Of a DNA stretch of 64,000 nt, positions 1-64,000 are shown in pieces. Under the pieces are notes generated by a model that had not been told where the DNA came from, did not search any database, and was given only the letters and a program-made list of their open reading frames with translations. Numbering within the stretch: position 1 is the stretch's first letter; every line of letters starts with the position of its first letter. The stretch spans positions 682,001 through 746,000 of the forward strand of contig NZ_CP031425.1 in NCBI RefSeq assembly GCF_003367705.1, given 5' to 3'. Source of the DNA: Microbacterium foliorum (GTDB lineage: Bacteria; Actinomycetota; Actinomycetes; Actinomycetales; Microbacteriaceae). Both the position numbers and the translations under genes were made by a program.

Positions 1-245
1 GCCTCGGAGACCGCACGCACGGTGCCGTCGCCCCCGGCGACCAGCACGACGTCGACGTCGCGCGCCAACGCCTGCGAGGTCGCCTGCTGGCCCGCGTCAT
101 CGACGGTGGTCGGATAGAAGGCCGGATGCTCCCATCCCGCCTCGCGGGACAGATCTCGCACCCGTGCGCGCAGATGCCCCTCGTCGACCTTGATCGGGTT
201 GTAGACGAGTGCCGCCTGGCGTCGGCCGGTGGCGCTCGTGGTCAT
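1..245 (-). CDS. diacylglycerol kinase family lipid kinase, N-terminal part (cut by window edge)
   Basis: Reading leftwards from ATG at 245, the frame stays open to the window edge and gives 81 residues. It begins MTTSATGRRQAALVYNP and contains VVLVAGGDGTVRAV near residues 65-79. A short N-terminal beta strand with YNP followed by a GGDGT nucleotide-binding loop is the signature of the DAGK/YegS/sphingosine kinase fold, which phosphorylates diacylglycerol or related lipids with ATP at the membrane. The C-terminal lipid-binding part lies outside the window. The start is supported by a -10 hexamer six bases upstream (252-257). It is divergent from serS. The family is clear; the exact lipid substrate cannot be told from this fragment. 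Confidence 0.85.
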   Translation of the reverse strand, partial: MTTSATGRRQAALVYNPIKVDEGHLRARVRDLSREAGWEHPAFYPTTVDDAGQQATSQALARDVDVVLVAGGDGTVRAVSE

Positions 246-251
246 GGCGCT

Positions 252-257
252 ACTCTA
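252..257 (-). promoter_or_regulatory. -10 hexamer of the lipid kinase gene (leaderless type)
   Basis: On the minus strand TAGAGT is followed by six bases (AGCGCC) and then the ATG at 245. The distance would place the transcription start at or next to the start codon, and no Shine-Dalgarno sequence fits between. No strong -35 is seen. Confidence 0.45.
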
Positions 258-306
258 GCCCCGGCATCCGCCCCCTCCCGCCGCAGGGTCGAGCCCGCCC
301 GCCCCA

Positions 307-312
307 TAGACT
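307..312 (+). promoter_or_regulatory. -10 hexamer of serS (leaderless type)
   Basis: TAGACT is followed by six bases (TGGTGG) and the serS ATG at 319. This is the same geometry as seen in front of at least seven other genes in the window. GGTGG could also act as a weak ribosome binding site, so a leaderless transcript is inferred, not proven. Confidence 0.45.
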
Positions 313-318
313 TGGTGG

Positions 319-1602
319 ATGATCGACCTCGCACTCCTCCGCGACAATCCGGAGATCGTCCGCCGTTCTCAGGCCGCCCGTGGCAACGACCAGGGCACCG
401 TCGACATCGCTCTCGAGGCCGACCGATCGCGTCGTGCGGCTCTCGCCGCCTTCGAGGAGCTGCGAGCGGAGCAGAACGCGTTCGGCAAGCGGGTCGCGAA
501 AGCACCCAAGGATGAGAAGGCGGCACTCGTCGCCCAGGTCAAGGATCTCGCCGAGCGCGTCAAGCAGGCGCAGCAGGCCGCGAACGAGGCATCGGAAGCC
601 GCGTCCGTCGCGCTCGCCCGCATCGAGAACGTCGTGATCGACGGCGTGCCCGCCGGTGGCGAAGCCGACTTCGTGGAACTGCGGACGGTGGGGGAGACTC
701 CGACCTTCGACTTCGAACCCCGCGACCACCTCGAGCTCGGGGAGATACTCGGCGCGATCGACATGGAGCGCGGCGCGAAGGTGTCGGGCGCGCGCTTCTA
801 CTTCCTCCGCGGCATCGGCGCGCGACTCGAGATCGCCCTGATGAACCTCGCGCTCGACAAGGCGCTGCAGCACGGCTTCGTGCCGCTGATCACGCCCACG
901 CTCGTGCGGCCCGAGATCATGCAGGGCACCGGGTTCCTCGGCGAGCACGCCGACGAGGTCTACCACCTCGACAAGGATGACGACCTCTACCTCGTCGGAA
1001 CGAGCGAGGTCGCGCTCGCCGGCTACCACAAGGACGAGATCCTCGACCTCGGCAGGGGAGCGCTGCGCTACGCGGGGTGGTCGACCTGCTACCGGCGCGA
1101 GGCGGGGTCGCACGGCAAGGACACCCGCGGGATCATCCGCGTGCACCAGTTCAACAAGCTCGAGATGTTCGTCTACACGACTCCCGAGGAGGCGGAGGCG
1201 GAGCACCTGCGCCTCGTCGCGCTGCAGGAGGAGATGCTGACCTCGCTCGGCCTCTCCTACCGCGTCATCGACGTCGCCGCCGGAGACCTCGGATCCAGTG
1301 CCGCGCGCAAGTACGACATCGAGGCGTGGGTGCCCACCCAGGGTGCGTTCCGCGAGCTGACCTCGACCTCGAACTGCACGACCTACCAGGCGCGTCGCCT
1401 CGACATCCGCCACCGTCCCGAGGCCGTCGAGGGTCAGCAGGCGAAGACGCAGCCCGTGGCCACGCTGAACGGCACGCTCGCCACCACGCGCTGGATCGTC
1501 GCGCTGCTCGAGACGCATCAGCAGGCCGACGGCTCCGTGCGGGTGCCGGAGGTTCTGCGCCCGTACCTGGGTGGCCTCGAGGTGCTGGAGCCCGAGGCGT
1601 GA
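319..1602 (+). CDS. serS: seryl-tRNA synthetase
   Basis: Cytoplasmic class II aminoacyl-tRNA synthetase that charges tRNA-Ser with serine using ATP. The 427-residue length is normal for bacterial SerRS. Residues 1-105 form the long helical arm, rich in Glu, Ala and Lys (tRNA-binding coiled coil). The core carries motif 1 around [19 protein letters not shown], motif 2 [15 protein letters not shown] near residues 258-272, and motif 3 [15 protein letters not shown] near 384-398. These are canonical SerRS sequences. The stop codon overlaps the GTG start of the HAD phosphatase gene (GTGA), so the two are probably co-transcribed. Two tRNA-Ser genes lie in the same window (2462 and 36735). Confidence 0.98.
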
Positions 1603-2420
1603 CCGCCCCCTGGCTGGTCGGTCTCGACGTCGACGGCACCATCCTGCTGCAGGACGAGTCGATGAGCCCGGGCGTGCCCGAGGCGGTCGCCCGCCTGCGC
1701 GACGCCGGCCACGAGGTGACCATCGCGACGGGGCGCAGCTGGATGGCCACGCGGCGGTGGGTCGAGCAGCTCGGCCTCACCCCGAAGTTCGTCGTCTGCT
1801 CCAACGGAGCCGTCACGATGCGTCGGGTCGGCGACGAGTGGGAGCGCTGGCACATCGAGACCTTCGACCCGTCGCCGGCGCTCGCGCTGCTGCGAGACCG
1901 TCTGCCGGATGCTCGCTACATGGTCGAGCTGGGGTCGGGACTGCGCCTGTACACCGCCCAACTCGACGACTGGACGCTCGACGGCGGACGTCAGGTCGGG
2001 TTCGAGGAGCTCGTCGCCGAGCCCGTCTCGCGCATCGTCGTCGTGTCTCCCGGGCACGACGAGGAGGACTTCCATCGCCTCGTCGCCGATGCCGGTCTGA
2101 ACGAGGTCTCGTACGCGATCGGCTGGACGGCGTGGCTCGACATCGCCCCGCAGGGGGTCGACAAGGGCACGGCGCTCGAGCGGGTGCGTCTCGAACTCGG
2201 CATGGAGCGCGAACGCGTGCTCGTCGCCGGGGACGGCCGCAATGACATCGGGATGTTCGGCTGGGCGCGGGAGATCGGCGGACGCGCGGTGGCCATGGGG
2301 CAGGCTCCCCACGAGGTCAAGGCCGCGGCGAGCGAGGTCACCGGGGACGTCGAGGACGGCGGACTGGCGACGGCGCTCGACACGCTTCCAGCGACCGCCC
2401 AGGTCAGCGCGGGAGAATAG
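1599..2420 (+). CDS. HAD-superfamily (Cof-type) hydrolase
   Basis: A 273-residue phosphatase of the HAD superfamily, subclass IIB (Cof/YbiV type), expected to dephosphorylate small sugar or nucleotide phosphates with Mg2+. Motif I is GLDVDGT (Asp10 and Asp12, nucleophile and acid/base), motif II is the Thr in IATGR near residue 44, and motif IV is the GDGRND block near residues 210-215; a Lys in VDKGTALE is motif III. The open frame extends upstream, but the GTG at 1599 gives the conserved N-terminus directly before motif I and overlaps the serS stop by four bases, so I use it. The physiological substrate is unknown. HAD genes directly after serS are common in Microbacteriaceae. Confidence 0.9.
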
Positions 2421-2461
2421 ACTCGGCTAGACTCACGGCTTGTCGGCAGATTCGTCTGTCG

Positions 2462-2546
2462 GGAGGGTTGTCCGAGTGGCCGATGGAGCTGGTCTTGAAA
2501 ACCAGTGGGCAGAGATGTCTCGTGGGTTCGAATCCCACACCCTCCG
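2462..2546 (+). tRNA. tRNA-Ser (anticodon TGA)
   Basis: An 85-nt class II tRNA. The acceptor stem GGAGGGT (2462-2468) pairs with ACCCTCC (2539-2545), followed by discriminator G. The anticodon arm CTGGT-CTTGAAA-ACCAG gives anticodon TGA. A long variable arm and the T-loop GGTTCGAATCC are present. CCA is not encoded. Two TAGACT hexamers at 2419 and 2429 could be -10 elements. Confidence 0.97.
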
Positions 2547-2598
2547 CTGTACCGGGCACGGTGTCCCCCGCACCGCACGCTGAACCGAAAGGCCCCGA

Positions 2599-3846
2599 GT
2601 GAGTCCTACCGCCCGACGCCGTCGCACGATCGCTCGCCACGGTCAGCTGCACACGCCAGGACCGCTCAACCAGCTTCTCAAGTTCATCGCGATCGGCCTC
2701 GCCGTGGTGCTGGTCAGCGGCTTCGGCGTCGCGGGCTACGTGGTCTACGACCTCTCCAGCACGGTCACGGCCAACGCGGTCGAGCTCGACACGAAGAACG
2801 AGGTGCTGCCGGACATCGGCGAGTACAAGGAGGGCTTCAACCTCCTCCTGACCGGAGTCGACACCTGCGAGCCGGAATACGCGGCCTACTTCGGCGATCG
2901 GTGCAGCGGGAAGGACTCCGGGAGCACCCTCAACGACGTGAACCTGCTCGTGCATGTCTCTCAGGAACCCCGCCGTGTCACCGTCGTCAGCTTTCCGCGC
3001 GACCTGATGCTCGCGATCCCCGAGTGCGAGGACGATCAGGGCAACGTGCACTCGGCGATGAGCAAGCAAGCGCTCAATGTGGCCTACACCGACGGCGGAC
3101 TCAACTGCGTCGCGCAGACGATCACCAAGCTCACCGGCCAGGAGATCCAGTTCGCGGCCTCGGTGACCTTCGGCGGCGTGATCGAGATCACCAATGCGAT
3201 CGGCGGCGTCGACGTGTGCCTCGCCACCCCGATCAAGGACCGTCACACGGGCCTCGATCTGCCGGCCGGCACGCGGACCATCCAGGGGCTCGAGGCGCTG
3301 CAGTTCCTGCGCACGCGCCACGGCGTCGGCGACGGCAGCGACCTCGGCCGCATCGGCAATCAGCAGCAGTACATGTCGAGCCTCGCGCGCAAGCTGATCA
3401 GCAGCGAGACGCTGGGCAACGTCCCGACGATGCTCAGGCTCGCCAACACGGGAATCCGCAACCTCAAGACGAGCACGTCGCTCGCCGACCCGGTGAAGAT
3501 CGTGCAGATCGCTCTCGCGGTGAAGTCGGTGCCGTTCGAGGACATCGTGTTCCTGCAGTACCCGACCAACACCGACCCGGACAACGACAACAAGGTCGTC
3601 GCGAACCAGTCCGCTGCCGCGGAGATGTGGGACGCGATCAACGCGAACGCCCAGCTGCAGGTGACGCACCAGAACACCGAGAACGACGGCGTCATCGTCA
3701 CCGACCCCGGTACGGAGGCGCCCGTCGAGGGGGGCACCGAGATGCCGGATCCTGCGGCGACCTCCGAGAACGTCGTGGCGCTGCCGGATTCGATCAAGGG
3801 CAACTCGGCCGCCCAGCAGACCTGCTCGAACGGCAACGTGCGCTGA
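2599..3846 (+). CDS. LytR-CpsA-Psr (LCP) family cell-wall ligase
   Basis: A 415-residue membrane protein that most likely transfers undecaprenyl-linked glycopolymers (teichoic acid, arabinogalactan-like or capsular polymer) onto peptidoglycan outside the cell. It has a basic N-terminus, one transmembrane helix near residues 30-56 (LKFIAIGLAVVLVSGFGVAG), then an LCP catalytic domain. Family markers are NLLLTGVDTCE, VTVVSFPRDLML near 127-138, the AMSKQALN region, and FLRTRHGVGDGSDLGRIGNQ near 236-255 with the conserved Arg and Asp residues. The tail is acidic and of low complexity. The start is GTG with GAAAGG seven bases upstream. It stands alone after the tRNA gene and converges on a TetR gene. 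Confidence 0.93.
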   Translation: MSPTARRRRTIARHGQLHTPGPLNQLLKFIAIGLAVVLVSGFGVAGYVVYDLSSTVTANAVELDTKNEVLPDIGEYKEGFNLLLTGVDTCEPEYAAYFGDRCSGKDSGSTLNDVNLLVHVSQEPRRVTVVSFPRDLMLAIPECEDDQGNVHSAMSKQALNVAYTDGGLNCVAQTITKLTGQEIQFAASVTFGGVIEITNAIGGVDVCLATPIKDRHTGLDLPAGTRTIQGLEALQFLRTRHGVGDGSDLGRIGNQQQYMSSLARKLISSETLGNVPTMLRLANTGIRNLKTSTSLADPVKIVQIALAVKSVPFEDIVFLQYPTNTDPDNDNKVVANQSAAAEMWDAINANAQLQVTHQNTENDGVIVTDPGTEAPVEGGTEMPDPAATSENVVALPDSIKGNSAAQQTCSNGNVR

Positions 3847-3921
3847 TCGCCCTGCCGGCGGTCCGGGCTCCGCTGGCTCCGCTGGAGGGCGGGCTCCGCG
3901 AGGGGCCGGGCTCGTCAGGGG

Positions 3922-4503
3922 TCAGGCCTCGGATGTGGGTGGATAGAGGACGTCCATCAGCGCCTCGATGATCCCGGGCATATCGACGTCGGGCTCGATC
4001 ATCCACTGCAGCTGGAGGCCGTCGGCGACCGCCTGGACCACCCTGGCCATCGACTCGGGATCGAGCGTCCGGCGACGGGTGGGGTCGTCGTCGAAGGCGC
4101 CCGCGATGCTCTCGCGGATCCTCGCGTTGCGCTCCAGAAAGTACCGGTGCGCGGGATGCTCGGGGTCGGCGGCGTCGACGGCGAGGCGCGAGAAGAGCTC
4201 GACCACCCCGGGAACCTCGGTGTTGCGGCGGATGACGTCGAGGAACGCGGACTTCGCCTGAGCCGGGGAGAGGGATCCCGTACCCGTCTCGTCGTGCTCG
4301 TCGCGCGTGCGGAGCACGGCGGTGAAGAGCTCCTCCTTGCTGCCGAAGTAGTGCAGGAGGGCTGCGGGGGTGACGCCGACGACCTCCGCGATCTGCTTGA
4401 GAGAGGCGTTCTGATAGCCCCGGCGTCCGATGACGTCGAGAGCGCTCTCGAGGATCTCTTCGCGTCTGGCGACGCCCTTCGCGTATGAACCTCGTCGTGC
4501 CAT
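3922..4503 (-). CDS. TetR/AcrR family transcriptional regulator (likely represses the GH3 gene)
   Basis: A 193-residue TetR-type dimeric repressor. The N-terminal helix-turn-helix spans roughly residues 12-60, with VIGRRGYQNASLKQIAEVVG followed by VTPAALLHYFGSKEEL, the hallmark recognition helix. The C-terminal ligand-binding half is helical. It is paralogous to the TetR at 44422-45039: both start with RGSYAKG and end with a QLQW/QTQW motif followed by an acidic segment. It is divergent from the GH3 gene at 4596 with a 92-bp spacer that holds a good promoter, so regulation of that glycosidase is likely. A minus-strand -10 TAGTCT (4510-4515) lies six bases from its ATG, suggesting a leaderless message. 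Inducer unknown. Confidence 0.93.
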   Translation of the reverse strand: MARRGSYAKGVARREEILESALDVIGRRGYQNASLKQIAEVVGVTPAALLHYFGSKEELFTAVLRTRDEHDETGTGSLSPAQAKSAFLDVIRRNTEVPGVVELFSRLAVDAADPEHPAHRYFLERNARIRESIAGAFDDDPTRRRTLDPESMARVVQAVADGLQLQWMIEPDVDMPGIIEALMDVLYPPTSEA

Positions 4504-4529
4504 TCTCCGAGACTAATCCTGAATGACGT

Positions 4530-4558
4530 TTGAAATCCAATACCTACTCGCATATAGT
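4530..4558 (+). promoter_or_regulatory. promoter of the GH3 glycosidase gene
   Basis: TTGAAA (4530-4535) and TATAGT (4553-4558) are separated by exactly 17 bases, close to the sigma-70-type consensus. The TetR gene reads away from the same interval, so its operator should lie here. I see only a weak, degenerate inverted repeat around 4514-4535 and do not claim the operator. Confidence 0.7.
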
Positions 4559-4595
4559 TTTCGCAGGACACTGCCGTCTCCGCGAAAGGAACACC

Positions 4596-6884
4596 ATGAC
4601 CGAGCCCTCGGCCTCCGACCTCACGCTCGACGAGAAGGCCTCGCTCACCAGCGGCGCCGACTTCTGGACCACGAAGGCGATAGATCGGATCGGGCTCCCC
4701 TCGATCATGATGACTGACGGCCCCCACGGGCTGCGCAAGCAGGCGGGCGGCACCGATCACCTCGGCCTCTCCAGCAGCGTGCCGGCCACGTGCTTCCCTC
4801 CCGCCGTGGGCATCGGTTCGACGTTCGATCCGCAGATCATCGAGCGTGTGGGCGCGGCGATCGGCATCGAGGCGGCGATCGAAGACGTGGCGGTCGTGCT
4901 GGGCCCCGGCATCAACATCAAGCGGTCGCCGCTGTGCGGTCGCAACTTCGAGTACTTCTCCGAAGACCCGATGGTCTCCGGCATCCTCGGGGCCGCCTCG
5001 GTGCGCGGTGTGCAGTCGCAGGGCGTCGGCACCTCGCTCAAGCACTTCGCCGCCAACAACCAGGAGTTCGACCGCATGCGCGCGAGCTCCGACATCGATC
5101 CGCGTCCGCTGCACGAGATCTACCTCCGCGGGTTCGAGCGGGTCGTCACGGAGGCGCAGCCGTGGACGGTCATGTGCTCCTACAACCGGATCAACGGCGT
5201 GTACGCCTCGGAGGACCCGTGGCTGCTCACCCGCGTCCTGCGCGATGACTGGGGCTTCGACGGTCTCGTCGTCTCCGACTGGGGCGCGGTCAACGATCGC
5301 GTCGCGGGCGTTGCCGCAGGACTCGATCTCGAGATGCCGTCCTCGGGCGGTCGCACCGATGCGCAGCTCGTCGCGGCCGTCCGCGCAGGGGAGCTGTCCG
5401 AGAGCGTGCTCGACACCGCCGCGGATCGCGCGATCGATCTGGTGCGCAAGGCCGCGCAGCGGCCCCCGGTCGAGGGGCCGCTCGACGTCGAGGCGCACCA
5501 TGAACTCGCGCGAGAGGCGGCCGGCCGGTCGATCGTGCTGCTGAAGAACGACGGAGACCTGCTGCCGCTCGGTCCGGGCATGCGCATCGCCGTGATCGGC
5601 GCCTTCGCCACGGAGCCGCGGTTCCAGGGTGCGGGGTCGTCGCTGATCAACCCGACCAGGGTCGACAGGGCGCTCGACGAGCTGCGTGCCGTCGCCGGCG
5701 ACGCGGTGTCGTACGCGGCGGGCTTCGGCGTCGAGGGCGGGGCGATCGCGGCATCCGGTCGCACCGCCGAAGACCTGCGCGACGAGGCGGTGGCCACGGC
5801 CTCCACCGCCGACGTCGCCGTCGTGTTCCTCGGGCTCCCGGCCGCCGAGGAGTCCGAGGGATTCGACCGCGAGCACATAGACCTCCCGGCCGCACAGCTC
5901 GCGGTGCTGGACGCCGTGATCGAGGCGAACCCCGCGACCGTCGTCGTCCTCTCCAACGGCGGTGTGGTCGCGCTGCCGTTCGCCGACCGCGTTCCGGCGA
6001 TCCTCGAGACCTGGCTGCTGGGACAGGCCGGGGGCGGCGCGGTCGCTGACGTGCTGTTCGGCACGGTGAACCCGTCGGGCAAGCTCACCGAGACGGTGCC
6101 GGTGCGGCTCGAGGACAACCCGTCATTCGGCAATTTCCCCGGCGAGTTCGGCCATGTCCGCTACGGCGAGGGCGTGCTCGTCGGCTACCGCTGGTACGAC
6201 GCGAAGGGGCTCGACGTCACCTTCCCGTTCGGCCACGGACTCTCGTACACGACGTTCTCGTACGGCGACGCCGAGGTCTCGACGACGGCCGATGGCGACC
6301 TCACGGTCACGGTCGATGTCACGAACACCGGGTCGCGCGACGGGCGCGAGATCGTTCAGGTCTACGCGGCACCCGTGACCTCCGCCGTGCAACGGGCTCC
6401 GCGCGAGCTGAAAGCGTTCTCCTCCGTGGCGATCGCGGCGGGGCAGACCGTGTCCGTCGAGCTCGTCGTCCCGCGTGCGGACCTGGCGTACTGGGACGTC
6501 CGCGTGGACCGCTGGATCGTGGAGCCCGGCGCCTATCGCGTCGAGGTCGCCGCATCGAGCCGCGACATCCGCTCGTCGGTGATCGTCGAGGTCGAGGGCG
6601 ATGCCGTGGTGCTGCCGCTGACGATGGCCTCGTCGATCGGCGACGTGGTCGCGCACCCGGTGGCCGGGCCGATCGTGATGGAGGCGCTCGGAGGCCTGAT
6701 GGGCGGATTGAGCGGCGCGGACTCGTCGGCGGCGTCGATGATGCCGAACGACGAGGCGATGGAGAAGATGATGGCCTCGTTCCCGATCGGACGTCTGATC
6801 GGCTTCCCCGGTGTCGACGTCACCTACGAGCAGATCGAGCAGCTGCTGGACGGGGCGAACGCGCAGCTCGCCTCGCAGACCTGA
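4596..6884 (+). CDS. glycoside hydrolase family 3 beta-glycosidase (beta-glucosidase/beta-xylosidase type)
   Basis: A retaining GH3 enzyme of 762 residues, with no signal peptide and therefore probably cytoplasmic, hydrolysing imported beta-linked oligosaccharides. The N-terminal TIM barrel carries MTDGPHGLRKQ, the CSYNRING segment and the nucleophile Asp228 in VVSDWGAV. The alpha/beta sandwich follows at about 330-550 (RSIVLLKNDGDLLPL, then FPFGHGLSYTTF), with a fibronectin-III-like domain at about 570-680 and a helical actinobacterial tail at about 690-762. ATG 4596 is chosen because GAAAGGA lies five bases upstream; the open frame extends further but without a binding site. Divergent from a TetR gene. 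Beta-glucosidase and beta-xylosidase activity cannot be separated by eye. Confidence 0.93.
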   Translation: MTEPSASDLTLDEKASLTSGADFWTTKAIDRIGLPSIMMTDGPHGLRKQAGGTDHLGLSSSVPATCFPPAVGIGSTFDPQIIERVGAAIGIEAAIEDVAVVLGPGINIKRSPLCGRNFEYFSEDPMVSGILGAASVRGVQSQGVGTSLKHFAANNQEFDRMRASSDIDPRPLHEIYLRGFERVVTEAQPWTVMCSYNRINGVYASEDPWLLTRVLRDDWGFDGLVVSDWGAVNDRVAGVAAGLDLEMPSSGGRTDAQLVAAVRAGELSESVLDTAADRAIDLVRKAAQRPPVEGPLDVEAHHELAREAAGRSIVLLKNDGDLLPLGPGMRIAVIGAFATEPRFQGAGSSLINPTRVDRALDELRAVAGDAVSYAAGFGVEGGAIAASGRTAEDLRDEAVATASTADVAVVFLGLPAAEESEGFDREHIDLPAAQLAVLDAVIEANPATVVVLSNGGVVALPFADRVPAILETWLLGQAGGGAVADVLFGTVNPSGKLTETVPVRLEDNPSFGNFPGEFGHVRYGEGVLVGYRWYDAKGLDVTFPFGHGLSYTTFSYGDAEVSTTADGDLTVTVDVTNTGSRDGREIVQVYAAPVTSAVQRAPRELKAFSSVAIAAGQTVSVELVVPRADLAYWDVRVDRWIVEPGAYRVEVAASSRDIRSSVIVEVEGDAVVLPLTMASSIGDVVAHPVAGPIVMEALGGLMGGLSGADSSAASMMPNDEAMEKMMASFPIGRLIGFPGVDVTYEQIEQLLDGANAQLASQT

Positions 6885-6902
6885 TCCTCAGCCTCGAGAC
6901 AG

Positions 6903-6938
6903 GACGCCCCTCGCCCTCCTCGGAGGGAGAGGGGCGTC
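6903..6938. terminator. bidirectional hairpin terminator
   Basis: GACGCCCCTC (6903-6912) pairs with GAGGGGCGTC (6929-6938), and inside it CCCTCC pairs with GGAGGG around a short loop. It sits exactly between the convergent GH3 and enolase-superfamily genes and touches the stop codon of the latter. Confidence 0.8.
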
Positions 6939-6939
6939 G

Positions 6940-8091
6940 TCACGCGATCGGCGTGGACGGCGTGGACGGCGTGGACGGCGTGGATGGTGCGGATGGTGCG
7001 GACGAGCCGGCGGAGAGCAGCGGCGCGAAGCGGAGCCCCAGGCCCTGATGCGCCCTCTCGGTGAGATATCCGTCGGCGATGCGCACCGGCGAGGGATCGA
7101 CGAGGGCACCGAGCGCGGCGAATCCGGCGTCCTCGACGTCTTCGACCCACAGTTCGGCTCCCGTGTCGGTCAGGGTCAGGGCGAGCTGACCTGAGAGCTC
7201 GGGCAGCAGATGCGGATGCAGGGTCGCCCCGTACGACGCCGCCAGCTCGGCGATGCGCAGGAACGGGGTGATGCCGCCGACGCGCACGATGTTGGGTTGC
7301 ACGATCTGTGCCGCGCCGGCACGGAGGAAGTCATCGAAGCGGTGCACGGTGTGCAGGTTCTCGCCGACGGCGAGCGGCACGTCGATGCGCCGTGCGAGTT
7401 CGGTGTGACCGGCGAGGTCGTCGGCGCGCAACGGCTCTTCGACCCAGGTGAGGTCGTGGCTCGACAGCGCCTCGATGGCGGTCGTCGCTGCGGTCAGATC
7501 CCACCGCTGGTTCGCATCGATCATCAGCGCACGGTCAGGGCCGAGCACCTCGCGCACGGCGGCGACGCGCTCGAGGTCCTCGGCGAGGTCCGGTCTGCCG
7601 ACCTTGATCTTCACGGCGTCGAAGCCGGCATCGACCCACCGGCGGACCTGCGCCTGCAGCTCCGCCACGGAGTAGTGCAGGTTCACGCCGGATCCGTAGG
7701 CGCGCACGCGTTCGCGGCGCCGGCCGCGCATCTCCGACACGGAGCGGTCGGCGGCGCGCGCCTCGGCATCCCACAGGGCCAGATCGAGACCCGCGAGGGC
7801 GATCGTCGTGAGACCGCCGCCGCCCGCCTCGTGCAGGTGCTCCCACAGGTCCTGCCAGGCCTCGCCGGGAACAGCGGATCGCCCGACGGCCGCGGGCGCG
7901 ATGTCGTGCTCGAGCAGCGCCTGCACGGCGGACGCGCCGATCTGCGGAGTCCACGCGAAGCCCCATCCCTCCGCGCCGTCCGAGCGGACGACATGCGTCG
8001 CGACGACGCCGACGGACGTGACCTCGGCGCCCCACGGACGCGACAGCGGCACCCGCTGCAGACGCGTCGTGAGACTGCGGATCGTGGTCAC
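6940..8091 (-). CDS. enolase-superfamily acid-sugar dehydratase / cycloisomerase (mandelate racemase type)
   Basis: A 383-residue member of the mandelate racemase/muconate lactonizing group, which abstracts the alpha proton of a carboxylate with Mg2+. Visible residues are the Lys161-x-Lys163 base (AVKIKVG), metal ligands Asp192 (MIDANQRW), Glu218 (WVEEP) and Glu244 (VGEN), and His294 in LHPHLLPE. The Asp that normally pairs with this His (QPD motif) is Asn here (QPN near 267). Its GTG start overlaps the stop of the KdgD-like gene (GTGA), so the products likely act in sequence. With KdgD and a uronate-dehydrogenase-like SDR upstream, galactarolactone cycloisomerase or aldarate dehydratase activity is my inference. 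The C-terminus ends in a minisatellite-coded Ser-Thr-Pro tail. Confidence 0.82.
   Translation of the reverse strand: MTTIRSLTTRLQRVPLSRPWGAEVTSVGVVATHVVRSDGAEGWGFAWTPQIGASAVQALLEHDIAPAAVGRSAVPGEAWQDLWEHLHEAGGGGLTTIALAGLDLALWDAEARAADRSVSEMRGRRRERVRAYGSGVNLHYSVAELQAQVRRWVDAGFDAVKIKVGRPDLAEDLERVAAVREVLGPDRALMIDANQRWDLTAATTAIEALSSHDLTWVEEPLRADDLAGHTELARRIDVPLAVGENLHTVHRFDDFLRAGAAQIVQPNIVRVGGITPFLRIAELAASYGATLHPHLLPELSGQLALTLTDTGAELWVEDVEDAGFAALGALVDPSPVRIADGYLTERAHQGLGLRFAPLLSAGSSAPSAPSTPSTPSTPSTPIA
6950..7003. repeat. 9-bp tandem repeat inside the 3' end of the enolase-superfamily gene
   Basis: On the plus strand GGCGTGGAC occurs four times in a row, then degenerates to GGTGCGGAT copies. In the minus-strand reading frame it encodes repeated Ser-Thr-Pro and Ser-Ala-Pro triplets after the end of the folded domain. 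Confidence 0.85.
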
Positions 8092-8987
8092 AGCAGCGCG
8101 CGTCCCGCCGCGAGGATGTCGGCGAGGCGGGCCTCCTGCGCGGGCGACGGGTCGACCAGGGGTGCGCGTACCGAGCCGACCTCGACGCCCGAGAGTCGCA
8201 GTCCGGCCTTGATCAGGGAGACCCCGAACCCGGGCGTCTCGTCGCGCAGCTCGACGAGCGGACGGTAGAAGCCGTCGAGCAGGGCGAGGCGCCGTGCCTC
8301 GTCTTCCTCGACGTACGCGCGGTAATAGGCGTTCGCGATGTCGGGCGCCATGGCGAAGGCGGCTGACGAATAGAGGGGAACGCCGATACCGCGATACGCG
8401 CCCTGCGTGAGCTCGGCAGTGAGCAGCCCATTGAAGAAGGCGAAGTCCGACCTGCCCTCCTCGGCGACGGCGCGGACGATCAGCTGCATCGCACCGATGT
8501 CGCCGGTGCCGTCTTTGACACCCACCACCTTCGGGTTCGTGGCGAGTCGGCGCACCGTCTCGACCGAGTACTGCGCGCTCCCGCGGTGGTAGATGATGAC
8601 GGGCAGGCTCGCTGCCTCGACGAGCTGCTCGACGTAGGCCGCGAGCCCCGTCTGCGTACCGCTCACCAGATACGGCGGCAGCACGAGCAGGCCGTCGGCC
8701 CCGGCATCCGCTGCCGCCTTCGCCACCTCGATCGCATGGCCGAGCGGGCCACCGGCACCGGCGATCACCGGTACACGTCCGGCGACGGCGCGCACGGCGG
8801 TGCGCGTGACCGCGGCCGCCTCGCTCGCCGACAGGGCGTGGAACTCACCGGTGCCGCACGCCGGGAACACGCCCCCCGCCCCGGACTCGACGCCGGTCGC
8901 GACATGGGCGGCGAGCAGCTCGTGGTCGATCGTGCCGTCCGCGGTGAACGGGGTCACCGGGAAGAAGAGGATTCCATCGAAGTCCAT
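8088..8987 (-). CDS. 5-dehydro-4-deoxyglucarate dehydratase-like protein (DHDPS/NAL family)
   Basis: A 299-residue TIM-barrel lyase of the dihydrodipicolinate synthase family. It has GTGEFHAL near residues 45-52, Tyr133 and the Schiff-base Lys158 in VVGVKDGTGD. The PVTPF start, LPPYLV segment, KDGTGDI and the C-terminal VSLIKAGLRL / VRAPL elements resemble KdgD, which dehydrates and decarboxylates 5-dehydro-4-deoxyglucarate to 2-oxoglutarate semialdehyde. The RBS AAGG follows the stop of the SDR gene directly, and its own stop overlaps the enolase-type gene. A KDG aldolase or other DHDPS-family role is the main alternative. Confidence 0.8.
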   Translation of the reverse strand: MDFDGILFFPVTPFTADGTIDHELLAAHVATGVESGAGGVFPACGTGEFHALSASEAAAVTRTAVRAVAGRVPVIAGAGGPLGHAIEVAKAAADAGADGLLVLPPYLVSGTQTGLAAYVEQLVEAASLPVIIYHRGSAQYSVETVRRLATNPKVVGVKDGTGDIGAMQLIVRAVAEEGRSDFAFFNGLLTAELTQGAYRGIGVPLYSSAAFAMAPDIANAYYRAYVEEDEARRLALLDGFYRPLVELRDETPGFGVSLIKAGLRLSGVEVGSVRAPLVDPSPAQEARLADILAAGRALL

Positions 8988-8997
8988 GTCGCGCCTT

Positions 8998-9921
8998 TCA
9001 GGAGACGGATGCGGTGGCGGATGCGGTTGAGGAGGCGAGCTCGGTGCGCCAGCTGCGGGTCGGGTGCCAGCCGAGCAGGCGAGCGGCCTTGGCGGAGGAG
9101 AAAGCGGGGGCGCTCCCGGTCAGGGCCGCAGCCGCGTGCGCGGTGCCGGGATGGAACTGCGGAAGCAGCTCGCTGAGGGGGCGTCGGGCGAGTGCATCGT
9201 CGGCCCCGACGAAGAACACCTCCCCGTTCGGGATGTCGTCGAGGGCGGCGAGCAGCGTGCCGGTGAAGTCCGCGACGTCGCGGGCGTCGACGTAGTTGAA
9301 CAGTGCGGGCGCCGACAGCGCCGGGTCGTCGAGGCGCTCGCGCACGGTGTGCCCCTGCTGCGTCGGTGCACCCGCCCACTCCTCGGGAGCGACCACGTAG
9401 CAGGGGCGGAACGAGGCGAACCGCACATCGTCTCCCGTCTGACGTCGCAGCATCCCGACGGTCTGCTCGATCAGCAGCTTGGACAGCGCGTACGCGTTCC
9501 ACGGCTCGGTGGGCGAATCCTCGTCCAGGGGCAGACGCTCGGGGCTCCACCCCCGTGGAGCGCCGTAGCCGATCACCGTCGGACTCGACGCCGCGACGAC
9601 GCGACGGATGCCGGCGCGCACCGCCCCGCCCAGCACCGACTGCGCGAGTGCGGCGTTCGTGCGCAGGATCACATCCTCGGGCGCGCTGAACGGCACCGCG
9701 ATCGCCGCGAGGTGGATGAGAGCGTCGGCCTTCGTCCCGGCGAGTGCGGATGCCGTGGCATCGGCATCCGTGAGATCGAGCGGGAGCTGGGTGATCCCGG
9801 GGCGATCGAGGCCGTCCGTCGGCTGGCGATCGATCGACACGATCTCGTGCCCTGCTCCGACGAGGCCCGTCACGAGCGAGCGGCCGAGACGCCCGGACCC
9901 GCCGGTGACGACGATCCTCAT
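8998..9921 (-). CDS. NAD-dependent epimerase/dehydrogenase (extended SDR; uronate dehydrogenase-like)
   Basis: A 307-residue Rossmann-fold enzyme. Gly-rich NAD site TGGSGRLG at residues 6-13, Asp31 for NAD selectivity (SIDRQ), VAASSPTVIGYG near 109-120, and the catalytic pair Tyr144-x-x-x-Lys148 (YALSK). The Asp-ended second strand favours NAD over NADP. Within extended SDRs the ASS-TIGYG region and the neighbours point to an oxidation of a uronate to its lactone, but sugar nucleotide epimerases share the fold and this protein is longer than typical uronate dehydrogenase (about 265). It overlaps the upstream Gfo/Idh stop (ATGA) and is ten bases from the next gene. Confidence 0.75.
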   Translation of the reverse strand: MRIVVTGGSGRLGRSLVTGLVGAGHEIVSIDRQPTDGLDRPGITQLPLDLTDADATASALAGTKADALIHLAAIAVPFSAPEDVILRTNAALAQSVLGGAVRAGIRRVVAASSPTVIGYGAPRGWSPERLPLDEDSPTEPWNAYALSKLLIEQTVGMLRRQTGDDVRFASFRPCYVVAPEEWAGAPTQQGHTVRERLDDPALSAPALFNYVDARDVADFTGTLLAALDDIPNGEVFFVGADDALARRPLSELLPQFHPGTAHAAAALTGSAPAFSSAKAARLLGWHPTRSWRTELASSTASATASVS

Positions 9922-11246
9922 CCGTTCGCCAGCAGGGCGATGCCGAGGTCGGCGACCTTCACCGGCAGCCCCGTCTCGAGGGAGCGATTGCCGGCGATGC
10001 CGACGGCGATCGAGCGGATGCCGTCCGACCAGTCGGCCGGACGCGCGAGCGGGTCGTCGCCCGGCCCCTCGAAGACGTCCGACAGCAGCAGCTCGTCACC
10101 GCCGCCGTGTCCGCCGTCGCTGCCGTGGATCGGCACCTCGTAGGCCTCTTCCCAGTGTCGCTGCACGCGCAGCCGCTCGCCCTCCGGGCGCACGGCGGTC
10201 GTGCCGTCGGCCCCTGCGAGGCTCGGGTCGATGTGCGGGTGCAGCCCTTCACCGGCGAGCACCGCTCCGCGCTCGATCACCTCGAGCTCGGCGCGCCCGA
10301 GCGTGCCGTTGACGGCGACGCGGTATCCCTCCCAGGGCGAGTGGGCGTTGAGCGAGTACGACATCGTCGCGCCCGACGCGTAGTCGACGACGAGGGCGAG
10401 GTTGTCCTCGATCGTGATCCCTGCGCTGAAGACATCGAGATCGCGCCGATACCCGTCGTGCTCCTCCGCGTCGAGATACAGGGCCGTCAGCGTCTCATCG
10501 GCGCGCAGGTCGAGTTCAAAGAGGTCGCCGTCGTCGTGGGTGCCGCGGGCCGGACGCGCGCCCAGCCCCCGTGCCGCTGCATTGTCGGCGCCGTAGAAGC
10601 GCAGCCCGCCCGAGGCGAAGACGCGGGTGGGCTGCGAGCGGATCCACCAGTTGACGAGGTCGAAGTGGTGACTCGACTTGTGCACGAGCAGCCCGCCGGA
10701 GTTCTTCTTCTCGCGATGCCAGCGGCGGAAGTAGTCGGCTCCGTGGTTGGTGTCGAGCATCCACGAGAAGTCGATCGAGGTGACCTCGCCGATCGTGCCG
10801 TCCTGGATCACCTGGCGCAGCGCGCTGTTGCGCGGCGAGTAGCGGTAGTTGAAGGTGAGCACGACCTGACGGCCGGTGCGTGCGACCGCGTCCTCGATAC
10901 GGGCAGCGCTCGCCGCATCGATCGTGAGCGGCTTCTCGACGACCACGTCGGCGCCGGCCTCGAGCGAGCGGACGATCAGTTCGGCGTGCAGATCGTCGCG
11001 CGCGCAGATGATCACCCTGTCGACGCGCTCGTCGCGGATCACGCTCTCGAGCTCGTCGGGTGTGGCGAGTCGGGGAGCGGGTGCGCCCTCTTCGGCGACC
11101 CAGGCGGCGTGGTAGGCGGCGCGGACCGGGTTCGGCTCGACGATCGCGACGAGCTCGGCGCGCTCGCTGTGCGCACCGAGGATCGCTCCGACGTACATCT
11201 GCGCGCGGACTCCGGCGCCGGCCAGTGCGTAACGGGTCTTCGTCAT
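9918..11246 (-). CDS. Gfo/Idh/MocA family oxidoreductase
   Basis: A 442-residue NAD(P)-dependent sugar or inositol dehydrogenase-type protein. The N-terminal Rossmann domain has ALAGAGVRAQMY near residues 6-17 and the conserved VVEKPLTID segment with the catalytic-region Lys. The C-terminal alpha/beta domain contains HHFDLVNWW. ATG 11246 is used because GAGGA lies just upstream and it begins directly before the first beta strand; the frame extends upstream into the operator region without a start signal. First gene of a four-gene overlapping operon, directly behind a LacI-type palindrome. Substrate unknown; an acidic sugar or its lactone would suit the operon. Confidence 0.88.
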   Translation of the reverse strand: MTKTRYALAGAGVRAQMYVGAILGAHSERAELVAIVEPNPVRAAYHAAWVAEEGAPAPRLATPDELESVIRDERVDRVIICARDDLHAELIVRSLEAGADVVVEKPLTIDAASAARIEDAVARTGRQVVLTFNYRYSPRNSALRQVIQDGTIGEVTSIDFSWMLDTNHGADYFRRWHREKKNSGGLLVHKSSHHFDLVNWWIRSQPTRVFASGGLRFYGADNAAARGLGARPARGTHDDGDLFELDLRADETLTALYLDAEEHDGYRRDLDVFSAGITIEDNLALVVDYASGATMSYSLNAHSPWEGYRVAVNGTLGRAELEVIERGAVLAGEGLHPHIDPSLAGADGTTAVRPEGERLRVQRHWEEAYEVPIHGSDGGHGGGDELLLSDVFEGPGDDPLARPADWSDGIRSIAVGIAGNRSLETGLPVKVADLGIALLANG

Positions 11247-11272
11247 GGTGATCCTCTTCGATCCAGCAGCCA

Positions 11273-11284
11273 GGAAACGTTTTC
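11273..11284. promoter_or_regulatory. LacI-type operator before the uronate-type operon
   Basis: GGAAACGTTTTC, with the perfect core AAACGTTT (11275-11282), is 27 bases upstream of the Gfo/Idh start. It matches the CG-centred consensus of LacI/GalR family sites and resembles the sites at 12387, 19835, 26336, 26403 and 31366. Confidence 0.65.
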
Positions 11285-11333
11285 TCGACGATATCACAGG
11301 CCCGATGGCCCATCGGAGGATGCTCAGGTCAGG

Positions 11334-12338
11334 TCAGGTCGCAGACGGCGGGGCGGTGCTGCCGCGCACGACGAGCGTCGGAGTCATCGTGTGCGTCGAC
11401 CTCGGTGCGACGCCGGTGAGCTGCGCGTGCATCGCGGCCCATGCGGCCGCACCGATCTCGACGGCAGGAACCGCGTCGGTCGTGAGGGGCGGTGACGTGT
11501 AGGCGGCGAACGGGATGTCATCGAACCCGGTGATCGACAGCGCCCCCGGCACGTCGATCCCTCGCGCGGTCACCGCCGAGAGCAGGCCCATCGCGACGAG
11601 GTCGTTGTAGGCGATCACGGCCGTCGCACCACTCGCGAGCACCCGGTCGGCGGCCGCGGTGCCGCTGTCGATGTCGACACCGGCGGTGAGCTCCTCGACC
11701 TCCAGTCCCGCGGTTCTCGAGATCGCTGCCGCGATCGCCTGCTGTCGAGCCCGATGGGTCACGCTGCGGGTGGCGCCGGCGAGGTACACGAGGCGGCGAT
11801 GACCGAGCGAGGTCAGGTGGTCGACGATGTCGCGCATGCCCGCGCCGTAGTCCGCACCGACCGTCGGAGCTGTCCCCTGCGGTCCGCGGTTGATCACGAC
11901 AGCGGGGGAGAGCGAGGGCAGCAGCTGCGCCAGATCCTGCTCCGCCATGCGAGGGGCGCAGAGGATGACGCCGTCGGTGCGCAGTCGCGTGGTCCGTGCG
12001 AGGGCGTGCTCCTCGTCGAGATCCTCGCGCGAGTCGGCCACGAGCACGTGGTAGCCGTCGGCCGTCGCGGCGCGACTGAGCCCGCGCAGGATCGCCTGGA
12101 ACGTGGGGTTCTCGAGGTCGGGGATGACGACGGCGACGGTCTGGGTGCGACCGAGTACGAGGCTGCGCGCCACCGGATTGGCGGTGTAGCCGAGTTCGGC
12201 GGCGGCGGCCTGGACGCGTTGCGCGAGAGCGGGGTCTACGGTCGGATTGCCGTTCATCGCCCGGGACACGGTCGACAGCGAGACGCCGGCGAGTCTCGCG
12301 ACGTCGGCGATGCCGGCGCGTGACGATTCGCGGGCCAT
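11334..12338 (-). CDS. LacI family transcriptional regulator
   Basis: A DNA-binding repressor of about 334 residues. The N-terminal headpiece IADVARLAGVSLSTVSRAMN is canonical, with the hinge SLVLGRTQTVAVVIP and a periplasmic-binding-protein-like sensor domain ending in GFDDIPFAAYTSPPLT. The start ATG at 12338 is preferred over 12344 because GAAGGG abuts the earlier ATG but is six bases from this one. It is upstream of, and on the same strand as, the uronate-type operon and divergent from the M24-like gene, with a LacI-type operator (12387-12398) in the shared region. It probably controls both units and itself. Its inducer is likely a sugar acid or rhamnogalacturonan fragment; this is inference. 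Confidence 0.93.
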   Translation of the reverse strand: MARESSRAGIADVARLAGVSLSTVSRAMNGNPTVDPALAQRVQAAAAELGYTANPVARSLVLGRTQTVAVVIPDLENPTFQAILRGLSRAATADGYHVLVADSREDLDEEHALARTTRLRTDGVILCAPRMAEQDLAQLLPSLSPAVVINRGPQGTAPTVGADYGAGMRDIVDHLTSLGHRRLVYLAGATRSVTHRARQQAIAAAISRTAGLEVEELTAGVDIDSGTAAADRVLASGATAVIAYNDLVAMGLLSAVTARGIDVPGALSITGFDDIPFAAYTSPPLTTDAVPAVEIGAAAWAAMHAQLTGVAPRSTHTMTPTLVVRGSTAPPSAT

Positions 12339-12386
12339 CGGCATCCCTTCGCTCCGCGATCGGCCGCGGCTGTCGTCATACTACGA

Positions 12387-12398
12387 GAAAACGTTCTA
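12387..12398. promoter_or_regulatory. LacI-type operator between lacI-type gene and M24-like gene
   Basis: GAAAACGTTCTA has a perfect AACGTT core and matches the consensus GAAAACGTTTTC at ten of twelve positions. It lies in the 73-bp divergent region, 13 bases from the M24-like ATG, so a bound repressor would block that gene. Confidence 0.6.
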
Positions 12399-12411
12399 CA
12401 GGGAGAGTCGC

Positions 12412-13503
12412 ATGGTCGGAGCATCCGAAGACCGCATGGAGAAGCAGGATCGCCTGGCCCGCGTGCGGCGGGAGTTCGACGGGACGCCGCTCGTGCTCAC
12501 CTCCCACGAGGCGGTGTCGTGGTACCTCGAAGGGGTGCGCACGCATGTCTCGCTCGCGGGTCCGCCGGTCGTCGCGGTGCGCGTGGAGCAGGGCGGCGAC
12601 GTGCTCTACATCGCCGACAACGAGGTCGACCGGATGATCGCCGAGGAGCTGCTGCCCGAGGACGCCGCGCGTATCGTCCGGGTGCCGTGGTGGATCCCGC
12701 CCGCGGTCGCCGCCGCTGAGGACGTCGGGGTGTCGGTGCTGGAGTCGGTGTCGGCGCCGGAGTCGGTGTCGGAGTCGGTGTCGGAGTCGCAGGCGGCGCC
12801 CCAGCTGCGCGCGGCCAGGGCGCGGCTGCTGCCAGCCGAGACCGCGAGGTACCGCTCCCTGGGGCGTGAGACCGCGGGGGCCCTGACCGATGTGCTGGGT
12901 CGGGTCGGGCCTGAGCAGACCGAGCGCGCCGCCGCAGCCGTCATCGCCGCCGAACTCGTCGCCCGGGGCATCGATCCGCTCGTCCTGCTGGTCTCGGGAT
13001 CCGCGCGGGTGGCGTATCGGCATCCGCTTCCGACCGCCGGGCTGCTCGGCGATCGGGCGATGGTCGTGGTGTGCGGTCGCCGGGACGGGCTGATCGCGAA
13101 TGCCACGCGATGGGTGGGAGCCCCGATCGACGAGGAGCCGATCCTCGGAGTGGAGCGAGCATTCCTCGATGCCTCGGCTCCCGGCGCTCGACTCGACGAC
13201 GTCTTCGCGGCGGGCAGAGCAGCGTACGCACGCTTCGGCTTCGACGCAGACGAGTGGCAGCGACACCATCAGGGAGGGCCGACCGGCTACGCCGGCCGCG
13301 ATCCACGGGCCACGGCCTCGACCACCGATCTGCTCGTCGAGAATCAGGCCTTCGCGTGGAACCCGACCGCACCGGGGGTCAAGGTCGAGGACACCATGCT
13401 GCGCACGGCGACGGGCTGGGAGGTGTTGACGGTCGACGAGCGCTGGCCCTCGGCCGACTACGACGGCCTGCGACGGCCGGTCACTCGGACATTCGGGGCC
13501 TGA
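12412..13503 (+). CDS. M24 peptidase-like (pita-bread fold) protein, metal ligands not conserved
   Basis: A 363-residue protein with an N-terminal creatinase-like domain (LVLTSHEAVSWYLEGVRTHV) and a C-terminal region resembling M24 aminopeptidases (ETAGALTDVLGRVGPEQTE, then HHQGGPTGYAGRD and ENQAFAWNPTAPGVKVEDT). The two Asp ligands expected around the VVVCGRRDGLIAN strand and the canonical final Glu-Glu motifs are not seen, so it may not be a dimetal peptidase. Residues about 105-126 are a low-complexity Ser-Val-Glu stretch coded by a tandem repeat. ATG 12412 has GGGAGAG six bases upstream. Divergent from the LacI gene with a LacI operator before it, so it belongs to the same sugar regulon. 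Function unknown. Confidence 0.7.
   Translation: MVGASEDRMEKQDRLARVRREFDGTPLVLTSHEAVSWYLEGVRTHVSLAGPPVVAVRVEQGGDVLYIADNEVDRMIAEELLPEDAARIVRVPWWIPPAVAAAEDVGVSVLESVSAPESVSESVSESQAAPQLRAARARLLPAETARYRSLGRETAGALTDVLGRVGPEQTERAAAAVIAAELVARGIDPLVLLVSGSARVAYRHPLPTAGLLGDRAMVVVCGRRDGLIANATRWVGAPIDEEPILGVERAFLDASAPGARLDDVFAAGRAAYARFGFDADEWQRHHQGGPTGYAGRDPRATASTTDLLVENQAFAWNPTAPGVKVEDTMLRTATGWEVLTVDERWPSADYDGLRRPVTRTFGA
12724..12789 (+). repeat. 12-bp-type tandem repeat coding a Ser-Val-Ser-Glu stretch
   Basis: Repeats of GTGTCGGAGTCG with small changes code for VSVLESVSAPESVSESVSES between the two domains of the M24-like protein. The unit keeps the reading frame, so copy-number changes would alter linker length without a frameshift. 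Confidence 0.8.
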
Positions 13504-13536
13504 CGCGTAGGGACGGATGGCTGGAGAAAGTACGGG

Positions 13537-13587
13537 TGGCTGACGGGGATGGGCGTCATCGGCAGCCAGCCGGGGATCGGTCAGCCA
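13537..13587. terminator. possible hairpin terminator between convergent genes
   Basis: TGGCTGAC (13537-13544) pairs with GTCAGCCA (13580-13587), and an outer GGATGGCT/AGCCATCC pair is also present in this 113-bp gap between the M24-like and rhaB genes. There is no T-run and the loop is long, so the call is tentative. Confidence 0.35.
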
Positions 13588-13616
13588 TCCGGCCGGCGCG
13601 CACAGGGCAGCGAGGG

Positions 13617-15014
13617 TCAGCGCGGGTCGAAGCGCTCCGGTGCGTGGGTCGCGGCGACGAGGGCGCGCAGCTCGTCGAGCGACGCCGGCGCGGCACCGAG
13701 GGCACGCGCCTGCACGAGTACGTTGCCGAGGGCCGTCGCCTCCACAGGTCCGGCCAGCACCGGAAGGCCGGTGCGATCGGCCGTCGCCTGGCAGAGCAGG
13801 CGGTTCAAGGATCCGCCACCCACCATGTGGATGCAGTCGAGCTCACGGCCTGACAGAGCGGATGCCGTCTGCACCGCATCCGCGAAGGCCATGGCGATCG
13901 ACTCGACGATCGACCGGGCGAACGCGGGGCGCGTCGCAGGAGCCGCGGAACCGAGAAGCGTCGCGATGCGTGCGGGCATGTCGCCCGGGGCGCTGAGCGA
14001 TGGGTCGTTCGCGTCGAAGGTCGGCACGTCGCCCGTGACGGCGGATGCCGCGGCGAGCAGCTCGGGCAGGTCTATCGACGATCCGTCGGTCGCCTCCCAG
14101 GCGCGCACCGTCTCGCTCAGCAGCCAGAGCCCCGTCACGTTGTGCAGGAACCGGTATCGGCCGTCGACGCCGAGCTCGTGCGTGAAGTTCGCCTGGCGTG
14201 CAGCATCCGTCAGCACGGGTTCCGTCAGCTCGACACCGACCAGCCCCCACGTGCCGCACGAGATGTAGGCCGAACGCGGCGTCGACAGGGGAGCGGCGAC
14301 GACAGCGGATGCCGTGTCGTGCGAGCCGACGGCGATCACGGGCAGATCTCTGCCGATGCGCGCGGCCAGTCCGGCATGGAGCATGCCGATCGTCGTACCC
14401 GGATCCACGAGCCCGGGCAGGATGCCCGAGGGGATGCCGAGTCGATCGGCCAGCTCGGTGTCCCACTCGCCAGTCTCGACGCCGAGCAGCCCCGTCGTCG
14501 ACGCGTTGGTGCGCTCGGCGGCGGCGGCGCCCGTGAGCAGGAACGCGATGAGGTCGGGGATCAGCAGCGCGGTCTCGGCGTCGGCGAGGCGTGCGTCGAC
14601 GCGGTACTGGTACAGCGTGTTGAACGGCAGGAACTGCAGTCCGTTGCGCCGGTAGAGCTCGGCGAACGGCGCCTCGGCGTGCACCTCGGCGACGCCGCGC
14701 GCCGTGCGGTCGTCACGGTAGTGGAACGGTTCGGCGAGCAGCTCCCCGTCACCGACGAGGCCGTAGTCGACGGCCCATGAGTCGATGCCGATGCTCTCGA
14801 TGCCCGGCTCTCGCCGCACGGCCTCGGCGAGGCCCGCGACCACGTGCTCGAACAGAGCGCCGAAGTCCCAGTGCAGGCCGTCCTCGCGCTCGACGGGCCC
14901 GTTCGGGAATCGCGCGACGAGTTCGAGGTCGAGCCGGTCGTCGCCGATCCGCCCGATCATGACGCGACCGCTGGTCGCCCCGAGGTCGACGGCGGCGACA
15001 GCGGTGACGGTCAT
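13617..15014 (-). CDS. rhaB: rhamnulokinase
   Basis: A cytoplasmic FGGY-family kinase of 465 residues that phosphorylates L-rhamnulose with ATP to rhamnulose 1-phosphate. The N-terminal phosphate loop VDLGATSGRVM, the ID(S)WAVDYGL segment, HDTASAV, GTWGLVGVEL and MVGGGSLNRLLCQATAD are typical of RhaB rather than xylulokinase. It is the last gene of the left-reading rhamnose operon; a 256-bp gap filled with inverted repeats separates it from the aldolase gene, which may affect read-through or message stability. Its context (mutarotase, isomerase and aldolase upstream) supports the assignment strongly. Confidence 0.93.
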   Translation of the reverse strand: MTVTAVAAVDLGATSGRVMIGRIGDDRLDLELVARFPNGPVEREDGLHWDFGALFEHVVAGLAEAVRREPGIESIGIDSWAVDYGLVGDGELLAEPFHYRDDRTARGVAEVHAEAPFAELYRRNGLQFLPFNTLYQYRVDARLADAETALLIPDLIAFLLTGAAAAERTNASTTGLLGVETGEWDTELADRLGIPSGILPGLVDPGTTIGMLHAGLAARIGRDLPVIAVGSHDTASAVVAAPLSTPRSAYISCGTWGLVGVELTEPVLTDAARQANFTHELGVDGRYRFLHNVTGLWLLSETVRAWEATDGSSIDLPELLAAASAVTGDVPTFDANDPSLSAPGDMPARIATLLGSAAPATRPAFARSIVESIAMAFADAVQTASALSGRELDCIHMVGGGSLNRLLCQATADRTGLPVLAGPVEATALGNVLVQARALGAAPASLDELRALVAATHAPERFDPR

Positions 15015-15020
15015 CGGGCG

Positions 15021-15249
15021 CGCCCTTCGTCTCGTCGCTGCGCTCCGGTTCCTGAGCGCCCTTCGTCTCGTCGCTGCGCTCCGGTTCCTGAGCGAGCGGA
15101 GCGAGACGAAGGGCGCTCAGGAACCGCGGAGCGCCCTTCGTCTCGTCGCTGCGCTCCTCGCTCAGGATCCGACGAAGGACGTCGCTGCGCTCCGGTTCCT
15201 GAGCGAGCGGAGCGAGACGAAGGGCGCTCAGGATCCGACGAAGGGCGCT
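15021..15249. repeat. REP-like palindromic repeat cluster between rhaD-type gene and rhaB
   Basis: A unit beginning GCCCTTCGTCTCGTCGCTGC occurs in direct orientation at about 15022, 15058 and 15133, and its reverse complement (GAGCGGAGCGAGACGAAGGG) ends at about 15114 and 15224. Shorter fragments (CAGGATCCGACGAAGG) recur near 15162 and 15229. The direct and inverted copies can fold into very stable hairpins. This fills the whole intergenic stretch; no gene is credible in it. Such CTTCGTCTCG...CGAGACGAAG elements are common between genes in Microbacterium-like genomes as far as I know. Confidence 0.85.
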
Positions 15250-15270
15250 CGCGCACCAGGATGTCGGCCG

Positions 15271-17322
15271 TCATCGCAGGAACGCCGCGGCGACGCCGGA
15301 ATCCACCGGGATGTGCAGGCCGGTGGTGCGGCTGAGTTCGGGGCCGGTGAGCACGTAGACGGCATCCGCCACGTTCTCGGGCACGACTTCGCGCTTGAGG
15401 ATCGTGCGGTTGGCGTAGAACTGACCGAGGTCCTCTTCGGCGACGCCGTAGGTGGCGGCGCGGTTGGCACCCCAGCCCGAGGCGAAGATGCCCGAGCCAC
15501 GCACGACGCCGTCGGGGTTGATGCCGTTGACGCGAATGCCGTATTCACCGAGCTCGACGGCCAGCAGCCGTACCTGGTGCGCCTGGTCGGCCTTGGTCGC
15601 CGAGTAGGCGATGTTGTTCGGGCCCGCGAAGACGGAGTTCTTCGACGAGATGTAGATGATGTCGCCGCCGAGCTTCTGATCGATCAGCACGCGGGCTGCG
15701 GCCTTCGACACCAGGAACGACCCCTTGGCCATGACGTCGTGCTGCAGGTCCCAGTCCTTCTCGGTGGTCTCGAGCAGCGGCTTCGACAGCGAGAGCCCGG
15801 CGTTGTTGACGACGAGGTCGACGCCGCCGAACGCGAGCACGGCGTCGTTCACCGCGGCCTGGATGGCATCGGCATCCGCGACGTTCGCCGCCACACCGAT
15901 GGCCACATCCGTCGAACCGAGCTCGGCGGCGGCGGCCTGCGCCTTCTCGAGGTCGAGGTCGGCGATGACGACGCAGGCGCCCTCGGCCGCGAGGCGGGTG
16001 GCGATGGCCTTGCCGATGCCGCTGGCGGCACCGGTGACGAAGGCGATGCGGCCCTGGTGCGACTTCGGCTTCGGCATCCGCTGCAGCTTCGCCTCCTCCA
16101 GCGCCCAGTACTCGATGGCGAACTTCTCGGCGTCGGAGATGGGGGAGTAGGTCGACAGCGCCTCGGCACCGCGCATCACGTTGATGGCGTTGACATAGAA
16201 CTCGCCGGCGACGCGGGCTGTCTGCTTGTTCGCACCGTACGAGAACATCCCGATGCCGGGGACGAGGACGATCAGCGGGTCGGCGCCCCGGATCACGGGC
16301 GACTCCGCGGTCGCGTGCGCGTCGTAGTAAGCCTGGTAGTCGGCACGGTACTCGGCGTGCAGCTCGTGCAGGCGGGCGATCTGCTCGTCTACGGATGCCG
16401 TGACCGGCAGATCGAGGATCAGCGGCTTGACCTTGGTGCGCAGGAAGTGGTCGGGGCAGCTGGTGCCGAGGGCAGCGAGCTCGGGCGCGCGCTCGGAGGC
16501 GAGGAAGTCGAGCACGACGTCGGAGTCGGTGAAGTGGCCGACCATCGGCTTGTCGGTCGACGCGATGCCGCGGATGGTGCCGGCGAGGGCCGCCGCGCGA
16601 TCGCGGCGCTCGGCCTCGGGGAGCGCCGCGAATCCGGCACGGACGCCACCGAACGGATCGGCCGTGCCGTTCGCCGCGATGTAGGCGGCTGCGGTGTCGA
16701 TGATCCACAGCGAGTTCGCCTCGGCCTCCTCCGACGTGTCCCCCCAGGCGGTGATGCCGTGCCCGCCGAGGATCGTGCCGATCGCCTGCGGGTTCTGGGC
16801 CTTGATCGCGGCGATGTCGAGTCCGAGCTGGAAGCCGGGTCGGCGCCACGGCACCCAGACGACACGCTGCCCACCAGCACCGTCGCCGAAGATCTTCGCG
16901 GTCAGCGCCTCGCCGTCGACGGCTGTGGCGATCGCGATTCCGGAGTCGGGGTGCAGGTGGTCGACGTGCGCGGCGTCGACGAGGCCGTGCATCGCGGTGT
17001 CGATCGACGGGGCGGCACCGCCCTTGCCGTGCAGGCAGTAGTCGAACGCCGCGACCATCTCGTCTTCGCGCTCGAGGCCGGGGTAGACGTCGACGAGCGC
17101 GCGCATGCGGTCGAGGCGCAGCACGGCGAGTCCCTGCTCCGTCAGCGTGCCCAGGTCGCCGCCCGAGCCCTTGACCCACATCAGCTCGACCGGCTGCCCG
17201 GTGACGGGGTCGATCGCGGTGCCCTTCGCCGACGTGTTGCCGCCCGCGTAGTTGGTGTTCTTGGGGTCGGCGCCGAGGCGGTTCGACCGCTCGATGAGGG
17301 CGGCGGCGGTGGGGTTCGTCAT
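15271..17322 (-). CDS. bifunctional rhamnulose-1-phosphate aldolase / L-lactaldehyde (short-chain) dehydrogenase
   Basis: A 683-residue fusion. Residues 1-410 form a class II aldolase/adducin-type domain (GGNTSAKG near 28-35, zinc ligands His122 and His124 in HVDHLHPDSG, GGHGITAWG), splitting rhamnulose 1-phosphate into DHAP and L-lactaldehyde. Residues about 430-683 form a short-chain dehydrogenase (VTGAASGIGKAIA, NNAGLS, YSATK) that should oxidise the lactaldehyde. This fused form (RhaE/YuxG type) is the usual Gram-positive solution. ATG 17322 is used since it overlaps the hydrolase stop (ATGA) and has AAGGA upstream; the frame stays open further upstream but inside the neighbour. Keeping toxic lactaldehyde next to its oxidase is a plausible benefit. 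Confidence 0.93.
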   Translation of the reverse strand: MTNPTAAALIERSNRLGADPKNTNYAGGNTSAKGTAIDPVTGQPVELMWVKGSGGDLGTLTEQGLAVLRLDRMRALVDVYPGLEREDEMVAAFDYCLHGKGGAAPSIDTAMHGLVDAAHVDHLHPDSGIAIATAVDGEALTAKIFGDGAGGQRVVWVPWRRPGFQLGLDIAAIKAQNPQAIGTILGGHGITAWGDTSEEAEANSLWIIDTAAAYIAANGTADPFGGVRAGFAALPEAERRDRAAALAGTIRGIASTDKPMVGHFTDSDVVLDFLASERAPELAALGTSCPDHFLRTKVKPLILDLPVTASVDEQIARLHELHAEYRADYQAYYDAHATAESPVIRGADPLIVLVPGIGMFSYGANKQTARVAGEFYVNAINVMRGAEALSTYSPISDAEKFAIEYWALEEAKLQRMPKPKSHQGRIAFVTGAASGIGKAIATRLAAEGACVVIADLDLEKAQAAAAELGSTDVAIGVAANVADADAIQAAVNDAVLAFGGVDLVVNNAGLSLSKPLLETTEKDWDLQHDVMAKGSFLVSKAAARVLIDQKLGGDIIYISSKNSVFAGPNNIAYSATKADQAHQVRLLAVELGEYGIRVNGINPDGVVRGSGIFASGWGANRAATYGVAEEDLGQFYANRTILKREVVPENVADAVYVLTGPELSRTTGLHIPVDSGVAAAFLR

Positions 17323-18173
17323 GGCTGTTCCTTGTTCTCGGGAGAAGTGGCGAGGATGCGGGCGGCGAAGCGATCGATCGATGCGGTCGCACCCGGGTGT
17401 TCCGGACGGTTGAGGTGGCCGTGGCGGGTGCCGGGCTCGGTCGAGATGTCGAGGTCGACGCCTGCGTCGCGCAGGGACGCGCCGAACGCCTCGCCGGAGA
17501 CGCGCAGCTCGTCGACCTCGTCGTTGATCATGATCGTGGCGGGAAAGCGCGAGAGCTGTGCGGGGGATGCTGTGCCGGGCACGGCGTAGATCTCTGCGCT
17601 CTCGACGGGCCCGCCGAGATAGTTCTCGTACATGACGCGCACGGGGTCGGGCCCGAATGTGTCGGCGTCGGGATCTGCGTCGAGCGCGGCGCGCAGCGCG
17701 GCATCCGGGTGTCCCTGCACGGCGTGCAGGGTCGGGTAGGCGAGCACGGCGAGCGCCGGAACGGGACCCGCCCCGTGACTCAGCCGCAGGGCGGCACCCG
17801 CGGCGAGGTTGCCGCCGGCGCTCGCTCCGCCGATCGACCAGGGGCCGCGGGCGAGATCGGAATCCACGGCCCACCGGAACGCGGCCTCGACCTCGTCGGA
17901 GGCGACGGGGTAGTGCACGCCCTCGCGCTCGGGGGCTTCGGACGCCGCGGCCCAGGCCAGGGGGAACGGCGCGAGCGCATAGTCCACCGAGACCACCGCG
18001 ATGCCGCGGTCGGCGAAGCTCCGCGCCACCCAGTCGGCCTCCGGCATGTCGATCTCGCCGGCGAGGAAACCGCCGCCGTGCACCCAGACGAGCCCCGGGC
18101 CCGCGGGACTCTCGGGCGTGTACACGCGCACGCGCAGCGGTCCGTGCGGTCCGTCGAGCACCTGGTCGCTCAC
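17319..18173 (-). CDS. alpha/beta hydrolase (hormone-sensitive lipase-like esterase) in the rhamnose operon
   Basis: A 284-residue esterase. The oxyanion-hole motif HGGGF, nucleophile motif GASAGGN, acidic residue in INDEVDELR and final His in RHGHLNRP make a complete HSL-type catalytic set. No signal peptide, so cytoplasmic. I use GTG 18173; an ATG at 18227 in the same frame lies inside a 14-bp hairpin and would add 18 unconserved-looking residues. The gene sits between rhaI and the aldolase fusion with a four-base overlap to the latter. Removal of acetyl groups from imported rhamnose-containing oligosaccharides is an attractive role, but that is inference. Confidence 0.85.
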   Translation of the reverse strand: MSDQVLDGPHGPLRVRVYTPESPAGPGLVWVHGGGFLAGEIDMPEADWVARSFADRGIAVVSVDYALAPFPLAWAAASEAPEREGVHYPVASDEVEAAFRWAVDSDLARGPWSIGGASAGGNLAAGAALRLSHGAGPVPALAVLAYPTLHAVQGHPDAALRAALDADPDADTFGPDPVRVMYENYLGGPVESAEIYAVPGTASPAQLSRFPATIMINDEVDELRVSGEAFGASLRDAGVDLDISTEPGTRHGHLNRPEHPGATASIDRFAARILATSPENKEQP

Positions 18174-18198
18174 AGCATCGTCCGTTCTGTCGGTGGGG

Positions 18199-18234
18199 CG
18201 TCGGGATGCGGGGATCGGCTCCCGCATCCCGACG
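18199..18234. promoter_or_regulatory. perfect hairpin between rhaI and the esterase gene
   Basis: CGTCGGGATGCGGG (18199-18212) pairs perfectly with CCCGCATCCCGACG (18221-18234) around an eight-base loop. It lies within the operon, just upstream of the esterase start, without a T-run. It could be a partial terminator, an mRNA-processing site or a 3'-end stabiliser giving rhaM-rhaI higher expression than the downstream genes. Confidence 0.6.
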
Positions 18235-18260
18235 GGTCTTGTGATGTCAGGGGCGAAGGG

Positions 18261-19427
18261 TCAGGCGCCCCAGCCGGCCTGCACTCCGCCGACGCGCTCT
18301 GCGGCGATCTTCTGCTGGTAGCCCGAGTCGGCATAGGCCTTCATCGGGTCTGCGGCCAGACCGCGCGACTCGCGCCATTCAGCGAGAGCCGGGCGCACGT
18401 CGGTGTAGAAGGCGTCCATGAAGACGGCGTTCGCGGCGAGCACGTCGCCGGACCTCTGCGCCGCAGCCAGGGCGTCGCGGTCGACGAGCAGTGCGCGCGC
18501 CGTCATCTCCTGCACATTGAGCACCGAGCGGATCTGGCCGGGGATCTTGTCCTCGACGTTGTGGCACTGGTCGAGCATGAACGCCACGTCGGGGTTGTTC
18601 AGGCCGCCGCCGCGTACGACCTCGAACAGGATGCGGAACAGCTGGAACGGGTCGGCCGCCCCGACGATCAGGTCGTCGTCGGCGTAGAAGCGCGAGTTGA
18701 AGTCGAACGAGCCGAGCTTGCCGAGACGCAGCAGCTGCATCACGATGAACTCGATGTTGGTGCCGGGGGCATGGTGGCCGGTGTCGAGGCAGACCGAGGC
18801 CTTGTCGCCGAGCGCGACGACCTGTGCGTAGGACGTGCCCCAGTCCGGAACATCGGTGTGGTAGAAAGCCGGCTCGAAGAACTTGTACTCGAGCACGAGG
18901 CGCTGCTCGTCGCCCAGGCGCGCGTAGATCGTCTGCAGCGACTCCTGCAGACGATCCTGGCGGCCGCGCATGTCGGCCTGGCCCGGGTAGTTCGAGCCTT
19001 CGGCCAGCCAGATCTTCAGGTCGCGGCTGCCGGTGGCATCCATCACGTCGATGCAGGCGAGGTGGTGATCGATCGCCTTGCGGCGGATCGCCGCATCTTC
19101 GTGGGTCAGGGCGCCGAACTTGTAGTCGTCGTCCTGGAAGGTGTTGGAGTTGACCGTGCCGAGAGAGACGCCGAGGTCTTCTGCATAGGCCCGCAGATCG
19201 GAGAACGAGTCGACGAGATCCCACGGAATGTGCAGCGCGACCGAGGGAGCGAGCGCGGTGTAGGTGTTGACCTGCGCGGCATCCGCGATCTTCTCCCACG
19301 GGTCGCGCGGGGTGCCGGGGGTGCCGAACACCTTGAAGCGGGTGCCGGAGTTGCCGAACGCCCAGCTGGGGAGCTCGATGCCCTGCTTCTCGAGGGCGGC
19401 GAGGTTGTCGGACGAGAGGATGCTCAT
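18261..19427 (-). CDS. rhaI: L-rhamnose isomerase
   Basis: A 388-residue metal-dependent TIM-barrel isomerase converting L-rhamnose to L-rhamnulose. The sequence fits the Gram-positive/Pseudomonas RhaI type (about 390 residues) rather than enterobacterial RhaA: VNTYTALAPSVALHIPWD, LEYKFFEPAFYHTDVPDWG with the Glu metal ligand, CLDTGHHAPGTNIE and FDFNSRFYADDD supply the Mn2+/Mg2+ ligands. ATG 19427 overlaps the rhaM stop by four bases, fixing the start; the open frame continues upstream only as a shadow of rhaM. It is followed by a hairpin and the esterase gene. Confidence 0.95.
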   Translation of the reverse strand: MSILSSDNLAALEKQGIELPSWAFGNSGTRFKVFGTPGTPRDPWEKIADAAQVNTYTALAPSVALHIPWDLVDSFSDLRAYAEDLGVSLGTVNSNTFQDDDYKFGALTHEDAAIRRKAIDHHLACIDVMDATGSRDLKIWLAEGSNYPGQADMRGRQDRLQESLQTIYARLGDEQRLVLEYKFFEPAFYHTDVPDWGTSYAQVVALGDKASVCLDTGHHAPGTNIEFIVMQLLRLGKLGSFDFNSRFYADDDLIVGAADPFQLFRILFEVVRGGGLNNPDVAFMLDQCHNVEDKIPGQIRSVLNVQEMTARALLVDRDALAAAQRSGDVLAANAVFMDAFYTDVRPALAEWRESRGLAADPMKAYADSGYQQKIAAERVGGVQAGWGA

Positions 19428-19810
19428 GAGGCGCTGCCTTCGATATCGGAGTCGGTGGAGGATGCGGGGGAGTCGCCGGCATCGGCGAGCTGGTCTTCGA
19501 GGTGGAACACCTCGGTGAGTGTGGCGGCTGCCTGGTCGGGACGACCGTCGAGCCCGATGAAGAAGCGGCCCATCTCGGCCTCCCAACGGGCGGCGACCGC
19601 GGAGGCGGCGAGGTAGGCCTGCGCCGCCTCGTCATCGTCGGTCTCGTAATAGCCGAGGAGCGTGCCGCCCTCCGCGAGGAACAGTGAATAGTTGCGACGT
19701 CCGGCAGCGGCGATCTCAGCCAGCATCTCGGGCCACACGGGCGAGTGGCGGGCGAGGTATTCGTCGAGCAGCTCAGGGCGCACCTGCAACTGGAACGCGA
19801 CGCGGGTCAT
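19424..19810 (-). CDS. rhaM: L-rhamnose mutarotase
   Basis: A 128-residue protein of the RhaM/RhaU family, which interconverts alpha- and beta-L-rhamnopyranose to feed the isomerase. The N-terminal FQLQVRPELLDEYLARHSPVWPEM carries the conserved catalytic His22, and RNYSLFLAEGGTLLGYYE contains the conserved Tyr pair; the MGRFF motif near residue 80 is also typical. The last 20 or so residues are an acidic, Ser-rich extension beyond the usual length of about 105. First gene of the rhamnose operon, 24 bases downstream of a LacI-type palindrome. Confidence 0.95.
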   Translation of the reverse strand: MTRVAFQLQVRPELLDEYLARHSPVWPEMLAEIAAAGRRNYSLFLAEGGTLLGYYETDDDEAAQAYLAASAVAARWEAEMGRFFIGLDGRPDQAAATLTEVFHLEDQLADAGDSPASSTDSDIEGSAS

Positions 19811-19834
19811 GGGGATCTCTCTTCATCGAGGTTT

Positions 19835-19860
19835 TGAATCGTTTCACTGGCTGGTGTCAA
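19835..19860 (-). promoter_or_regulatory. LacI-type operator and promoter of the rhamnose operon
   Basis: TGAATCGTTTCA (19835-19846) matches its own reverse complement at ten of twelve positions and resembles the other CG-centred sites of the window. On the minus strand TTGACA (19855-19860) lies just upstream of it, so the operator would cover the -10 region; the -10 hexamer itself is poor (TTCAAA at a 16-base spacing). A second possibility is TTGACA (19882-19887) with TAGTGT (19860-19865) at 16 bases, but that -35 is inside a hairpin. Confidence 0.6.
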
Positions 19861-19864
19861 CACT

Positions 19865-19902
19865 AGCATGGCCGGTCGCTCTGTCAAGCGACCGGCCATG
19901 CT
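19865..19902. terminator. strong hairpin terminator after the rhamnogalacturonan lyase gene
   Basis: AGCATGGCCGGTCGCT (19865-19880) pairs perfectly with AGCGACCGGCCATGCT (19887-19902) around a six-base loop. It begins 19 bases after the stop codon of the large lyase gene and lies before the rhamnose operon promoter, so it should insulate the two same-strand units. No T-run follows, as is common in high-GC actinobacteria. Confidence 0.75.
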
Positions 19903-19920
19903 GTCGAGGGGATCGGATGA

Positions 19921-22900
19921 TCACCTCACCGTCACGGTCACACTCTTCGAGACCGTGGTGCCCGCGGTGTTCGAGAACTCGGCGACATAGGAGTAGGTGC
20001 CGGGTGCGCGACCGGTGATCGCGGTCTGCGCGCGCTGCGCTGAGGGGGACGCCGCCACCAGAGCCTGGGTGTCGATCAGAACCCCGTTCTCGTACAACCG
20101 GTATTCGGTGCCGTTCGTGCCCCACCAGAGGTCGGTGGTCACGGTGTAGCTGCCGTCGCGATCCCCATTGTCGTGGCTGACCACGGGCAGCCCTGGGGCG
20201 GCATCCTTCACTCTGACGGTGACGGATGTCGTGGATGTCGTGCCCTTCGCGTTGGTCAGCTCGCCCGTGTACACATACGTGCCGTTCGTGCGGCCGCTCA
20301 CCGAGACGGTGGTGAGCTGTGCCTTCGGCGAGTTCGCATCGAGGAGCTTCGTCGTAATGAGCGTCCCGTTCTCGTAGAGGCGGAACACCGCCCCGTTCAC
20401 GCCGTGCCAGAGGTTCATCGACACGGTGAACGCGCCATCGTGCAGACCGGTGTCCCAGCCCGAGTCCGTCGACAGCGTGCCGCGGGCGGGTTTCGCCGTC
20501 GGACGCTCGTCGTCGTAGACCAGGATCTGCGCCTCCGCACGCGTGACCAGGCCGTCATGGTTGACCGCGTTGGCGGTCACCGTGTGGGGCCCGACGAGGC
20601 CGGCCAGGTCGATCGTCTGGCCCGGGGCGACAGGTTCTCCGTCGAAGGTGACGTCGAGCGTCCGCACCCCCGACTCGGGATCGGCGGCCGTCACGTCGAC
20701 GGTGAAGGTGGACGTGCTGGCGAACAGGGAGCCGTCCGCAGGCATCCCCGACACCACGGGAGCCGTCTGATCGGCTGCCCCCGACGGGTCGCCGGTGACC
20801 GCGATGCGCGGAGCCGGCGGCTGTTCCATGCCGTCACCGAGGAAGAAGCTCGTCTGCGGCGGCTGGTTGTATCCGGTGTTCTGCCAGGCGACGGAGAGTC
20901 GATACACCGGGTCGTGCATCAGGGTCCGCAGACGCAGATCCGTCTCGTCGGCGGTCGAGTAGATCCGCAGCTCGGTCGAGTCGTCGGAGCGCCAGGCGAT
21001 CTCCTCGCGCCAGTCGCCGAAGAGGTCCGCCTGCAGGTTCGGCGTGCCCTTGGTGCTGTTGTTGGAGAGAGCGCCCTCCGCCTTCAGGATCACGTCGCTG
21101 GACTCCGTCTCCCCGTTCCACTTCGACACGGTCGGCACACCCGCGGACGTGTCGGCGTTCCAGTCGTGATCGACGATCTCCCGCAGCGGGTCTCCGTCGA
21201 ACCAGGCGAGGAAGTTCGCCGCAGGGATCCGTTCGCCGATGAGCTCACCGGTCGACGAGCGCAGCTGGCCGACGGGGGAGTTCCACGCGGCATCACCGCC
21301 GATCGCCCAGCCCTCGGCGCCCTCGTACCGGGGGTCGATGTCGGCGGAGGCTGCACGACCGGTGTCCTTGGCCGCAGGAATCGACCACAGAACCTCACCG
21401 GTGCGCGCGTCGCGCATCGTCGCACCGACGTTGCCCGAGGCGTTCATCTCCTCGTGTGCGGCGAACACCTCGAGGCCGGGGTTCGAGGGCACGAGGTCCG
21501 AGACGTGGATCGCGTCGCCGTGACCGAGGCCGGTGGAGTACAGGAGTGTGCCGTCGTCGTCGACCGTGGCCGATCCGTAGACGATCTCGTCCTTCTGGTC
21601 GCCGTCGACGTCGGCGACCGACAGGTTGTGGTTGCCCATCCCGTAGAAGCCCTCGTCACCGGAGTCATCCGAGTCGAGCACCCAGCGCTGGGTGAGCGAT
21701 GTGCCGTCGAAGTCGTACGCCGCCATCACGGCCCGGGTGTAGTACCCGCGGCTGAAGATCGCACTGGGGTGCTCGCCGTCGAGATACGCGGTCGCCGCCA
21801 GGAAGCGATCGACCCGGTTGCCGTAGCTGTCGCCCCACGAGCCGACGTCGCCTCGGGCCGGCACGTAGTCCACGGTGTCGACCGCAGCTCCCGTCAGTCC
21901 GGTGAAGACGCTGAGGTACTCGGGGCCGGTGAGCACGTAGCCCGTGCTGTTGCGGTGGTCGGCGCTGGCGTTGCCGATGGGCTGGCCCACGCCGTCGATC
22001 GTGCCGTCCGCGGTCTTCATGACCACCTCGGCGCGGCCGTCGCCGTCGTAGTCGAACACCTGGAACTGCGTGTAGTGGGCGCCCGCCCGGATGTTCACCC
22101 CCAGGTCGATGCGCCACAGGCGCGTGCCGTCGAGACGGTAGGCGTCGAGGTACACGTTGCCGGTGTATCCCGACTGCGAGTTGTCCTTCGAGTTCGAGGG
22201 GTCCCATTTGACGAGGATCTCGTACTGCCCGTCGCCGTCGAGATCTCCGACGCTCGCATCGTTGGCGCGGTACGAGTACGGCTGACCGTCCTTCGTGTAG
22301 GCGTCGGCGGGCTTGTCGAGCGGGATGGAGAGGTGATCGCCGGCCTGGACTCCGAACTGGTCGGTCACCGTGACCTCGCGATCGTCGAGGACGCTCGTGA
22401 CGTAGTACGTCGAGTCGCCCGAGCCGTCGGCGTCGAGGACGTTGGTCGAGTCGGTGATCGGCTCGTCCGTGATGCGGGTGCCGTCGCGGTAGACGTGGAA
22501 GGCGATCGCATCGGGGTCGGTGCCGAGCATGCGCCAGCTGACCAGCACGCCGTCGTCCGTCTGCACTGCTGCGGGCGCACGGTCGAGGTACTCGGCCTGC
22601 CGCTGCAGCACGGTGGCCGCCTCCGTGCTCAGCTGCGAGGAGTCGGGCCCCGCACCACCCGCGTTCACCGCGACAGCGGTGTAGTGGTACGGGATCGTGG
22701 TCAGCACGGCGGTGTCGACGAAGCGGTTCGCGGTGGCGAAGCCGGCGAGTTCGCCGCGCTCCCCCTCGATCTCGGAGCGGAAGATCATCGTGTAGACCGC
22801 GGTGCTCGGCTGCGCCCACGAGATCTCGACCTCGCGCTTCTCGAGCCGGTCGACCGCGAGGGCGGTGGGTGCGGACGGCGCGTCGACGGCCGCATCCACC

Positions 22901-25900
22901 AGAGACACGTCGACGGATGCCGACGGCACCGACTCCAGTCCGGTCTGATCGACAGCGGTCACGTGATACGTGTAATCGAGCCCGAGGCGCGCACCGGTGT
23001 CGATGAACGAGGCGGCCGTCGTCTCGCCGACCGGCGTCGACGACGTCTCGAACGCCGAGGTGCGGTACACCTTCCAGGTCATCCCGGGCTCGGCGGTCCA
23101 CGCGAGAGAGACGGTCGGTGCCGCGGGATCCGCGTTCACGTCCGTCACCTCGAGGTCGGCAGGGCCGAGCAGGATCGGGGTCACCTCGATGCCGTTGAGG
23201 CGTGTCCCCGCGGCGGCGCCGTGCACGCGCACGGTGAGCTGACCGTCTGTGACGAGCACCGGGCCGCGGACCGAGGCATTCACGGACCCGGAGCCGGCGT
23301 TGCCCGTGCCGAAGGCCTTGCCCTCGATGTCGACGTTCGTCCGGGTGGAGCCGATCCAGTCTCCGGAGTAGGTCTTGACCGAGTAGGTGCCGTTCGGCAC
23401 GTCCAGCAGGAACTCGCTCGAGTCGCCGGGGAGGACGAAGTCTCGCTCGAGGTCGCTCGCGCCGCCGGCGGTCCCGCGGTCGCGCCCGGCGTTCGCGGCC
23501 AGAGGCGTCGCGAAGCCGAACCCGGAGTCGGTCGTGTATCCGTCCTCGGGGTTCACCTCGGTGTAGCCGGGCATCACGGCCCCGCCGGCCAGCTGGAAGT
23601 CGAACTTCCACTTCGCCTGCTTGGTCGAGAAGCTCACGGTGTTCGATGCGTCCGAGACGCCCCGGCCGTTCACCGCGAACACGCGGTAGCGGTACCCCGC
23701 GCCCTCGGCGAGGCCCTGCACGATGGCGCTCGTCTGCGTGGTCGTGGTCACCAGCGCCCAGACCTGCTCGGGGTCGGCGGTGGCCTGGCGCTCGATGCGG
23801 TAGACGTCCGCGCCCGGCGACGCGTTCCACTGCAGCACGGCACCGGCATTCGAGACGGAGCCGGCCACGAGGTTCGCAGGCGCGGCCGGCACCGCGGCCG
23901 GCGGCTCGACGTCGACGACCTTCGCGGCGAGGGGGTCGTCGAGGGCGCTGACGTCCTGAGCGATGAGGCGCGCCATCTGGATCGCACCGTAGTCCTGGAA
24001 GTGCGTGTCGTCCTGGGTGCCGGACGGGCGGCCGGGGAAGATGCCCGGATCGACCCAGAGGAACACCGACTTCGCCGCCTCGGGACCGATCTCGTCGAGG
24101 TAGGCGCGGCTCGATGCCGACAGGTCGACGAGCGGGACGTCTTCCTCCGCTGCGAGCTCGATCATCTTCGCCACGTACTCGGGGAAGCTCACGGTGGCAG
24201 CCCCCGTCGCGGCGTCGAAGCTGCGACGTGAGACGGGGGTGACGAGCACGGGGGTGGCGCCGCGCTGGCGGGCTCCCTGCACGTAACCGCGCAGATACTC
24301 CTTGTAGTCGGCGGGAGACGCGTAGCGATCGTCGACGCCCTGAGTCGCGTCGTTGTGTCCGAACTGCACGAACAGATAGTCGCCGGGGCGGATTCCGCGG
24401 AGGATCTCGTCGAGACGACCCTGCGTGATGAAGTTCTTCGAGGACCGTCCGCCTATCGCGTGGTTCGCGAATGCGACGTCATCGGCGAAGAAGCGGTCGA
24501 TCATCTGGCCCCACCCCGCCTGCGGCGCGAAGGCGTCGGTGTAGGTCTGGACGGTCGAGTCGCCGGCGAGGTAGACCGTCGGCAGCGCTCCGGGCGTGCG
24601 GCTCGTCTGGCGAGTGATGGTGAGCGCGTCGAGCGCCGCGGCCGAACCGCCGACCTGCAGGGTCAGACGGCCATCGATGAGAGCGATCGGGAATGCCATC
24701 TCGAGGTACTCGCCGGCGGGCTTCGAGGTCGTCTGCACCTTGGCGATGCCCTCTGCGGTGATCGCGATCTCGCTCGCGGCACTGCGGTCGCCCGCGATGA
24801 CGGCGACGGTGTAGTCGCCTGCGCCGAGCTGCACCTCGAAGGTGCCGCCGTGGGCGGCGACATGATCTCCGCGCAGCGGATCGTCGCCGCCGCGGTCGAC
24901 ATCGGCGTGTGCGGAGGACGGGGCGGTGCTGAAGCCGTATCCCCACTCGTCGGAGAATCCGACGGACGAGGTGACGCCGACGGCGCCGTCGGCAAGGGCC
25001 CCGGGACCGAAGTCGAAGACGATCCGGTCGCCGGCAGGCAGGGGAGCGGGCGCTGCGTAGACCGCGGAGTCGACGGCGGCGGATGCGGCGGAGGTGCCTG
25101 CCGTGTTGCGCGCGGTCACCCGGTACGACCAGCTCTGCGACGTGTCGACCTCATCGGTGAATGCGGGTGCCGCCACCGTGGCGACGGCGGAGAAGAGCCC
25201 GTCGGCGCCCGCGCGCTCGACGACGTACTCGTCGGCATTCGATGTCGCGGTCCAGGTCAGTGCGACCGCATCCCTCGTCACCTGCGCGACCGCGAGTCCC
25301 TCGGGAGTCGCAGGAACGGCGAGGGCGGGGATCGCGCCGCTGCGCACCTCGGGGCTGCGTGCGGACACGAGCCCGTAGGAGTTGACGGCCTCAACCGTGT
25401 AGGCGAAGGCGTCGCCCTCGGCGACATCGGTGTCGGAGTACGTCGTCGCCTCGATCTCGTCGATCTGGCGGAACTCGCCGACCGCATCGCCGTCGACGTC
25501 CGCTCGCAGGATCCGGTACGCCGTGGCGCCGTCTGCGGCAGCCCAGGACAGATCGACCGCGTTCCAGGCGACTTCGGCGACCGCGAGGTCTGCCGGCACC
25601 GCCGGGAGCACCGGTGCGACGACGATCCCGTTGACGTAGGCGCCGAGGCCGCTCCCCGTGAAGCCCACGGTCAGCTGTCCGTCTTCGACCTTCGTGCGGA
25701 ACGTCTCGGTCGTGGACCCGCCCTTGGCGGTCGTGAGTCGTGTCTGTGCGACCCCTTCGAGAGTGAGCGTCGCGTTGGTGCTCGATGCCGTCGTCAGCGC
25801 GTCGCCGATCGTCACGGTCACGTCGTACTCACCGGCGGGGATGCTGTCGAGCAGGAAGCCCCACGATGTCCCGCCGACGAAGTCCTCCGCCACCGGATCC

Positions 25901-26208
25901 GCGGGGGTGCGGTTGCCGGTGCGGTCACGGGCGAACAGCGCGACGCCGTCGGGAACCGTCACTCCCCACCCCGACGCGGCCGTGTAGAGGGAGGTCGGAC
26001 GCACTGGCTCGTATCCCTCGGCGACCGGGCTCGTGGCCGTGCCGAAGTCGAATCGCCAGGCGCCGTCTGCGGACGGCTCGAGCGCGGCCGCCGCCGGAAC
26101 GGCGGTCATGGTCGCGCCGATCACTGCGGCGATCGTGGCGGTGGCAAGACCTGCGCGCAGGCTCGGGAACGGGCGGGACTTTCGTGCAGAACGGGTGGAG
26201 TGCTCCAC
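19921..26208 (-). CDS. secreted multidomain rhamnogalacturonan acetylesterase-like / PL11 rhamnogalacturonan lyase fusion
   Basis: A 2095-residue exported protein. GTG 26208 follows AAGGAGG at six bases and opens a signal peptide (basic start, hydrophobic LATATIAAVIGATMTAV, cut after AAA near 43). Then: beta-sandwich domain (about 53-205), two FN3 domains (206-390), second beta-sandwich (395-530), SGNH esterase (about 540-760; GDSTVQTY near 548, GHND near 617, DDTHF near 733) as in rhamnogalacturonan acetylesterases, FN3, third beta-sandwich, FN3 pair (to about 1200), a PL11 lyase propeller (about 1206-1800; RAGAHYTQFQVFDYDGDGRA near 1369, GYNQPP and a SFFLG end), an Ig-like domain and two 90-residue repeats with LYENG motifs. 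It should deacetylate and cleave the rhamnogalacturonan-I backbone outside the cell. No sortase or membrane anchor is seen. Individual activities are inferred from motifs. Confidence 0.92.
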   Translation of the reverse strand: MEHSTRSARKSRPFPSLRAGLATATIAAVIGATMTAVPAAAALEPSADGAWRFDFGTATSPVAEGYEPVRPTSLYTAASGWGVTVPDGVALFARDRTGNRTPADPVAEDFVGGTSWGFLLDSIPAGEYDVTVTIGDALTTASSTNATLTLEGVAQTRLTTAKGGSTTETFRTKVEDGQLTVGFTGSGLGAYVNGIVVAPVLPAVPADLAVAEVAWNAVDLSWAAADGATAYRILRADVDGDAVGEFRQIDEIEATTYSDTDVAEGDAFAYTVEAVNSYGLVSARSPEVRSGAIPALAVPATPEGLAVAQVTRDAVALTWTATSNADEYVVERAGADGLFSAVATVAAPAFTDEVDTSQSWSYRVTARNTAGTSAASAAVDSAVYAAPAPLPAGDRIVFDFGPGALADGAVGVTSSVGFSDEWGYGFSTAPSSAHADVDRGGDDPLRGDHVAAHGGTFEVQLGAGDYTVAVIAGDRSAASEIAITAEGIAKVQTTSKPAGEYLEMAFPIALIDGRLTLQVGGSAAALDALTITRQTSRTPGALPTVYLAGDSTVQTYTDAFAPQAGWGQMIDRFFADDVAFANHAIGGRSSKNFITQGRLDEILRGIRPGDYLFVQFGHNDATQGVDDRYASPADYKEYLRGYVQGARQRGATPVLVTPVSRRSFDAATGAATVSFPEYVAKMIELAAEEDVPLVDLSASSRAYLDEIGPEAAKSVFLWVDPGIFPGRPSGTQDDTHFQDYGAIQMARLIAQDVSALDDPLAAKVVDVEPPAAVPAAPANLVAGSVSNAGAVLQWNASPGADVYRIERQATADPEQVWALVTTTTQTSAIVQGLAEGAGYRYRVFAVNGRGVSDASNTVSFSTKQAKWKFDFQLAGGAVMPGYTEVNPEDGYTTDSGFGFATPLAANAGRDRGTAGGASDLERDFVLPGDSSEFLLDVPNGTYSVKTYSGDWIGSTRTNVDIEGKAFGTGNAGSGSVNASVRGPVLVTDGQLTVRVHGAAAGTRLNGIEVTPILLGPADLEVTDVNADPAAPTVSLAWTAEPGMTWKVYRTSAFETSSTPVGETTAASFIDTGARLGLDYTYHVTAVDQTGLESVPSASVDVSLVDAAVDAPSAPTALAVDRLEKREVEISWAQPSTAVYTMIFRSEIEGERGELAGFATANRFVDTAVLTTIPYHYTAVAVNAGGAGPDSSQLSTEAATVLQRQAEYLDRAPAAVQTDDGVLVSWRMLGTDPDAIAFHVYRDGTRITDEPITDSTNVLDADGSGDSTYYVTSVLDDREVTVTDQFGVQAGDHLSIPLDKPADAYTKDGQPYSYRANDASVGDLDGDGQYEILVKWDPSNSKDNSQSGYTGNVYLDAYRLDGTRLWRIDLGVNIRAGAHYTQFQVFDYDGDGRAEVVMKTADGTIDGVGQPIGNASADHRNSTGYVLTGPEYLSVFTGLTGAAVDTVDYVPARGDVGSWGDSYGNRVDRFLAATAYLDGEHPSAIFSRGYYTRAVMAAYDFDGTSLTQRWVLDSDDSGDEGFYGMGNHNLSVADVDGDQKDEIVYGSATVDDDGTLLYSTGLGHGDAIHVSDLVPSNPGLEVFAAHEEMNASGNVGATMRDARTGEVLWSIPAAKDTGRAASADIDPRYEGAEGWAIGGDAAWNSPVGQLRSSTGELIGERIPAANFLAWFDGDPLREIVDHDWNADTSAGVPTVSKWNGETESSDVILKAEGALSNNSTKGTPNLQADLFGDWREEIAWRSDDSTELRIYSTADETDLRLRTLMHDPVYRLSVAWQNTGYNQPPQTSFFLGDGMEQPPAPRIAVTGDPSGAADQTAPVVSGMPADGSLFASTSTFTVDVTAADPESGVRTLDVTFDGEPVAPGQTIDLAGLVGPHTVTANAVNHDGLVTRAEAQILVYDDERPTAKPARGTLSTDSGWDTGLHDGAFTVSMNLWHGVNGAVFRLYENGTLITTKLLDANSPKAQLTTVSVSGRTNGTYVYTGELTNAKGTTSTTSVTVRVKDAAPGLPVVSHDNGDRDGSYTVTTDLWWGTNGTEYRLYENGVLIDTQALVAASPSAQRAQTAITGRAPGTYSYVAEFSNTAGTTVSKSVTVTVR

Positions 26209-26335
26209 GGTTCCTCCTTGGACATCACTGGCTAAGGGGTACGACTGAGAGACCCGCATCGGTGCGGATATCAAAAGGGGGAGCCGAGGCGAAGAGACCA
26301 CTTCGTCTCGGCCGATCGATGGATCCGGATGGCCC

Positions 26336-26349
26336 GGAAAACGTATTCC
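26336..26349. promoter_or_regulatory. LacI-type operator upstream of the lyase gene
   Basis: GGAAAACGTATTCC is palindromic at 12 of 14 positions with an ACGT core. It is about 130 bases upstream of the lyase GTG in a 270-bp non-coding interval (26209-26478) that otherwise holds the RBS and no gene. Confidence 0.6.
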
Positions 26350-26402
26350 CGAGGGTTGGCACGATCCTTGCATGCGGCCGGAGGCGGAGGCAAGAACTTT
26401 CT

Positions 26403-26414
26403 TGAGACGTTTCA
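26403..26414. promoter_or_regulatory. second LacI-type operator upstream of the lyase gene
   Basis: TGAGACGTTTCA matches its reverse complement at ten of twelve positions. It is 67 bases from the first site, about six helical turns, so two sites could be joined by one repressor tetramer. It lies just after the stop of the serine hydrolase gene on the same strand. Confidence 0.5.
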
Positions 26415-26478
26415 GGGCGTCAGTCGAAGTGGGGCTGGCAGGGTGGGTTCGATGTCGAGGATGGGCCTGCAGGTCGCC

Positions 26479-27444
26479 TCAGAGGCCGGCGATCACCGCG
26501 TTGTCGAGCTCGTCGGCGTCGACGCCGGGGCGGACGGCGGCGTTGGTGAGCAGCACCCAGGCGACGCCTGCGCCCGGGTGCACCCAGAACTCCGTGCCGG
26601 CCCAACCGCCGTGTCCGTAGACGTCGCGATCGATCAGCCCGGGGGCGCGTGAGCGCAGATTGAAGGTGAAGCCCCAGTCCTGGCCGCGCTCGGGCGGGTA
26701 CGGATCCAGGCGCGGGATGTCGCCGGTCAGCGGCCGCACCATCATGTCCAGCCCGGCGGGCGACAGGATACCGTCGCGGGAGCCTCGATGTATGCGCAGC
26801 AGCTCGGTGCCGAGGTGCAGCAGATCCTCGGCGCGACCGAGCAGGCCGGCCCCGGGCGCGCGGGTGGCGTGGAAGCGGTCGAGGTCGAGCCCGCCTGCGG
26901 CGGCGTCGGGCACTCCGACGGATCGCCCCGCATCGAGCGTGAGGCCGATCGCGCCGATCTCCGCCGCCCAGGCGAGCGTGCCCGCATCCCAGGGTGTTCC
27001 GGTCGCGTGCTCGATCAAGGCCGCGATGCCCTCGAAGGCCAGCGTCGAGTAGCGCGAAGCGGTTCCCGCCGCGAAGTCGCGCCCGCGGGTGAGCAGTTCC
27101 TGGCGCAGAGGCACTGCCGTGTCGAGTGCGGGCTCGGCGATGCCCGAGGTGTGCGAGGCGAGATGCCACAGGCGCACGATGTCGTCGCGGCTGCCCCCGA
27201 ATTCGGGCAGGGCATCGGTGAGCGGGGTGTTCGGCGTGAGCAGCCCGCGCTCGATGGCCCGCGCCGCGGTGATGCCGGTGAGCACCTTGGTGATCGAGAA
27301 GAGCGGATAGACCGCATCGGTCGCCGCACCGAATCCTTCGAGGTCGACGATCCCGTCGGCGGTGGCCATGCCGACCACGGCGGTGGGCAGGCGCTCGGCC
27401 TGCACGTGACGGCGGGCCCAGTCGAATGCGGCGTCGAAGGTCAT
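26479..27444 (-). CDS. serine hydrolase, beta-lactamase class C-like
   Basis: A 321-residue protein of the class C beta-lactamase/esterase EstB/DD-peptidase-like group (beta-lactamase PF00144 type). SxxK is present as FSITK with Ser50 and Lys53; the second motif is Tyr132-Ser-Thr (the usual third residue is Asn); the third is YGHGGWAGTEFW near 280. No signal peptide, so a cytoplasmic esterase or transesterase is more likely than an antibiotic resistance enzyme. ATG 27444 has GGGAGC upstream; an in-frame GTG at 27474 would add ten residues. It precedes the lyase gene on the same strand and is divergent from the ABC transporter. Confidence 0.85.
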   Translation of the reverse strand: MTFDAAFDWARRHVQAERLPTAVVGMATADGIVDLEGFGAATDAVYPLFSITKVLTGITAARAIERGLLTPNTPLTDALPEFGGSRDDIVRLWHLASHTSGIAEPALDTAVPLRQELLTRGRDFAAGTASRYSTLAFEGIAALIEHATGTPWDAGTLAWAAEIGAIGLTLDAGRSVGVPDAAAGGLDLDRFHATRAPGAGLLGRAEDLLHLGTELLRIHRGSRDGILSPAGLDMMVRPLTGDIPRLDPYPPERGQDWGFTFNLRSRAPGLIDRDVYGHGGWAGTEFWVHPGAGVAWVLLTNAAVRPGVDADELDNAVIAGL

Positions 27445-27500
27445 GAGTGCGCTCCCGGCGGTTCTGGTCGTCACGCTTTTCCCGGTGACGGTTCGGACTC

Positions 27501-27506
27501 TACGAT
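27501..27506 (+). promoter_or_regulatory. -10 hexamer of the ABC exporter gene (leaderless type)
   Basis: TACGAT is followed by AGGACC and the ATG at 27513, the six-base spacing seen elsewhere in the window. AGGA is too close to the ATG to be a normal ribosome binding site. No clear -35. Confidence 0.4.
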
Positions 27507-27512
27507 AGGACC

Positions 27513-29288
27513 ATGCCACAGAAAGCGCTTTCCCACCCGGCCGCGCTCATCGACGGGCACCATCCGACCCGCTCCGTGCTGCGTCTCGTCGCGCGTCGCC
27601 CCTGGCGGCTGACGTTCGCGATCACCGCTTTCGCCGTCAAGGAGATCCCGCTCTGGTCGCTGCCCGTCATCACCGCCGCGATCATCGACGTGGTGGCGAG
27701 CAAGGGCGACGTGACCGAGGTGCTGTGGTGGTTCGCGCTCGCCGCCGTGCTGCTGCTGCAGAACTACCCCAACCACATCATCTACACGCGCAACTTCATG
27801 ACCGTGGTGCGCGACCTCGGCGCGGATCTCCGCAACGCCCTCACCGCGCGTCTGCAGAGCCTGTCGATCGGATACCACACAAGGGTCAGCTCCTCGATCG
27901 TGCAGACGAAGGTGGTGCGCGACGTCGAGAACGTCGAGCTCATGCTGCAGCAGGTCACGCATCCGCTGCTCTCGTCGACCATGGTGATGCTCGGCGCGCT
28001 CGGCATGACCGCGGTGACGGTGCCCCAGTTCCTCCCCGTCTACGCGCTCGCGGTGCCCATCGCCATCGGCATCCGCTACGGCATGCGCAACAGGTCACAG
28101 CGGCGCAACGAGGTCTTCCGGCGCGAGATCGAGACGCTCTCCGCCCGCGTCGGCGAGATGGCCTCGCTGATCCCGGTGACCCGTGCTCACGGACTCGAGG
28201 AGACGGCGATCACGCGGGTCGCCGGGGGCGCAGACGGCGTGCGTCGTGCGGGACTCGACCTCGACCTGCTCAACGGCCGCGTCGCCTCGATCTCGTGGGT
28301 CGCGATGCAGCTGCTCGGCGTCGCCTGCCTGATGCTCGCCGCCGTGTGCGCTCTGACGGGCTTCCTGCCGATCACGCCCGGCGAGGTCGTCATGCTGTCG
28401 AGCTACTTCACCCTGCTGACCGGCGGGCTCACCCAGCTGCTCATGCTGATCCCGGTCGGCGCCCGAGGGCTCGAGTCCGTGCGCTCCATCGCCGAGGTGC
28501 TGCAGGAGCCGGATGTCGAGCAGAACTCCGGCAAGCAGGTCGTCTCGCGCGTCGAGGGGGAGATCGTGCTCGACGCCGCGGCGCACAGGTATGCGGATGC
28601 CGACGATGACGCGCTGTCCGCGATCGATCTGCGCGTCGCGCCGGGCGAGACCGTCGCGTTCGTCGGGTCGTCGGGATCGGGCAAGTCCACCCTGCTCAAC
28701 CTGGTGCTCGGGTTCGTGCGCCCCACGAGTGGAAGGATCCTGCTCGACGGCCGCGACATGCAGGACCTCGACCTGCGCACGGTGCGTCGGTCGATCTCGG
28801 TGGTGCCGCAGGAATCGGTGCTGTTCGAGGGATCGGTCTTCGACAACATCGCCTACGGCCTGCCCGACGTGACCCCCGATCGTGTCGAACGCGCACTGCG
28901 CGACGCGAACGCCTGGGAATTCGTGAGCGCGCAGCCCCAGGGCTGGGACACCGTGGTCGGCGAGCGCGGTGCGCGGCTGTCGGGCGGACAGCGGCAGCGG
29001 CTGGCGATCGCCCGGGCGCTGGTGCGCGATCCGCGGATCCTGCTGCTCGACGAGGCCACCAGCGCGCTCGATCCCGAATCCGAGGGACTCGTCAAAGAGG
29101 CGCTCGAGCGTCTGATGCGCGGTCGCACGACTCTCGTGGTCGCGCATCGGCTGTCGACCGTCCGGCAGGCCGACCGCATCGTGGTGCTCGAGCACGGACG
29201 CATCGTGGAACAGGGATCGCACGACGAGCTGCTCGCCGCCGACGGGCGGTACGCTCGGCTGCACCTGGTGCAGAACGGCATGAGATGA
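27513..29288 (+). CDS. ABC transporter, fused permease and ATP-binding domains (exporter type)
   Basis: A 591-residue half-transporter: six-helix membrane domain (about 20-330; hydrophobic stretches around ALAAVLLLQNYP, VMLGALGMTAV and LLGVACLMLAAVCAL) followed by a nucleotide-binding domain with Walker A GSSGSGKST (385-393), Q-loop VVPQES, signature LSGGQRQRLAIARAL (from about 488), Walker B ILLLDEATSALD and switch His in VAHRLST. It should act as a homodimer exporting an unknown substrate. It lies in the sugar island but is separately started and followed 28 bases later by a Gfo/Idh gene. Substrate cannot be inferred; multidrug-type, lipid or glycan export are all possible. Confidence 0.93.
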   Translation: MPQKALSHPAALIDGHHPTRSVLRLVARRPWRLTFAITAFAVKEIPLWSLPVITAAIIDVVASKGDVTEVLWWFALAAVLLLQNYPNHIIYTRNFMTVVRDLGADLRNALTARLQSLSIGYHTRVSSSIVQTKVVRDVENVELMLQQVTHPLLSSTMVMLGALGMTAVTVPQFLPVYALAVPIAIGIRYGMRNRSQRRNEVFRREIETLSARVGEMASLIPVTRAHGLEETAITRVAGGADGVRRAGLDLDLLNGRVASISWVAMQLLGVACLMLAAVCALTGFLPITPGEVVMLSSYFTLLTGGLTQLLMLIPVGARGLESVRSIAEVLQEPDVEQNSGKQVVSRVEGEIVLDAAAHRYADADDDALSAIDLRVAPGETVAFVGSSGSGKSTLLNLVLGFVRPTSGRILLDGRDMQDLDLRTVRRSISVVPQESVLFEGSVFDNIAYGLPDVTPDRVERALRDANAWEFVSAQPQGWDTVVGERGARLSGGQRQRLAIARALVRDPRILLLDEATSALDPESEGLVKEALERLMRGRTTLVVAHRLSTVRQADRIVVLEHGRIVEQGSHDELLAADGRYARLHLVQNGMR

Positions 29289-29316
29289 CAGGCGCTCCGC
29301 GTCCTGAGGAGGACAG

Positions 29317-30408
29317 ATGACATCCGAGAAGACCCTGCGCGCCGTGCTGGTGGGCACCGGTTCCGTGGCGAACTCGCACGCCGAGGCGGTCGCTGCGTAC
29401 CCGCACGCCGAGCTCGTCGCGGTCGCAGACCTGAGCCTCGCCAAGGCCAGAGAGTTCGCCGACCGGTACGGCATCGTGCGCGCCTACGCGGACCTCGACG
29501 AGATGCTGGCGGTCGAGCATCCCGACGTCGTGCTCATCTGCACGCCGCCCGCGCCGCATCGCGAGCAGGCGCTCGCCGCCTTCGCGGCCGGCGCGCACGT
29601 GATCGTCGAGAAACCGCCGGCTCCGTCGCTCGACGAGCTCGACGACATGCGCGCGGCCGCCGAGGCCGCAGGGCGGCAGCTCGCCGTCGTCTTCCAGCAG
29701 CGCACCGGAACCGCGGCCGCGCACGTGCGGGGCCTGCTGCAGGGCGGTGCGCTGGGGCGTCCGCTGGTCGCGGTGTGTCAGACGCTCTGGTTCCGCGGCC
29801 CCGAGTACTTCGCGGTGCCGTGGCGGGGCAGGTGGGAGACCGAGGGCGGGGGGACGACGCTCGGGCACGGCATCCACCAGATCGATCTGCTGGCGCACCT
29901 GCTGGGCGACTGGTCGTCGGTGCAGGGGCGTCTCTGGAGGCTCGATCGCGAGACCGAGACCGAAGACGTCTCGACCGCCACGATCGTGTTCGAGGCGGGT
30001 GTGGTGGCCCAGCTCATCACGAGCGCGGTGTCGCCGCGTGAGACGAGCTCGATCCGCATCGATACCCAGAAGGCGACGATCACGGTCGATCACGTGTACG
30101 GACACGGCCACGAGAACTGGCGGATCACCCCCGCGCCCGGGTTCGAGGACGAGTCGGCGGCATGGGAGTTCCCGGATGTCGAGGAGCGCAGCGCCCATGC
30201 GCCGCTGCTGCGTGACGTCTTCGATGCGCTGCGCGACGGAGCCCCGCTGCCCCCGACCGCCGACGCCCCGGCTCGCTCGCTCGAGATCGTGGCGGGCATC
30301 TACGCCTCCGCCGCCGCCGACGGAGCGGTCGTCACGCCGGAGCTGCTCGGCGCGCACCCGACGCATCGCGCCGGCTTCGCGAGCCCGGTGACCGACCTGC
30401 GCCGATGA
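29317..30408 (+). CDS. Gfo/Idh/MocA family oxidoreductase
   Basis: A 363-residue NAD(P)-dependent sugar dehydrogenase-type protein. Rossmann motif VLVGTGSVANSH near residues 10-21, second-strand Asp (AVADLS), ICTPPAPH and the conserved VIVEKPPAPS, then GHGIHQIDLLAHLLGDW in the C-terminal domain. RBS GAGGAGG lies nine bases upstream. The stop overlaps the start of the GH43-like gene (ATGA), so the two proteins probably act on the same glycoside: these oxidoreductases can oxidise a sugar hydroxyl to assist cleavage. Substrate unknown. Confidence 0.9.
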   Translation: MTSEKTLRAVLVGTGSVANSHAEAVAAYPHAELVAVADLSLAKAREFADRYGIVRAYADLDEMLAVEHPDVVLICTPPAPHREQALAAFAAGAHVIVEKPPAPSLDELDDMRAAAEAAGRQLAVVFQQRTGTAAAHVRGLLQGGALGRPLVAVCQTLWFRGPEYFAVPWRGRWETEGGGTTLGHGIHQIDLLAHLLGDWSSVQGRLWRLDRETETEDVSTATIVFEAGVVAQLITSAVSPRETSSIRIDTQKATITVDHVYGHGHENWRITPAPGFEDESAAWEFPDVEERSAHAPLLRDVFDALRDGAPLPPTADAPARSLEIVAGIYASAAADGAVVTPELLGAHPTHRAGFASPVTDLRR

Positions 30409-31331
30409 GCGAGCTGTACCGCGACCCGGTCTACGACGGGGCCACGGATCCCCGCGTCGTCGTCGATGCATCCGGGCGATGGTGGATGTTCTACACCCAG
30501 CGGCGCGCGAGCCTGGAGGACGCGGGGCCGGGAGTCTCGTGGATCCACGGCAGTCGGATCGGGGTCGCCACCTCGGTCGACGGGCTCGGATGGGAATACC
30601 AGGGGACTCTCGAGCCGGCGGCATCCGACCTCGCGCTGGAGCCGGGACCGCCACCCGCCGAGGTGGACCGGACGCACTGGGCTCCCGAGGTCGTCTGGGA
30701 CGGCGAGCGCTGGCGCATGTTCCTCACCGAGATCGACGGCACCCCCGACCGCTGGCCCGGATTCAGGCGCACCATCGTCGAGTACACCTCTGCCGATCTG
30801 CGGCGATGGAGCCGGCGCGGGCCGCTCGCGCTGAGCAGCGACCGGGTGATCGATGCCGCGGTGGCGCGCACCCCCGACGGCGCATGGCGGCTCTGGTACA
30901 AGGACGAGGCGGCGGATTCGGTGACCATGGTCGCGTCTTCGGCCGACTTCGCCGCCTGGAGTCTCGACGGCGTCGCGATCGGCGGGCGCCCGCACGAGGG
31001 CCCGACGGCGTTCGAGCTCGGCGGATCCTGGTGGATGATCGTCGACGAGTGGCGGGGGATGGGGGTGTACAGATCCGACGACGGCGTCGGCTGGACGCGC
31101 CAGGGGGACCCGGATGCCGTGATCCTCGCCTCCGCTCCCGGCGACGCGCAGGGCAGCCACGGTGCGCACATACAGCACGGCGATGATCTGTGGTTCTACT
31201 TCTTCCGCACGGCGACGGACGGGGCCGCTCACGGCGCGACCGGTGAGCGACGGCGGTCGGCCGTGCATCGCGTGCGCCTCGACGTCGAGGCCGGGAACCT
31301 CGTCGTGAGAGGATCGGAGAGCGGGCGGTAA
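30405..31331 (+). CDS. GH43-like five-bladed beta-propeller glycosidase
   Basis: A 308-residue protein of the clan F/J-type propeller fold. The family pattern is visible: DPVYDGATDPRVV with a candidate Asp base, repeated W-W-M-F-Y strands (GRWWMFYTQR, ERWRMFLTEI, AWRLWYKDEA, GSWWMIVDEW), HWAPEVVWDGERW, and EGPTAFELGGSWW with the likely acid Glu. No signal peptide, so it should act on imported oligosaccharides (arabinose, xylose or galactose side chains of rhamnogalacturonan would fit). It is coupled to the Gfo/Idh gene by a four-base overlap. GH43, GH117 and related propeller families are hard to tell apart by eye. Confidence 0.72.
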   Translation: MSELYRDPVYDGATDPRVVVDASGRWWMFYTQRRASLEDAGPGVSWIHGSRIGVATSVDGLGWEYQGTLEPAASDLALEPGPPPAEVDRTHWAPEVVWDGERWRMFLTEIDGTPDRWPGFRRTIVEYTSADLRRWSRRGPLALSSDRVIDAAVARTPDGAWRLWYKDEAADSVTMVASSADFAAWSLDGVAIGGRPHEGPTAFELGGSWWMIVDEWRGMGVYRSDDGVGWTRQGDPDAVILASAPGDAQGSHGAHIQHGDDLWFYFFRTATDGAAHGATGERRRSAVHRVRLDVEAGNLVVRGSESGR

Positions 31332-31361
31332 TCGATGTAATCCCGCCTCGCGAATTCCCGG

Positions 31362-31390
31362 TTGCGAAACGTTTCAATCTGGATTAGCGT
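31362..31390 (+). promoter_or_regulatory. promoter with embedded LacI-type operator before the ABC importer
   Basis: TTGCGA (31362-31367) and TAGCGT (31385-31390) are 17 bases apart. The perfect palindrome GAAACGTTTC (31366-31375) overlaps the -35 and spacer. A repressor bound here would block the polymerase. Confidence 0.7.
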
Positions 31391-31396
31391 GCAGGT

Positions 31397-31406
31397 AAGC
31401 GTTTTC
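31397..31406. promoter_or_regulatory. possible second LacI-type half-operator
   Basis: AAGCGTTTTC lies 31 bases after the first site, three helical turns away, immediately downstream of the promoter. Its right half matches the GTTTTC arm of the other sites. It may be an auxiliary operator. Confidence 0.4.
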
Positions 31407-31494
31407 CCCACTCGACGGAGAATGCACCCGCACCACATGGACACAGGCGTTCCGCGGCACTGCCGGACGAGGACGTTCACCAGAGAGGACAACG

Positions 31495-32790
31495 ATGTTC
31501 AGCAAGAAGCGTCTGGCGGCCACAGCGGCCGTCGCCACCAGCGCAGCGCTGGTGCTGGCCGGCTGCGCCGGCGGCGGAGGCCCCGAAGCCGGTGCCACCT
31601 ACGACCCCGACGAGAAGGTCACCCTCGACCTCGCGTTCTGGGGCAACGACGTGCGGGCCGACCTGTACAACCAGGCGATCGACGCGTTCAACGAGGAGTA
31701 CCCGAACATCACGGTCAACGCGACCTTCCTCGGATTCCCCGAGTTCTGGGAGAAGCGCCAGACCGAGGCGGCCGGCGGCGGCCTCCCCGACGTCATGCAG
31801 TTCGACTACTCGTACCTGCGTCAGTACGCCGAGAACGGTCTGCTGCTCGACCTCGAGCCCTATCTCGGATCCGTCATCGACACCGAGCCGCTGTCGGAGA
31901 ACATCCTCGGCATCGGCGTTGTCGACGACACGACCTACGGCATCACGACGTCCACGAACGCCTGGGCCGTCTTCACCAACCCGGTGCTGCTCGAGACCGC
32001 CGGCGTCGAGCAGTTCGCCGGCGGCGACTGGGAGGACTACGACGACTGGATCGGCGAGGTCACCACTGCCGGCGGCGGACAGTTCTGGGGCGGATCCGAC
32101 TGGACCGGCCGCATCCAGAACTTCGAGCTGCAGCTGCGCAGCGAGGGCAAGAACCTCTTCAACGAAGACGGCACCGCGGGCTTCGACGAGGACCGTCTGA
32201 AGGAGTTCTGGGAGTCCGGCTCCGACATCCGCGACGGCGCCGTGGTGCCGCAGCAGGTCGTCGAGGAAGTCCTCCCGCTCAGCGCCTTCGACACCGCGAA
32301 GAACGCCAGCGAGCTGACCTGGGACAACTTCGGCGCCGGATACCTCGCCAACCTGGGCGAGAGCTACACCGAGCTCGGCATCGTCGCACCGCCCGTCACC
32401 GAGGAGGGGGCGAAGGACCTGTACCTGAAGCCGTCCATGCTGCACACGATCTCGGCCAAGACCGAGCACCCCGAAGCGGCGGCGACCCTCGTGAACTTCC
32501 TGGTGAACTCGCCGGAGGCCGGATCCATCTTCGGCACGAACCGCGGGCTCCCCGCCTCGGAGACCGCCCTCGAGGCCGCTGATCTCGACCCGATGAGCCA
32601 GGCCGTCAAGGACTACGAGGAGTCCATCGCCGACCGTCTCGGCGACGCTCCTCCCGTGCCGATCGTCGGCTACGGCACCCTCGAGGAGAAGTTCCGCGTG
32701 CTGGGCACCGAGCTGAACTTCGGCACCACGACGGTCGACGATGCGGTCACGCAGTTCTTCTCCGAGATGGACGTCGTCCTCAACCAGTGA
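31495..32790 (+). CDS. carbohydrate ABC transporter substrate-binding lipoprotein
   Basis: A 431-residue solute-binding protein of the family 1 (maltose/oligosaccharide) type. A basic start and hydrophobic segment lead to the lipobox LAGC with Cys24, so it is lipid-anchored to the outer face of the membrane. The mature part begins Gly-rich, then VTLDLAFWGNDVRADLYNQA, NEEYPNITVNATF and GLPDVMQFDYSYLR are typical of this group. GAGAGGAC precedes the ATG. First gene of the importer operon. The ligand is likely an oligosaccharide from rhamnogalacturonan or another hemicellulose given the neighbours; no ATPase gene is present, so it must share a common MsmX-like ATPase. Confidence 0.93.
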   Translation: MFSKKRLAATAAVATSAALVLAGCAGGGGPEAGATYDPDEKVTLDLAFWGNDVRADLYNQAIDAFNEEYPNITVNATFLGFPEFWEKRQTEAAGGGLPDVMQFDYSYLRQYAENGLLLDLEPYLGSVIDTEPLSENILGIGVVDDTTYGITTSTNAWAVFTNPVLLETAGVEQFAGGDWEDYDDWIGEVTTAGGGQFWGGSDWTGRIQNFELQLRSEGKNLFNEDGTAGFDEDRLKEFWESGSDIRDGAVVPQQVVEEVLPLSAFDTAKNASELTWDNFGAGYLANLGESYTELGIVAPPVTEEGAKDLYLKPSMLHTISAKTEHPEAAATLVNFLVNSPEAGSIFGTNRGLPASETALEAADLDPMSQAVKDYEESIADRLGDAPPVPIVGYGTLEEKFRVLGTELNFGTTTVDDAVTQFFSEMDVVLNQ

Positions 32791-32857
32791 TTCCGTCGGT
32801 GGGCCGGGCGTCATCCGCCCGGCCCACCGCACCCCGCACACTTCGGAAGGAGCTGTC

Positions 32858-33859
32858 ATGAGCACGACGGCGACGAGGACGATCGTCACGGGCAAGAAGT
32901 CCGGACGAGGGCAGGCGCTGCGCAGCGGCCGCCGCCCAGAGAACGAGCCCGCACGGCCCGGCCAGCGGTCGCGCCAGCGGCGTGAGACGGCGACCGGCTA
33001 CGCGTTCCTCACCCCGTGGCTCATCGGATTCTTCGGCCTCACGGCCGTGCCGATGATCTACTCCCTGTACCTCTCCTTCACGAAGTACAACATCTTCCAG
33101 CCGCCCAAGTGGATCGGGCTGGACAACTACATCCGTCTCTTCACGAGCGACCCGAACTTCATCCAGTCGGCGCAGATCACCCTGGTCTACGTCTTCATCG
33201 GCACGCCGATCACCCTCGCCGCCGCACTCGGTGTCGCGATGCTCCTGAACTACCGCGACAAGGGCGCCGGGTTCTTCCGCTCCGCGTTCTACGCCCCCTC
33301 GCTGATCGGCGGCTCGGTCTCGGTCGCCATCGTCTGGCGTGCGATGTTCAACTCCGACGGTCCCGTCGACAGCGGACTGCAGATCTTCGGGATCGACCTG
33401 GGCGGATGGATCGGCAATCCGGGGCTCGTGCTCCCGATGATGATCCTGCTCGCCGTCTGGCAGTTCGGAGCCACGATGGTGATCTTCCTCGCCGGTCTCA
33501 AGCAGATCCCCAAGGAGCTGTACGAGGCCGCCGAGATGGACGGGGCGAACGCCTACCGGCGGTTCCGCGCGGTGACGATCCCGATGCTCTCTCCGGTGAT
33601 GTTCTTCAACCTGCTGCTCGGCCTCATCGGCGCCTTCCAGGTGTTCGCCTCGGCGTACATCATCTCGAACGGCTCGGGCGGCCCCGCCGGCATGACGAAC
33701 TTCATCACCGTCTACCTGTACAAGCGCGGCTTCTCCGACGGACAGATGGGGTACGCCGCCGCGATCGCCTGGGTCCTGCTGGTCGTCGTCGCGATCATCG
33801 CCCTCATCCTGTTCCGCACCCAGAGGTCGTGGGTGCACTACTCGGGAGACGACAAATGA
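32858..33859 (+). CDS. sugar ABC transporter permease, MalF type
   Basis: A 333-residue inner-membrane subunit of the carbohydrate importer. After a 45-residue basic cytoplasmic N-terminus come six helices (ATGYAFLTPWLIGFFGLTAV first). The EAA loop that docks the ATPase is ELYEAAEMDGANAYRRFRAV, near residues 225-245. ATG 32858 follows GGAAGGAG by five bases; the frame is open further upstream without a start signal. Stop overlaps the next permease (ATGA). Confidence 0.93.
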   Translation: MSTTATRTIVTGKKSGRGQALRSGRRPENEPARPGQRSRQRRETATGYAFLTPWLIGFFGLTAVPMIYSLYLSFTKYNIFQPPKWIGLDNYIRLFTSDPNFIQSAQITLVYVFIGTPITLAAALGVAMLLNYRDKGAGFFRSAFYAPSLIGGSVSVAIVWRAMFNSDGPVDSGLQIFGIDLGGWIGNPGLVLPMMILLAVWQFGATMVIFLAGLKQIPKELYEAAEMDGANAYRRFRAVTIPMLSPVMFFNLLLGLIGAFQVFASAYIISNGSGGPAGMTNFITVYLYKRGFSDGQMGYAAAIAWVLLVVVAIIALILFRTQRSWVHYSGDDK

Positions 33860-34797
33860 GCACCTCCAATCAGGCCACCACGTCCGGCTCCGCGTCGACC
33901 CCCGTGTTCGCCGCGCAGCAGACGACGCCCGCCGGGCCGCCCGCCTCTCGCCGCACCGTCAAGCGCAAGACCTGGCAGACCGTCATCTGGTTCGTCGGTC
34001 TGCTCCTGCTCACCGCTGTCGTGCTCTACCCGCTGCTGTGGCTGTTCCTGTCGACGTTCAAGCCGAACTCCGAGTTCGGCCAGAACCCGGGGCTGTTCCC
34101 GCAGGCGCCGACGATCGAGAACTACGGCAAGGTCATGGAGGGCATCGCCGGAGTGCCGATGTGGCGTTTCTTCCTCAACTCGCTGATCCTCGCGGTGTCC
34201 GCAGTGGTCGGCACGGTGCTCTCGTCGGCGCTCGCCGCCTATGCGTTCGCCCGCGTGCAGTTCAAGGGCCTCGGGGTGCTGTTCGCCGCGATGATCGGCA
34301 CACTGCTGCTGCCGTTCCACGTCGTGATCATCCCGCAGTACATCATCTTCAACCAGCTCGGCTGGGTCGACACCTTCATCCCGCTGATCCTGCCGAAGTT
34401 CCTCGCCACCGAGGCGTTCTTCGTCTTCCTGCTCGTGCAGTTCATCCGCCAGATGCCGCGCGACATGGACGAGGCCGCGCGCATCGACGGTGCGGGCCAC
34501 CTGCGGATCTTCTGGTCGATCATCCTGCCGCTCATCAAGCCGGCGCTGATCACCTGCGCGATCTTCTCGTTCATCTGGGCGTGGAACGACTTCCTCGGAC
34601 CGCTCCTCTACCTGACGAGTCCCGAGAACTATCCGCTCCCGATCGCGCTGCGGCTCTACAACGACCAGACGTCGTCGTCGGACTACGGTGCGACGGTCAC
34701 GGCCTCCTTCGTGGCGCTCGTCCCGGTGCTGCTGTTCTTCGTCGTCTTCCAGCGCTTCCTCGTCGACGGTGTCGCGACGCAGGGTCTGAAGGGCTAG
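33856..34797 (+). CDS. sugar ABC transporter permease, MalG type
   Basis: A 313-residue second permease of the importer. A 40-residue polar N-terminus precedes the first helix (TVIWFVGLLLLTAVVLYPLL), then TFKPNSEF and further helices. The EAA loop is DMDEAARIDGAGHLRIFWSI near residues 210-230. The start is fixed by the four-base overlap with the MalF-type gene. It ends at TAG, directly followed by the YesL-like gene. Confidence 0.93.
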   Translation: MSTSNQATTSGSASTPVFAAQQTTPAGPPASRRTVKRKTWQTVIWFVGLLLLTAVVLYPLLWLFLSTFKPNSEFGQNPGLFPQAPTIENYGKVMEGIAGVPMWRFFLNSLILAVSAVVGTVLSSALAAYAFARVQFKGLGVLFAAMIGTLLLPFHVVIIPQYIIFNQLGWVDTFIPLILPKFLATEAFFVFLLVQFIRQMPRDMDEAARIDGAGHLRIFWSIILPLIKPALITCAIFSFIWAWNDFLGPLLYLTSPENYPLPIALRLYNDQTSSSDYGATVTASFVALVPVLLFFVVFQRFLVDGVATQGLKG

Positions 34798-34799
34798 TG

Positions 34800-35477
34800 A
34801 TGTCGGTCACCAACGCGGAGCGCCGGGCGCATCGAGCGGCCACGCGCGAGGCGCGCTCGGGGGCCGGCCCCACGGTCGCGGGCGTGGAACCGGGAGCGAA
34901 CCCCGGTGCGACGGCCAAGTTCGGCCTGTTCGGCGAGGTGCTCACGATCGGTCTGATGATGGCGGTCGTCGCCCTCGGTGTCGTCACGCTGCCGATCGCG
35001 GTCGCCGCCGGCATCCGTCATCTGCGACGGTTCGTCGCGGCGGAGGATTCGCGGGCGCAGCTGTTCTGGGATGACGTGCGCGCCGGCATCCTGCCGTCGC
35101 TCGCCGTCGGAGTTCCGGCGGCGCTGCTCGCCGCCGTGCTCACGATCGACGTCGTGCTCGCAGGGTCGGGCGCATTGCCCGGCGGCGAGGCCATCGCGGT
35201 CGTCGGCTGGGCGGGTCTGCTCGCGCTCGCGGTCACCGTGCTGCTCGCGGCGGGCGAATGGTCTCCCTCGCGCGGCTGGGTCGCCGCGGTGCGCGCGGTG
35301 CCGGGCGTCGTCCGTGCGGATGTCGCGGGAGCCGCCTACATCGCCGCGGCCGCGATCTTCACCGGCGTCGTCACCTGGGCGCTCGCGCCGCTGTTCATCG
35401 CCGGAATCGGCTGCGCGGCGCTTGCCGTCGTCGCCGTGCCCGCACGCCGCCGGCGTGGAGAGAACCGCGCGGGATGA
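34800..35477 (+). CDS. YesL-like (DUF624-type) membrane protein
   Basis: A 225-residue integral membrane protein with a polar, charged first 40 residues and about five helices: LTIGLMMAVVALGVVTLPIA, ILPSLAVGVPAALLAAVLTI, VVGWAGLLALAVTVLLAA, and two more near the end before a basic tail. The layout and its place directly after the two permeases match YesL/DUF624 proteins that accompany oligosaccharide importers (as in yesL beside yesMNOPQ for rhamnogalacturonan in Bacillus). The membership is by resemblance, not proven. It begins at ATG 34800, or at GTG 34797 which overlaps the permease stop. Confidence 0.6.
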   Translation: MSVTNAERRAHRAATREARSGAGPTVAGVEPGANPGATAKFGLFGEVLTIGLMMAVVALGVVTLPIAVAAGIRHLRRFVAAEDSRAQLFWDDVRAGILPSLAVGVPAALLAAVLTIDVVLAGSGALPGGEAIAVVGWAGLLALAVTVLLAAGEWSPSRGWVAAVRAVPGVVRADVAGAAYIAAAAIFTGVVTWALAPLFIAGIGCAALAVVAVPARRRRGENRAG

Positions 35478-35520
35478 GAAGGTAGTCGTTGGCGCACGCG
35501 CAGACGGACGGAGGCACGCC

Positions 35521-36528
35521 ATGGCGGTAGGGGTGAAAGACGTCGCGGCTGCGGCCGGCGTCTCGGTCGGCACCGTCTCGAACGTGCTCAACCAGCCGGA
35601 GCGCGTCTCGGCCAAGACGGTCGAGCGCGTGCAGCGCGTCATCCAGGAGCTCGGCTTCGTACGCAACGATGCGGCCAGGCAGCTGCGAGCCGGCCGCAGC
35701 CGCAGCATCGGACTCGTGGTGCCCGACATCGGAAACCCGTTCTTCGCCGAGGTGGTGCGCGGGGCAGAAGACAGAGCGGCGGATGCCGGCATGACCGTGC
35801 TGCTCGGCAACAGCGACGAGCGTGACGAGCGCCAGGTCGCTCATCTCGAGCTCTTCCAGGAGCAGCGCGTCAACGGCGTGCTGCTGACGCCTGCGTCCGA
35901 CGACCTCTCGGCCGTGCATCGTTTCGCCGCGGGCGGGATGCCGGTGATCCTCGTCGACCGCGAAGTGGAAGAGGGGCTGCTGCCCTCGGTCTCGGTCGAC
36001 GACGTCGAGGGCGGGCGTCTGGCTGCCGAGCATCTGCTGTCTTCGGGGAGGCGTCGGCTGGCTTTCGTCGGGGGACCGCAGTCGGTGCAGCAGGTCGCCG
36101 ACCGTCTGCGGGGAGTGCAGGCGGCGGTCGCCGCCCACTCCGACGTCACTCTCGAGATCTTCGAGCAGTCCGCGCTGACCGTCCTGCAGGGCAGAGCGGC
36201 GGGCGAGGCCATCGCGGCGCGGGCCGCCGATGCGCGTCCGGATGCCGTCTTCGCGGCGAACGACCTGCTCGCCGTCGGTCTGCTGCAGGCGTTCAGCTTC
36301 GGCTCCGCCATCCGCGTGCCTCAGGACATCGCGATGGTCGGCTACGACGACATCGACTTCGCCTCGGCCACCGTCGTGCCGCTGAGCTCGGTGCGCCAGC
36401 CCGCTCGGCTGCTCGGCTGGACCGGCGTAGACCTGCTCCTGAAGGAGCTCGACGGCGTCGAGCACGACCGTCGGGTGCGGTTCCAGCCCGAGCTCATCGT
36501 GCGGGAGTCGAGCGCCGTCACCGACTGA
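35521..36528 (+). CDS. LacI family transcriptional regulator
   Basis: A 335-residue LacI/GalR repressor. Headpiece VKDVAAAAGVSVGTVSNVLN, hinge RQLRAGRSRSIGLVVPDIGN, and sensor domain with NSDERDERQ, LVDREVEE and VGYDDIDFASATVVPLSSVRQP. ATG 35521 has GGAGG seven bases upstream; the longer open frame upstream is a shadow of the membrane protein gene. It is the last gene of the importer unit and is the best candidate regulator of the site at 31366, forming a feedback loop. Inducer unknown. Confidence 0.93.
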   Translation: MAVGVKDVAAAAGVSVGTVSNVLNQPERVSAKTVERVQRVIQELGFVRNDAARQLRAGRSRSIGLVVPDIGNPFFAEVVRGAEDRAADAGMTVLLGNSDERDERQVAHLELFQEQRVNGVLLTPASDDLSAVHRFAAGGMPVILVDREVEEGLLPSVSVDDVEGGRLAAEHLLSSGRRRLAFVGGPQSVQQVADRLRGVQAAVAAHSDVTLEIFEQSALTVLQGRAAGEAIAARAADARPDAVFAANDLLAVGLLQAFSFGSAIRVPQDIAMVGYDDIDFASATVVPLSSVRQPARLLGWTGVDLLLKELDGVEHDRRVRFQPELIVRESSAVTD

Positions 36529-36692
36529 CGTCCGGTCTCTTCCGTCCGTCTCATCCCCGTTCTGGTCCGTCTGCAGGGCCGGGGCACGGATGCAGGGTCA
36601 TCTGTGGGGTCTGGTCCTGCAGACGTGCTTCCGTCCTGCAACCGGCACGGGGATCCGAGATCGACCGATTCGTCGCTGCCCCGCGAACCCGT
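36529..36692. other. non-coding gap between lacI-type gene and tRNA-Ser
   Basis: No gene is credible. GTCTGCAGG (36569-36577) and CCTGCAGAC (36616-36624) form a loose inverted repeat 38 bases apart that could help terminate the importer unit. CCGTC-type short repeats surround it. Confidence 0.35.
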
Positions 36693-36698
36693 TATGAT
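36693..36698 (+). promoter_or_regulatory. -10 hexamer of the tRNA-Ser(GCT) gene
   Basis: TATGAT lies 36 bases before the mature tRNA 5' end, with TTCGTC as a weak -35 at 18 bases. Confidence 0.5.
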
Positions 36699-36734
36699 TG
36701 CAAGGTGCATCCGGTCTTCACGGTTCGGATGCCT

Positions 36735-36823
36735 GGAGACGTCGCATAGTCCGGCCGAGTGCACCACCCTGCTAAGGTGGAGTCCCCTCACGGGGACCAG
36801 GGGTTCAAATCCCCTCGTCTCCG
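36735..36823 (+). tRNA. tRNA-Ser (anticodon GCT)
   Basis: An 89-nt class II tRNA. Acceptor GGAGACG pairs with CGTCTCC (36816-36822), discriminator G follows. The anticodon arm CCACC-CTGCTAA-GGTGG gives GCT, reading AGC/AGU Ser codons. The long variable arm GTCCCCTCACGGGGAC and T-loop GGTTCAAATCC are clear. CCA is not encoded. Confidence 0.97.
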
Positions 36824-36829
36824 CAGATG

Positions 36830-36857
36830 AAATCCCTGCCTCGGCAGGGATTTTCTG
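36830..36857. terminator. intrinsic terminator after tRNA-Ser, also serving uvrA2
   Basis: AAATCCCTGCC (36830-36840) pairs with GGCAGGGATTT (36843-36853), followed by a T-rich tail TTCT. It is the only hairpin in the window with a classical T-tract on the plus strand, and the AAAT start gives a T-run on the other strand for the converging uvrA2 gene. Confidence 0.85.
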
Positions 36858-36878
36858 GTTTCAGGCGCCGATACTGAC

Positions 36879-39482
36879 TCACTGCGCGGCGAGGGCATCC
36901 GCCAGGTACGACGCCGTCGTGCTCCCACTCGCCGAGGCGACGGAGCGCGGGCGCCCCTGTGCCACGACGGATCCTCCGAGGTCTCCGGCGCCGGGGCCCA
37001 TGTCGATCACCCAGTCGGCCTGTGCGACCACGCGCATGTCGTGCTCGACCATCACCACAGTGTTGCCGGCGTCGACCAGATGCTGAAGATGCACGAGCAG
37101 CCGGTCGGTGTCCGACGGATGCAGTCCCGAGGTGGGTTCGTCGAGCAGGTAGAGGGTGTCGCCGTGCTGGGCGCGCCGCAGCTCGGATGCCAGCTTCACG
37201 CGCTGCGCCTCGCCGCCCGAGAGCTCTGTCGCCGACTGGCCCAGCGGCAGGTATCCGAGTCCTACATCGAGCAAGGCGTCGAGGTGGCGCGCGACGTCGG
37301 CGTCGTCGGCGAAGAGCACGCGCGCATCGTTCACGCTGAGGGCGAGGACGTCGGCGATCGTGTGTCCGTGGAGTTCGATCTCGAGCGTCTCGGGGTTGTA
37401 CCGGGTGCCGCCGCACGTGCCGCAGGGAGCATGCACGGTCGGCAGGAAGAGCAGCTCCACTTCGACCGTGCCCTCGCCCTTGCAGGTGGGGCATCGCCCG
37501 CTCGCCAGGTTGAACGAGAACCGGCTCGCGGCGTATCGCCGCCGGCGTGCTTCCGGAGTCGCGGCGAACAGAGCGCGGACGCGGTCGAAGAGGCCCGTGT
37601 ACGTCGCCACATTCGATCGTGACGTGCGGCCGATCGGCTTCTGACTGACCTGCACGACACGTCGCACGCGGCCGGCGGGACCCGACGCCCGCCCCGTCGT
37701 CTCGGCCGTCGGCGCCGAGAACAGCGGATCGGCGGTCGTGCCGGTCTGCTCGCCGTTCGACGCGTCGATCGTCGAGCCGTCGACCTCGCTCGACAGGCTC
37801 TTCTGCAGCAGATCGGGCAGGGCCTGGGTCACCAGAGACGACTTGCCCGAGCCGGAGACGCCGGTGACGGCGGTGAGGCAGCCGAGGGGGATCGACACCG
37901 ACACGCTGCGGAGGTTGTTCCGCGAGACGTCGGTGAGCACGAGCTCGCCGTCGGGCTCGCGGGCGGCGGGCGGCGGCGTCGGCGACCGGTCGGCGCTCCG
38001 GTCGTCGGCGAAGAGGTATCGCCGGGTCTGCGAATGCTCCGCCTCGCGGAGGCCGTCGATCGGGCCGGAGTAGACGATCTCGCCACCGGTCGCCCCGGCA
38101 CCGGGTCCGATGTCGACGATCCAGTCCGCATGCCGGATCACATCGAGCGAGTGCTCGACGAAGAAGACCGTGTTGCCGGAGTCCCGGAGCGAGCGGAGGA
38201 TGCGCACGAGTGCCTCGCCGTCGGCGGGGTGGAGCCCGGCGGAGGGCTCGTCGAGCACGAACATGACCCCGAACAGCTGCGAGAGCACCTGGGTGGCGAG
38301 CCGCATGCGCTGCAGCTCGCCGGAGGAGAGGGTGGGCGTCGATCGATCCAGCGAGAGATAGCCCAGGCCGAGCTCGATGATGGGCGAGACGCGGTCGCGC
38401 AGCTCGTCGACCAGCCGCTGTGCCGCGAGCTGCTTCTCGGGTGCGAGTGCAGGGACTGCGGAGCCGCCGGCATCCGACCCGCTGTCGGAGGGGGTGAGTA
38501 CCGTCTCGAGAAGCGCCGAGAGATCGGCGAGCGGCAGCGCGGCCATCTCGGTGATGTCGAGACCGGCGAACGTCACAGCCAGAGCCTCGGGCTTCAGCCG
38601 GCGTCCGTCGCACAGCGGGCAGCGGACGCTGACCATGAAAGTCGCCGCCTTCTCGCGCATCTTCGCGCTCTTCGAGTGGGCGAACGTGTTCAGCACGTAC
38701 TGCTTCACTCCCACGAACGTGCTCATGTACGACGGCTCGACGCCGGCGGCGACGGCCTTGCGCACCTGTGCAGGACCGCGGTCGGTGAACACCGGAACCT
38801 GGGGGGACTCCTCGGTGTACAGCACCCACCGACGCTGCTCCTCGGGCAGATCGCGCCACGGGATGTCGATGTCGTAGCCCAGGGATATCAGGCTGTCGAT
38901 GAGCTGCTTTCCGTGCCACGCTCGTGGCCAGGCATCGAGTGCGCGGTCGCGGATCGACAACGACTCGTCGGGGACCATCAGGTGCAGGGGCACGTCGTAG
39001 ACCTGCCCGATGCCGTGGCATCGCGGGCATGCGCCCTGCACGGTGTTCGCCGAGAAGTCCTCGGCGAACAGGGGCTCCGCGCCCGGCGGGTACGTGCCGA
39101 CGCGCGAGAACAGCATGCGCACCACGTTGCCGATCGAGGTGGCGCTGCCGACGGTCGATCGTGCGCTGCCGGCGGTGCGCTGCTGGGGGAGGGCGACCGC
39201 CGGGGGCAGTCCCTCGATGGCGTCGACGTCGGGGATGTCGACCTGGCTCATCAGGCGCCGCGCGTAGGGCGCGACGGACTCGAAGTAGCGTCGCTGGGCC
39301 TCGGCGTACAGCGTGCCGAACGCGAGGGAGCTCTTTCCCGAGCCGGAGACGCCCGTGAAGGCCACGAGGGCGTCGCGGGGTATCGCGACGTCGACCTCTC
39401 GAAGGTTGTGCACGCGTGCCCCGGTCACGACGATGGCGTTCGACGTGGCGGAGAGCTTCGACGGTGGGGTCGCGCCCATCAT
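36879..39482 (-). CDS. class II UvrA (UvrA2) ABC-type ATPase, excinuclease subunit A-like
   Basis: An 867-residue protein with two ATPase modules. Module 1: Walker A TGVSGSGKSSL near residues 50-60, zinc knuckle CPRCHGIGQ, signature STPTLSSGELQRMRLATQ and Walker B MFVLDEPSAGLHP. Module 2: Walker A VTGVSGSGKSSL near 545, knuckle CPTCKGEG...CGTCGG, signature ATELSGGEAQRVKLASEL and YLLDEPTSGLHP. The shorter length than canonical UvrA (about 950) and missing UvrB-interaction insert fit the UvrA2 class (DrrC/drug-binding or auxiliary DNA-lesion sensing). A low-complexity Ser-Thr-Gly insert follows the second Walker A. RBS AGAGG is three bases from ATG 39482 and six from ATG 39479; either could be the start. 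Confidence 0.88.
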   Translation of the reverse strand: MMGATPPSKLSATSNAIVVTGARVHNLREVDVAIPRDALVAFTGVSGSGKSSLAFGTLYAEAQRRYFESVAPYARRLMSQVDIPDVDAIEGLPPAVALPQQRTAGSARSTVGSATSIGNVVRMLFSRVGTYPPGAEPLFAEDFSANTVQGACPRCHGIGQVYDVPLHLMVPDESLSIRDRALDAWPRAWHGKQLIDSLISLGYDIDIPWRDLPEEQRRWVLYTEESPQVPVFTDRGPAQVRKAVAAGVEPSYMSTFVGVKQYVLNTFAHSKSAKMREKAATFMVSVRCPLCDGRRLKPEALAVTFAGLDITEMAALPLADLSALLETVLTPSDSGSDAGGSAVPALAPEKQLAAQRLVDELRDRVSPIIELGLGYLSLDRSTPTLSSGELQRMRLATQVLSQLFGVMFVLDEPSAGLHPADGEALVRILRSLRDSGNTVFFVEHSLDVIRHADWIVDIGPGAGATGGEIVYSGPIDGLREAEHSQTRRYLFADDRSADRSPTPPPAAREPDGELVLTDVSRNNLRSVSVSIPLGCLTAVTGVSGSGKSSLVTQALPDLLQKSLSSEVDGSTIDASNGEQTGTTADPLFSAPTAETTGRASGPAGRVRRVVQVSQKPIGRTSRSNVATYTGLFDRVRALFAATPEARRRRYAASRFSFNLASGRCPTCKGEGTVEVELLFLPTVHAPCGTCGGTRYNPETLEIELHGHTIADVLALSVNDARVLFADDADVARHLDALLDVGLGYLPLGQSATELSGGEAQRVKLASELRRAQHGDTLYLLDEPTSGLHPSDTDRLLVHLQHLVDAGNTVVMVEHDMRVVAQADWVIDMGPGAGDLGGSVVAQGRPRSVASASGSTTASYLADALAAQ

Positions 39483-39710
39483 GGACCTCTTCTCGTATCC
39501 CGCGGCGAGCGGGGGTGGATGCGACGATCGCCGACTCTTCGCCACGTTACCCCGAGCGTCGGACTTCGTCGGCGTGGTTGACAGCAGGGCAGCGGGCCTG
39601 CCCGCACCGGCGTCTCGAGGATTGCGCAGTATGGCACCCCGGGCTGCTCCGGCCGTTCGGGAAGCGCTATCCTGAAGCCCTTCCTCTCGCCTCGCCTAGG
39701 AGCATCCTCC

Positions 39711-40751
39711 ATGCCCATCGCCGCTGATGACCCTCGCCTCACCTCCGTCTACGAGGCCGCATCCGCGCGCTACACGGACGTGCCCTTCCAGCGCGCGGGC
39801 GCGAGCGGCGTGCAGCTGCCGAAGATCTCGCTCGGCCTCTGGCAGAACTTCGGACGAGACCGCACCTTCGACAGCCAGCGGGAGATCGTGCTGCACGCCT
39901 TCGACCGGGGCGTCGTGCACATCGACCTCGCGAACAACTACGGCCCGCCGTACGGATCGGCCGAGTCGACGTTCGGATCGGTGCTCGCCAGCGGTCTCGC
40001 CCGTTACCGTGACGAGCTGTTCGTGACGACCAAGGCCGGCTACGACATGTGGCCGGGGCCCTTCGGCGACGGCGGATCGCGCAAGTACCTCGTGCGATCG
40101 CTCGAGCAGAGCCTGCAGCGCATGAACACCGACTACGTGGACGTGTTCTACTCGCATCGGCCCGATCCCGAGACGCCGCTCGAGGAGACGACGACGGCCC
40201 TCGCCGACATCGTCCGCAGCGGCAAGGCGCTGTACGTCGGCATCTCGAACTACCCGGCCGAGCTCGCCCGCCGCGCCTACGAACTGCTCGCCGAGCAGGG
40301 CGTGACGCTGCTGCTGCACCAGCCCCGCTACTCGCTGTTCGACCGCACGCCCGAGGCCGAACTGTTCCCGGCGCTGCGCGAGCTGAACGTCGGCAGCGCG
40401 GTCTTCTCACCGCTCGCACAGGGCTTGCTGACGGCGAAGTACATCGACGGCGACGTGCCCGCCGACTCACGGGCGGCGAGCAGTCACTTCTTGAACGGGT
40501 CGGCGCTCACCGACGACTACCTCGAGCGCATCCGCGGCATCGACCGCATCGCGAAGGATGCGGGGCTCTCGATCCCACAGCTCGCCATCGCCTGGGTGCT
40601 TCGCGATCCGGTGGTCACCACGGCGATCATCGGCGCCTCCCGCACCGGACAGATCGACGATGCGGTCGCGGCAAGCCGCGTGGAGCTCTCCGCCGAGGTC
40701 GTCGCCGCACTCGAGGAGTTCGCGGCCGCGCCCGGCACCGCCGTCGTCTGA
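39711..40751 (+). CDS. aldo/keto reductase, L-glyceraldehyde 3-phosphate reductase (YghZ) type
   Basis: A 346-residue NADPH-dependent TIM-barrel reductase. The strand LPKISLGLWQNFGRD is close to the YghZ/Gpr hallmark, with catalytic Asp (HIDLANNYGPPYGSAE), Tyr in NNYG, Lys in FVTTKAGYDMWPGP and His in VFYSHRPDPETPLEE; cofactor-binding IIGASRTGQIDDAV near the C-terminus. It should detoxify reactive aldehydes such as methylglyoxal or L-glyceraldehyde 3-phosphate. A TATCCT -10 (39668-39673) and AGGAG precede the ATG. Monocistronic or co-transcribed with the SDR-like gene 61 bases downstream. Confidence 0.92.
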   Translation: MPIAADDPRLTSVYEAASARYTDVPFQRAGASGVQLPKISLGLWQNFGRDRTFDSQREIVLHAFDRGVVHIDLANNYGPPYGSAESTFGSVLASGLARYRDELFVTTKAGYDMWPGPFGDGGSRKYLVRSLEQSLQRMNTDYVDVFYSHRPDPETPLEETTTALADIVRSGKALYVGISNYPAELARRAYELLAEQGVTLLLHQPRYSLFDRTPEAELFPALRELNVGSAVFSPLAQGLLTAKYIDGDVPADSRAASSHFLNGSALTDDYLERIRGIDRIAKDAGLSIPQLAIAWVLRDPVVTTAIIGASRTGQIDDAVAASRVELSAEVVAALEEFAAAPGTAVV

Positions 40752-40812
40752 CGGCACGCCCGCGGGGCGCGATCCCGCCCCCGCGGGCGGGTGCCTCGCT
40801 AGAGTCGATCGC

Positions 40813-41787
40813 ATGAGTGCGACGAAGGTGTTGTTCATCGGCGGAACCGGGATCATCTCGTCGGCGGCGAGTGCGCTGGCCGCCTCACGCGGCATGGAGG
40901 TCACGCTGCTCAATCGGGGCACGTCGCGTCGCGACCCCGCGGAGGGCGTCGAGGTGCTCACGGCCGACATCGACGATGCCGCCGCCGTCGATGCGGCGCT
41001 GGCCGGGCGGGAGTTCGACGTCGTCGCCGACATGATCGCGTTCACCCCCGACCAGGTGCAGCGTGACATCGACCGGTTCGAGGGGCGCACGGGTCAGTAC
41101 GTGTTCATCAGCTCCGCGTCCGCCTACCAGAAGCCGGTGGCCCGCCTGCCGATCACGGAGTCCACACCGCTGCGCAACCCGCACTGGCAGTACTCACGCG
41201 ACAAGATCGCCTGCGAGGATCTGCTCACGACCGCCTATCGGGACCGCGCCTTCCCCGTCACGGTGCTGCGCCCCTCGCACACGTACGACAGATGGACGAT
41301 CCCCGCGTTCGGCGGCTGGACCGCGATCGACCGCATCCGCCGGGGCGAGGAGATCATCGTGCACGGAGACGGGACATCGCTGTGGACCCTCACCCACGCG
41401 AGCGATTTCGCGGTCGGGTTCGCGGGACTGCTCGGCAACCCGCTCGCCTACGGCGACACCTTTCAGATCACGAGCGACTTCGTCTACACCTGGAACGAGA
41501 TCTACGGGATCCTCGGGCGCGCGGCCGGTGCCGAGCCCCGGATCCGGTACGCCACCAGCGCGGCGATCGAAGCCGCGGCCCCCGAGCGCGCGGGGCAGCT
41601 CACCGGCGACATGGCCCACTCGGTGGTCTTCGACAACACGAAGATCCGCCGCATCGTGCCGGACTTCGCCCCGGTCGTGCCGCTGCACACCGCGGCGCGC
41701 GAGATCATCGACTGGCATGACGCGCACCCTGAACTGCAGCGCGTCGACCCGGCGATGAACGCGCTGTTCGACCGGCTCCTGGCCTGA
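40813..41787 (+). CDS. atypical SDR / NAD-dependent epimerase-like protein
   Basis: A 324-residue Rossmann-fold protein. VLFIGGTGIISSA near residues 6-18 is the dinucleotide loop, LNRGTSRR follows the second strand (Arg suggests NADP), FISSASAYQKP and YSRDKIACED are in the positions of the SDR Ser and Tyr-x-x-x-Lys; here the catalytic pair is Tyr in QYSRDK with Lys. It resembles the CSP41/atypical-5 SDR group often annotated as nucleoside-diphosphate-sugar epimerase. Substrate unknown. TAGAGT (40800-40805) is seven bases from the ATG, suggesting a leaderless message. Confidence 0.82.
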   Translation: MSATKVLFIGGTGIISSAASALAASRGMEVTLLNRGTSRRDPAEGVEVLTADIDDAAAVDAALAGREFDVVADMIAFTPDQVQRDIDRFEGRTGQYVFISSASAYQKPVARLPITESTPLRNPHWQYSRDKIACEDLLTTAYRDRAFPVTVLRPSHTYDRWTIPAFGGWTAIDRIRRGEEIIVHGDGTSLWTLTHASDFAVGFAGLLGNPLAYGDTFQITSDFVYTWNEIYGILGRAAGAEPRIRYATSAAIEAAAPERAGQLTGDMAHSVVFDNTKIRRIVPDFAPVVPLHTAAREIIDWHDAHPELQRVDPAMNALFDRLLA

Positions 41788-41828
41788 TGCCAGGCGTCTG
41801 ACGTCTGGCCTGACGTCTGGCCCCCGGC

Positions 41829-42224
41829 TCAGGCGGCGGACATCACCGCGAGGACGTTGCCGGCCGGGTCGCGGAACCAGGCGATGTCGGGCCCGCGCCC
41901 CGGTCCGCCCCGCATGATGCCCTTCGGGTCCGTGTCGAACTCGGAATCGTCGTAGATCTTCGTCTCCACGCCGCGCCCGTTGAGGTCATCGACGGCGGCG
42001 TCGATGTCGTCGACGGGGAAGTTCAGGATCGTGAAGCTCGCCGGAGTGTGGTGGGGCTTCGCATAGACGAGGATCGAGCCGCCGTCGTCGAGCCGGATGT
42101 CGAGGAACCCCATCTCGTTGGTCTCGACCCGAAGTCCGAGGACGTCGCCGTAGAACGAGCGGGCGGCATCGATGTCGTCGACGCTGAACCCGCTGAATGC
42201 ATGTGTGGTCTGGAACGCGCTCAT
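41829..42224 (-). CDS. VOC family (glyoxalase/bleomycin-resistance fold) protein
   Basis: A 131-residue single VOC domain built from two beta-alpha-beta-beta-beta modules: FSGFSVDDIDAARSFYGDVL with GLRVETNEMGFLDIRLDDGG, then FTILNFPVDDIDAAVDDLNG with IAWFRDPAGNVLAVM ending in the conserved DPAGN. Function in this family cannot be told from sequence. ATG 42224 is used; the frame extends upstream without a plausible start. It converges with the epimerase-like gene and is divergent from the isomerase operon. Confidence 0.85.
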   Translation of the reverse strand: MSAFQTTHAFSGFSVDDIDAARSFYGDVLGLRVETNEMGFLDIRLDDGGSILVYAKPHHTPASFTILNFPVDDIDAAVDDLNGRGVETKIYDDSEFDTDPKGIMRGGPGRGPDIAWFRDPAGNVLAVMSAA

Positions 42225-42303
42225 GCGTTCAGCATGCTCCGCGGCACCGCGTGTGTCCAGGGGCGAGGGCGTGCGGTCGACCGCTGCCGACACGAAAAAC
42301 TCA

Positions 42304-42333
42304 TTACTTCCGGGTGGAGGTTTCTGGTAGTCT
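42304..42333 (+). promoter_or_regulatory. promoter with TetR-type operator before the isomerase-Gfo/Idh operon
   Basis: TACTTCCGGGTGGAGGTT (42305-42322) matches the perfect palindrome of the TetR gene (45068-45085) at 13 of 18 positions and keeps the TCC/GGAGGT arms. TAGTCT (42328-42333) preceded by TG is an extended -10, and TTACTT (42304-42309) an 18-base-spaced -35, so the site lies between them. Confidence 0.6.
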
Positions 42334-42381
42334 TGCGGCGGGCGATTCCTCCGTCCACTCGCACAATCAAGGAAGGTCAAC

Positions 42382-43206
42382 GTGGCCCTGCCAGAAGCAT
42401 CTGTTCAGCTGTACACACTCGCCGCGGAGTTCTCTGCCGACATGGGCGGCTCGCTCGACAAGCTCGCCGCCATCGGACTGCGCAACGTCGAGGCGTTCGA
42501 CTTCGTGCGCCGACCCGACGAGATCCGCGCGGCGCTCGACGCCTCGGGCCTCGTCTCGCCGACCGGCCACGCCCCGCTGCTCTCCGATGAGCTCTGGACG
42601 CCCGACGGATCGATCCCCAGCCCCGCCCCCGAGGTGGTCTTCGAGGCCGCGGCCAAGGTCGGCATCAAGACCGTGATCGACCCGTTCGTGGTTCCCGAGC
42701 GATGGTTCGCCCTCGAGGGCGTCACCGACATCGCCGACCGCCTGAACGCGCTGGTCGAGACGGCCGCGACCTTCGGCCTCGAGGTCGGATACCACAACCA
42801 CGCCCAGGAGTTCGTCGAGGACTTCGACGGGCAGACGGCGTACGAGCGCTTCGTCGCGCTGACCGACGAGCGCGTCGTGCTCGAACTCGACCTGTACTGG
42901 GCGCTCGTGGGCGGCCAGGACGTGACCGCTCTGGTCTCCCGCCTCGGTGACCGTCTGGTCGCCGCGCACGTCAAGGACGGCATCGCTCCCGAGAAGAACC
43001 CGTTCGCCCCCGGGGCGGAGGAGTTCGGCTCGGCGAGCCTCGACCAGCGCCACGCGGGCACGGGCGATGTGCCCCTCGCGGACTCGCTGCGCGCGGCATC
43101 CGACCTGAAGTACGCCATCATCGAGTACGACAACGCGCCGGGTGACGTCTTCGCCGACATCGCCGCGAGCTACTCGTTCCTCATCGAGGGCGGGTTCGCA
43201 CGATGA
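42382..43206 (+). CDS. sugar phosphate isomerase/epimerase (xylose isomerase-like TIM barrel)
   Basis: A 274-residue AP-endonuclease-2-type TIM barrel. SVQLYTLAAEF at the start, NVEAFDF, PTGHAPLL, VGYHNHAQEF (His-Asn-His metal site), VVLELDLYWALVGG (Asp), VAAHVKDG (His) and YAIIEYDNAP (Glu) are the expected divalent-metal ligands. Start is GTG with AAGGAAGG five bases upstream. Coupled by ATGA overlap to a Gfo/Idh gene, the usual partner for keto-sugar or inositol conversion: the dehydrogenase makes a keto sugar, the barrel enzyme epimerises or dehydrates it. Substrate unknown. Confidence 0.87.
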   Translation: MALPEASVQLYTLAAEFSADMGGSLDKLAAIGLRNVEAFDFVRRPDEIRAALDASGLVSPTGHAPLLSDELWTPDGSIPSPAPEVVFEAAAKVGIKTVIDPFVVPERWFALEGVTDIADRLNALVETAATFGLEVGYHNHAQEFVEDFDGQTAYERFVALTDERVVLELDLYWALVGGQDVTALVSRLGDRLVAAHVKDGIAPEKNPFAPGAEEFGSASLDQRHAGTGDVPLADSLRAASDLKYAIIEYDNAPGDVFADIAASYSFLIEGGFAR

Positions 43207-44327
43207 GCGCGGTCGGCATCGGAATCATCGGCCTCGGCGTCATCAGCGACACGTACCTCGAGAACCTGTCGTCGTTCCCCGACGTCGAGGTGCTCGTCGT
43301 CGGCGACCTGCTGGTCGACCGCGCCGAGGCGCAGGCCGCGAAGTACGGGGTGCCGTCGTTCGGCACGGCCGACGACGTGCTCGCCCACCCCGGCGTCGAT
43401 CTGGTCATCAACCTGACGATCCCCGCCGTGCACATCGAGGTCTCCCGCGCCGCGATCGCCGCAGGCAAGCACGTCTGGACGGAGAAGCCCCTCGGGCTCG
43501 ACCGCGACGGCGCTGCCGACCTGCTCCGCGAGGCCGACGCCGCAGGCCTGCGGATCGGCTCCGCCCCCGACACGCTGCTCGGCCCGGGCTTCCAGGCCGC
43601 TCGTCGTGCGATCGAGAGCGGAGTCATCGGCCGCCCGCTGTTCGCCCAGACCACGTTCCAGACCCAGGGGCCCGATCTGTGGCACCCGAGTCCTGCCTTC
43701 CTCTTCGCGGAGGGTGCGGGGCCGCTGCTCGACATGGGGCCGTACTACTTCTCGGCCCTGGTGAGCCTTCTCGGACCGGTCGACCACGTCGCCGCGGTCG
43801 GCACGAAGGCGCGCGAGGAGCGCGAGATCCACACCGGACCCCACGCCGGGACCATGTTCCCGGTCGAGGTGCCGTCGACGATCCAGATCGTCACCGCCTT
43901 CGAGGGCGGTGCCCAGGCGCAGAGCCTGCTGAGCTTCGACTCCGCGCTCGAGCGCCACGGCATCGTCGAGATCCACGGCACCGAGGGCACGATCGTGATC
44001 CCCGATCCGAACCAGTTCGCCGGTCGCATCGCCTACGTCAAGCCGCTCGGTGTGATCCGTGACGGCATGTCGTTCGAGCAGGAGTGGATCGAGATCGAGC
44101 ACGACGACGTCGTGGTCGGCCGCGGCATCGGCGCGCTCGACATGGTGCGCGCGATCGCCGAGGGGCGTCCGCACGTCGCCTCCGGTGAGCTCGGCTTCCA
44201 CGTGCTCGACATTCTGCTCTCGGCGCAGGAGTCGGCGGCAACAGGCCAGACGATCGTGGTCGAGAGCACGGTCGCACCGGTTCCGTTGCTCCCCGAGGGC
44301 TTCGACCCGTTCGCGGCGACGCTCTAG
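43203..44327 (+). CDS. Gfo/Idh/MocA family oxidoreductase
   Basis: A 374-residue NAD(P)-dependent dehydrogenase-type protein. IGIIGLGVISDTYLENL carries the GxGxxS-type loop, VVGDLLVDRA the acidic residue, LTIPAVHIEV and WTEKPLGLDRDG the conserved Lys-Pro, and DMGPYYFSALVSLLGPV the C-terminal-domain helix. The four-base overlap with the isomerase gene and the strong hairpin after the stop make this a two-gene operon, probably repressed by the convergent TetR. Confidence 0.92.
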   Translation: MSAVGIGIIGLGVISDTYLENLSSFPDVEVLVVGDLLVDRAEAQAAKYGVPSFGTADDVLAHPGVDLVINLTIPAVHIEVSRAAIAAGKHVWTEKPLGLDRDGAADLLREADAAGLRIGSAPDTLLGPGFQAARRAIESGVIGRPLFAQTTFQTQGPDLWHPSPAFLFAEGAGPLLDMGPYYFSALVSLLGPVDHVAAVGTKAREEREIHTGPHAGTMFPVEVPSTIQIVTAFEGGAQAQSLLSFDSALERHGIVEIHGTEGTIVIPDPNQFAGRIAYVKPLGVIRDGMSFEQEWIEIEHDDVVVGRGIGALDMVRAIAEGRPHVASGELGFHVLDILLSAQESAATGQTIVVESTVAPVPLLPEGFDPFAATL

Positions 44328-44346
44328 TCGGCTCGTCCTCTGCACC

Positions 44347-44387
44347 GACCGCGCCCCCGTCGACACTGCGTCGACGGGGGCGCGGTC
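44347..44387. terminator. 18-bp perfect hairpin terminator, bidirectional
   Basis: GACCGCGCCCCCGTCGAC (44347-44364) pairs without mismatch with GTCGACGGGGGCGCGGTC (44370-44387) around the loop ACTGC. It separates the convergent Gfo/Idh and TetR genes. Confidence 0.9.
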
Positions 44388-44421
44388 TGTCTGGCCCGTC
44401 CGGTCGCAGGATCGAGCTGGC

Positions 44422-45039
44422 CTATCGGCGGTGGTCGCCGGCGAGCAGGTTGTCGAGCATCTCGAGGGCGGCCTCGTGGTCGACCGACGGATCGAGCAGC
44501 CACTGCGTCTGCAGCCCGTCGGAGGCCGCGATCACCAGGGCGGCGACGAGCGAGGGCTCGAGGTCGTCGCGCAGCTGTCCGGTGGACTGCAGCAGACGCA
44601 CCCGGTCGGTGAGCTCGATGCGGAGTCGACCGAATCGCTGGGTCGCGAACTCGTGGGCGGGGGACCCCTCCTCCTCGAGCGCGGTGGCGACGAGCGTGGA
44701 GTACAGCTGGATCAGGCCGGGGATGCTGCGGTTCTCTTCGGCGGAGACACGCATCATCAGCGCAGGGCTCACATCCGCCGGCGTCTCGGGATGCTCGGAG
44801 TCGGAGCGGCGCTCGTGCTCGCGGTAGACGGCCACGAGCAGGTCTTCGAGAGAGCCGAAGTAGTGCGTGAGGGCGGCGTGCGTCACGCCGACCTCCTGAG
44901 CGATCGCGCGCAGACTGGTCTTCTTCGCCCCGCGTCGCGCGAACACCTCGATCGACTTGTCGAGGATCTCCTGGCGCCGCGCGATGCCCTTCGCGTAACT
45001 TCCGCGCGGTCCCGACGATCGGGGGGTCGGATCGGTCAT
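44422..45039 (-). CDS. TetR/AcrR family transcriptional regulator
   Basis: A 205-residue TetR-type repressor, paralogous to the one at 3922-4503. Helix-turn-helix residues about 22-70: RQEILDKSIEVFARRGAKKT, then LRAIAQEVGVTHAALTHYFG. The ligand domain ends SDGLQTQWLLDPSVDHEAAL. A minus-strand -10 TATCAT (45046-45051) is six bases from the ATG, and the perfect palindrome at 45068-45085 covers the -35 position, so autorepression is likely. A related half-degenerate site in the promoter at 42305 points to control of the isomerase-Gfo/Idh operon. Confidence 0.94.
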   Translation of the reverse strand: MTDPTPRSSGPRGSYAKGIARRQEILDKSIEVFARRGAKKTSLRAIAQEVGVTHAALTHYFGSLEDLLVAVYREHERRSDSEHPETPADVSPALMMRVSAEENRSIPGLIQLYSTLVATALEEEGSPAHEFATQRFGRLRIELTDRVRLLQSTGQLRDDLEPSLVAALVIAASDGLQTQWLLDPSVDHEAALEMLDNLLAGDHRR

Positions 45040-45067
45040 CCTCCGATGATAGCGAGAGCGCGACGAA

Positions 45068-45085
45068 AACCTCCGATCGGAGGTT
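45068..45085. promoter_or_regulatory. perfect 18-bp palindrome, TetR operator
   Basis: AACCTCCGATCGGAGGTT is fully self-complementary. It is 28 bases upstream of the TetR ATG and 19 bases from the stop of the 2-hydroxyacid dehydrogenase gene, overlapping the TetR promoter. Confidence 0.8.
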
Positions 45086-45104
45086 ATTCTGTGGCCGGCA
45101 CAGC

Positions 45105-46040
45105 TCAGGGGTGCACCTGATTGACCAGTTCGTCACCCGCCCGCAGTCGGGCGATGTTCTCATCGACCAGGTCAGCGGCGCCGACCGGGCGGTTGCCGGC
45201 GACGTGCGGGGTGAGCAGCAGATTCGGTGTGTCCCACAGCGGATCGGATGCCGGCAGCGGCTCGGCCTTCGCGACGTCGATCGCCGCCGCCCGCAGCTGC
45301 CCCGACTCGAGGGCGTCGATGAGGGCGGTCTCGTCGACCGTCGCCCCGCGGCCCACGTTCACGAACACGGCGCCGCGCTTCAGCGCCCCGAAGACCTCGG
45401 CATCGAACAGGTCGGCGGTGGCGTCGGTGGCGGGCAGGATCGACACCAGGACGTCGGTCTGGGCGAGCAGCGCCGGTGCGTCGGCATCCGCGTGCACCTC
45501 GAAGCCCGCACGGTGTCCGGCCGTGCGGGCGATGCCCTCGACCTGGGCTCCGAGAGCTGCGAGCAGCGGGGCGAGGGTCGAGGCGATCGAGCCGAAGCCC
45601 CAGATCGTGACGTGGGCGCCGTCGAGGGTGTGGTGGGCTCGCGTCGCTGACGCGGCCTGCTCCTGGTTGAACGCGTCGTCCCAGCGGTGCTCGCGCTGCG
45701 CGTCGCGAAGGCGGTCGATCCGACGCACGGCGCTCAGGATCAGTGCGAGGGCGTGCTCGGCGACCGGGCCGTCGTGCAGCGAGCGCCCCGAGCAGATGCG
45801 CACCTCGGAGCCGAACCCGGCGTTCAGCACCGCATCGGCGCCGGAGGCCAGCGCCTGCACGAGACGCAGCCGCGGCAGGGATCCGGCCGCGTTCTGCAGC
45901 CAGGAGGCGGAGTTGCCCCAGACGACGAGCATCTCGGCATCGCGATGCTCGTCGGGGATGTCGGCGGAGGTGTCGTAGACGACGGCATCGACATCGGCCG
46001 TCAGCGGCAGTTCGATGGTGTTCGGGATCAGGACCTTCAT
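45105..46040 (-). CDS. D-isomer 2-hydroxyacid dehydrogenase family protein
   Basis: A 311-residue NAD(H)-dependent dehydrogenase. The NAD loop is IWGFGSIASTLAPLLAALGA near 160-180, catalytic Arg in VNVGRGATVDE, Glu in KAEPLPASDPLW and His in LTPHVAGNRPV. Most similar in layout to phosphoglycerate/glyoxylate/hydroxypyruvate reductase-type enzymes. ATG 46040 has GGAGG five bases before it. It lies 20 bases downstream of the LacI gene on the same strand, so they are probably co-transcribed and the enzyme may reduce or oxidise an intermediate of the divergent Gfo/Idh pathway. Confidence 0.9.
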   Translation of the reverse strand: MKVLIPNTIELPLTADVDAVVYDTSADIPDEHRDAEMLVVWGNSASWLQNAAGSLPRLRLVQALASGADAVLNAGFGSEVRICSGRSLHDGPVAEHALALILSAVRRIDRLRDAQREHRWDDAFNQEQAASATRAHHTLDGAHVTIWGFGSIASTLAPLLAALGAQVEGIARTAGHRAGFEVHADADAPALLAQTDVLVSILPATDATADLFDAEVFGALKRGAVFVNVGRGATVDETALIDALESGQLRAAAIDVAKAEPLPASDPLWDTPNLLLTPHVAGNRPVGAADLVDENIARLRAGDELVNQVHP

Positions 46041-46060
46041 GGGTGCCTCCGTGTTCGCGA

Positions 46061-47044
46061 TCAGGACTGGGGGGATTCGGTCGACTCGCGCCAGACGACG
46101 GCGAGCAGGCGCTCGGGTTTCTGCGGCGGATCCTCCCCGCGCACCGCCGCGATGAGACGGTGCATCGAGTAGGCGCCGAGACGCTCGCGATCCTGCGAGA
46201 CGCTCGTCAACGACGGTACGAGGAACTCGCTCTGCAGGTGGTCGTCCCACCCCGTCACGGCCATCTCGTCGGGCAGACGCCAGCCGCGACGGACGGCTGC
46301 GCGGATGGCTCCGGTGGCGAGGAGGTCGTTCGCGGCGATCACGGCGAGCGGCGGCGCGTCGTCGGGCAGTGCGGCGATCGCCGCCGCGCCGGCCGCCGCG
46401 CTCCAGTCGTTCGCGACGATGCCCAGCGAGTGCAGGCCCAGGCGGGTGATCGTCTCGACGTACGCCTCGCGTCGCGCACGTGCGGAGGGGAACTCCTCGG
46501 CGCCGGCGAGGTGCAGGAAGCGTCGATGGCCCTGCGCTGCCAGGTGCGTGATCATCTCGGTGATGGGACGCGCGTCGGTGAACTCCCCGGTCATGTGCAT
46601 TGCCTCGTCGAACTCGCCCACAGGCAGCACGACAGGCCCGCCCTCGGTGTCGACGGCGGGCAGGGGAGTGAACGAGAGGATCCCCTCGTACTGGCCCGAG
46701 TCCACCACGTCGCTGAGCCGCCCGCCTCGATCCGGCTCCTCGTCGGGCAGGTTGATGACCTCGACCACATACCCGGCATCACGGGCCGCCGAGATGGCCC
46801 CCGAGAGGAGCGTCAGCGGGTTCATCGTCGCGATCGGCACCACCACGGCGAGGCGGCCGGTGCGCTGCGTGCGCATCGACCGTGCGGCGAGATTCGGCCG
46901 GTAGTGCAGCTCGGCGGCGGCGCGCAGCACCCGGTCGCGCGTCGCCACGGAGATGCCCGAACGGCCGGTGAGGACGAATGACACGGTCGACTGCGAGACC
47001 CCGGCGAGATGCGCGACGTCGTGGCTGGTCGGTCGCCGTTCCAT
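46061..47044 (-). CDS. LacI family transcriptional regulator
   Basis: A 327-residue LacI/GalR repressor. Headpiece SHDVAHLAGVSQSTVSFVLT, hinge-region AARSMRTQRTGRLAVVVPIA and sensor domain with AGAEEFPSARARREAYVETI and VTGWDDHLQSEFLVPSLTSV. ATG 47044 has GGAAGG eight bases upstream. Divergent from the Gfo/Idh-cupin-Gfo/Idh operon with an extended inverted repeat between them. It likely controls that operon and itself; the inducer is unknown. Confidence 0.93.
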   Translation of the reverse strand: MERRPTSHDVAHLAGVSQSTVSFVLTGRSGISVATRDRVLRAAAELHYRPNLAARSMRTQRTGRLAVVVPIATMNPLTLLSGAISAARDAGYVVEVINLPDEEPDRGGRLSDVVDSGQYEGILSFTPLPAVDTEGGPVVLPVGEFDEAMHMTGEFTDARPITEMITHLAAQGHRRFLHLAGAEEFPSARARREAYVETITRLGLHSLGIVANDWSAAAGAAAIAALPDDAPPLAVIAANDLLATGAIRAAVRRGWRLPDEMAVTGWDDHLQSEFLVPSLTSVSQDRERLGAYSMHRLIAAVRGEDPPQKPERLLAVVWRESTESPQS

Positions 47045-47062
47045 GCATCCATCCTTCCGGGG

Positions 47063-47091
47063 TTGACGGGTCAGGGGCCTCCCTCGATAGT
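47063..47091 (+). promoter_or_regulatory. promoter of the Gfo/Idh-cupin-Gfo/Idh operon
   Basis: TTGACG (47063-47068) and GATAGT (47086-47091) are separated by 17 bases. The operator begins four bases after the -10. An opposing promoter for the LacI gene (TTACTA, then TAGATA 18 bases later on the minus strand) overlaps the same repeat. Confidence 0.65.
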
Positions 47092-47094
47092 ATC

Positions 47095-47119
47095 TACTAC
47101 GTCTTAGTAATACGTAGTA
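47095..47119. promoter_or_regulatory. operator of the divergent LacI regulator
   Basis: Perfect arms TACTACGT (47095-47102) and ACGTAGTA (47112-47119) flank nine bases. The site differs from the GAAACGTTTC-type sites used in the rhamnose region, so this LacI protein probably has its own specificity. Confidence 0.7.
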
Positions 47120-47142
47120 ACAGCTCAACGAGGAGTCGTGTC

Positions 47143-48273
47143 ATGCTCAGGATCGGCATCATCGGAACCGGCGGCATCGCCGACGCCCACATCGAGGGGT
47201 ACCGCGCGTTCCCCGAGACCTGCGAGATCGTGGCGCTGGCCGACGTCGTGCCGGGCAAGGCTCACGACAAGGCCCTGGCATTCGGCCTCACCGAGGTCGC
47301 GGCGTTCGACGACCCGCGCGCGATGCTCGCGGAGGCGCGGCTCGACATCGTGAGCATCGCGACCCCGCCCTCGACCCATGCCGCCCTCGCGGTCGCCGCC
47401 CTCGACGCGGGCATCCACGTGCTCGTCGAGAAGCCCATGGCACCCTCGCTCGAGGAGTGCGATGCGATGCTCGCCGCGCAGCGGCGCTCGGGCAGGATGC
47501 TCTCCGTCGTCGCGCAGAACCGCTTCCGTGACGACCTCGCGACCCTCAAAGACGTCGTCGACTCGGGGATGCTCGGCTCGATCTCCCACATCCGCGTCGA
47601 CTCGGCCTGGTGGCGGGGGCTGCCCTACTACGACCTCTGGTGGCGCGGCACGTGGGAGAAGGAGGGCGGCGGTTGCACGCTCAACCACGCCATCCACCAC
47701 ATCGACCTGCTGCTGTGGCTGCTGGGCAGCCCCACCGAGATCACCGCGATGCTCGCCAACGCACAGCATGAGAACGCCGAGGTCGAGGATCTGTCGGTCG
47801 CGCTCTTCCGCTACGACCGCGGGCTCGCGCAGCTGACCAGCTCGGTCGTGCATCACGGGCAGGAGCAGGCGATCGTGATCCAGGGCGCGCACGCGCGAGT
47901 CTCCCAGCCCTTCTCGGTCGTCGCGGAGCGATCCCGCCCCGACGGCTTCCCCGAACCCGGCGGTGATCCCGATGTGGTGTCCCGCATCGACGCCCTCGTC
48001 GCAGCACGCACCCCACTCGCCCACCTCGGTCACGAAGGGCAGATCGGCGATCTGCTCGCCGCCGTCCGCGAGGGACGCGCGCCGGTCTCCACGGGCCAGG
48101 ACGGCCGCAATGCGGTCGAGGTCGTGACGGCGATCTACAAGGCGGGTTTCGAGCGTGAGTTCGTGGCGCTGCCGATCGCGGCATCCGACCCGTACTACCG
48201 GGCGGGCCGGCTCGTCGCGAACGCGCCGCACTTCTTCGAGAAGAAGGCCTCGCTCATCGAGGCGGCATCATGA
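47143..48273 (+). CDS. Gfo/Idh/MocA family oxidoreductase
   Basis: A 376-residue NAD(P)-dependent dehydrogenase-type protein. RIGIIGTGGIADAHIEGY starts the Rossmann domain, LADVVPGKA follows strand two, IATPPSTHA and VLVEKPMAPSLEE are conserved. GGGCTLNHAIHHIDLLLWLL marks the C-terminal domain. It resembles the oxidoreductase at 29317 more than the others in the window (both have a W-rich segment DLWWRGTWEKEGGG / WRGRWETEGGG before the helix). AACGAGGAG precedes the ATG; the longer upstream frame crosses the operator. The stop overlaps the cupin gene. Confidence 0.92.
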   Translation: MLRIGIIGTGGIADAHIEGYRAFPETCEIVALADVVPGKAHDKALAFGLTEVAAFDDPRAMLAEARLDIVSIATPPSTHAALAVAALDAGIHVLVEKPMAPSLEECDAMLAAQRRSGRMLSVVAQNRFRDDLATLKDVVDSGMLGSISHIRVDSAWWRGLPYYDLWWRGTWEKEGGGCTLNHAIHHIDLLLWLLGSPTEITAMLANAQHENAEVEDLSVALFRYDRGLAQLTSSVVHHGQEQAIVIQGAHARVSQPFSVVAERSRPDGFPEPGGDPDVVSRIDALVAARTPLAHLGHEGQIGDLLAAVREGRAPVSTGQDGRNAVEVVTAIYKAGFEREFVALPIAASDPYYRAGRLVANAPHFFEKKASLIEAAS

Positions 48274-49028
48274 CCGCCTCCTCGTTCCCCGGCGGCACGT
48301 CGCTGTCGCATCTGGACGTCTATGCGGATGCGGCCCCCGACGGCATCTGCGGCGGGAGCCCCCACATGCACCTCGTCTCGACCGAGGCCTACGTCGTGAT
48401 CTCGGGGCACGGCGCGCTGCAGACGATCGATGCGGGCGGCTTTCGAGAGACCGCCCTGTCGGCCGGATCGGTCGTCTGGTTCACCCCGGGAACCATCCAC
48501 CGCGCCGTGAACCGCGGCGACCTCCGGGTCGTGGTGCTGATGAGCAACGCAGGGCTGCCCGAGGCCGGGGACGCCGTGATGACCTTCCCCGCAGAGATCG
48601 TGGCGGACCCGGATGCCTATGCGGCGGCGGCGTCGCTCGGAGACGAGAGCGGCAGGGCCGGGCGTGCAGCCGTACGTCGCGACCTGGCCGTGACCGGATT
48701 CGAGACCCTGCGGGATGCGGTCGTCGCCGGCGACCGGGGCCCGCTCGACGCCTTCCATGCCGCCGCGGGGGCTCTCTCGCGTGATCGGGCCCAGGCCTGG
48801 GGCGACCTCGTGCGCGAGCGTCCGCTGGCGCAGGCCGCGCAGTCGCTCGCGCTCGCCGCAGCCGTCGCGTCGGGGTCGGCGGCCCACCTCGCCGATGCCC
48901 GCGTGCACCAGGCCGTACCCTCGGTGGGGGACCGCGGGTACGGCATGTGCGGCCGCCTGCGCACCTATGACGTGACCGACGGCGACCTGACCGACGGCGC
49001 CACGACCGACGAGGAGAACGACCGATGA
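48270..49028 (+). CDS. cupin-domain protein
   Basis: A 252-residue protein with a single N-terminal cupin barrel: GGSPHMHLVSTEAYVVISG holds the first metal-binding motif (His-x-His and Glu), WFTPGTIHRAVNRGDLRVVV the second His. Residues about 110-240 are a helical, Ala-rich extension of unknown function. Coupled on both sides by four-base overlaps between two Gfo/Idh genes, so it is likely an isomerase, epimerase or sensor for the same sugar. No specific family assigned. Confidence 0.8.
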   Translation: MTASSFPGGTSLSHLDVYADAAPDGICGGSPHMHLVSTEAYVVISGHGALQTIDAGGFRETALSAGSVVWFTPGTIHRAVNRGDLRVVVLMSNAGLPEAGDAVMTFPAEIVADPDAYAAAASLGDESGRAGRAAVRRDLAVTGFETLRDAVVAGDRGPLDAFHAAAGALSRDRAQAWGDLVRERPLAQAAQSLALAAAVASGSAAHLADARVHQAVPSVGDRGYGMCGRLRTYDVTDGDLTDGATTDEENDR

Positions 49029-50086
49029 CCCGCACGTACACCTTCGACCCACTGCCCGAGCCGGTCGTCGGCCCCGGGGAGTTCGTCTTCGCGGCCGTCG
49101 GTCTGGCGCACGGACACATTCACGGCATGGTCGAGCAGCTCATCGAGGCCGGTGCGACCCTGTCGCTGGTCTATGACGACGATGCCGCGAAGGTCGCGGA
49201 CTTCGTCGAACGGTTCCCGCAGGCGCGGGCCGCGGCGAGCGAGCAGGAGGTGCTCGAGGACCCCGCGGTGCAGCTCGTGGCGAGCGCCTCGATCGCGAAT
49301 CAGCGGGCTCCGCTCGGAGTGCGCGTGCTCGATGCGGGCAAGGACTTCTTCGCCGACAAGCCCGCGATCACCACGATCGACGACCTCATGGCAGCCCGCG
49401 CGGCTGTCGAGCGCACCGGTCGAAAATTCGCGGTCTACTACGGCGAGCGGGTGCACTCCGAGGCGGCGATCCTCGCCGGCCAGCTGATCGACCAGGGGGC
49501 GATCGGCACCGTGCTGCAGGTCGCGTCGTTCGGGCCGCACCGCATCGGCACCGGGCGCCCGGACTGGTTCTACGACCCGCAGCAGTACGGCGGCATCATC
49601 TGCGACATCGGCAGCCACAACTTCGAGCAGATGCTCCACTACACCGGCGCGACCGACGGCGAGATCGTCAGCTCGACGGTGGCGAACTACGCGCACCCTG
49701 AGACTCCTGGGCTGCAGGACTTCGGAGACGCGCACGTCGTGCTCGACAACGGCACCACCGGGTACGTGCGTGTGGACTGGTTCACCCCGGCGGGGCTCGA
49801 TGTCTTCGGCGATGGCCGCACCGTTCTTCTCGGCACCGACGGGTACATCGAGCTGCGCAAGTACACCGACATCACGACCGACAACGGCGGCGGGCAGGTG
49901 CTGCTGGTCAACCAGGACGGGCAGTTCCGGTTCGATGCGACGGGCAAGACCGGGTTCCCGTTCTTCGGGCACCTCATCCGCGACTGCCTCGACCGCACCG
50001 AGCACGCGATGACGCAGGCGCACGCCTTCACGGCGGCAGAGCTGAGCATCATCGCGCAGCGGGATGCTCGGGTGCTCGCCGGCTGA
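49025..50086 (+). CDS. Gfo/Idh/MocA family oxidoreductase
   Basis: A 353-residue oxidoreductase of a divergent subgroup: the first strand reads FVFAAVGLAHGHIHGMVEQL rather than the usual GxGxxG loop, with HGHIHG as a variant; FFADKPAITTIDDL replaces the common EKP. CDIGSHNFEQMLHYTGA is in the expected C-terminal-domain position. The altered nucleotide loop leaves cofactor preference uncertain. Last gene of the operon; a tandem repeat and xylB (convergent) follow. Confidence 0.87.
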   Translation: MTRTYTFDPLPEPVVGPGEFVFAAVGLAHGHIHGMVEQLIEAGATLSLVYDDDAAKVADFVERFPQARAAASEQEVLEDPAVQLVASASIANQRAPLGVRVLDAGKDFFADKPAITTIDDLMAARAAVERTGRKFAVYYGERVHSEAAILAGQLIDQGAIGTVLQVASFGPHRIGTGRPDWFYDPQQYGGIICDIGSHNFEQMLHYTGATDGEIVSSTVANYAHPETPGLQDFGDAHVVLDNGTTGYVRVDWFTPAGLDVFGDGRTVLLGTDGYIELRKYTDITTDNGGGQVLLVNQDGQFRFDATGKTGFPFFGHLIRDCLDRTEHAMTQAHAFTAAELSIIAQRDARVLAG

Positions 50087-50248
50087 CGGCATCCGTCGCG
50101 TGCGGCGGAGAACTGCGCCTCGGGAGGACGGATGCGGGGGATCTAACCTCCCGACGCGGAGTTCTCCTCCCGACGCAGAGTTCTCCTCCCGACGCAGAGT
50201 TCTCCTCCCGAGGCAGAGTTCTCCTCCCGAGGGGGTGCTGCCGCGGGC
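50087..50248. other. repeat-filled gap between convergent operons
   Basis: Apart from the 19-bp tandem repeat at 50148-50233, an inverted, imperfect copy of its unit (GGAGAACTGCGCCTCGGGAG) lies at about 50106-50125. Copies on the two sides could pair into a long hairpin acting as terminator. No gene is credible here. Confidence 0.5.
50148..50233. repeat. 19-bp tandem repeat, about 4.5 copies
   Basis: CTCCCGACGCAGAGTTCTC-type units begin at 50148, 50167, 50186, 50205 and 50224, a constant 19-base period; single changes (GCGGAG, GAGGCAG) mark individual copies. There are no spacers, so it is not a CRISPR array. Confidence 0.9.
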
Positions 50249-51535
50249 TCAGCCGACCAGCTGGGCCGCCTGTCGCGCCGCGCCCAGGGCGACGTATTCG
50301 CCGGGCTCGGGCACCTCGACCGTGAGGCCGAGGATGTCGGGAGCGATCCGCCGCACAGCCTCGGACTGCGCGCCCCCGCCGATGAGCAGGGCGCGCTCGA
50401 GGGGGATGCCGAGCTCGCGCAGGGCGTCGAGGCCCGCGCCGAGACCGCGCAGCATGCCCTCCACCGCGGCACGTGCGAGGTTGGCCCTCGTGGTCGACGC
50501 GAGCGTCATCCCCGACAGTGACGCCGTGGCGTCAGGCAGGTTCGGGGTGCGCTCGCCTTCGAAATAGGGGAGGAGCGTCAGCCCGGCCGCGCCGGGATCG
50601 GCGTGCAGGGCGAGGTCGCTGAACTCGCCGTGCGTGACCCCGAGCAGGGCCGCCGTGACATCGACGACCCTGGCCGCGTTCAGCGTCGCGACGAGCGGGA
50701 GGAAGTTCCCGGATGCATCGGCGAAGCCGGCGACGGTGCCGCTGGGGTCGATGATGGGCGTCCGGCTGATCGCGCAGACGGTGCCGGAGGTTCCGATCGA
50801 GACGACGACATCTCCCGGCACGGCACCGAGTCCGAGCGCTGCCGCCGCGTTGTCGCCCGCTCCTGCGCCGACGCGGCGCCCGTCGGCATCCGTCACCCAC
50901 TCGTCGTGCCCGAGCACACGCGGCAGCACCACGTCGTGTCCGAGCGCCGCCACCAGCAGCTCGCGGTCGTAGTCGCCGGTCGTGGGGTTCCAGTAGCCGG
51001 TGCCCGAGGCGTCGGAGCGGTCGGTGACGAGTTCGTCGAGCACAGGGTTCTCCGGCCCGAAGCCGCGCAGCCGCCAGGTCAGCCAGTCGTGCGGCAGCGC
51101 GACGGCGGCGACGCGCGCCGCGTTCTCTGGTTCGTGATCGCGCAGCCAGCGCAGCTTCGTGATCGTGAACGAGGCGACGGGCACCAGGCCCGTGCGCGCC
51201 GCCAGCACGGACGCACCGAACTCGTCGATCAGATCGGCCGCGGCCCCCGACGACCGGGTGTCGTTCCAGAGCAGGGCGTCACGGATGACTCGCCCTGACG
51301 CATCGAGGGCGACCATGCCGTGCTGCTGGCCGCCGATCGACCATGCCGCCACGTCGCCGAGCGAGCCCGCGTCGGTGATCGCGGCGTCGAGCGCGTGCCA
51401 CCAGGCCTCGGGGTCGACGGCCGTCCCCGAGGGGTGCGCCGCGCGACCGGTGCGGATGACCGCACCGGTCGCGGCGTCGACCACGACCGCCTTGCAGGAC
51501 TGGGTCGACGAGTCGATCCCGAGTACCAGCGGCAT
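50249..51535 (-). CDS. xylB: xylulokinase
   Basis: A 428-residue FGGY-family kinase that phosphorylates D-xylulose with [20 protein letters not shown] is the N-terminal phosphate loop, [11 protein letters not shown] the xylulokinase-type substrate loop, [40 protein letters not shown] and [14 protein letters not shown] follow in order. Somewhat short but within the actinobacterial range. Second gene after xylA, only five bases from its stop codon. Confidence 0.94.
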
Positions 51536-51540
51536 GGCGA

Positions 51541-52728
51541 TCAGCGGGCGCCGAGCAGGTGCTCGGTCGCGAGCTGCTGCAGGCGGACGAAGCCGAATCC
51601 CTTGCCGCCGAAGTACGCGCTCGCGTCGAAGTCCTCATAGGCGGAGCGGTCCGCGAGCAGGTCGTCGTAGGACTCGCCGGGGTCGAGGGTGGGCGTCGCC
51701 AGCTCGTCGACGCGCGCTGCGGCGAGCGCCTCCTGCACCTCGGGGTCGGCGCGGAATGCGGCGGCCCGCTCCTTGAGCAGCAGGTAGGTGCGCATGTTCG
51801 CGGCGGCCGAGTCCCAGACCCCGGACTCGTCCTCGGTGCGGCTGGGCTTGTAGTCGAAGTGCCGGGGCCCGTCGTAGGCGGGAACGCCCCCGGGGCCGCC
51901 GTTCTCGAGCAGGTCGACCAGCGAGAACGCGTTGTGCAGGTCGCCGTGGCCGAACACGAGATCCTGGTCGTACTTGATGCCCCGCTGGCCGTTGAGGTCG
52001 ATGTGGAACAGCTTGCCGTGGAACAGGGCCTGTGCGATGCCGGCGGTGAAGTTGAGCCCGGCCATCTGCTCATGACCGACCTCGGGGTTCACGCCCACGA
52101 GCTCGGGGCGCTCGAGCGAGTCGATGAACGCGATCGCGTGCCCGAGGGTGGGCAGGAGGATGTCGCCTCGCGGCTCGTTCGGCTTGGGCTCGATGGCGAA
52201 GCGGATGTCGTAGCCCTTGTCGGTGACGTAGTCGCCGAGCAGGTTGACCGCCTCGCGGTAGCGTTCGAGCGCCTGGCGGATGTCTTTCGCGGAGTCGTAC
52301 TCGGCGCCTTCGCGACCGCCCCACATCACGAACGTCTTGGCGCCGAGCTCGGCGGCGAGGTCGAGGTTGCGCAGCACCTTGCGCAGGGCGAATCGCCGCA
52401 CGTCGCGGTCGTTCGAGGTGAAGCCGCCGTCTTTGAAGACGGGGGCGCTGAAGAGGTTGGTCGTCACCATCGGAACGATCAGGCCGGTGTCGGCGAGCGC
52501 GCCGGTGAGGCGGTCGATCTGCGTCTGGCGCTCGGCGTCGGTCGATCCGAAGGCGAACAGGTCGTCGTCGTGGAAGGTGAGACCGTAGGCGCCCAGCTCT
52601 GCGAGCTTCTCGACGGCATGGACGACGTCGAGCGCGGGCCGGGTGGGGCCGCCGAACGGGTCGGCTCCGTTGTAGCCCACGGTCCACAGGCCGAAGGAGA
52701 ACTTGTCGTCACGGGTGGGAGTGGGCAT
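51541..52728 (-). CDS. xylA: xylose isomerase
   Basis: A 395-residue class I, actinobacterial-type D-xylose isomerase producing D-xylulose. [17 protein letters not shown] at the start, catalytic His53 and Asp56 in [19 protein letters not shown], the [10 protein letters not shown] metal-site motif near 180, [10 protein letters not shown] and [10 protein letters not shown] near 240. AGGAG precedes the ATG. Its promoter overlaps a perfect inverted repeat shared with the divergent ROK gene. Confidence 0.97.
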
Positions 52729-52756
52729 GTCTGCTCCTGTGCAGGTCAGCGAATAA

Positions 52757-52771
52757 GTTGTGAATCACAAC
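52757..52771. promoter_or_regulatory. xyl operator (ROK/XylR site)
   Basis: GTTGTGA-A-TCACAAC, seven-base arms without mismatch. It overlaps the -10 hexamer of xylA and lies about 45 bases from the ROK start. Confidence 0.8.
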
Positions 52772-52797
52772 ATATCTCATGTCCGGGTGGTCGTCCA
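52769..52797 (-). promoter_or_regulatory. xylAB promoter
   Basis: On the minus strand TGGACG (52792-52797) and TATGTT (52769-52774) are 17 bases apart. The operator begins within the -10 and continues over the expected start point. Confidence 0.6.
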
Positions 52798-52802
52798 CCC
52801 CC

Positions 52803-52808
52803 TACAGT
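52803..52808 (+). promoter_or_regulatory. -10 hexamer of the ROK regulator gene (leaderless type)
   Basis: TACAGT is followed by GAAGGG and the ATG at 52815, again a six-base gap. GAAGGG touches the ATG and would be too close for a normal ribosome binding site. Confidence 0.45.
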
Positions 52809-52814
52809 GAAGGG

Positions 52815-53999
52815 ATGCCGTCACAGCCGAGCCCCGCGCCGGGCACGCGCGCCCACAATCTCTCGCGCGTCCTGCGGGTCGTGCACGAGGACGGCGCCCG
52901 CTCGAGGGCCGCTCTCACGGAGCAGACCGGACTGAACCGTTCGACGATCGCCGACCTGGTGGGGGAGCTGGTGCGCCGGGGACTCGTCGACGAGCGCATC
53001 CCCGACATCGCGGGTCGGGTGGGTCGCCCGTCGCCGGTCGTGAGCGCGTCGGCTCGAGTCGTCGCGATCGCGGTGAACCCCGAGGTGGACGCCATCGAGA
53101 TCGCCGCCGTCGGCCTCGACCGCAGCATCCTCGCGCGCGAGCGGCTGCCCAACCGCGACACTCCCACGCCCGAGGCCGTCGCCGAGACGATCGCCGGTCG
53201 CGTGGCGGCCTGGCGGGACGGCCCCCTCGCCGACGCGCGCATCGAGGCCGTCGGCGTCGCGGTGCCCGGTCTCGTGCGCACCTCCGACGGCGTCGTGCGC
53301 AACGCCCCGCACCTGGCGTGGATCGACGTGCCGCTCGCTGAGCTGGTGCGGGCTGCGACCGGCACGCCGACCTTCGTCGACAACGACGCCACGCTCGGCG
53401 CCATCGCCGAGCACCGCTACGGTGCCGGGCGGGGAATCGACGACATCGTGTACCTGAACGGCGGGGCGTCGGGCATCGGCGGCGGCCTGATCATCCACGG
53501 TCGGGCGGTCGCGGGGGCGGGCGGCTACGCGGGGGAGTTCGGACAGAACCGGCCGCGCATCTCGGCGGACGGCGACCGCCGCACCGGCGACGGCGTGCTC
53601 GAAGCGGAGGTGAGTCGGCGGCTGCTGCTCGACGCGGTCGGCCTCGACGCGGTCGGCCCGCACGCCGCCGATGACGAGACGCTCGACGCCGAGCTCTCCG
53701 CCTCGACCTCGGACGCGGTGTCCGACGAGATCACGCGCCAGGCGCACGTGCTCGCGAGCGCACTGGCCAACGCCGTCAACGTGCTCAATCCGAGCCTCGT
53801 CGTGCTCGGCGGCTTCCTCGCGACGATCGCGGATCTGCGCTCCGAGCAGATCGCCGCAGACGTCGGCGCTCTCGCGATGTCCGAGAGTGTCGAGGGGCTC
53901 GAGATCCGTCCTGCTGACCTCGGTGCAGACCGCCTGCTGATCGGAGCCGCCGAACTCGCCTTCGCCGGTCTGCTGGCGGACCCGGGGGAGCGCAGCTGA
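52815..53999 (+). CDS. ROK family transcriptional repressor (XylR type)
   Basis: A 394-residue protein with an N-terminal winged helix-turn-helix (RAALTEQTGLNRSTIADLVG near 30-50, then GLVDE and GRPS wing) and a ROK sugar-kinase-like domain (GVAVPGLV, FVDNDATLGAIAEHRYGAGR, NGGASGIGGGLIIHG, AGEFG). The Cys-rich zinc motif normally found after the GEFG segment is absent (RISADGDRRTGDGVLEAE), so zinc binding and kinase activity are unlikely. Divergent from xylAB with a perfect palindrome between, strongly suggesting xylose-responsive repression. Confidence 0.92.
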   Translation: MPSQPSPAPGTRAHNLSRVLRVVHEDGARSRAALTEQTGLNRSTIADLVGELVRRGLVDERIPDIAGRVGRPSPVVSASARVVAIAVNPEVDAIEIAAVGLDRSILARERLPNRDTPTPEAVAETIAGRVAAWRDGPLADARIEAVGVAVPGLVRTSDGVVRNAPHLAWIDVPLAELVRAATGTPTFVDNDATLGAIAEHRYGAGRGIDDIVYLNGGASGIGGGLIIHGRAVAGAGGYAGEFGQNRPRISADGDRRTGDGVLEAEVSRRLLLDAVGLDAVGPHAADDETLDAELSASTSDAVSDEITRQAHVLASALANAVNVLNPSLVVLGGFLATIADLRSEQIAADVGALAMSESVEGLEIRPADLGADRLLIGAAELAFAGLLADPGERS

Positions 54000-54075
54000 G
54001 CCCGCCCGATGTCGGACGTCGGTGCGACACTGTCGCCGCGGCGGGAGGCCGTGTCCGGCAGTGAGAGGAACGGCG

Positions 54076-54711
54076 ATGGCGATCGATCCGAAGAAGACGC
54101 TCGACGCCTACCGAGCGAGGCGGGGCGAGTTCCGCATCCTCGAGGTGCCGGCGATGCAGTACCTGATGATCGACGGTGCGGGTGACCCGAACACGGCGCC
54201 GGCCTACTCCGATGCCGTCGGGGCGCTCTTCCCGCTGGCCTACACGCTCAAGTTCGAGAGCAGGAAGAGCCTCGGAATCGACACGGTCGTGATGCCGCTG
54301 GAAGGGCTGTGGCACGCGCCCGACATGGAGTCGTTCACCTCGCGGCGAGACAAGTCGGCGTGGGTGTGGACGCTGATGGTCATGGTTCCCGACCATGTCA
54401 CGCCCGAGATGTTCACCGACGCCGTCGAGGCGGTCGAGCAGAAGGCGGCGAAGAAGAAGCAGCCGCAGAAACCGGCACTGCGCACGGTGCGCCTCGAGAC
54501 GCTCGACGAGGGACTCTGCGTGCAGACCCTGCACGTCGGCTCGTACGACGACGAAGCCCCGGTCCTCGCCGATCTGCATGAGCGGTTCATCCCCGACAAC
54601 GGCCTGCGCATGACGGGCTTGCATCATGAGGTCTACCTCAGCGACGTCCGGCGGGTCCAGCCGGCGAGGCTCCGCACCATCCTGCGGCAGCCGGTCGAGC
54701 GCGTGGGGTGA
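54076..54711 (+). CDS. GyrI-like small-molecule-binding domain protein
   Basis: A 211-residue stand-alone GyrI-like/SOUL-type domain protein: MAIDPKKTLDAYRARRGEFR, MQYLMIDGAGDPNTAPAYSD and the two-module layout with LRTVRLETLDEG and MTGLHHEVYLSDVRRV at the end match the GyrI-like domain family that binds small hydrophobic ligands or hydrolyses cyclopropanes in some members. GAGAGGAAC lies eight bases before ATG 54076. Monocistronic; a strong hairpin follows the stop. Function not known here. Confidence 0.83.
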   Translation: MAIDPKKTLDAYRARRGEFRILEVPAMQYLMIDGAGDPNTAPAYSDAVGALFPLAYTLKFESRKSLGIDTVVMPLEGLWHAPDMESFTSRRDKSAWVWTLMVMVPDHVTPEMFTDAVEAVEQKAAKKKQPQKPALRTVRLETLDEGLCVQTLHVGSYDDEAPVLADLHERFIPDNGLRMTGLHHEVYLSDVRRVQPARLRTILRQPVERVG

Positions 54712-54722
54712 CCCACCGGTCC

Positions 54723-54770
54723 GACGCTGAGGCCGGAGAGCGCCCGATGCGCCTCTCCGACCTCAGCGTC
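54723..54770. terminator. long hairpin terminator
   Basis: GACGCTGAGG (54723-54732) pairs with CCTCAGCGTC (54761-54770) and, after one mismatch, CGGAGAG pairs with CTCTCCG. It lies between the convergent GyrI-like and SnoaL-like genes. Confidence 0.85.
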
Positions 54771-54799
54771 AGCCTCGGGCGTGGCCGCTGCTTTCCGCC

Positions 54800-55192
54800 T
54801 CAGGCGTGGCCCCAGAACGCGTCTTCCGCCTGCTGGTCCTCACTGATCAGCCACACCTCCGCGATCCGCCCGGCCGCCACGCGGAACACATCGACGCCGT
54901 GCTGATCGAGATCCGCATATCCCTCGCGCGCGGCGCGGAAGCGCACCGTCGCCGACACGAGATCGCCGCTCTCGGTCACCGAGTCGGTCTCAAGGACGAA
55001 GGTGCCACCGCTCAGCTCCATGAAGTGACCGAGATGCGCCATGATCGCCTCAGAGCCGACCTTGTCGCCGGAGACCTGGCTCCTGCCCGGCTGGTGCCAG
55101 ACGGCATCCGCGGCGAACGTCTCCGCCAGCGCCTGCATGTCTCCCGCGGCCATGGCCGCCCCGTACTGTCCCACGATGTCGATCGCCGACAT
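54800..55192 (-). CDS. SnoaL-like / nuclear transport factor 2-fold protein
   Basis: A 130-residue cone-shaped NTF2-fold protein: IVGQYGAAMAAGDMQALAET, FAADAVWHQPG, MELSGGTFVLET, VRFRAAREG and VDVFRVAAGRIAEVWLISED are the usual strands, with the WHQPG His and a later Asp in the usual ligand-pocket position. It may be an enzyme (aldol or isomerase type) or a binding protein. GAGGAGGAC precedes the ATG. Divergent from the HxlR gene, so probably regulated by it. Confidence 0.85.
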   Translation of the reverse strand: MSAIDIVGQYGAAMAAGDMQALAETFAADAVWHQPGRSQVSGDKVGSEAIMAHLGHFMELSGGTFVLETDSVTESGDLVSATVRFRAAREGYADLDQHGVDVFRVAAGRIAEVWLISEDQQAEDAFWGHA

Positions 55193-55282
55193 GATGTCCT
55201 CCTCGTTGTCTCGGTATTCTGAGCATCCAGCGTCTCCATACAGGCGTGGTCACTTCAACGTCACCGGAGGGATGCCGAGCGG

Positions 55283-55732
55283 ATGAGCCCCTCATGGACC
55301 GTGTTCTCCTCCAGTTGCCCGTCGCGCGCGTCGTTGGCGCGGGTGGCCAACAAGTGGACCGCGATGATCGTGATCCTCCTGCACGAGGAGCCGTTGCGGT
55401 TCGGCGAGCTGCACCGGAAGGTCGAGGGGATCACGAAGAAGGTCCTGGTCGACACTCTTCGCGCACTCGACCGTGACGGCATGCTCGTGCGCGCGGTGGA
55501 CGACGACGGACATGCACGCTATCGGCTCACCCCGCTCGGGCGCACACTGCACGAACCGCTGCAGGCTCTGCGGATCTGGGCGGAATCGCATGTCGACGAG
55601 GTCCTCGACGCCCAGGATCGCTACGACGACGAGGCCGACCGTCGACTTCTCGGCGGCAGCGATGGCGCGGGCGTGAGCGCCGCCGTGCGCCCCACCGATG
55701 CCTCGCCACGCGGCGATATCCTGCAGGGATGA
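55283..55732 (+). CDS. HxlR family winged-helix regulator
   Basis: A 149-residue HxlR-type regulator. ANKWTAMIVILLHEEPLRFG, ELHRKVEGITKKVLVDTLRA and LDRDGMLVRAVDDDGHARYR are the winged-helix core; the expected N-terminal Cys is present (SSSCPSRASLA). It has about 25 extra acidic and Gly-rich residues at the C-terminus. The stop overlaps the DUF1206 start by four bases. The intergenic region with the divergent SnoaL gene contains GTAT and ATAC ends 24 bases apart that may be operator halves. Confidence 0.86.
   Translation: MSPSWTVFSSSCPSRASLARVANKWTAMIVILLHEEPLRFGELHRKVEGITKKVLVDTLRALDRDGMLVRAVDDDGHARYRLTPLGRTLHEPLQALRIWAESHVDEVLDAQDRYDDEADRRLLGGSDGAGVSAAVRPTDASPRGDILQG
55717..55722 (+). promoter_or_regulatory. 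possible internal -10 hexamer of the DUF1206 gene
   Basis: TATCCT is followed by GCAGGG and the ATG at 55729, inside the end of the HxlR gene. It could give DUF1206 its own leaderless transcript besides read-through from the HxlR gene; GCAGGG is not a clear RBS. Confidence 0.35.
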
Positions 55733-56529
55733 CCTCCTCTCCGAAGGATGCCGCGCGCACGGCCCAACATTCCGATGCCTTCCGCCGTGTGGCACGGGCG
55801 GGTTTCGTGATGGTGGGTGTGGTGCACATCATCATCGGAGCCATAGCCATCTCGATCGCTTCGGGCGGTGGCGGGGATGCCGATCAGGACGGCGCGATGG
55901 AGCAGATCCGCTCGACGCCGATCGGCGGCCTGCTGCTCGCCGTGGTCGCCGCGGCGCTCATCGCGCTGGCGATCTGGCAGGGCGTGGCCGCGTTCGTCGC
56001 GGTCGGCGGCGAGGTGAAGAAGTGGGGGCAGCGCATCAAGCTGGTCGGCATCGCCATCGCGTACCTGGTGATCTCCGGTCTCGCGCTCGTCTACGCGTTC
56101 GGCGGCGACGTGGAATCCGAGGAGTCGTCGAAGACGCTCAGTGCCGTGCTGCTGTCGGCGCCCGGCGGCGTCTTCCTGCTGATCGCGATCGGCCTGACCG
56201 TCGTGGGCGTGGGCATCGGCTTCCTCGTCAGCGGCGTGACCACCGGCTTCCGCAAGATGCTCGACCTGCCGTCGGGAGCGGGGCGTCCGCCCATCGTCGT
56301 GCTCGGGATCTTCGGATACATCGCCAAGGGCATCGCCGTCGGCGTCACCGGCGTGCTGTTCGTCGTCGCCGCATGGACGCATGACGCAGAGAAGTCGGGC
56401 GGCCTCGACGCGGCGCTGCGCAGTCTCATCGAGCTGCCGTTCGGACGTGTCGTGCTGTGGGTCGTCGGTCTCGGGCTCGCGCTGTACGGCGTGTTCTCGA
56501 TCGTGCGCGCCCGCTATGCCCGGATGTGA
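55729..56529 (+). CDS. DUF1206 domain membrane protein
   Basis: A 266-residue integral membrane protein made of three similar two-helix units: FVMVGVVHIIIGAIAISIAS with LLLAVVAAALIALAIWQGVA, then IKLVGIAIAYLVISGLALVY with FLLIAIGLTVVGVGIGFLVS, then ILGIFGYIAKGIAVGVTGVL with VLWVVGLGLALYGVFSIVRA. The three-fold repeat with RVARAG / RIKLVG / RPPIVVLG leads is the DUF1206 pattern of actinobacteria and cyanobacteria. Function unknown. Translationally coupled to the HxlR gene. Confidence 0.88.
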   Translation: MTSSPKDAARTAQHSDAFRRVARAGFVMVGVVHIIIGAIAISIASGGGGDADQDGAMEQIRSTPIGGLLLAVVAAALIALAIWQGVAAFVAVGGEVKKWGQRIKLVGIAIAYLVISGLALVYAFGGDVESEESSKTLSAVLLSAPGGVFLLIAIGLTVVGVGIGFLVSGVTTGFRKMLDLPSGAGRPPIVVLGIFGYIAKGIAVGVTGVLFVVAAWTHDAEKSGGLDAALRSLIELPFGRVVLWVVGLGLALYGVFSIVRARYARM

Positions 56530-56611
56530 GCAGCGGCACGACGACCGGGTGCGACGAGCGCGACCGAGCGCGGGTGACCCGTCTCGTCCCGCCGGATGAG
56601 AAGCTAGAAGG

Positions 56612-57934
56612 ATGAGCACTTCCCGCGACGACGACGCGATCAGCCCGCCGAGCGACGGTCCCCTCACAGATCAGGAGGTGCGACGCCTCCGCGAGGACTT
56701 CCCGATCCTGCAGACCGAGGTGCACGGGCATCCGCTCTCCTACCTCGACTCCGGGGCGACGTCGCAGCGCCCCTTCTCCGTGCTCGATGCGGAACGCGAG
56801 TTCGCCTCCACCCTCAACGCGGCCGTGCACCGCGGTGCGCACACGCTGGCGGCCGAGGCGACGGAGGTCTTCGAGGATGCCAGGGAGAGCGTGGCGCGCT
56901 TCATCGGAGCAGGCGAGGGCGAGCTGGTCTGGACGTCGAACGCCACCGAGGCGCTGAATCTCATCGCGTACTCGCTCTCGAACGCCTCGCTCGGGCGCGG
57001 GGGAGCGGCGGCGGAGCCGCTGCGCCTGCGCGAGGGCGATGAGATCGTGACCACGGAGATGGAGCACCACGCCAACCTCATCCCGTGGCAGGAGCTCGCC
57101 GCGCGCACCGGCGCGACCCTGCGCGTGATCCCGCTCGACGACCACGGTGCACTGCGGCTCGATGCCGCTGCGGAGATCATCTCCGCGCGCACCAGGCTCG
57201 TCGCGGTCACCCACGTGTCGAACGTGCTGGGGGTGATCAACCCCGTGGCCCAGCTCGTCGGTCTCGCCCGCGAGGTCGGCGCGTTGGTGGTGCTCGACGC
57301 CTGTCAGTCCGCGCCGCATCTGCCGCTCGACGTGCATGCTCTCGACGTCGACTTCGCCGTGATCTCGGGTCACAAGATGCTGGGTCCGACCGGGATCGGC
57401 GCGCTCTACGGACGCCGCGAGCTGCTCGAGATCATGCCCCCGTTCCTCACCGGCGGATCCATGATCACCACCGTCACCACCACCGAGGCCTCGTACCTGC
57501 CACCGCCTCAGCGCTTCGAGGCCGGTACGCAGCGGGTGTCGCAGGTCGTCGCGCTGGCCGCCGCGGTCGACTACCTCACCGCGGTGGGGATGCCCCGGAT
57601 CGCCGCCCACGAGGCGGCGCTCGGCGCACGCCTCTTCGACGGGCTCACCGCCATCGACGGAGTGCGGGTGCTCGGCGCCGGCATCGCGTTGCCCAGGGTG
57701 GGCCTCGCGAGCTTCGACGTCGACGGCATCCACTCGCACGACGTCGGGCAGTTCCTCGACGACCTCGGCATCGCGGTGCGGGTCGGACACCACTGCGCGC
57801 AGCCGTTGCACCGCCGTCTCGGCATCACCTCGTCGACCAGGGCGAGCACGTATCTGTACACCACCGACGCCGAAGTGGATGCCGTCGTCGACGGCGTCCA
57901 GGGCGCGATCGACTTCTTCCGGAGGGGCGCATGA
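56612..57934 (+). CDS. sufS: SufS-type cysteine desulfurase
   Basis: A 440-residue PLP-dependent aminotransferase-fold enzyme that removes sulfur from L-cysteine as a persulfide for Fe-S cluster assembly. YLDSGATSQRPFSVLDA, NATEALNLIAYSL, TEMEHHANLIPWQ, the PLP Lys near 254 in ISGHKMLGPTGIGALYG, and the active-site Cys in VRVGHHCAQPLHRRLG near 393. Type II (SufS) by the RxGHHCAxP motif. GAAGG lies directly before the ATG. Overlaps sufU by four bases. sufBCD are not in this window. Confidence 0.94.
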   Translation: MSTSRDDDAISPPSDGPLTDQEVRRLREDFPILQTEVHGHPLSYLDSGATSQRPFSVLDAEREFASTLNAAVHRGAHTLAAEATEVFEDARESVARFIGAGEGELVWTSNATEALNLIAYSLSNASLGRGGAAAEPLRLREGDEIVTTEMEHHANLIPWQELAARTGATLRVIPLDDHGALRLDAAAEIISARTRLVAVTHVSNVLGVINPVAQLVGLAREVGALVVLDACQSAPHLPLDVHALDVDFAVISGHKMLGPTGIGALYGRRELLEIMPPFLTGGSMITTVTTTEASYLPPPQRFEAGTQRVSQVVALAAAVDYLTAVGMPRIAAHEAALGARLFDGLTAIDGVRVLGAGIALPRVGLASFDVDGIHSHDVGQFLDDLGIAVRVGHHCAQPLHRRLGITSSTRASTYLYTTDAEVDAVVDGVQGAIDFFRRGA

Positions 57935-58365
57935 GTGATCTGCAGGGCCTGTATCAGGAGCTCATCCTCGACCATTCGCGCACCCCGCACGGGTTCGGGC
58001 TCCGCGAGGAGATCGCGGCGCAGTCCCACCAGGTGAACCCGACCTGCGGCGATGAGGTCACCCTGCAGGTGCATCGGGCCGACGACGGCAGCATCGAGGC
58101 GCTGGCGTGGGAGGGGCACGGATGCGCCATCTCCCAGGCATCCGCGTCGCTGCTCGCCGAGCTCGCCGAGGGACTCACCGTGCCCGAGCTCGAGGTCCGC
58201 ATCGCGGCGTTCCGCGAGGCCATGCGCTCGCGCGGCAAGATCGAGCCCGACGAGGAGCTCCTCGGCGACGTGGCGGCCCTGGGCGGTGTCTCGCGGTACG
58301 TGGCACGGGTGAAGTGCGCGATGCTCGCCTGGGTCGCCGTCGAAGACGCGCTCCACCGGGCGTGA
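57931..58365 (+). CDS. sufU: SufU-type Fe-S assembly protein / sulfurtransferase
   Basis: A 144-residue IscU-fold protein. Zinc/sulfur ligands Cys39, Asp41 (NPTCGDEV), Cys65 (GHGCAISQAS) and a third Cys near 129 (RVKCAMLAW) are all present, and the 18-residue insert typical of Gram-positive SufU sits between the second and third Cys. It accepts persulfide sulfur from SufS. The start overlaps the sufS stop (ATGA), confirming a functional pair; the longer upstream open frame is a shadow of sufS. Confidence 0.94.
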   Translation: MSDLQGLYQELILDHSRTPHGFGLREEIAAQSHQVNPTCGDEVTLQVHRADDGSIEALAWEGHGCAISQASASLLAELAEGLTVPELEVRIAAFREAMRSRGKIEPDEELLGDVAALGGVSRYVARVKCAMLAWVAVEDALHRA

Positions 58366-58388
58366 GCACGCGCGGGCAGGATGGAGAC

Positions 58389-59327
58389 ATGCCTCTGCGC
58401 CTGACTCCGCTCGATGACGCCCGGTTCGACGACTGGCGTGCGGCCACGCGGGTGCGCCTGCTCGCCCTGCGCCGCGAGTCGGGGATGTTCGTCGGGGGCG
58501 ACGCGATCGAACGGGTCGATGAGTTCCTCGACGAGCTGCTGCCGCACGGGCTCGCCACCGAGACCTCTCTGATCCTCACGATCGACGAGGGAGCGCACCG
58601 TCGGGGAACGGTGTGGCTGGCAGCCAACAACGGGGTGCTCTTCGTCGTCGATCTCTCGTTCGACTCCGTGCCGGATGCGCGGCTGCTCGACCAGGTGCTC
58701 GATCGTCTGAAGGAGCTCGCACGGCGGCAGAGCGTCGACCGGATCAGCATGGCCGTCTACGTCTGCGACGGCACGAGCCGCGCGTTCGTCGAGGGGCGCG
58801 GATTCGAGGTCGCCTCGATCCAGATGCTCCTCGAACCGCTGCCGCCGCGCAATCCGCCGTCGTCTCTGGTGCTGACGCCGATGACGGCCGACCGCTTCGT
58901 CGATTTCGCGGCGTCGTCGGAGGCGGCCTTCGCCGAGGACCTCGCATCCTCCGGTCGCTATTCCGCGGAAGATGCGGCGGTCGAGTCGCATCGGCAGATG
59001 CAGCTCGAACTGCCCGACGGCATCGAGTCCGCCGGACAGGAGCTCTTCACCGCCGAGGTCGACGGCGAGGAGGTCGGGGTGCTCTGGATCGGCATCCGCC
59101 GGCGGGGCGGGCGCCCGCACGCGTTCATCCTCGACATCGAGATCGCGAGCGACCGGCGTCGCCGGGGGTACGGACGCGACGTGATGATCGCGGCCGAACG
59201 GGAGGCGGCGCGGTTCGGCGCCGACTCGATCGGACTGCACGTCTTCGGCTTCAACGAGGCCGCGGTGCGGCTGTACGAGGGGCTGGGATACCGCCGCGTC
59301 GAGGAGCGATTCCTGCTGTCTCTCTGA
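58389..59327 (+). CDS. tandem-domain GNAT family N-acetyltransferase
   Basis: A 312-residue protein with two GNAT-like halves. The first (1-155) ends with RAFVEGRGFEVASIQMLLEP, the typical last strand, but its acetyl-CoA loop is degenerate (FVVDLSFDSVPDARLLDQVL). The second (about 160-312) has AFILDIEIASDRRRRGYGRD, a good R-x-x-G-x-G acetyl-CoA pyrophosphate loop, and ends AVRLYEGLGYRRVEERFLL. So one half should be active and the other structural. ATG 58389 is used; nothing upstream in frame is conserved. It lies 23 bases after sufU. Substrate unknown. Confidence 0.88.
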   Translation: MPLRLTPLDDARFDDWRAATRVRLLALRRESGMFVGGDAIERVDEFLDELLPHGLATETSLILTIDEGAHRRGTVWLAANNGVLFVVDLSFDSVPDARLLDQVLDRLKELARRQSVDRISMAVYVCDGTSRAFVEGRGFEVASIQMLLEPLPPRNPPSSLVLTPMTADRFVDFAASSEAAFAEDLASSGRYSAEDAAVESHRQMQLELPDGIESAGQELFTAEVDGEEVGVLWIGIRRRGGRPHAFILDIEIASDRRRRGYGRDVMIAAEREAARFGADSIGLHVFGFNEAAVRLYEGLGYRRVEERFLLSL

Positions 59328-59439
59328 GGGAACCTCGGCACGGACTAACCCGCGCTGCGGAGCAATCGGCGGCACGGAGCAATCGGCGACACGCGGGCCG
59401 CCGCGGGAATAGTGCGCCCGCTCGGACGTTGGCCCGAGC

Positions 59440-60081
59440 ATGACAACTCTCGGAATCATCGGAGCAGGACACATCGGCAGCCAGATCGCGCGGGTCGCGG
59501 TGGCAAACGGGTACGACGTCGTGATCGCGAACTCCCGCGGGCCGGAGACCCTCGCGGGTCTCATCGCGGAGCTCGGACCGAAGGCGAGAGCGGCGACCGC
59601 CGTCGACGCTGCCGAGGCCGCAGAGGTGGCGGTCGTGACCGTGCCGCTCGGCGCGATCGATCAGCTGCCCGTCGACCAGCTCGCCGGCAAGATCGTGCTC
59701 GACACCAACAACTACTACTTCGAGCGCGACGGTCACATCGAGGCGCTCGACAAGGGCGAGACGACCACCTCCGAGATGCTGCAGCAGAAGCTGCCGACGT
59801 CGCGGATCGCGAAGGCGTTCAACCACATCTTCTCGGCCGACATCACCACCGACGGAACCCCTGCCGGAACCGAGGGTCGCCGCGCACTCGCCACCGCGGG
59901 CGATGACGCCGAGGCCACGGACTTCGTCACGCGGTTCTATGACGAGGTGGGCTTCGACACCGTGAACATCGGCCCGCTGAGCGAGTCCTGGCGCGTCGAG
60001 CGCGACCGCCCGGCATATGTCGTGAAGCAGACCGCCGCGGAGCTCGAGGCGAACCTCGCGAAGGCGAACCGCCTGCCCTGA
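59440..60081 (+). CDS. NADPH-dependent F420 reductase-like / NAD(P)-binding protein
   Basis: A 213-residue Rossmann-fold protein: LGIIGAGHIGSQIARVAVAN near residues 4-23, VVIANSRGPETLAGLI with Ser-Arg preferring NADP, VAVVTVPLGAIDQLPVDQLA, IVLDTNNYYFERDG. It belongs to the F420-dependent NADP reductase-like group (COG2085 type), which reduces coenzyme F420 or acts on unknown substrates. Single gene, closed by a strong hairpin. F420 use is not shown by anything else in the window. Confidence 0.85.
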   Translation: MTTLGIIGAGHIGSQIARVAVANGYDVVIANSRGPETLAGLIAELGPKARAATAVDAAEAAEVAVVTVPLGAIDQLPVDQLAGKIVLDTNNYYFERDGHIEALDKGETTTSEMLQQKLPTSRIAKAFNHIFSADITTDGTPAGTEGRRALATAGDDAEATDFVTRFYDEVGFDTVNIGPLSESWRVERDRPAYVVKQTAAELEANLAKANRLP

Positions 60082-60096
60082 GCGACGGCTGGTCGA

Positions 60097-60128
60097 AGAG
60101 GGGCGGATGCTGCGGCATCCGCCCCTCT
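60097..60128. terminator. hairpin terminator with a TGCG tetraloop
   Basis: AGAGGGGCGGATGC (60097-60110) pairs perfectly with GCATCCGCCCCTCT (60115-60128). It begins 16 bases after the stop of the NADPH reductase-like gene. Confidence 0.9.
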
Positions 60129-60260
60129 CGCATGCTCCCGCCCTGCCCGGCAGGAGCCCCCGCGCACGGGCGTCAGACGACCGAGCCCGCCCGCCGAGTC
60201 CGCGCGGGCTCGGGTACGCCGAACTTGTCGGGCCGGGGCGAGGAATGAGAGGATCCGCGT

Positions 60261-60920
60261 ATGGCGGGGGTGGGGGCTGCAGGCGAACTCGAATCGGTGA
60301 GGGTGACGCGCATTCTTCGCGACGACATCATCCTCGGGCGCCGCGCGCCCGGATCGCGACTCGTCGAACGCGACATCGCTGCCGAACTCCACGTCTCGCG
60401 GCTGCCGGTGCGCGAGGCGATCCGCACCCTGGCCAGCGAGGGAGTGGTGGTCGCGAGGCCGCGCAGCTGGGCGGTCGTGCGCGAGTTCACACGCCGGGAC
60501 ATCCAGGACTTCGGCGAGGTGCGCGAAGCCATCGAGACCCTCATCTTCCTGTTCGCCGCCGAGCGTCATACCGAGCAGGGCCTCGTGCGACTCCGCGCGG
60601 CGCTCGAGCGGGAGCTCGCGGCGGCGGAGGCGGGGGACACCGAGGTCGCTCGCATGGCTGCCGGTGAGTTCCACGAGGTGGCGACGGAGCTGGCGGGCAA
60701 CGAGATGCTCGACGAGCTCATCGGCGTGTTCGTGACCCGACTGCGCTGGCTGTTCGGACAGCATGACGACCTGCTCGCGATGGCCGAGGAGCACCGGGTG
60801 ATCTTCGAGGCGGTCGCTGCGCGCGACACCGACACGCTGCGCTGGCTGATCCCGCGGCATCTGGCGAACGGACAGGCCACCGCCGAACGCCGCCTCGCGA
60901 GTGGGCCCTCCACGGTCTGA
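60261..60920 (+). CDS. GntR family transcriptional regulator (FadR-like C-terminal domain)
   Basis: A 219-residue regulator. N-terminal winged helix: VTRILRDDIILGRRAPGSRL, VERDIAAELHVSRLPVREAI and RTLASEGVV. The C-terminal half is all-helical with the FCD pattern (DFGEVREAIETLIFLFAAER, then FHEVATELAGNEMLDELIGV and EEHRVIFEAVAARD with metal-binding His and Asp residues). GAGAGGAT is eight bases from the ATG. Unlinked to an obvious target; the copper operon that follows is controlled by CsoR-type sites instead. Confidence 0.9.
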   Translation: MAGVGAAGELESVRVTRILRDDIILGRRAPGSRLVERDIAAELHVSRLPVREAIRTLASEGVVVARPRSWAVVREFTRRDIQDFGEVREAIETLIFLFAAERHTEQGLVRLRAALERELAAAEAGDTEVARMAAGEFHEVATELAGNEMLDELIGVFVTRLRWLFGQHDDLLAMAEEHRVIFEAVAARDTDTLRWLIPRHLANGQATAERRLASGPSTV

Positions 60921-60934
60921 GATCGCTGCGGGAA

Positions 60935-60951
60935 TACCCCTCGAGGGGGTA
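60935..60951. promoter_or_regulatory. CsoR-type copper operator, site 1
   Basis: TACCCC-TCGAG-GGGGTA, with matching C4/G4 arms and TA/TA ends, as in the pseudo-palindromic C-rich and G-rich operators of CsoR. Confidence 0.75.
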
Positions 60952-60968
60952 CTGTTGTGATCGGAGGG

Positions 60969-60985
60969 ATACCCCCGGGGGGTAT
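60969..60985. promoter_or_regulatory. CsoR-type copper operator, site 2
   Basis: ATACCCCCGGGGGGTAT, nearly perfect, 18 bases after site 1 and 26 bases before copZ. Two sites in tandem suggest tight repression. No csoR gene is in the window. Confidence 0.8.
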
Positions 60986-61011
60986 TCAACACCATCGAAG
61001 GGATTGCAGAC

Positions 61012-61221
61012 ATGAGTACGACCACCTACGCCGTGACCGGGATGACCTGCGGACACTGCGAGCGATCCGTCCGTAGCGAGGTCTCGAAGCTGTCGGGGGT
61101 GACCGCGATCGAGGTGAGCGCGGACTCGGGCAGGCTCGTGATCACTGCCGACGCCCCGGTCGACGACGCCGCCGTGCTGGCCGCCGTCGACGAGGCCGGA
61201 TACACCGCGGTCCGTGCCTGA
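61012..61221 (+). CDS. copZ: copper chaperone, heavy-metal-associated domain
   Basis: A 69-residue ferredoxin-like HMA domain with the metal motif GMTCGHC (Cys13 and Cys16), a classic CopZ that binds Cu(I) in the cytosol and hands it to the ATPase. GAAGGG stands ten bases upstream of the ATG. It directly precedes copA; the CopA start is one base after this stop. Confidence 0.95.
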
Positions 61222-61222
61222 C

Positions 61223-63460
61223 ATGGCCACCTCGACGGAGACCGTCTCCTACGACCTCGACATCGGGGGCATGACGTGCGCGTCGTGCGCCGCGCGCGTC
61301 GAGAAGCGACTCAACCGCCTCGACGGCGTCTCGGCGTCGGTGAACTACGCGACCGAGAAGGCGCACGTCGACGCCCGCGCCGGAGTCGTCGTCGACGACC
61401 TCATCTCCGAGATCGTGCGAACCGGGTACACGGCCGCACTGCCGAGGGAGGTGCAGTCAGATGAGGTCGATCCGGCGTACCTGCTGCTGCGCTTGCGTCT
61501 GATCATCTCGATCGCGCTCGCGGTGCCGGTGATCGCGATGGCGATGGCCGAGCCCCTGCAGTTCGCCGGCTGGCAGTGGGCGTCGCTGGTGCTCGCCACT
61601 CCCGTCGTCACCTGGGCGGCCTGGCCGTTCCACCGCGCCGCGCTGCGGAACGCGCGACACCGCACCGTCACGATGGACACGCTCATCTCGGTCGGCGTCA
61701 CCGCGGCCTACACCTGGTCGCTGTACGCCCTCTTCTTCGGCACCGCGGGCATGTGGGGCATGACGCACCCGTTCCGCTTCATCGAACGCGGCGACGGTCT
61801 GGGGAGCATCTACCTCGAAGTCGCCGCCGGCGTGACGATGTTCCTGCTGCTCGGGCGCTTTCTCGAGCAGCGCTCCAAGCGGCGAGCGGGCGCGGCACTG
61901 CGCGCGCTCGGCGAGCTCGGCGCGAAGGATGTCGCGGTCGTGCGCGGAGGTCGCGAAGAGCGGATGCCGCTCGCCGACCTCGTGGTGGGCGACGTGTTCA
62001 TCGTGCGGCCCGGCGAGAAGATCGCGACCGACGGCGTCGTGCTCGAGGGGGCGTCCGCAGTGGACGCCTCGATGCTCACGGGCGAGTCCGTGCCGGTCGA
62101 AGTGCGCCCGGGTGACGCCGTCACCGGCGCCACGGTGAACATCGGCGGTCGACTGCGGGTCTCGGCGACGCGCATCGGCGGCGACACCCAGCTCGCCCGC
62201 ATCGCCCGCCTCGTCGAGGAGGCGCAGTCGGGCAAGGCCGAGGCGCAGCGGCTCGCCGACCGGCTGTCGGCGGTCTTCGTGCCGATCGTGTTCGCGATCT
62301 CGGCGGTGACGCTCGTCGCCTGGCTGCTCGTCGGAGGCGGCACGGCGGCCGCGTTCACCGCGGCGGTGGCCGTGCTGATCATCGCCTGCCCGTGCGCGCT
62401 CGGCCTCGCCACCCCGATGGCCCTGCTCGTGGGGACGGGGCGGGGAGCCCAGCTCGGGTTGCTCATCAAGGGCCCGGAGGTTCTCGAGTCGACCCGTCGC
62501 GTCGACACGATCGTGCTCGACAAGACCGGCACGGTCACCACCGGACGCATGACCCTCCTCGAGGTCATCCCCGCGTCGGGAGAGGACGAGGCAGAGGTGC
62601 TGCGCCTCACGGCCGCGGTGGAGGAGGCGTCGGAGCATCCGATCGCGCAGGCGATCGTGCGCGGCGCGACCGAGCGTCTCGGTGCGCTGCCGGCGGTCGA
62701 GTCGTTCCAGAACGTGCAGGGCCGCGGCGTCACCGGTGTCGTCGAGGCGCGAGCAGTGGTCGCCGGACGGCCCTCTCTGCTCGCCGACTGGGGGCTGCAG
62801 CTCGACTCCTCGCTCGCCGTCGCGTTCGATGACGCCGAGGAGAGCGCGCGGACGGCGGTCGCCGTGGCGTGGGACGGACGGGTGCGGGGCGTGCTGATCG
62901 TCGCGGATCAGGTCAGGCCCTCGAGCGCAGACGCGATCGCCGCACTGCGACGGCTCGGACTGCGGCCGGTTCTGCTGACCGGTGACAACGAGCGCACAGC
63001 GCGTCGCGTCGCATCTGCGGTCGGCATCGACGAGGTGCGCGCCGGGGTGCTGCCCGAGCAGAAGGTGGCCGAGATCGTCGCCCTGCAGCAGCAGGGGCGC
63101 AGTGTGGCGATGGTGGGCGACGGCGTCAACGACGCCGCGGCGCTCGCGCAGTCCGACCTCGGCATCGCGATGGGCACCGGGACGGATGCTGCCATCGAGG
63201 CGTCGGACCTGACGCTCGTGCGGGCCGACCTGTGGGGAGCCGTGGATGCGATCCGTCTGGCGCGGCGCACCCTGGGCGCCATCCGCGGAAACCTGTTCTG
63301 GGCGCTGGCCTACAACGTCGCCGCGATACCGCTCGCCGCTCTCGGCCTGCTCAACCCGATGCTCGCCGGGGCGGCGATGGCGTTCTCCAGTGTGTTCGTG
63401 GTGCTGAACAGTCTTCGACTCCGGCGCTTCGGTGGGGCCGCGGCGCCCGCTGCTCGCTAG
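61223..63460 (+). CDS. copA: copper-exporting P1B-type ATPase
   Basis: A 745-residue Cu(I) pump of the plasma membrane. N-terminal HMA domain with GMTCASC (Cys19, Cys22), eight predicted helices, TGES in the actuator domain near 285, the membrane metal site CPC in [12 protein letters not shown] near 389, phosphorylation motif DKTGT near 432, HP motif EEASEHPIA near 468, and [16 protein letters not shown] near 632. A later CxxC-poor C-terminus ends AAAPAAR. ATG 61223 is used; an in-frame GTG at 61214 would overlap copZ by eight bases and add three residues. The unit is controlled by two CsoR-like sites. Confidence 0.95.
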
Positions 63461-63533
63461 CTGACCGCCCGCGACGAGGATATATTGGCCCTACGGAATC
63501 GTTCCGGATGGTCATCTTCTTCTGGGGAGCGAT

Positions 63534-63779
63534 ATGAGGGGCGTCGCGGTCGTCGCGGGTGGTCTGCTGCTCATCGCAGGAACCGTGCTCGTCGTGGTCG
63601 CGGATCAGCAGCGGGTCGACGCGCTCGACGACGCGAAGGCCGCCGTGGTGCGTGCCGAGCAGTCGCTCGAGGCCACCCGCGACGCCAACTATCGATATGC
63701 CGAGCAGCTCACCGGCCTGCGCACCGCTCTCGCCGCGCAGGAGACCCTGCTGTCCGACACCACCGGGTTCCTGCCGTGA
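63534..63779 (+). CDS. small membrane-anchored coiled-coil protein
   Basis: An 81-residue protein: one N-terminal helix (VAVVAGGLLLIAGTVLVVVA) and a following heptad-patterned, Ala/Leu/Glu-rich segment (VDALDDAKAAVVRAEQSLEA...). GGGGAG precedes the ATG, and TATATT (about 63481-63486) is a good -10 about 50 bases upstream. Not recognised. A second protein of the same build starts 11 bases after its stop. Confidence 0.6.
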   Translation: MRGVAVVAGGLLLIAGTVLVVVADQQRVDALDDAKAAVVRAEQSLEATRDANYRYAEQLTGLRTALAAQETLLSDTTGFLP

Positions 63780-63789
63780 GGGGCACGCC

Positions 63790-64000
63790 ATGATCCGGCG
63801 CATCTTCTCGGTCACCATGGTCGCGACCCTGCTGCTGGCCGCGGGGGTCGTGAGTCGCGCCGTGGCTCTCGACGCCGACCGTGCCGCCGTGATCGACGAG
63901 CTGCGCACGCTCGTGCAGTCCGAGCAGTCGGCGCAGATGCGCACCGACCGCCTCACCGGACTGATCGAGATCACCGAGGGGGAGATCGCCGATCGCGCGG
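63790..64000 (+). CDS. second small membrane-anchored coiled-coil protein, cut by window edge
   Basis: ATG 63790 with GAGGGG eight bases upstream opens a frame that runs to the window end (70 residues seen): MIRRIFSVTMVATLLLAAGV then VVSRAVALDADRAAVIDEL and a helical stretch RTLVQSEQSAQMRTDRLTGL. One N-terminal membrane helix or signal anchor and a coiled coil, like the protein just before it, with RLTGL / QLTGL shared. It may be an operon of small cell-surface proteins. Unknown function; the C-terminus is outside the window. Confidence 0.6.
   Translation, partial: MIRRIFSVTMVATLLLAAGVVSRAVALDADRAAVIDELRTLVQSEQSAQMRTDRLTGLIEITEGEIADRA

Follow-up and report, generated by a model that had tools for sequence, protein, structure and literature searches.

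The combination of a CE12 esterase and a PL11 lyase in one chain was reported in 2018 for Paenibacillus amylolyticus (PMC6339884). This protein, Pamy_4308 of strain 27C64, is 188 kDa in size, carries a signal peptide, and is induced on rhamnogalacturonan I (RG-I); rhamnogalacturonan lyases characterised by that time were inhibited by acetylation, and the authors proposed that Pamy_4308 cleaves acetylated RG-I directly (PMC6339884). In 2023, 50 CAZy proteins with CE12 and PL11_1 were described by authors who knew of none that had been characterised (PMC10483417), and proteins with the lyase first had been reported in ruminococci in 2014 (PMC4081043). Thus, the suggestion in a preliminary description of the present DNA that the architecture might be undescribed does not hold, because the same fusion is found in PMC6339884 and PMC10483417 and, in reverse order, in PMC4081043. 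That no characterised example was known, as the same description stated, agrees with the 2023 account of 50 proteins and with the open-licence papers, in which no report of a laboratory test of a CE12-PL11 fusion was found. A natural esterase-lyase fusion would offer a simple tool for pectin breakdown.

Such a fusion is encoded on the minus strand, as are all features given below, at 19921..26208 of the window (the whole stretch of 64,000 nucleotides that was analysed). Very likely, its product is a secreted, multimodular enzyme of a Microbacterium-type bacterium that deacetylates and then cleaves RG-I, with products partly catabolised through rhamnose and uronate genes of the same window.

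Domain layout of the fusion protein

The gene, as delimited here, starts with GTG and encodes 2,095 residues (coordinates include the stop). The first in-frame ATG, at 26373, would give a longer frame (19921-26373) of 2,150 residues. The GTG at 26208 is judged the better start, because AAGGAGG is located five bases upstream of it and a stretch resembling a signal peptide follows it; the 2,095-residue protein first proposed is therefore retained. Residue numbers are nevertheless those of the 2,150-residue form, although the shorter form is preferred. As judged by eye, the N-terminus (residues 56-97, 26083..26208) has the basic stretch, hydrophobic core, and AAAA end of a signal peptide, and the protein is probably secreted.

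A Pfam search of the whole protein has revealed AGA-YXIM_GBD in three stretches, fn3 in two, and ChitinaseA_N in two. The N-terminal galactose-binding-like module (residues 105-253, 25615..26061) shares 39% identity with the GBD2 region further along the chain and presumably accounts for one of the three AGA-YXIM_GBD stretches; the search locates only the best of these, 922-1057. It is followed by two FN3 modules (257-440, 25054..25605), where FN3/titin structure chains match 257-345 and 348-455, and by a galactose-binding domain preceding the esterase (452-590, 24604..25020), with YxiM (2o14) aligning over 452-781. Between esterase and lyase lie an FN3 linker (828-917, 23623..23892; Pfam fn3 at 831-915), the AGA-YXIM galactose-binding domain GBD2 (920-1063, 23185..23616; best Pfam stretch 922-1057), and FN3-like linkers (1065-1255, 22609..23181), for which there is a weak fibronectin-chain match at 1053-1157 and whose division into two modules is our own reading. 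After the lyase comes a putative Ig-like domain (1858-1960, 20494..20802), suggested by a Big_7 match below cut-off (E 0.0098) and by the predicted structure of the tail, and then two LYENG repeats (1961-2060, 20194..20493; 2061-2150, 19924..20193), which correspond to the two ChitinaseA_N stretches.

The predicted structure of this tail has a pLDDT of 93.2. Ig/FN3-type proteins predominate among its best 50 Foldseek matches, with TM-scores near 0.2-0.3, and so no structure-based claim of sugar binding is made for it; the top three rows are chains of one Bacteroides glucan-binding protein. These results bear out the earlier account of FN3 and carbohydrate-binding-like modules joining the two enzymes, since fn3 and AGA-YXIM_GBD lie between and around them, and of two C-terminal LYENG repeats, both of which are ChitinaseA_N-like in Pfam.

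The esterase and lyase domains

The esterase (residues 598-812, 23938..24582) is matched by two GDSL Pfam profiles within residues 600-804, by YxiM 2o14 (E 6e-41), and by the Aspergillus rhamnogalacturonan acetylesterase 1deo (E 7e-11 over 79 residues). Among solved structures, YxiM is the closest in sequence; we take it to be a CE12 member. The motifs of this family are presumably the Ser of the GDS block, an oxyanion Gly and Asn (GxND), and Asp-x-x-His. Motif and alignment together place the predicted nucleophile of the GDST block at Ser606 (24556..24558), oxyanion residues at G641/G642 and at N674 of GHND, and the predicted triad acid and base at Asp788 and His791 of the DDTH motif (24001..24012), consistent with the Ser-Asp-His triad named for CE12 (PMC10483417). 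All are invariant in 129/129 fused rows. Judged by its sequence, then, the esterase is CE12-type with intact catalytic residues, and the complete SGNH set (GDST, GHND, DDTH) originally noted is present.

The lyase half consists of a rhamnogalacturonan I lyase beta-sheet domain (1258-1347, 22333..22602) and a PL11 propeller (1348-1857, 20803..22332). In Pfam, RGI_lyase matches at 1258-1340 (E 1.1e-30, 106 bits against a cut-off of 27.8) and RGL11_C at 1348-1855 (E 7.2e-247, 820 bits against 27). Scores this high cannot be due to chance, and the architecture is also kept in other species. Solved relatives by sequence are YesX, the B. licheniformis PL11, and YesW, and a structural model of the lyase (pLDDT 81.8), with YesX, YesW, and 4cag as nearest folds, predicts the YesW/YesX propeller. 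Thus, the domain search recovered both the CE12-type GDSL/SGNH domain and the PL11 domains, structure prediction agreed for the lyase part, and the assignment of the propeller to PL11 stands; at the level of sequence, this half is a full PL11 rhamnogalacturonan lyase.

The cleft of the lyase can be compared with YesW, in which N152, D172, N532, G533, T534, and Y595 are residues that we take to line the active cleft and contact rhamnose, as Ochiai reportedly described in 2009. The equivalents are N1371, D1391, N1772, S1773, T1774, and Y1835, so that five of the six are kept. That the G533 position holds Ser here, a feature shared by 14 of 48 other fused rows, and that the D172 position is not Asp in 22 of those 48, might suggest that one half of the protein is a degenerate, non-catalytic relic used as a binding module; large modular proteins do sometimes retain dead domains. 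Such a relic is very improbable, however, given that the CE12 catalytic residues are invariant in 129/129 fused rows and the N532, T534, and Y595 positions are invariant across 48 fused PL11 rows.

What the esterase acts on is less certain than its family. Because the nearest solved relative is YxiM and the substrates of CE12 are broad, including pectin, rhamnogalacturonan, and xylan (PMC10483417), specificity for the acetyl groups of RG-I is something that we infer. The earlier idea of deacetylation followed by cleavage in one polypeptide is backed by sequence and comparison, as are the domains and their order. It could be that the esterase works on other acetylated polymers, such as homogalacturonan or xylan, and that the fusion merely co-delivers two pectin enzymes that are not coupled. 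CE12 does include pectin and xylan acetylesterases (PMC10483417), the sole esterase match in NCBIfam is to PaeY, a pectin acetylesterase, and is partial and scores well under the cut-off, and no fixed geometry is apparent from the roughly 440 residues of FN3/GBD linker. Nonetheless, this explanation is unlikely: across 297 genomes from the order, each of the 26 CE12 domains that share 65% or more identity with this one is fused to a PL11 rhamnogalacturonan lyase, and both the CE12-PL11 and PL11-CE12 orders occur.

Alignment of the lyase with YesX and YesW also reveals an insert (residues 1691-1701, IGGDAAWNSPV, 21271..21303) that adds 10 residues relative to YesW. It lies at the position of YesX 437-447, extra residues that presumably have a role in exo action. 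An insert of +9 to +12 over YesW is found in 129/129 fused rows (YesX itself has +9) and in four reverse-order fused PL11s; its presence in every fused PL11 examined is a new observation. Its sequence is not conserved. Since the insert sits where the exo-acting YesX, and not YesW, has one, exo-type cutting is predicted for the fused lyases. This is far from proven, because 23 of 31 unfused PL11 rows have the insert as well and because VIA-align with the PL11 model leaves YesX tied with YesW and 4cag. An endo-acting lyase like YesW, with the insert forming a plain surface loop that has no effect on chain-end recognition, falls only a little short of an even chance. Against it are the position and length of the insert, kept throughout the fused rows of both orders, and the finding that YesW, 4cag, two B. 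finegoldii, and three Streptomyces-type PL11s have only +0 to +3 at this position. YesX also ranks first in Foldseek; taken together, though, the structural neighbours of the model fail to separate exo from endo.

Distribution and origin of the fusion

A search for the same architecture has found the CE12-PL11 fusion in 48/366 genomes of the genus, where 48 of the 59 PL11 genes scoring above 700 bits are fused. In a genome scan with 526 relatives, all 80 kept loci (Actinomycetota and Paenibacillaceae) carry both domains in one ORF. In two genomes (L218, L219) the halves are adjacent genes, and Paenibacillus-like genomes also hold the reverse order, PL11-CE12-CE12. The wholly fused CE12 subclade, the split adjacent pairs, and the PL11-CE12-CE12 order are new here.

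A single clade of fused PL11s was rejected (AU p 1e-4) in a quick tree of 37 unfused rows and 31 fused representatives, thinned from the 129 rows at 82% identity. The Paenibacillaceae and Actinomycetota fused lyases lie apart in it, with unfused lyases between them and also among the Actinomycetota ones. In the CE12 tree, the fused rows require two state changes, because two long-branch unfused rows group next to fused ones, and one change suffices in 14% of bootstrap trees; this sample is biased, since its only 7 unfused CE12 rows were picked for nearness to PL11 genes. The fusion may have arisen once with later losses or several times, with the reverse order favouring repeated events.

These observations have led to a broader hypothesis, which we hold tentatively and would sooner doubt than assert. 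In this model, the CE12-PL11 giants would constitute a specialised "strip and trim" class: a CE12 subfamily that serves almost solely as a fusion partner is paired with an exo-type PL11, so that a single molecule would both deacetylate acetylated rhamnogalacturonan and shorten it from one end. The pairing would have come about repeatedly, in either order, with selection for coupling. Fusions of this kind are widespread. The split pair, the forms with either module order, and the common insert make a well-defined series of constructs with which to ask whether being fused accelerates the reaction and whether these lyases act at chain ends.

Neighbouring genes and comparison with known enzymes

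The window also contains genes for L-rhamnose catabolism and probably for uronate catabolism. Those for L-rhamnose isomerase (18261..19427; TIGR02635, 629 bits, over cut-off) and a bifunctional rhamnulose-1-phosphate aldolase/dehydrogenase (15271..17322; TIGR02632, over cut-off) are accompanied by a rhamnulokinase-like FGGY kinase (13617..15014), whose TIGR02627 score of 393 bits is below the cut-off of 528, and by neighbours encoding an alpha/beta hydrolase (17319..18227) and a LacI-type regulator (11334..12344). A 5-dehydro-4-deoxyglucarate dehydratase-like protein (8088..8987; NF002958 over cut-off, TIGR03249 below) would belong to uronate catabolism, and an enolase-superfamily protein (6940..8091), whose NCBIfam matches are all below cut-off, is perhaps a sugar-acid dehydratase or cycloisomerase. 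A general linkage of rhamnose genes with the fusion was looked for and not found, as they are near it in only 7 of 80 scanned loci. In a second set, which overlaps the first and in which most stretches reach only about 3 kb beyond the gene, they are near 8/48 fused and 0/11 unfused PL11 loci. A GH88/GH105 profile search of this genome gave no match, and thus the usual next step on the unsaturated product may be missing; a GH106 search of this genome likewise gave none. The GH78 catalytic profile has two matches over cut-off here (64 and 28 bits), both partial, and three control genomes give matches below cut-off.

In the proposed process, the galactose-binding-like and chitinase-N-like modules would anchor the enzyme to pectin, the CE12 domain would strip acetyl from the galacturonate of RG-I, and the PL11 propeller would then cut the exposed Rha-GalA bond by beta-elimination, so that the two activities may act in synergy. 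Short products would be imported and degraded partly through the rhamnose and uronate genes of the window.

Each half of the protein has a counterpart in B. subtilis, where YxiM, YesX, and YesW are separate proteins: YxiM (2o14) resembles the esterase half in having a GBD and an esterase, and YesX (2zuy) and YesW (2z8r) resemble the lyase half in having a beta domain and PL11. Among the fusions, Pamy_4308 (PMC6339884) likewise has PL11 and CE12 in one protein with a signal peptide, but it has a CBM37 call, comes from another phylum, and may have either of the two module orders seen here. The ruminococcal proteins share both catalytic families but place the lyase first, with attachment by a dockerin in R. 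flavefaciens (PL11-Doc-CBM35-CE12) and by CBM37 in R. albus (PL11-CE12-CBM13-CBM13-CBM37) (PMC4081043). HUW50_16055 of Metabacillus (PMC10483417) has, as here, CE12 first and PL11 last in one chain, with a conserved triad and a proposed synergy; it differs in having a CBM35 predicted between the domains and a PL11 that ends at residue 1,423, whereas the present protein has GBD and FN3 modules, an extra tail, and 2,095 residues.

Layout and catalytic residues of the fusion protein

The fusion gene (19921-26208, minus strand) lies in a genome that is a single contig of 3.57 Mb. Translation from a GTG at 26208 yields 2,095 residues, and an ATG at 26373 opens the same frame and would yield 2,150. 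Because AAGGAGG stands 5 bases upstream of the GTG and a signal-peptide-like stretch, read by eye, starts there, the 2,095-residue form was chosen as the product; residue numbers follow the 2,150-residue frame throughout.

The preliminary description had claimed an SGNH esterase and a PL11 lyase in one 2,095-residue chain and advised a domain search. With Pfam, the window protein has three stretches of AGA-YXIM_GBD, a galactose-binding-like domain (GBD), together with fn3, GDSL lipase (within residues 600-804), RGI_lyase (1258-1340), RGL11_C on the propeller (1348-1855; 820 bits versus a cut-off of 27) and, in the tail, ChitinaseA_N; all NCBIfam matches to it were sub-threshold. Residues 452-781 are related by sequence to the binding domain and esterase of YxiM (2o14), residues 599-677 to the Aspergillus rhamnogalacturonan acetylesterase, and residues 1257-1864 to the lyases YesX (2zuy), YesW (2z8r) and that of B. 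licheniformis (4cag). Thus, the N-terminal half is a YxiM-like unit and the C-terminal half a YesX/YesW-like unit, linked by an FN3-GBD-FN3-FN3 stretch. The two C-terminal LYENG repeats (residues 1961-2150) are also present in chitinase-N-domain proteins of Paenibacillus polymyxa and in a xylanase from Clavibacter (plasmid matches H23, H24 and H31), and consequently may represent a general accessory module for wall polysaccharides.

The CE12 residues Ser606, Gly641/Gly642, Asn674, Asp788 and His791 are identical in all 129 fused rows, which comprise the window protein, 48 sequences from a genome search and 80 from a genome-contig scan; the latter two sets share 22 PL11 sequences, and the rows contain 107 distinct ones. 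The rhamnose-contact positions of YesW, which we take to be N152, D172, N532, G533, T534 and Y595 in the numbering of Ochiai and others (2009), correspond in the window protein to N1371, D1391, N1772, S1773, T1774 and Y1835, the sole difference being Gly533 to Ser. Across the 48 other fused rows, the N532, T534 and Y595 positions are invariant; Asn occurs at the N152 position in 46, Asp at D172 in only 26 and Gly at G533 in 21. Furthermore, structure prediction, also advised, gave a PL11 model (25-row alignment; pLDDT 81.8, pTM 0.84) that matches 2zuy, 2z8r and 4cag at TM 0.91-0.94. The claimed chain is confirmed, and the accompanying functional reading, that one polypeptide would both deacetylate and cleave, is sound as a prediction.

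Spread of the fusion and its CE12 subclade

At E <= 1e-100, the PL11 profile matches 92 of 366 genomes of the genus, 25 of 398 of the family and 11 of 396 in a spread of the phylum. All 59 genus PL11 genes above 700 bits were inspected in the proposed search for the same architecture: 48, in 48 genomes including the window's, have CE12 in the same frame, and 11 do not. Among PL11 genes inspected outside the genus, L062 (genome G042, another family of the order) is fused, and L065, L066 and L131-L137 are unfused. The genome-contig scan, which used patterns from the CE12 part, kept the best 80 of 526 relatives, and in each of the 80 a single open frame encodes both CE12 and PL11; since this list is ranked by likeness to a fusion, it is uninformative on the frequency of unfused CE12. 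Its loci come from Microbacterium, Paenibacillus, Cohnella, Cellulomonas, Sanguibacter, Demequina, Isoptericola, Ruania, Cryobacterium, Paraoerskovia, Pseudokineococcus, Arthrobacter and Pseudarthrobacter, along with an Acidimicrobiia MAG fragment and a record (L165) whose label, 'Planococcus', is probably wrong.

When the CE12 domain alone was searched in 297 genomes of the order (E <= 1e-30), 52 matches were found in 38 genomes. Every match of at least 65% identity (26/26) lies in a frame of 1,514-2,185 residues, and the frames of the 26 weaker matches do not exceed 1,018. PL11 shares the frame in all 26 strong cases, as judged for 20 of them from location, strand and frame length (less than 2 kb from CE12) and for 6 by earlier inspection. 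The near-complete bond of one CE12 esterase subclade to the fusion is a new point.

The three nearest unfused CE12 genes have 62, 60 and 55% identity, and two of them sit immediately upstream of a PL11 gene. At L218:3390-7571, 84 bases separate a GBD-CE12-FN3-GBD gene of 666 residues from a downstream RGI-PL11 gene of 698 residues that has its own leader-like N-terminus, the module order being that of the fusion; at L219:4569-7623, the gap between the two genes is 118 bases. At both loci, the fusion's two halves exist as neighbouring genes, a state that either preceded joining or followed splitting. The remaining gene (L220) is GBD-CE12-GBD, and the 10 kb inspected there contains no PL11 match.

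Cleavage mode and neighbouring genes

YesX, 'exotype' in its PDB title, has extra residues 437-447 that are missing from YesW. Ochiai and others (2009) reportedly found that this loop recognises the chain end and that its removal makes YesX endo-acting. An insert of +10 occupies the loop position in 127 of the 129 fused rows (the remaining two have +9 and +12) and, by alignment reading, in four reverse-order PL11-CE12-CE12 proteins; its length is kept and its sequence varies between phyla. In two B. finegoldii and three Streptomyces-type PL11s, the insert is only +1 to +3. PMC8787155 describes B. ovatus Bo3128, a possible counterpart of the B. finegoldii genes, as 'also an endo-RGL'. The exo reading is weakened, however, by inserts of at least +9 in 23 of 31 unfused PL11 rows (one an empty fragment) and by the inability of VIA-align to separate YesX from YesW for the PL11 model. 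The chance that fused PL11s cut exo-wise is put at slightly over one half.

Near the fusion gene, on its strand, are genes for L-rhamnose isomerase, an alpha/beta hydrolase, rhamnulose-phosphate aldolase/dehydrogenase, a rhamnulokinase-like kinase and a LacI regulator. A row at 6940-11297 (minus strand) of KdgD-type dehydratase, enolase-superfamily, NAD-dependent epimerase-like and Gfo/Idh/MocA genes is a possible uronate pathway, in which the first two products could serve uronate breakdown; rhamnose and uronate genes would fit both backbone sugars of rhamnogalacturonan I. Parts of this row also stand beside the fusion in four relatives' loci (L140, L148, L152 and L154). A general link between fusion and rhamnose genes was rejected, rhamnose genes being found nearby in 7 of the 80 loci of the scan and in 8 of the 48 fused loci of the other set, which overlaps the first. 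The seven include a Pseudokineococcus and a Ruania, whose locus also carries a GH106 rhamnosidase. A Paenibacillus locus (L158) encodes a two-component system together with a solute-binding protein; a fourth locus (L212) has none of these kinds of genes among the three neighbours tested.

In the window's genome, profile matches to GH88/GH105 and GH106 are absent. The strain has a second, unfused PL11 gene (L058, C1:3262687-3264558), in which the profile match falls into two parts, which suggests an insert inside the propeller. The genus has 77 similar partial matches (about 360-410 bits), distributed over 76 of its 92 genomes with PL11.

Domain order and earlier reports

The genus of Paenibacillus algorifonticola, as grouped, has 51 genomes, 41 with a CE12 match at 1e-40. 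Frames of 1,992-2,379 residues contain twenty matches of at least 62%, spread over 19 genomes, with PL11 content confirmed only for the frame of G1414; many weaker CE12 matches occupy frames of a few hundred residues, which could not accommodate a fusion. Two CE12 domains share one frame in 11 of the 51 genomes, and all four such frames inspected (L221-L224; 1,875-2,110 residues; Paenibacillus-like genomes) put the lyase first, as PL11-CE12-CE12, and retain Ser, Asn, Asp and His in both esterases. According to PMC4081043, the lyase also precedes the esterase in ruminococci.

The architecture itself, which the preliminary description took to be possibly new, is already on record. PMC6339884 reports Pamy_4308 (PL11-CE12-CBM37, 188 kDa, with a signal peptide and a high fold change on RG-I), its authors calling a single enzyme with both domains previously undescribed, and PMC10483417 counts 50 CAZy entries that combine CE12 and PL11_1, presents a model of one, and states that its authors were aware of none characterised. 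No assay of a CE12-PL11 fusion was found in the open-licence papers searched. CE12-PL11 proteins are an attractive enzyme class, to which a testable exo-type prediction and a fusion-bound esterase subclade are now added. Thus, the window protein belongs to an already predicted kind and resembles Pamy_4308 in carrying PL11 and CE12 in one chain.
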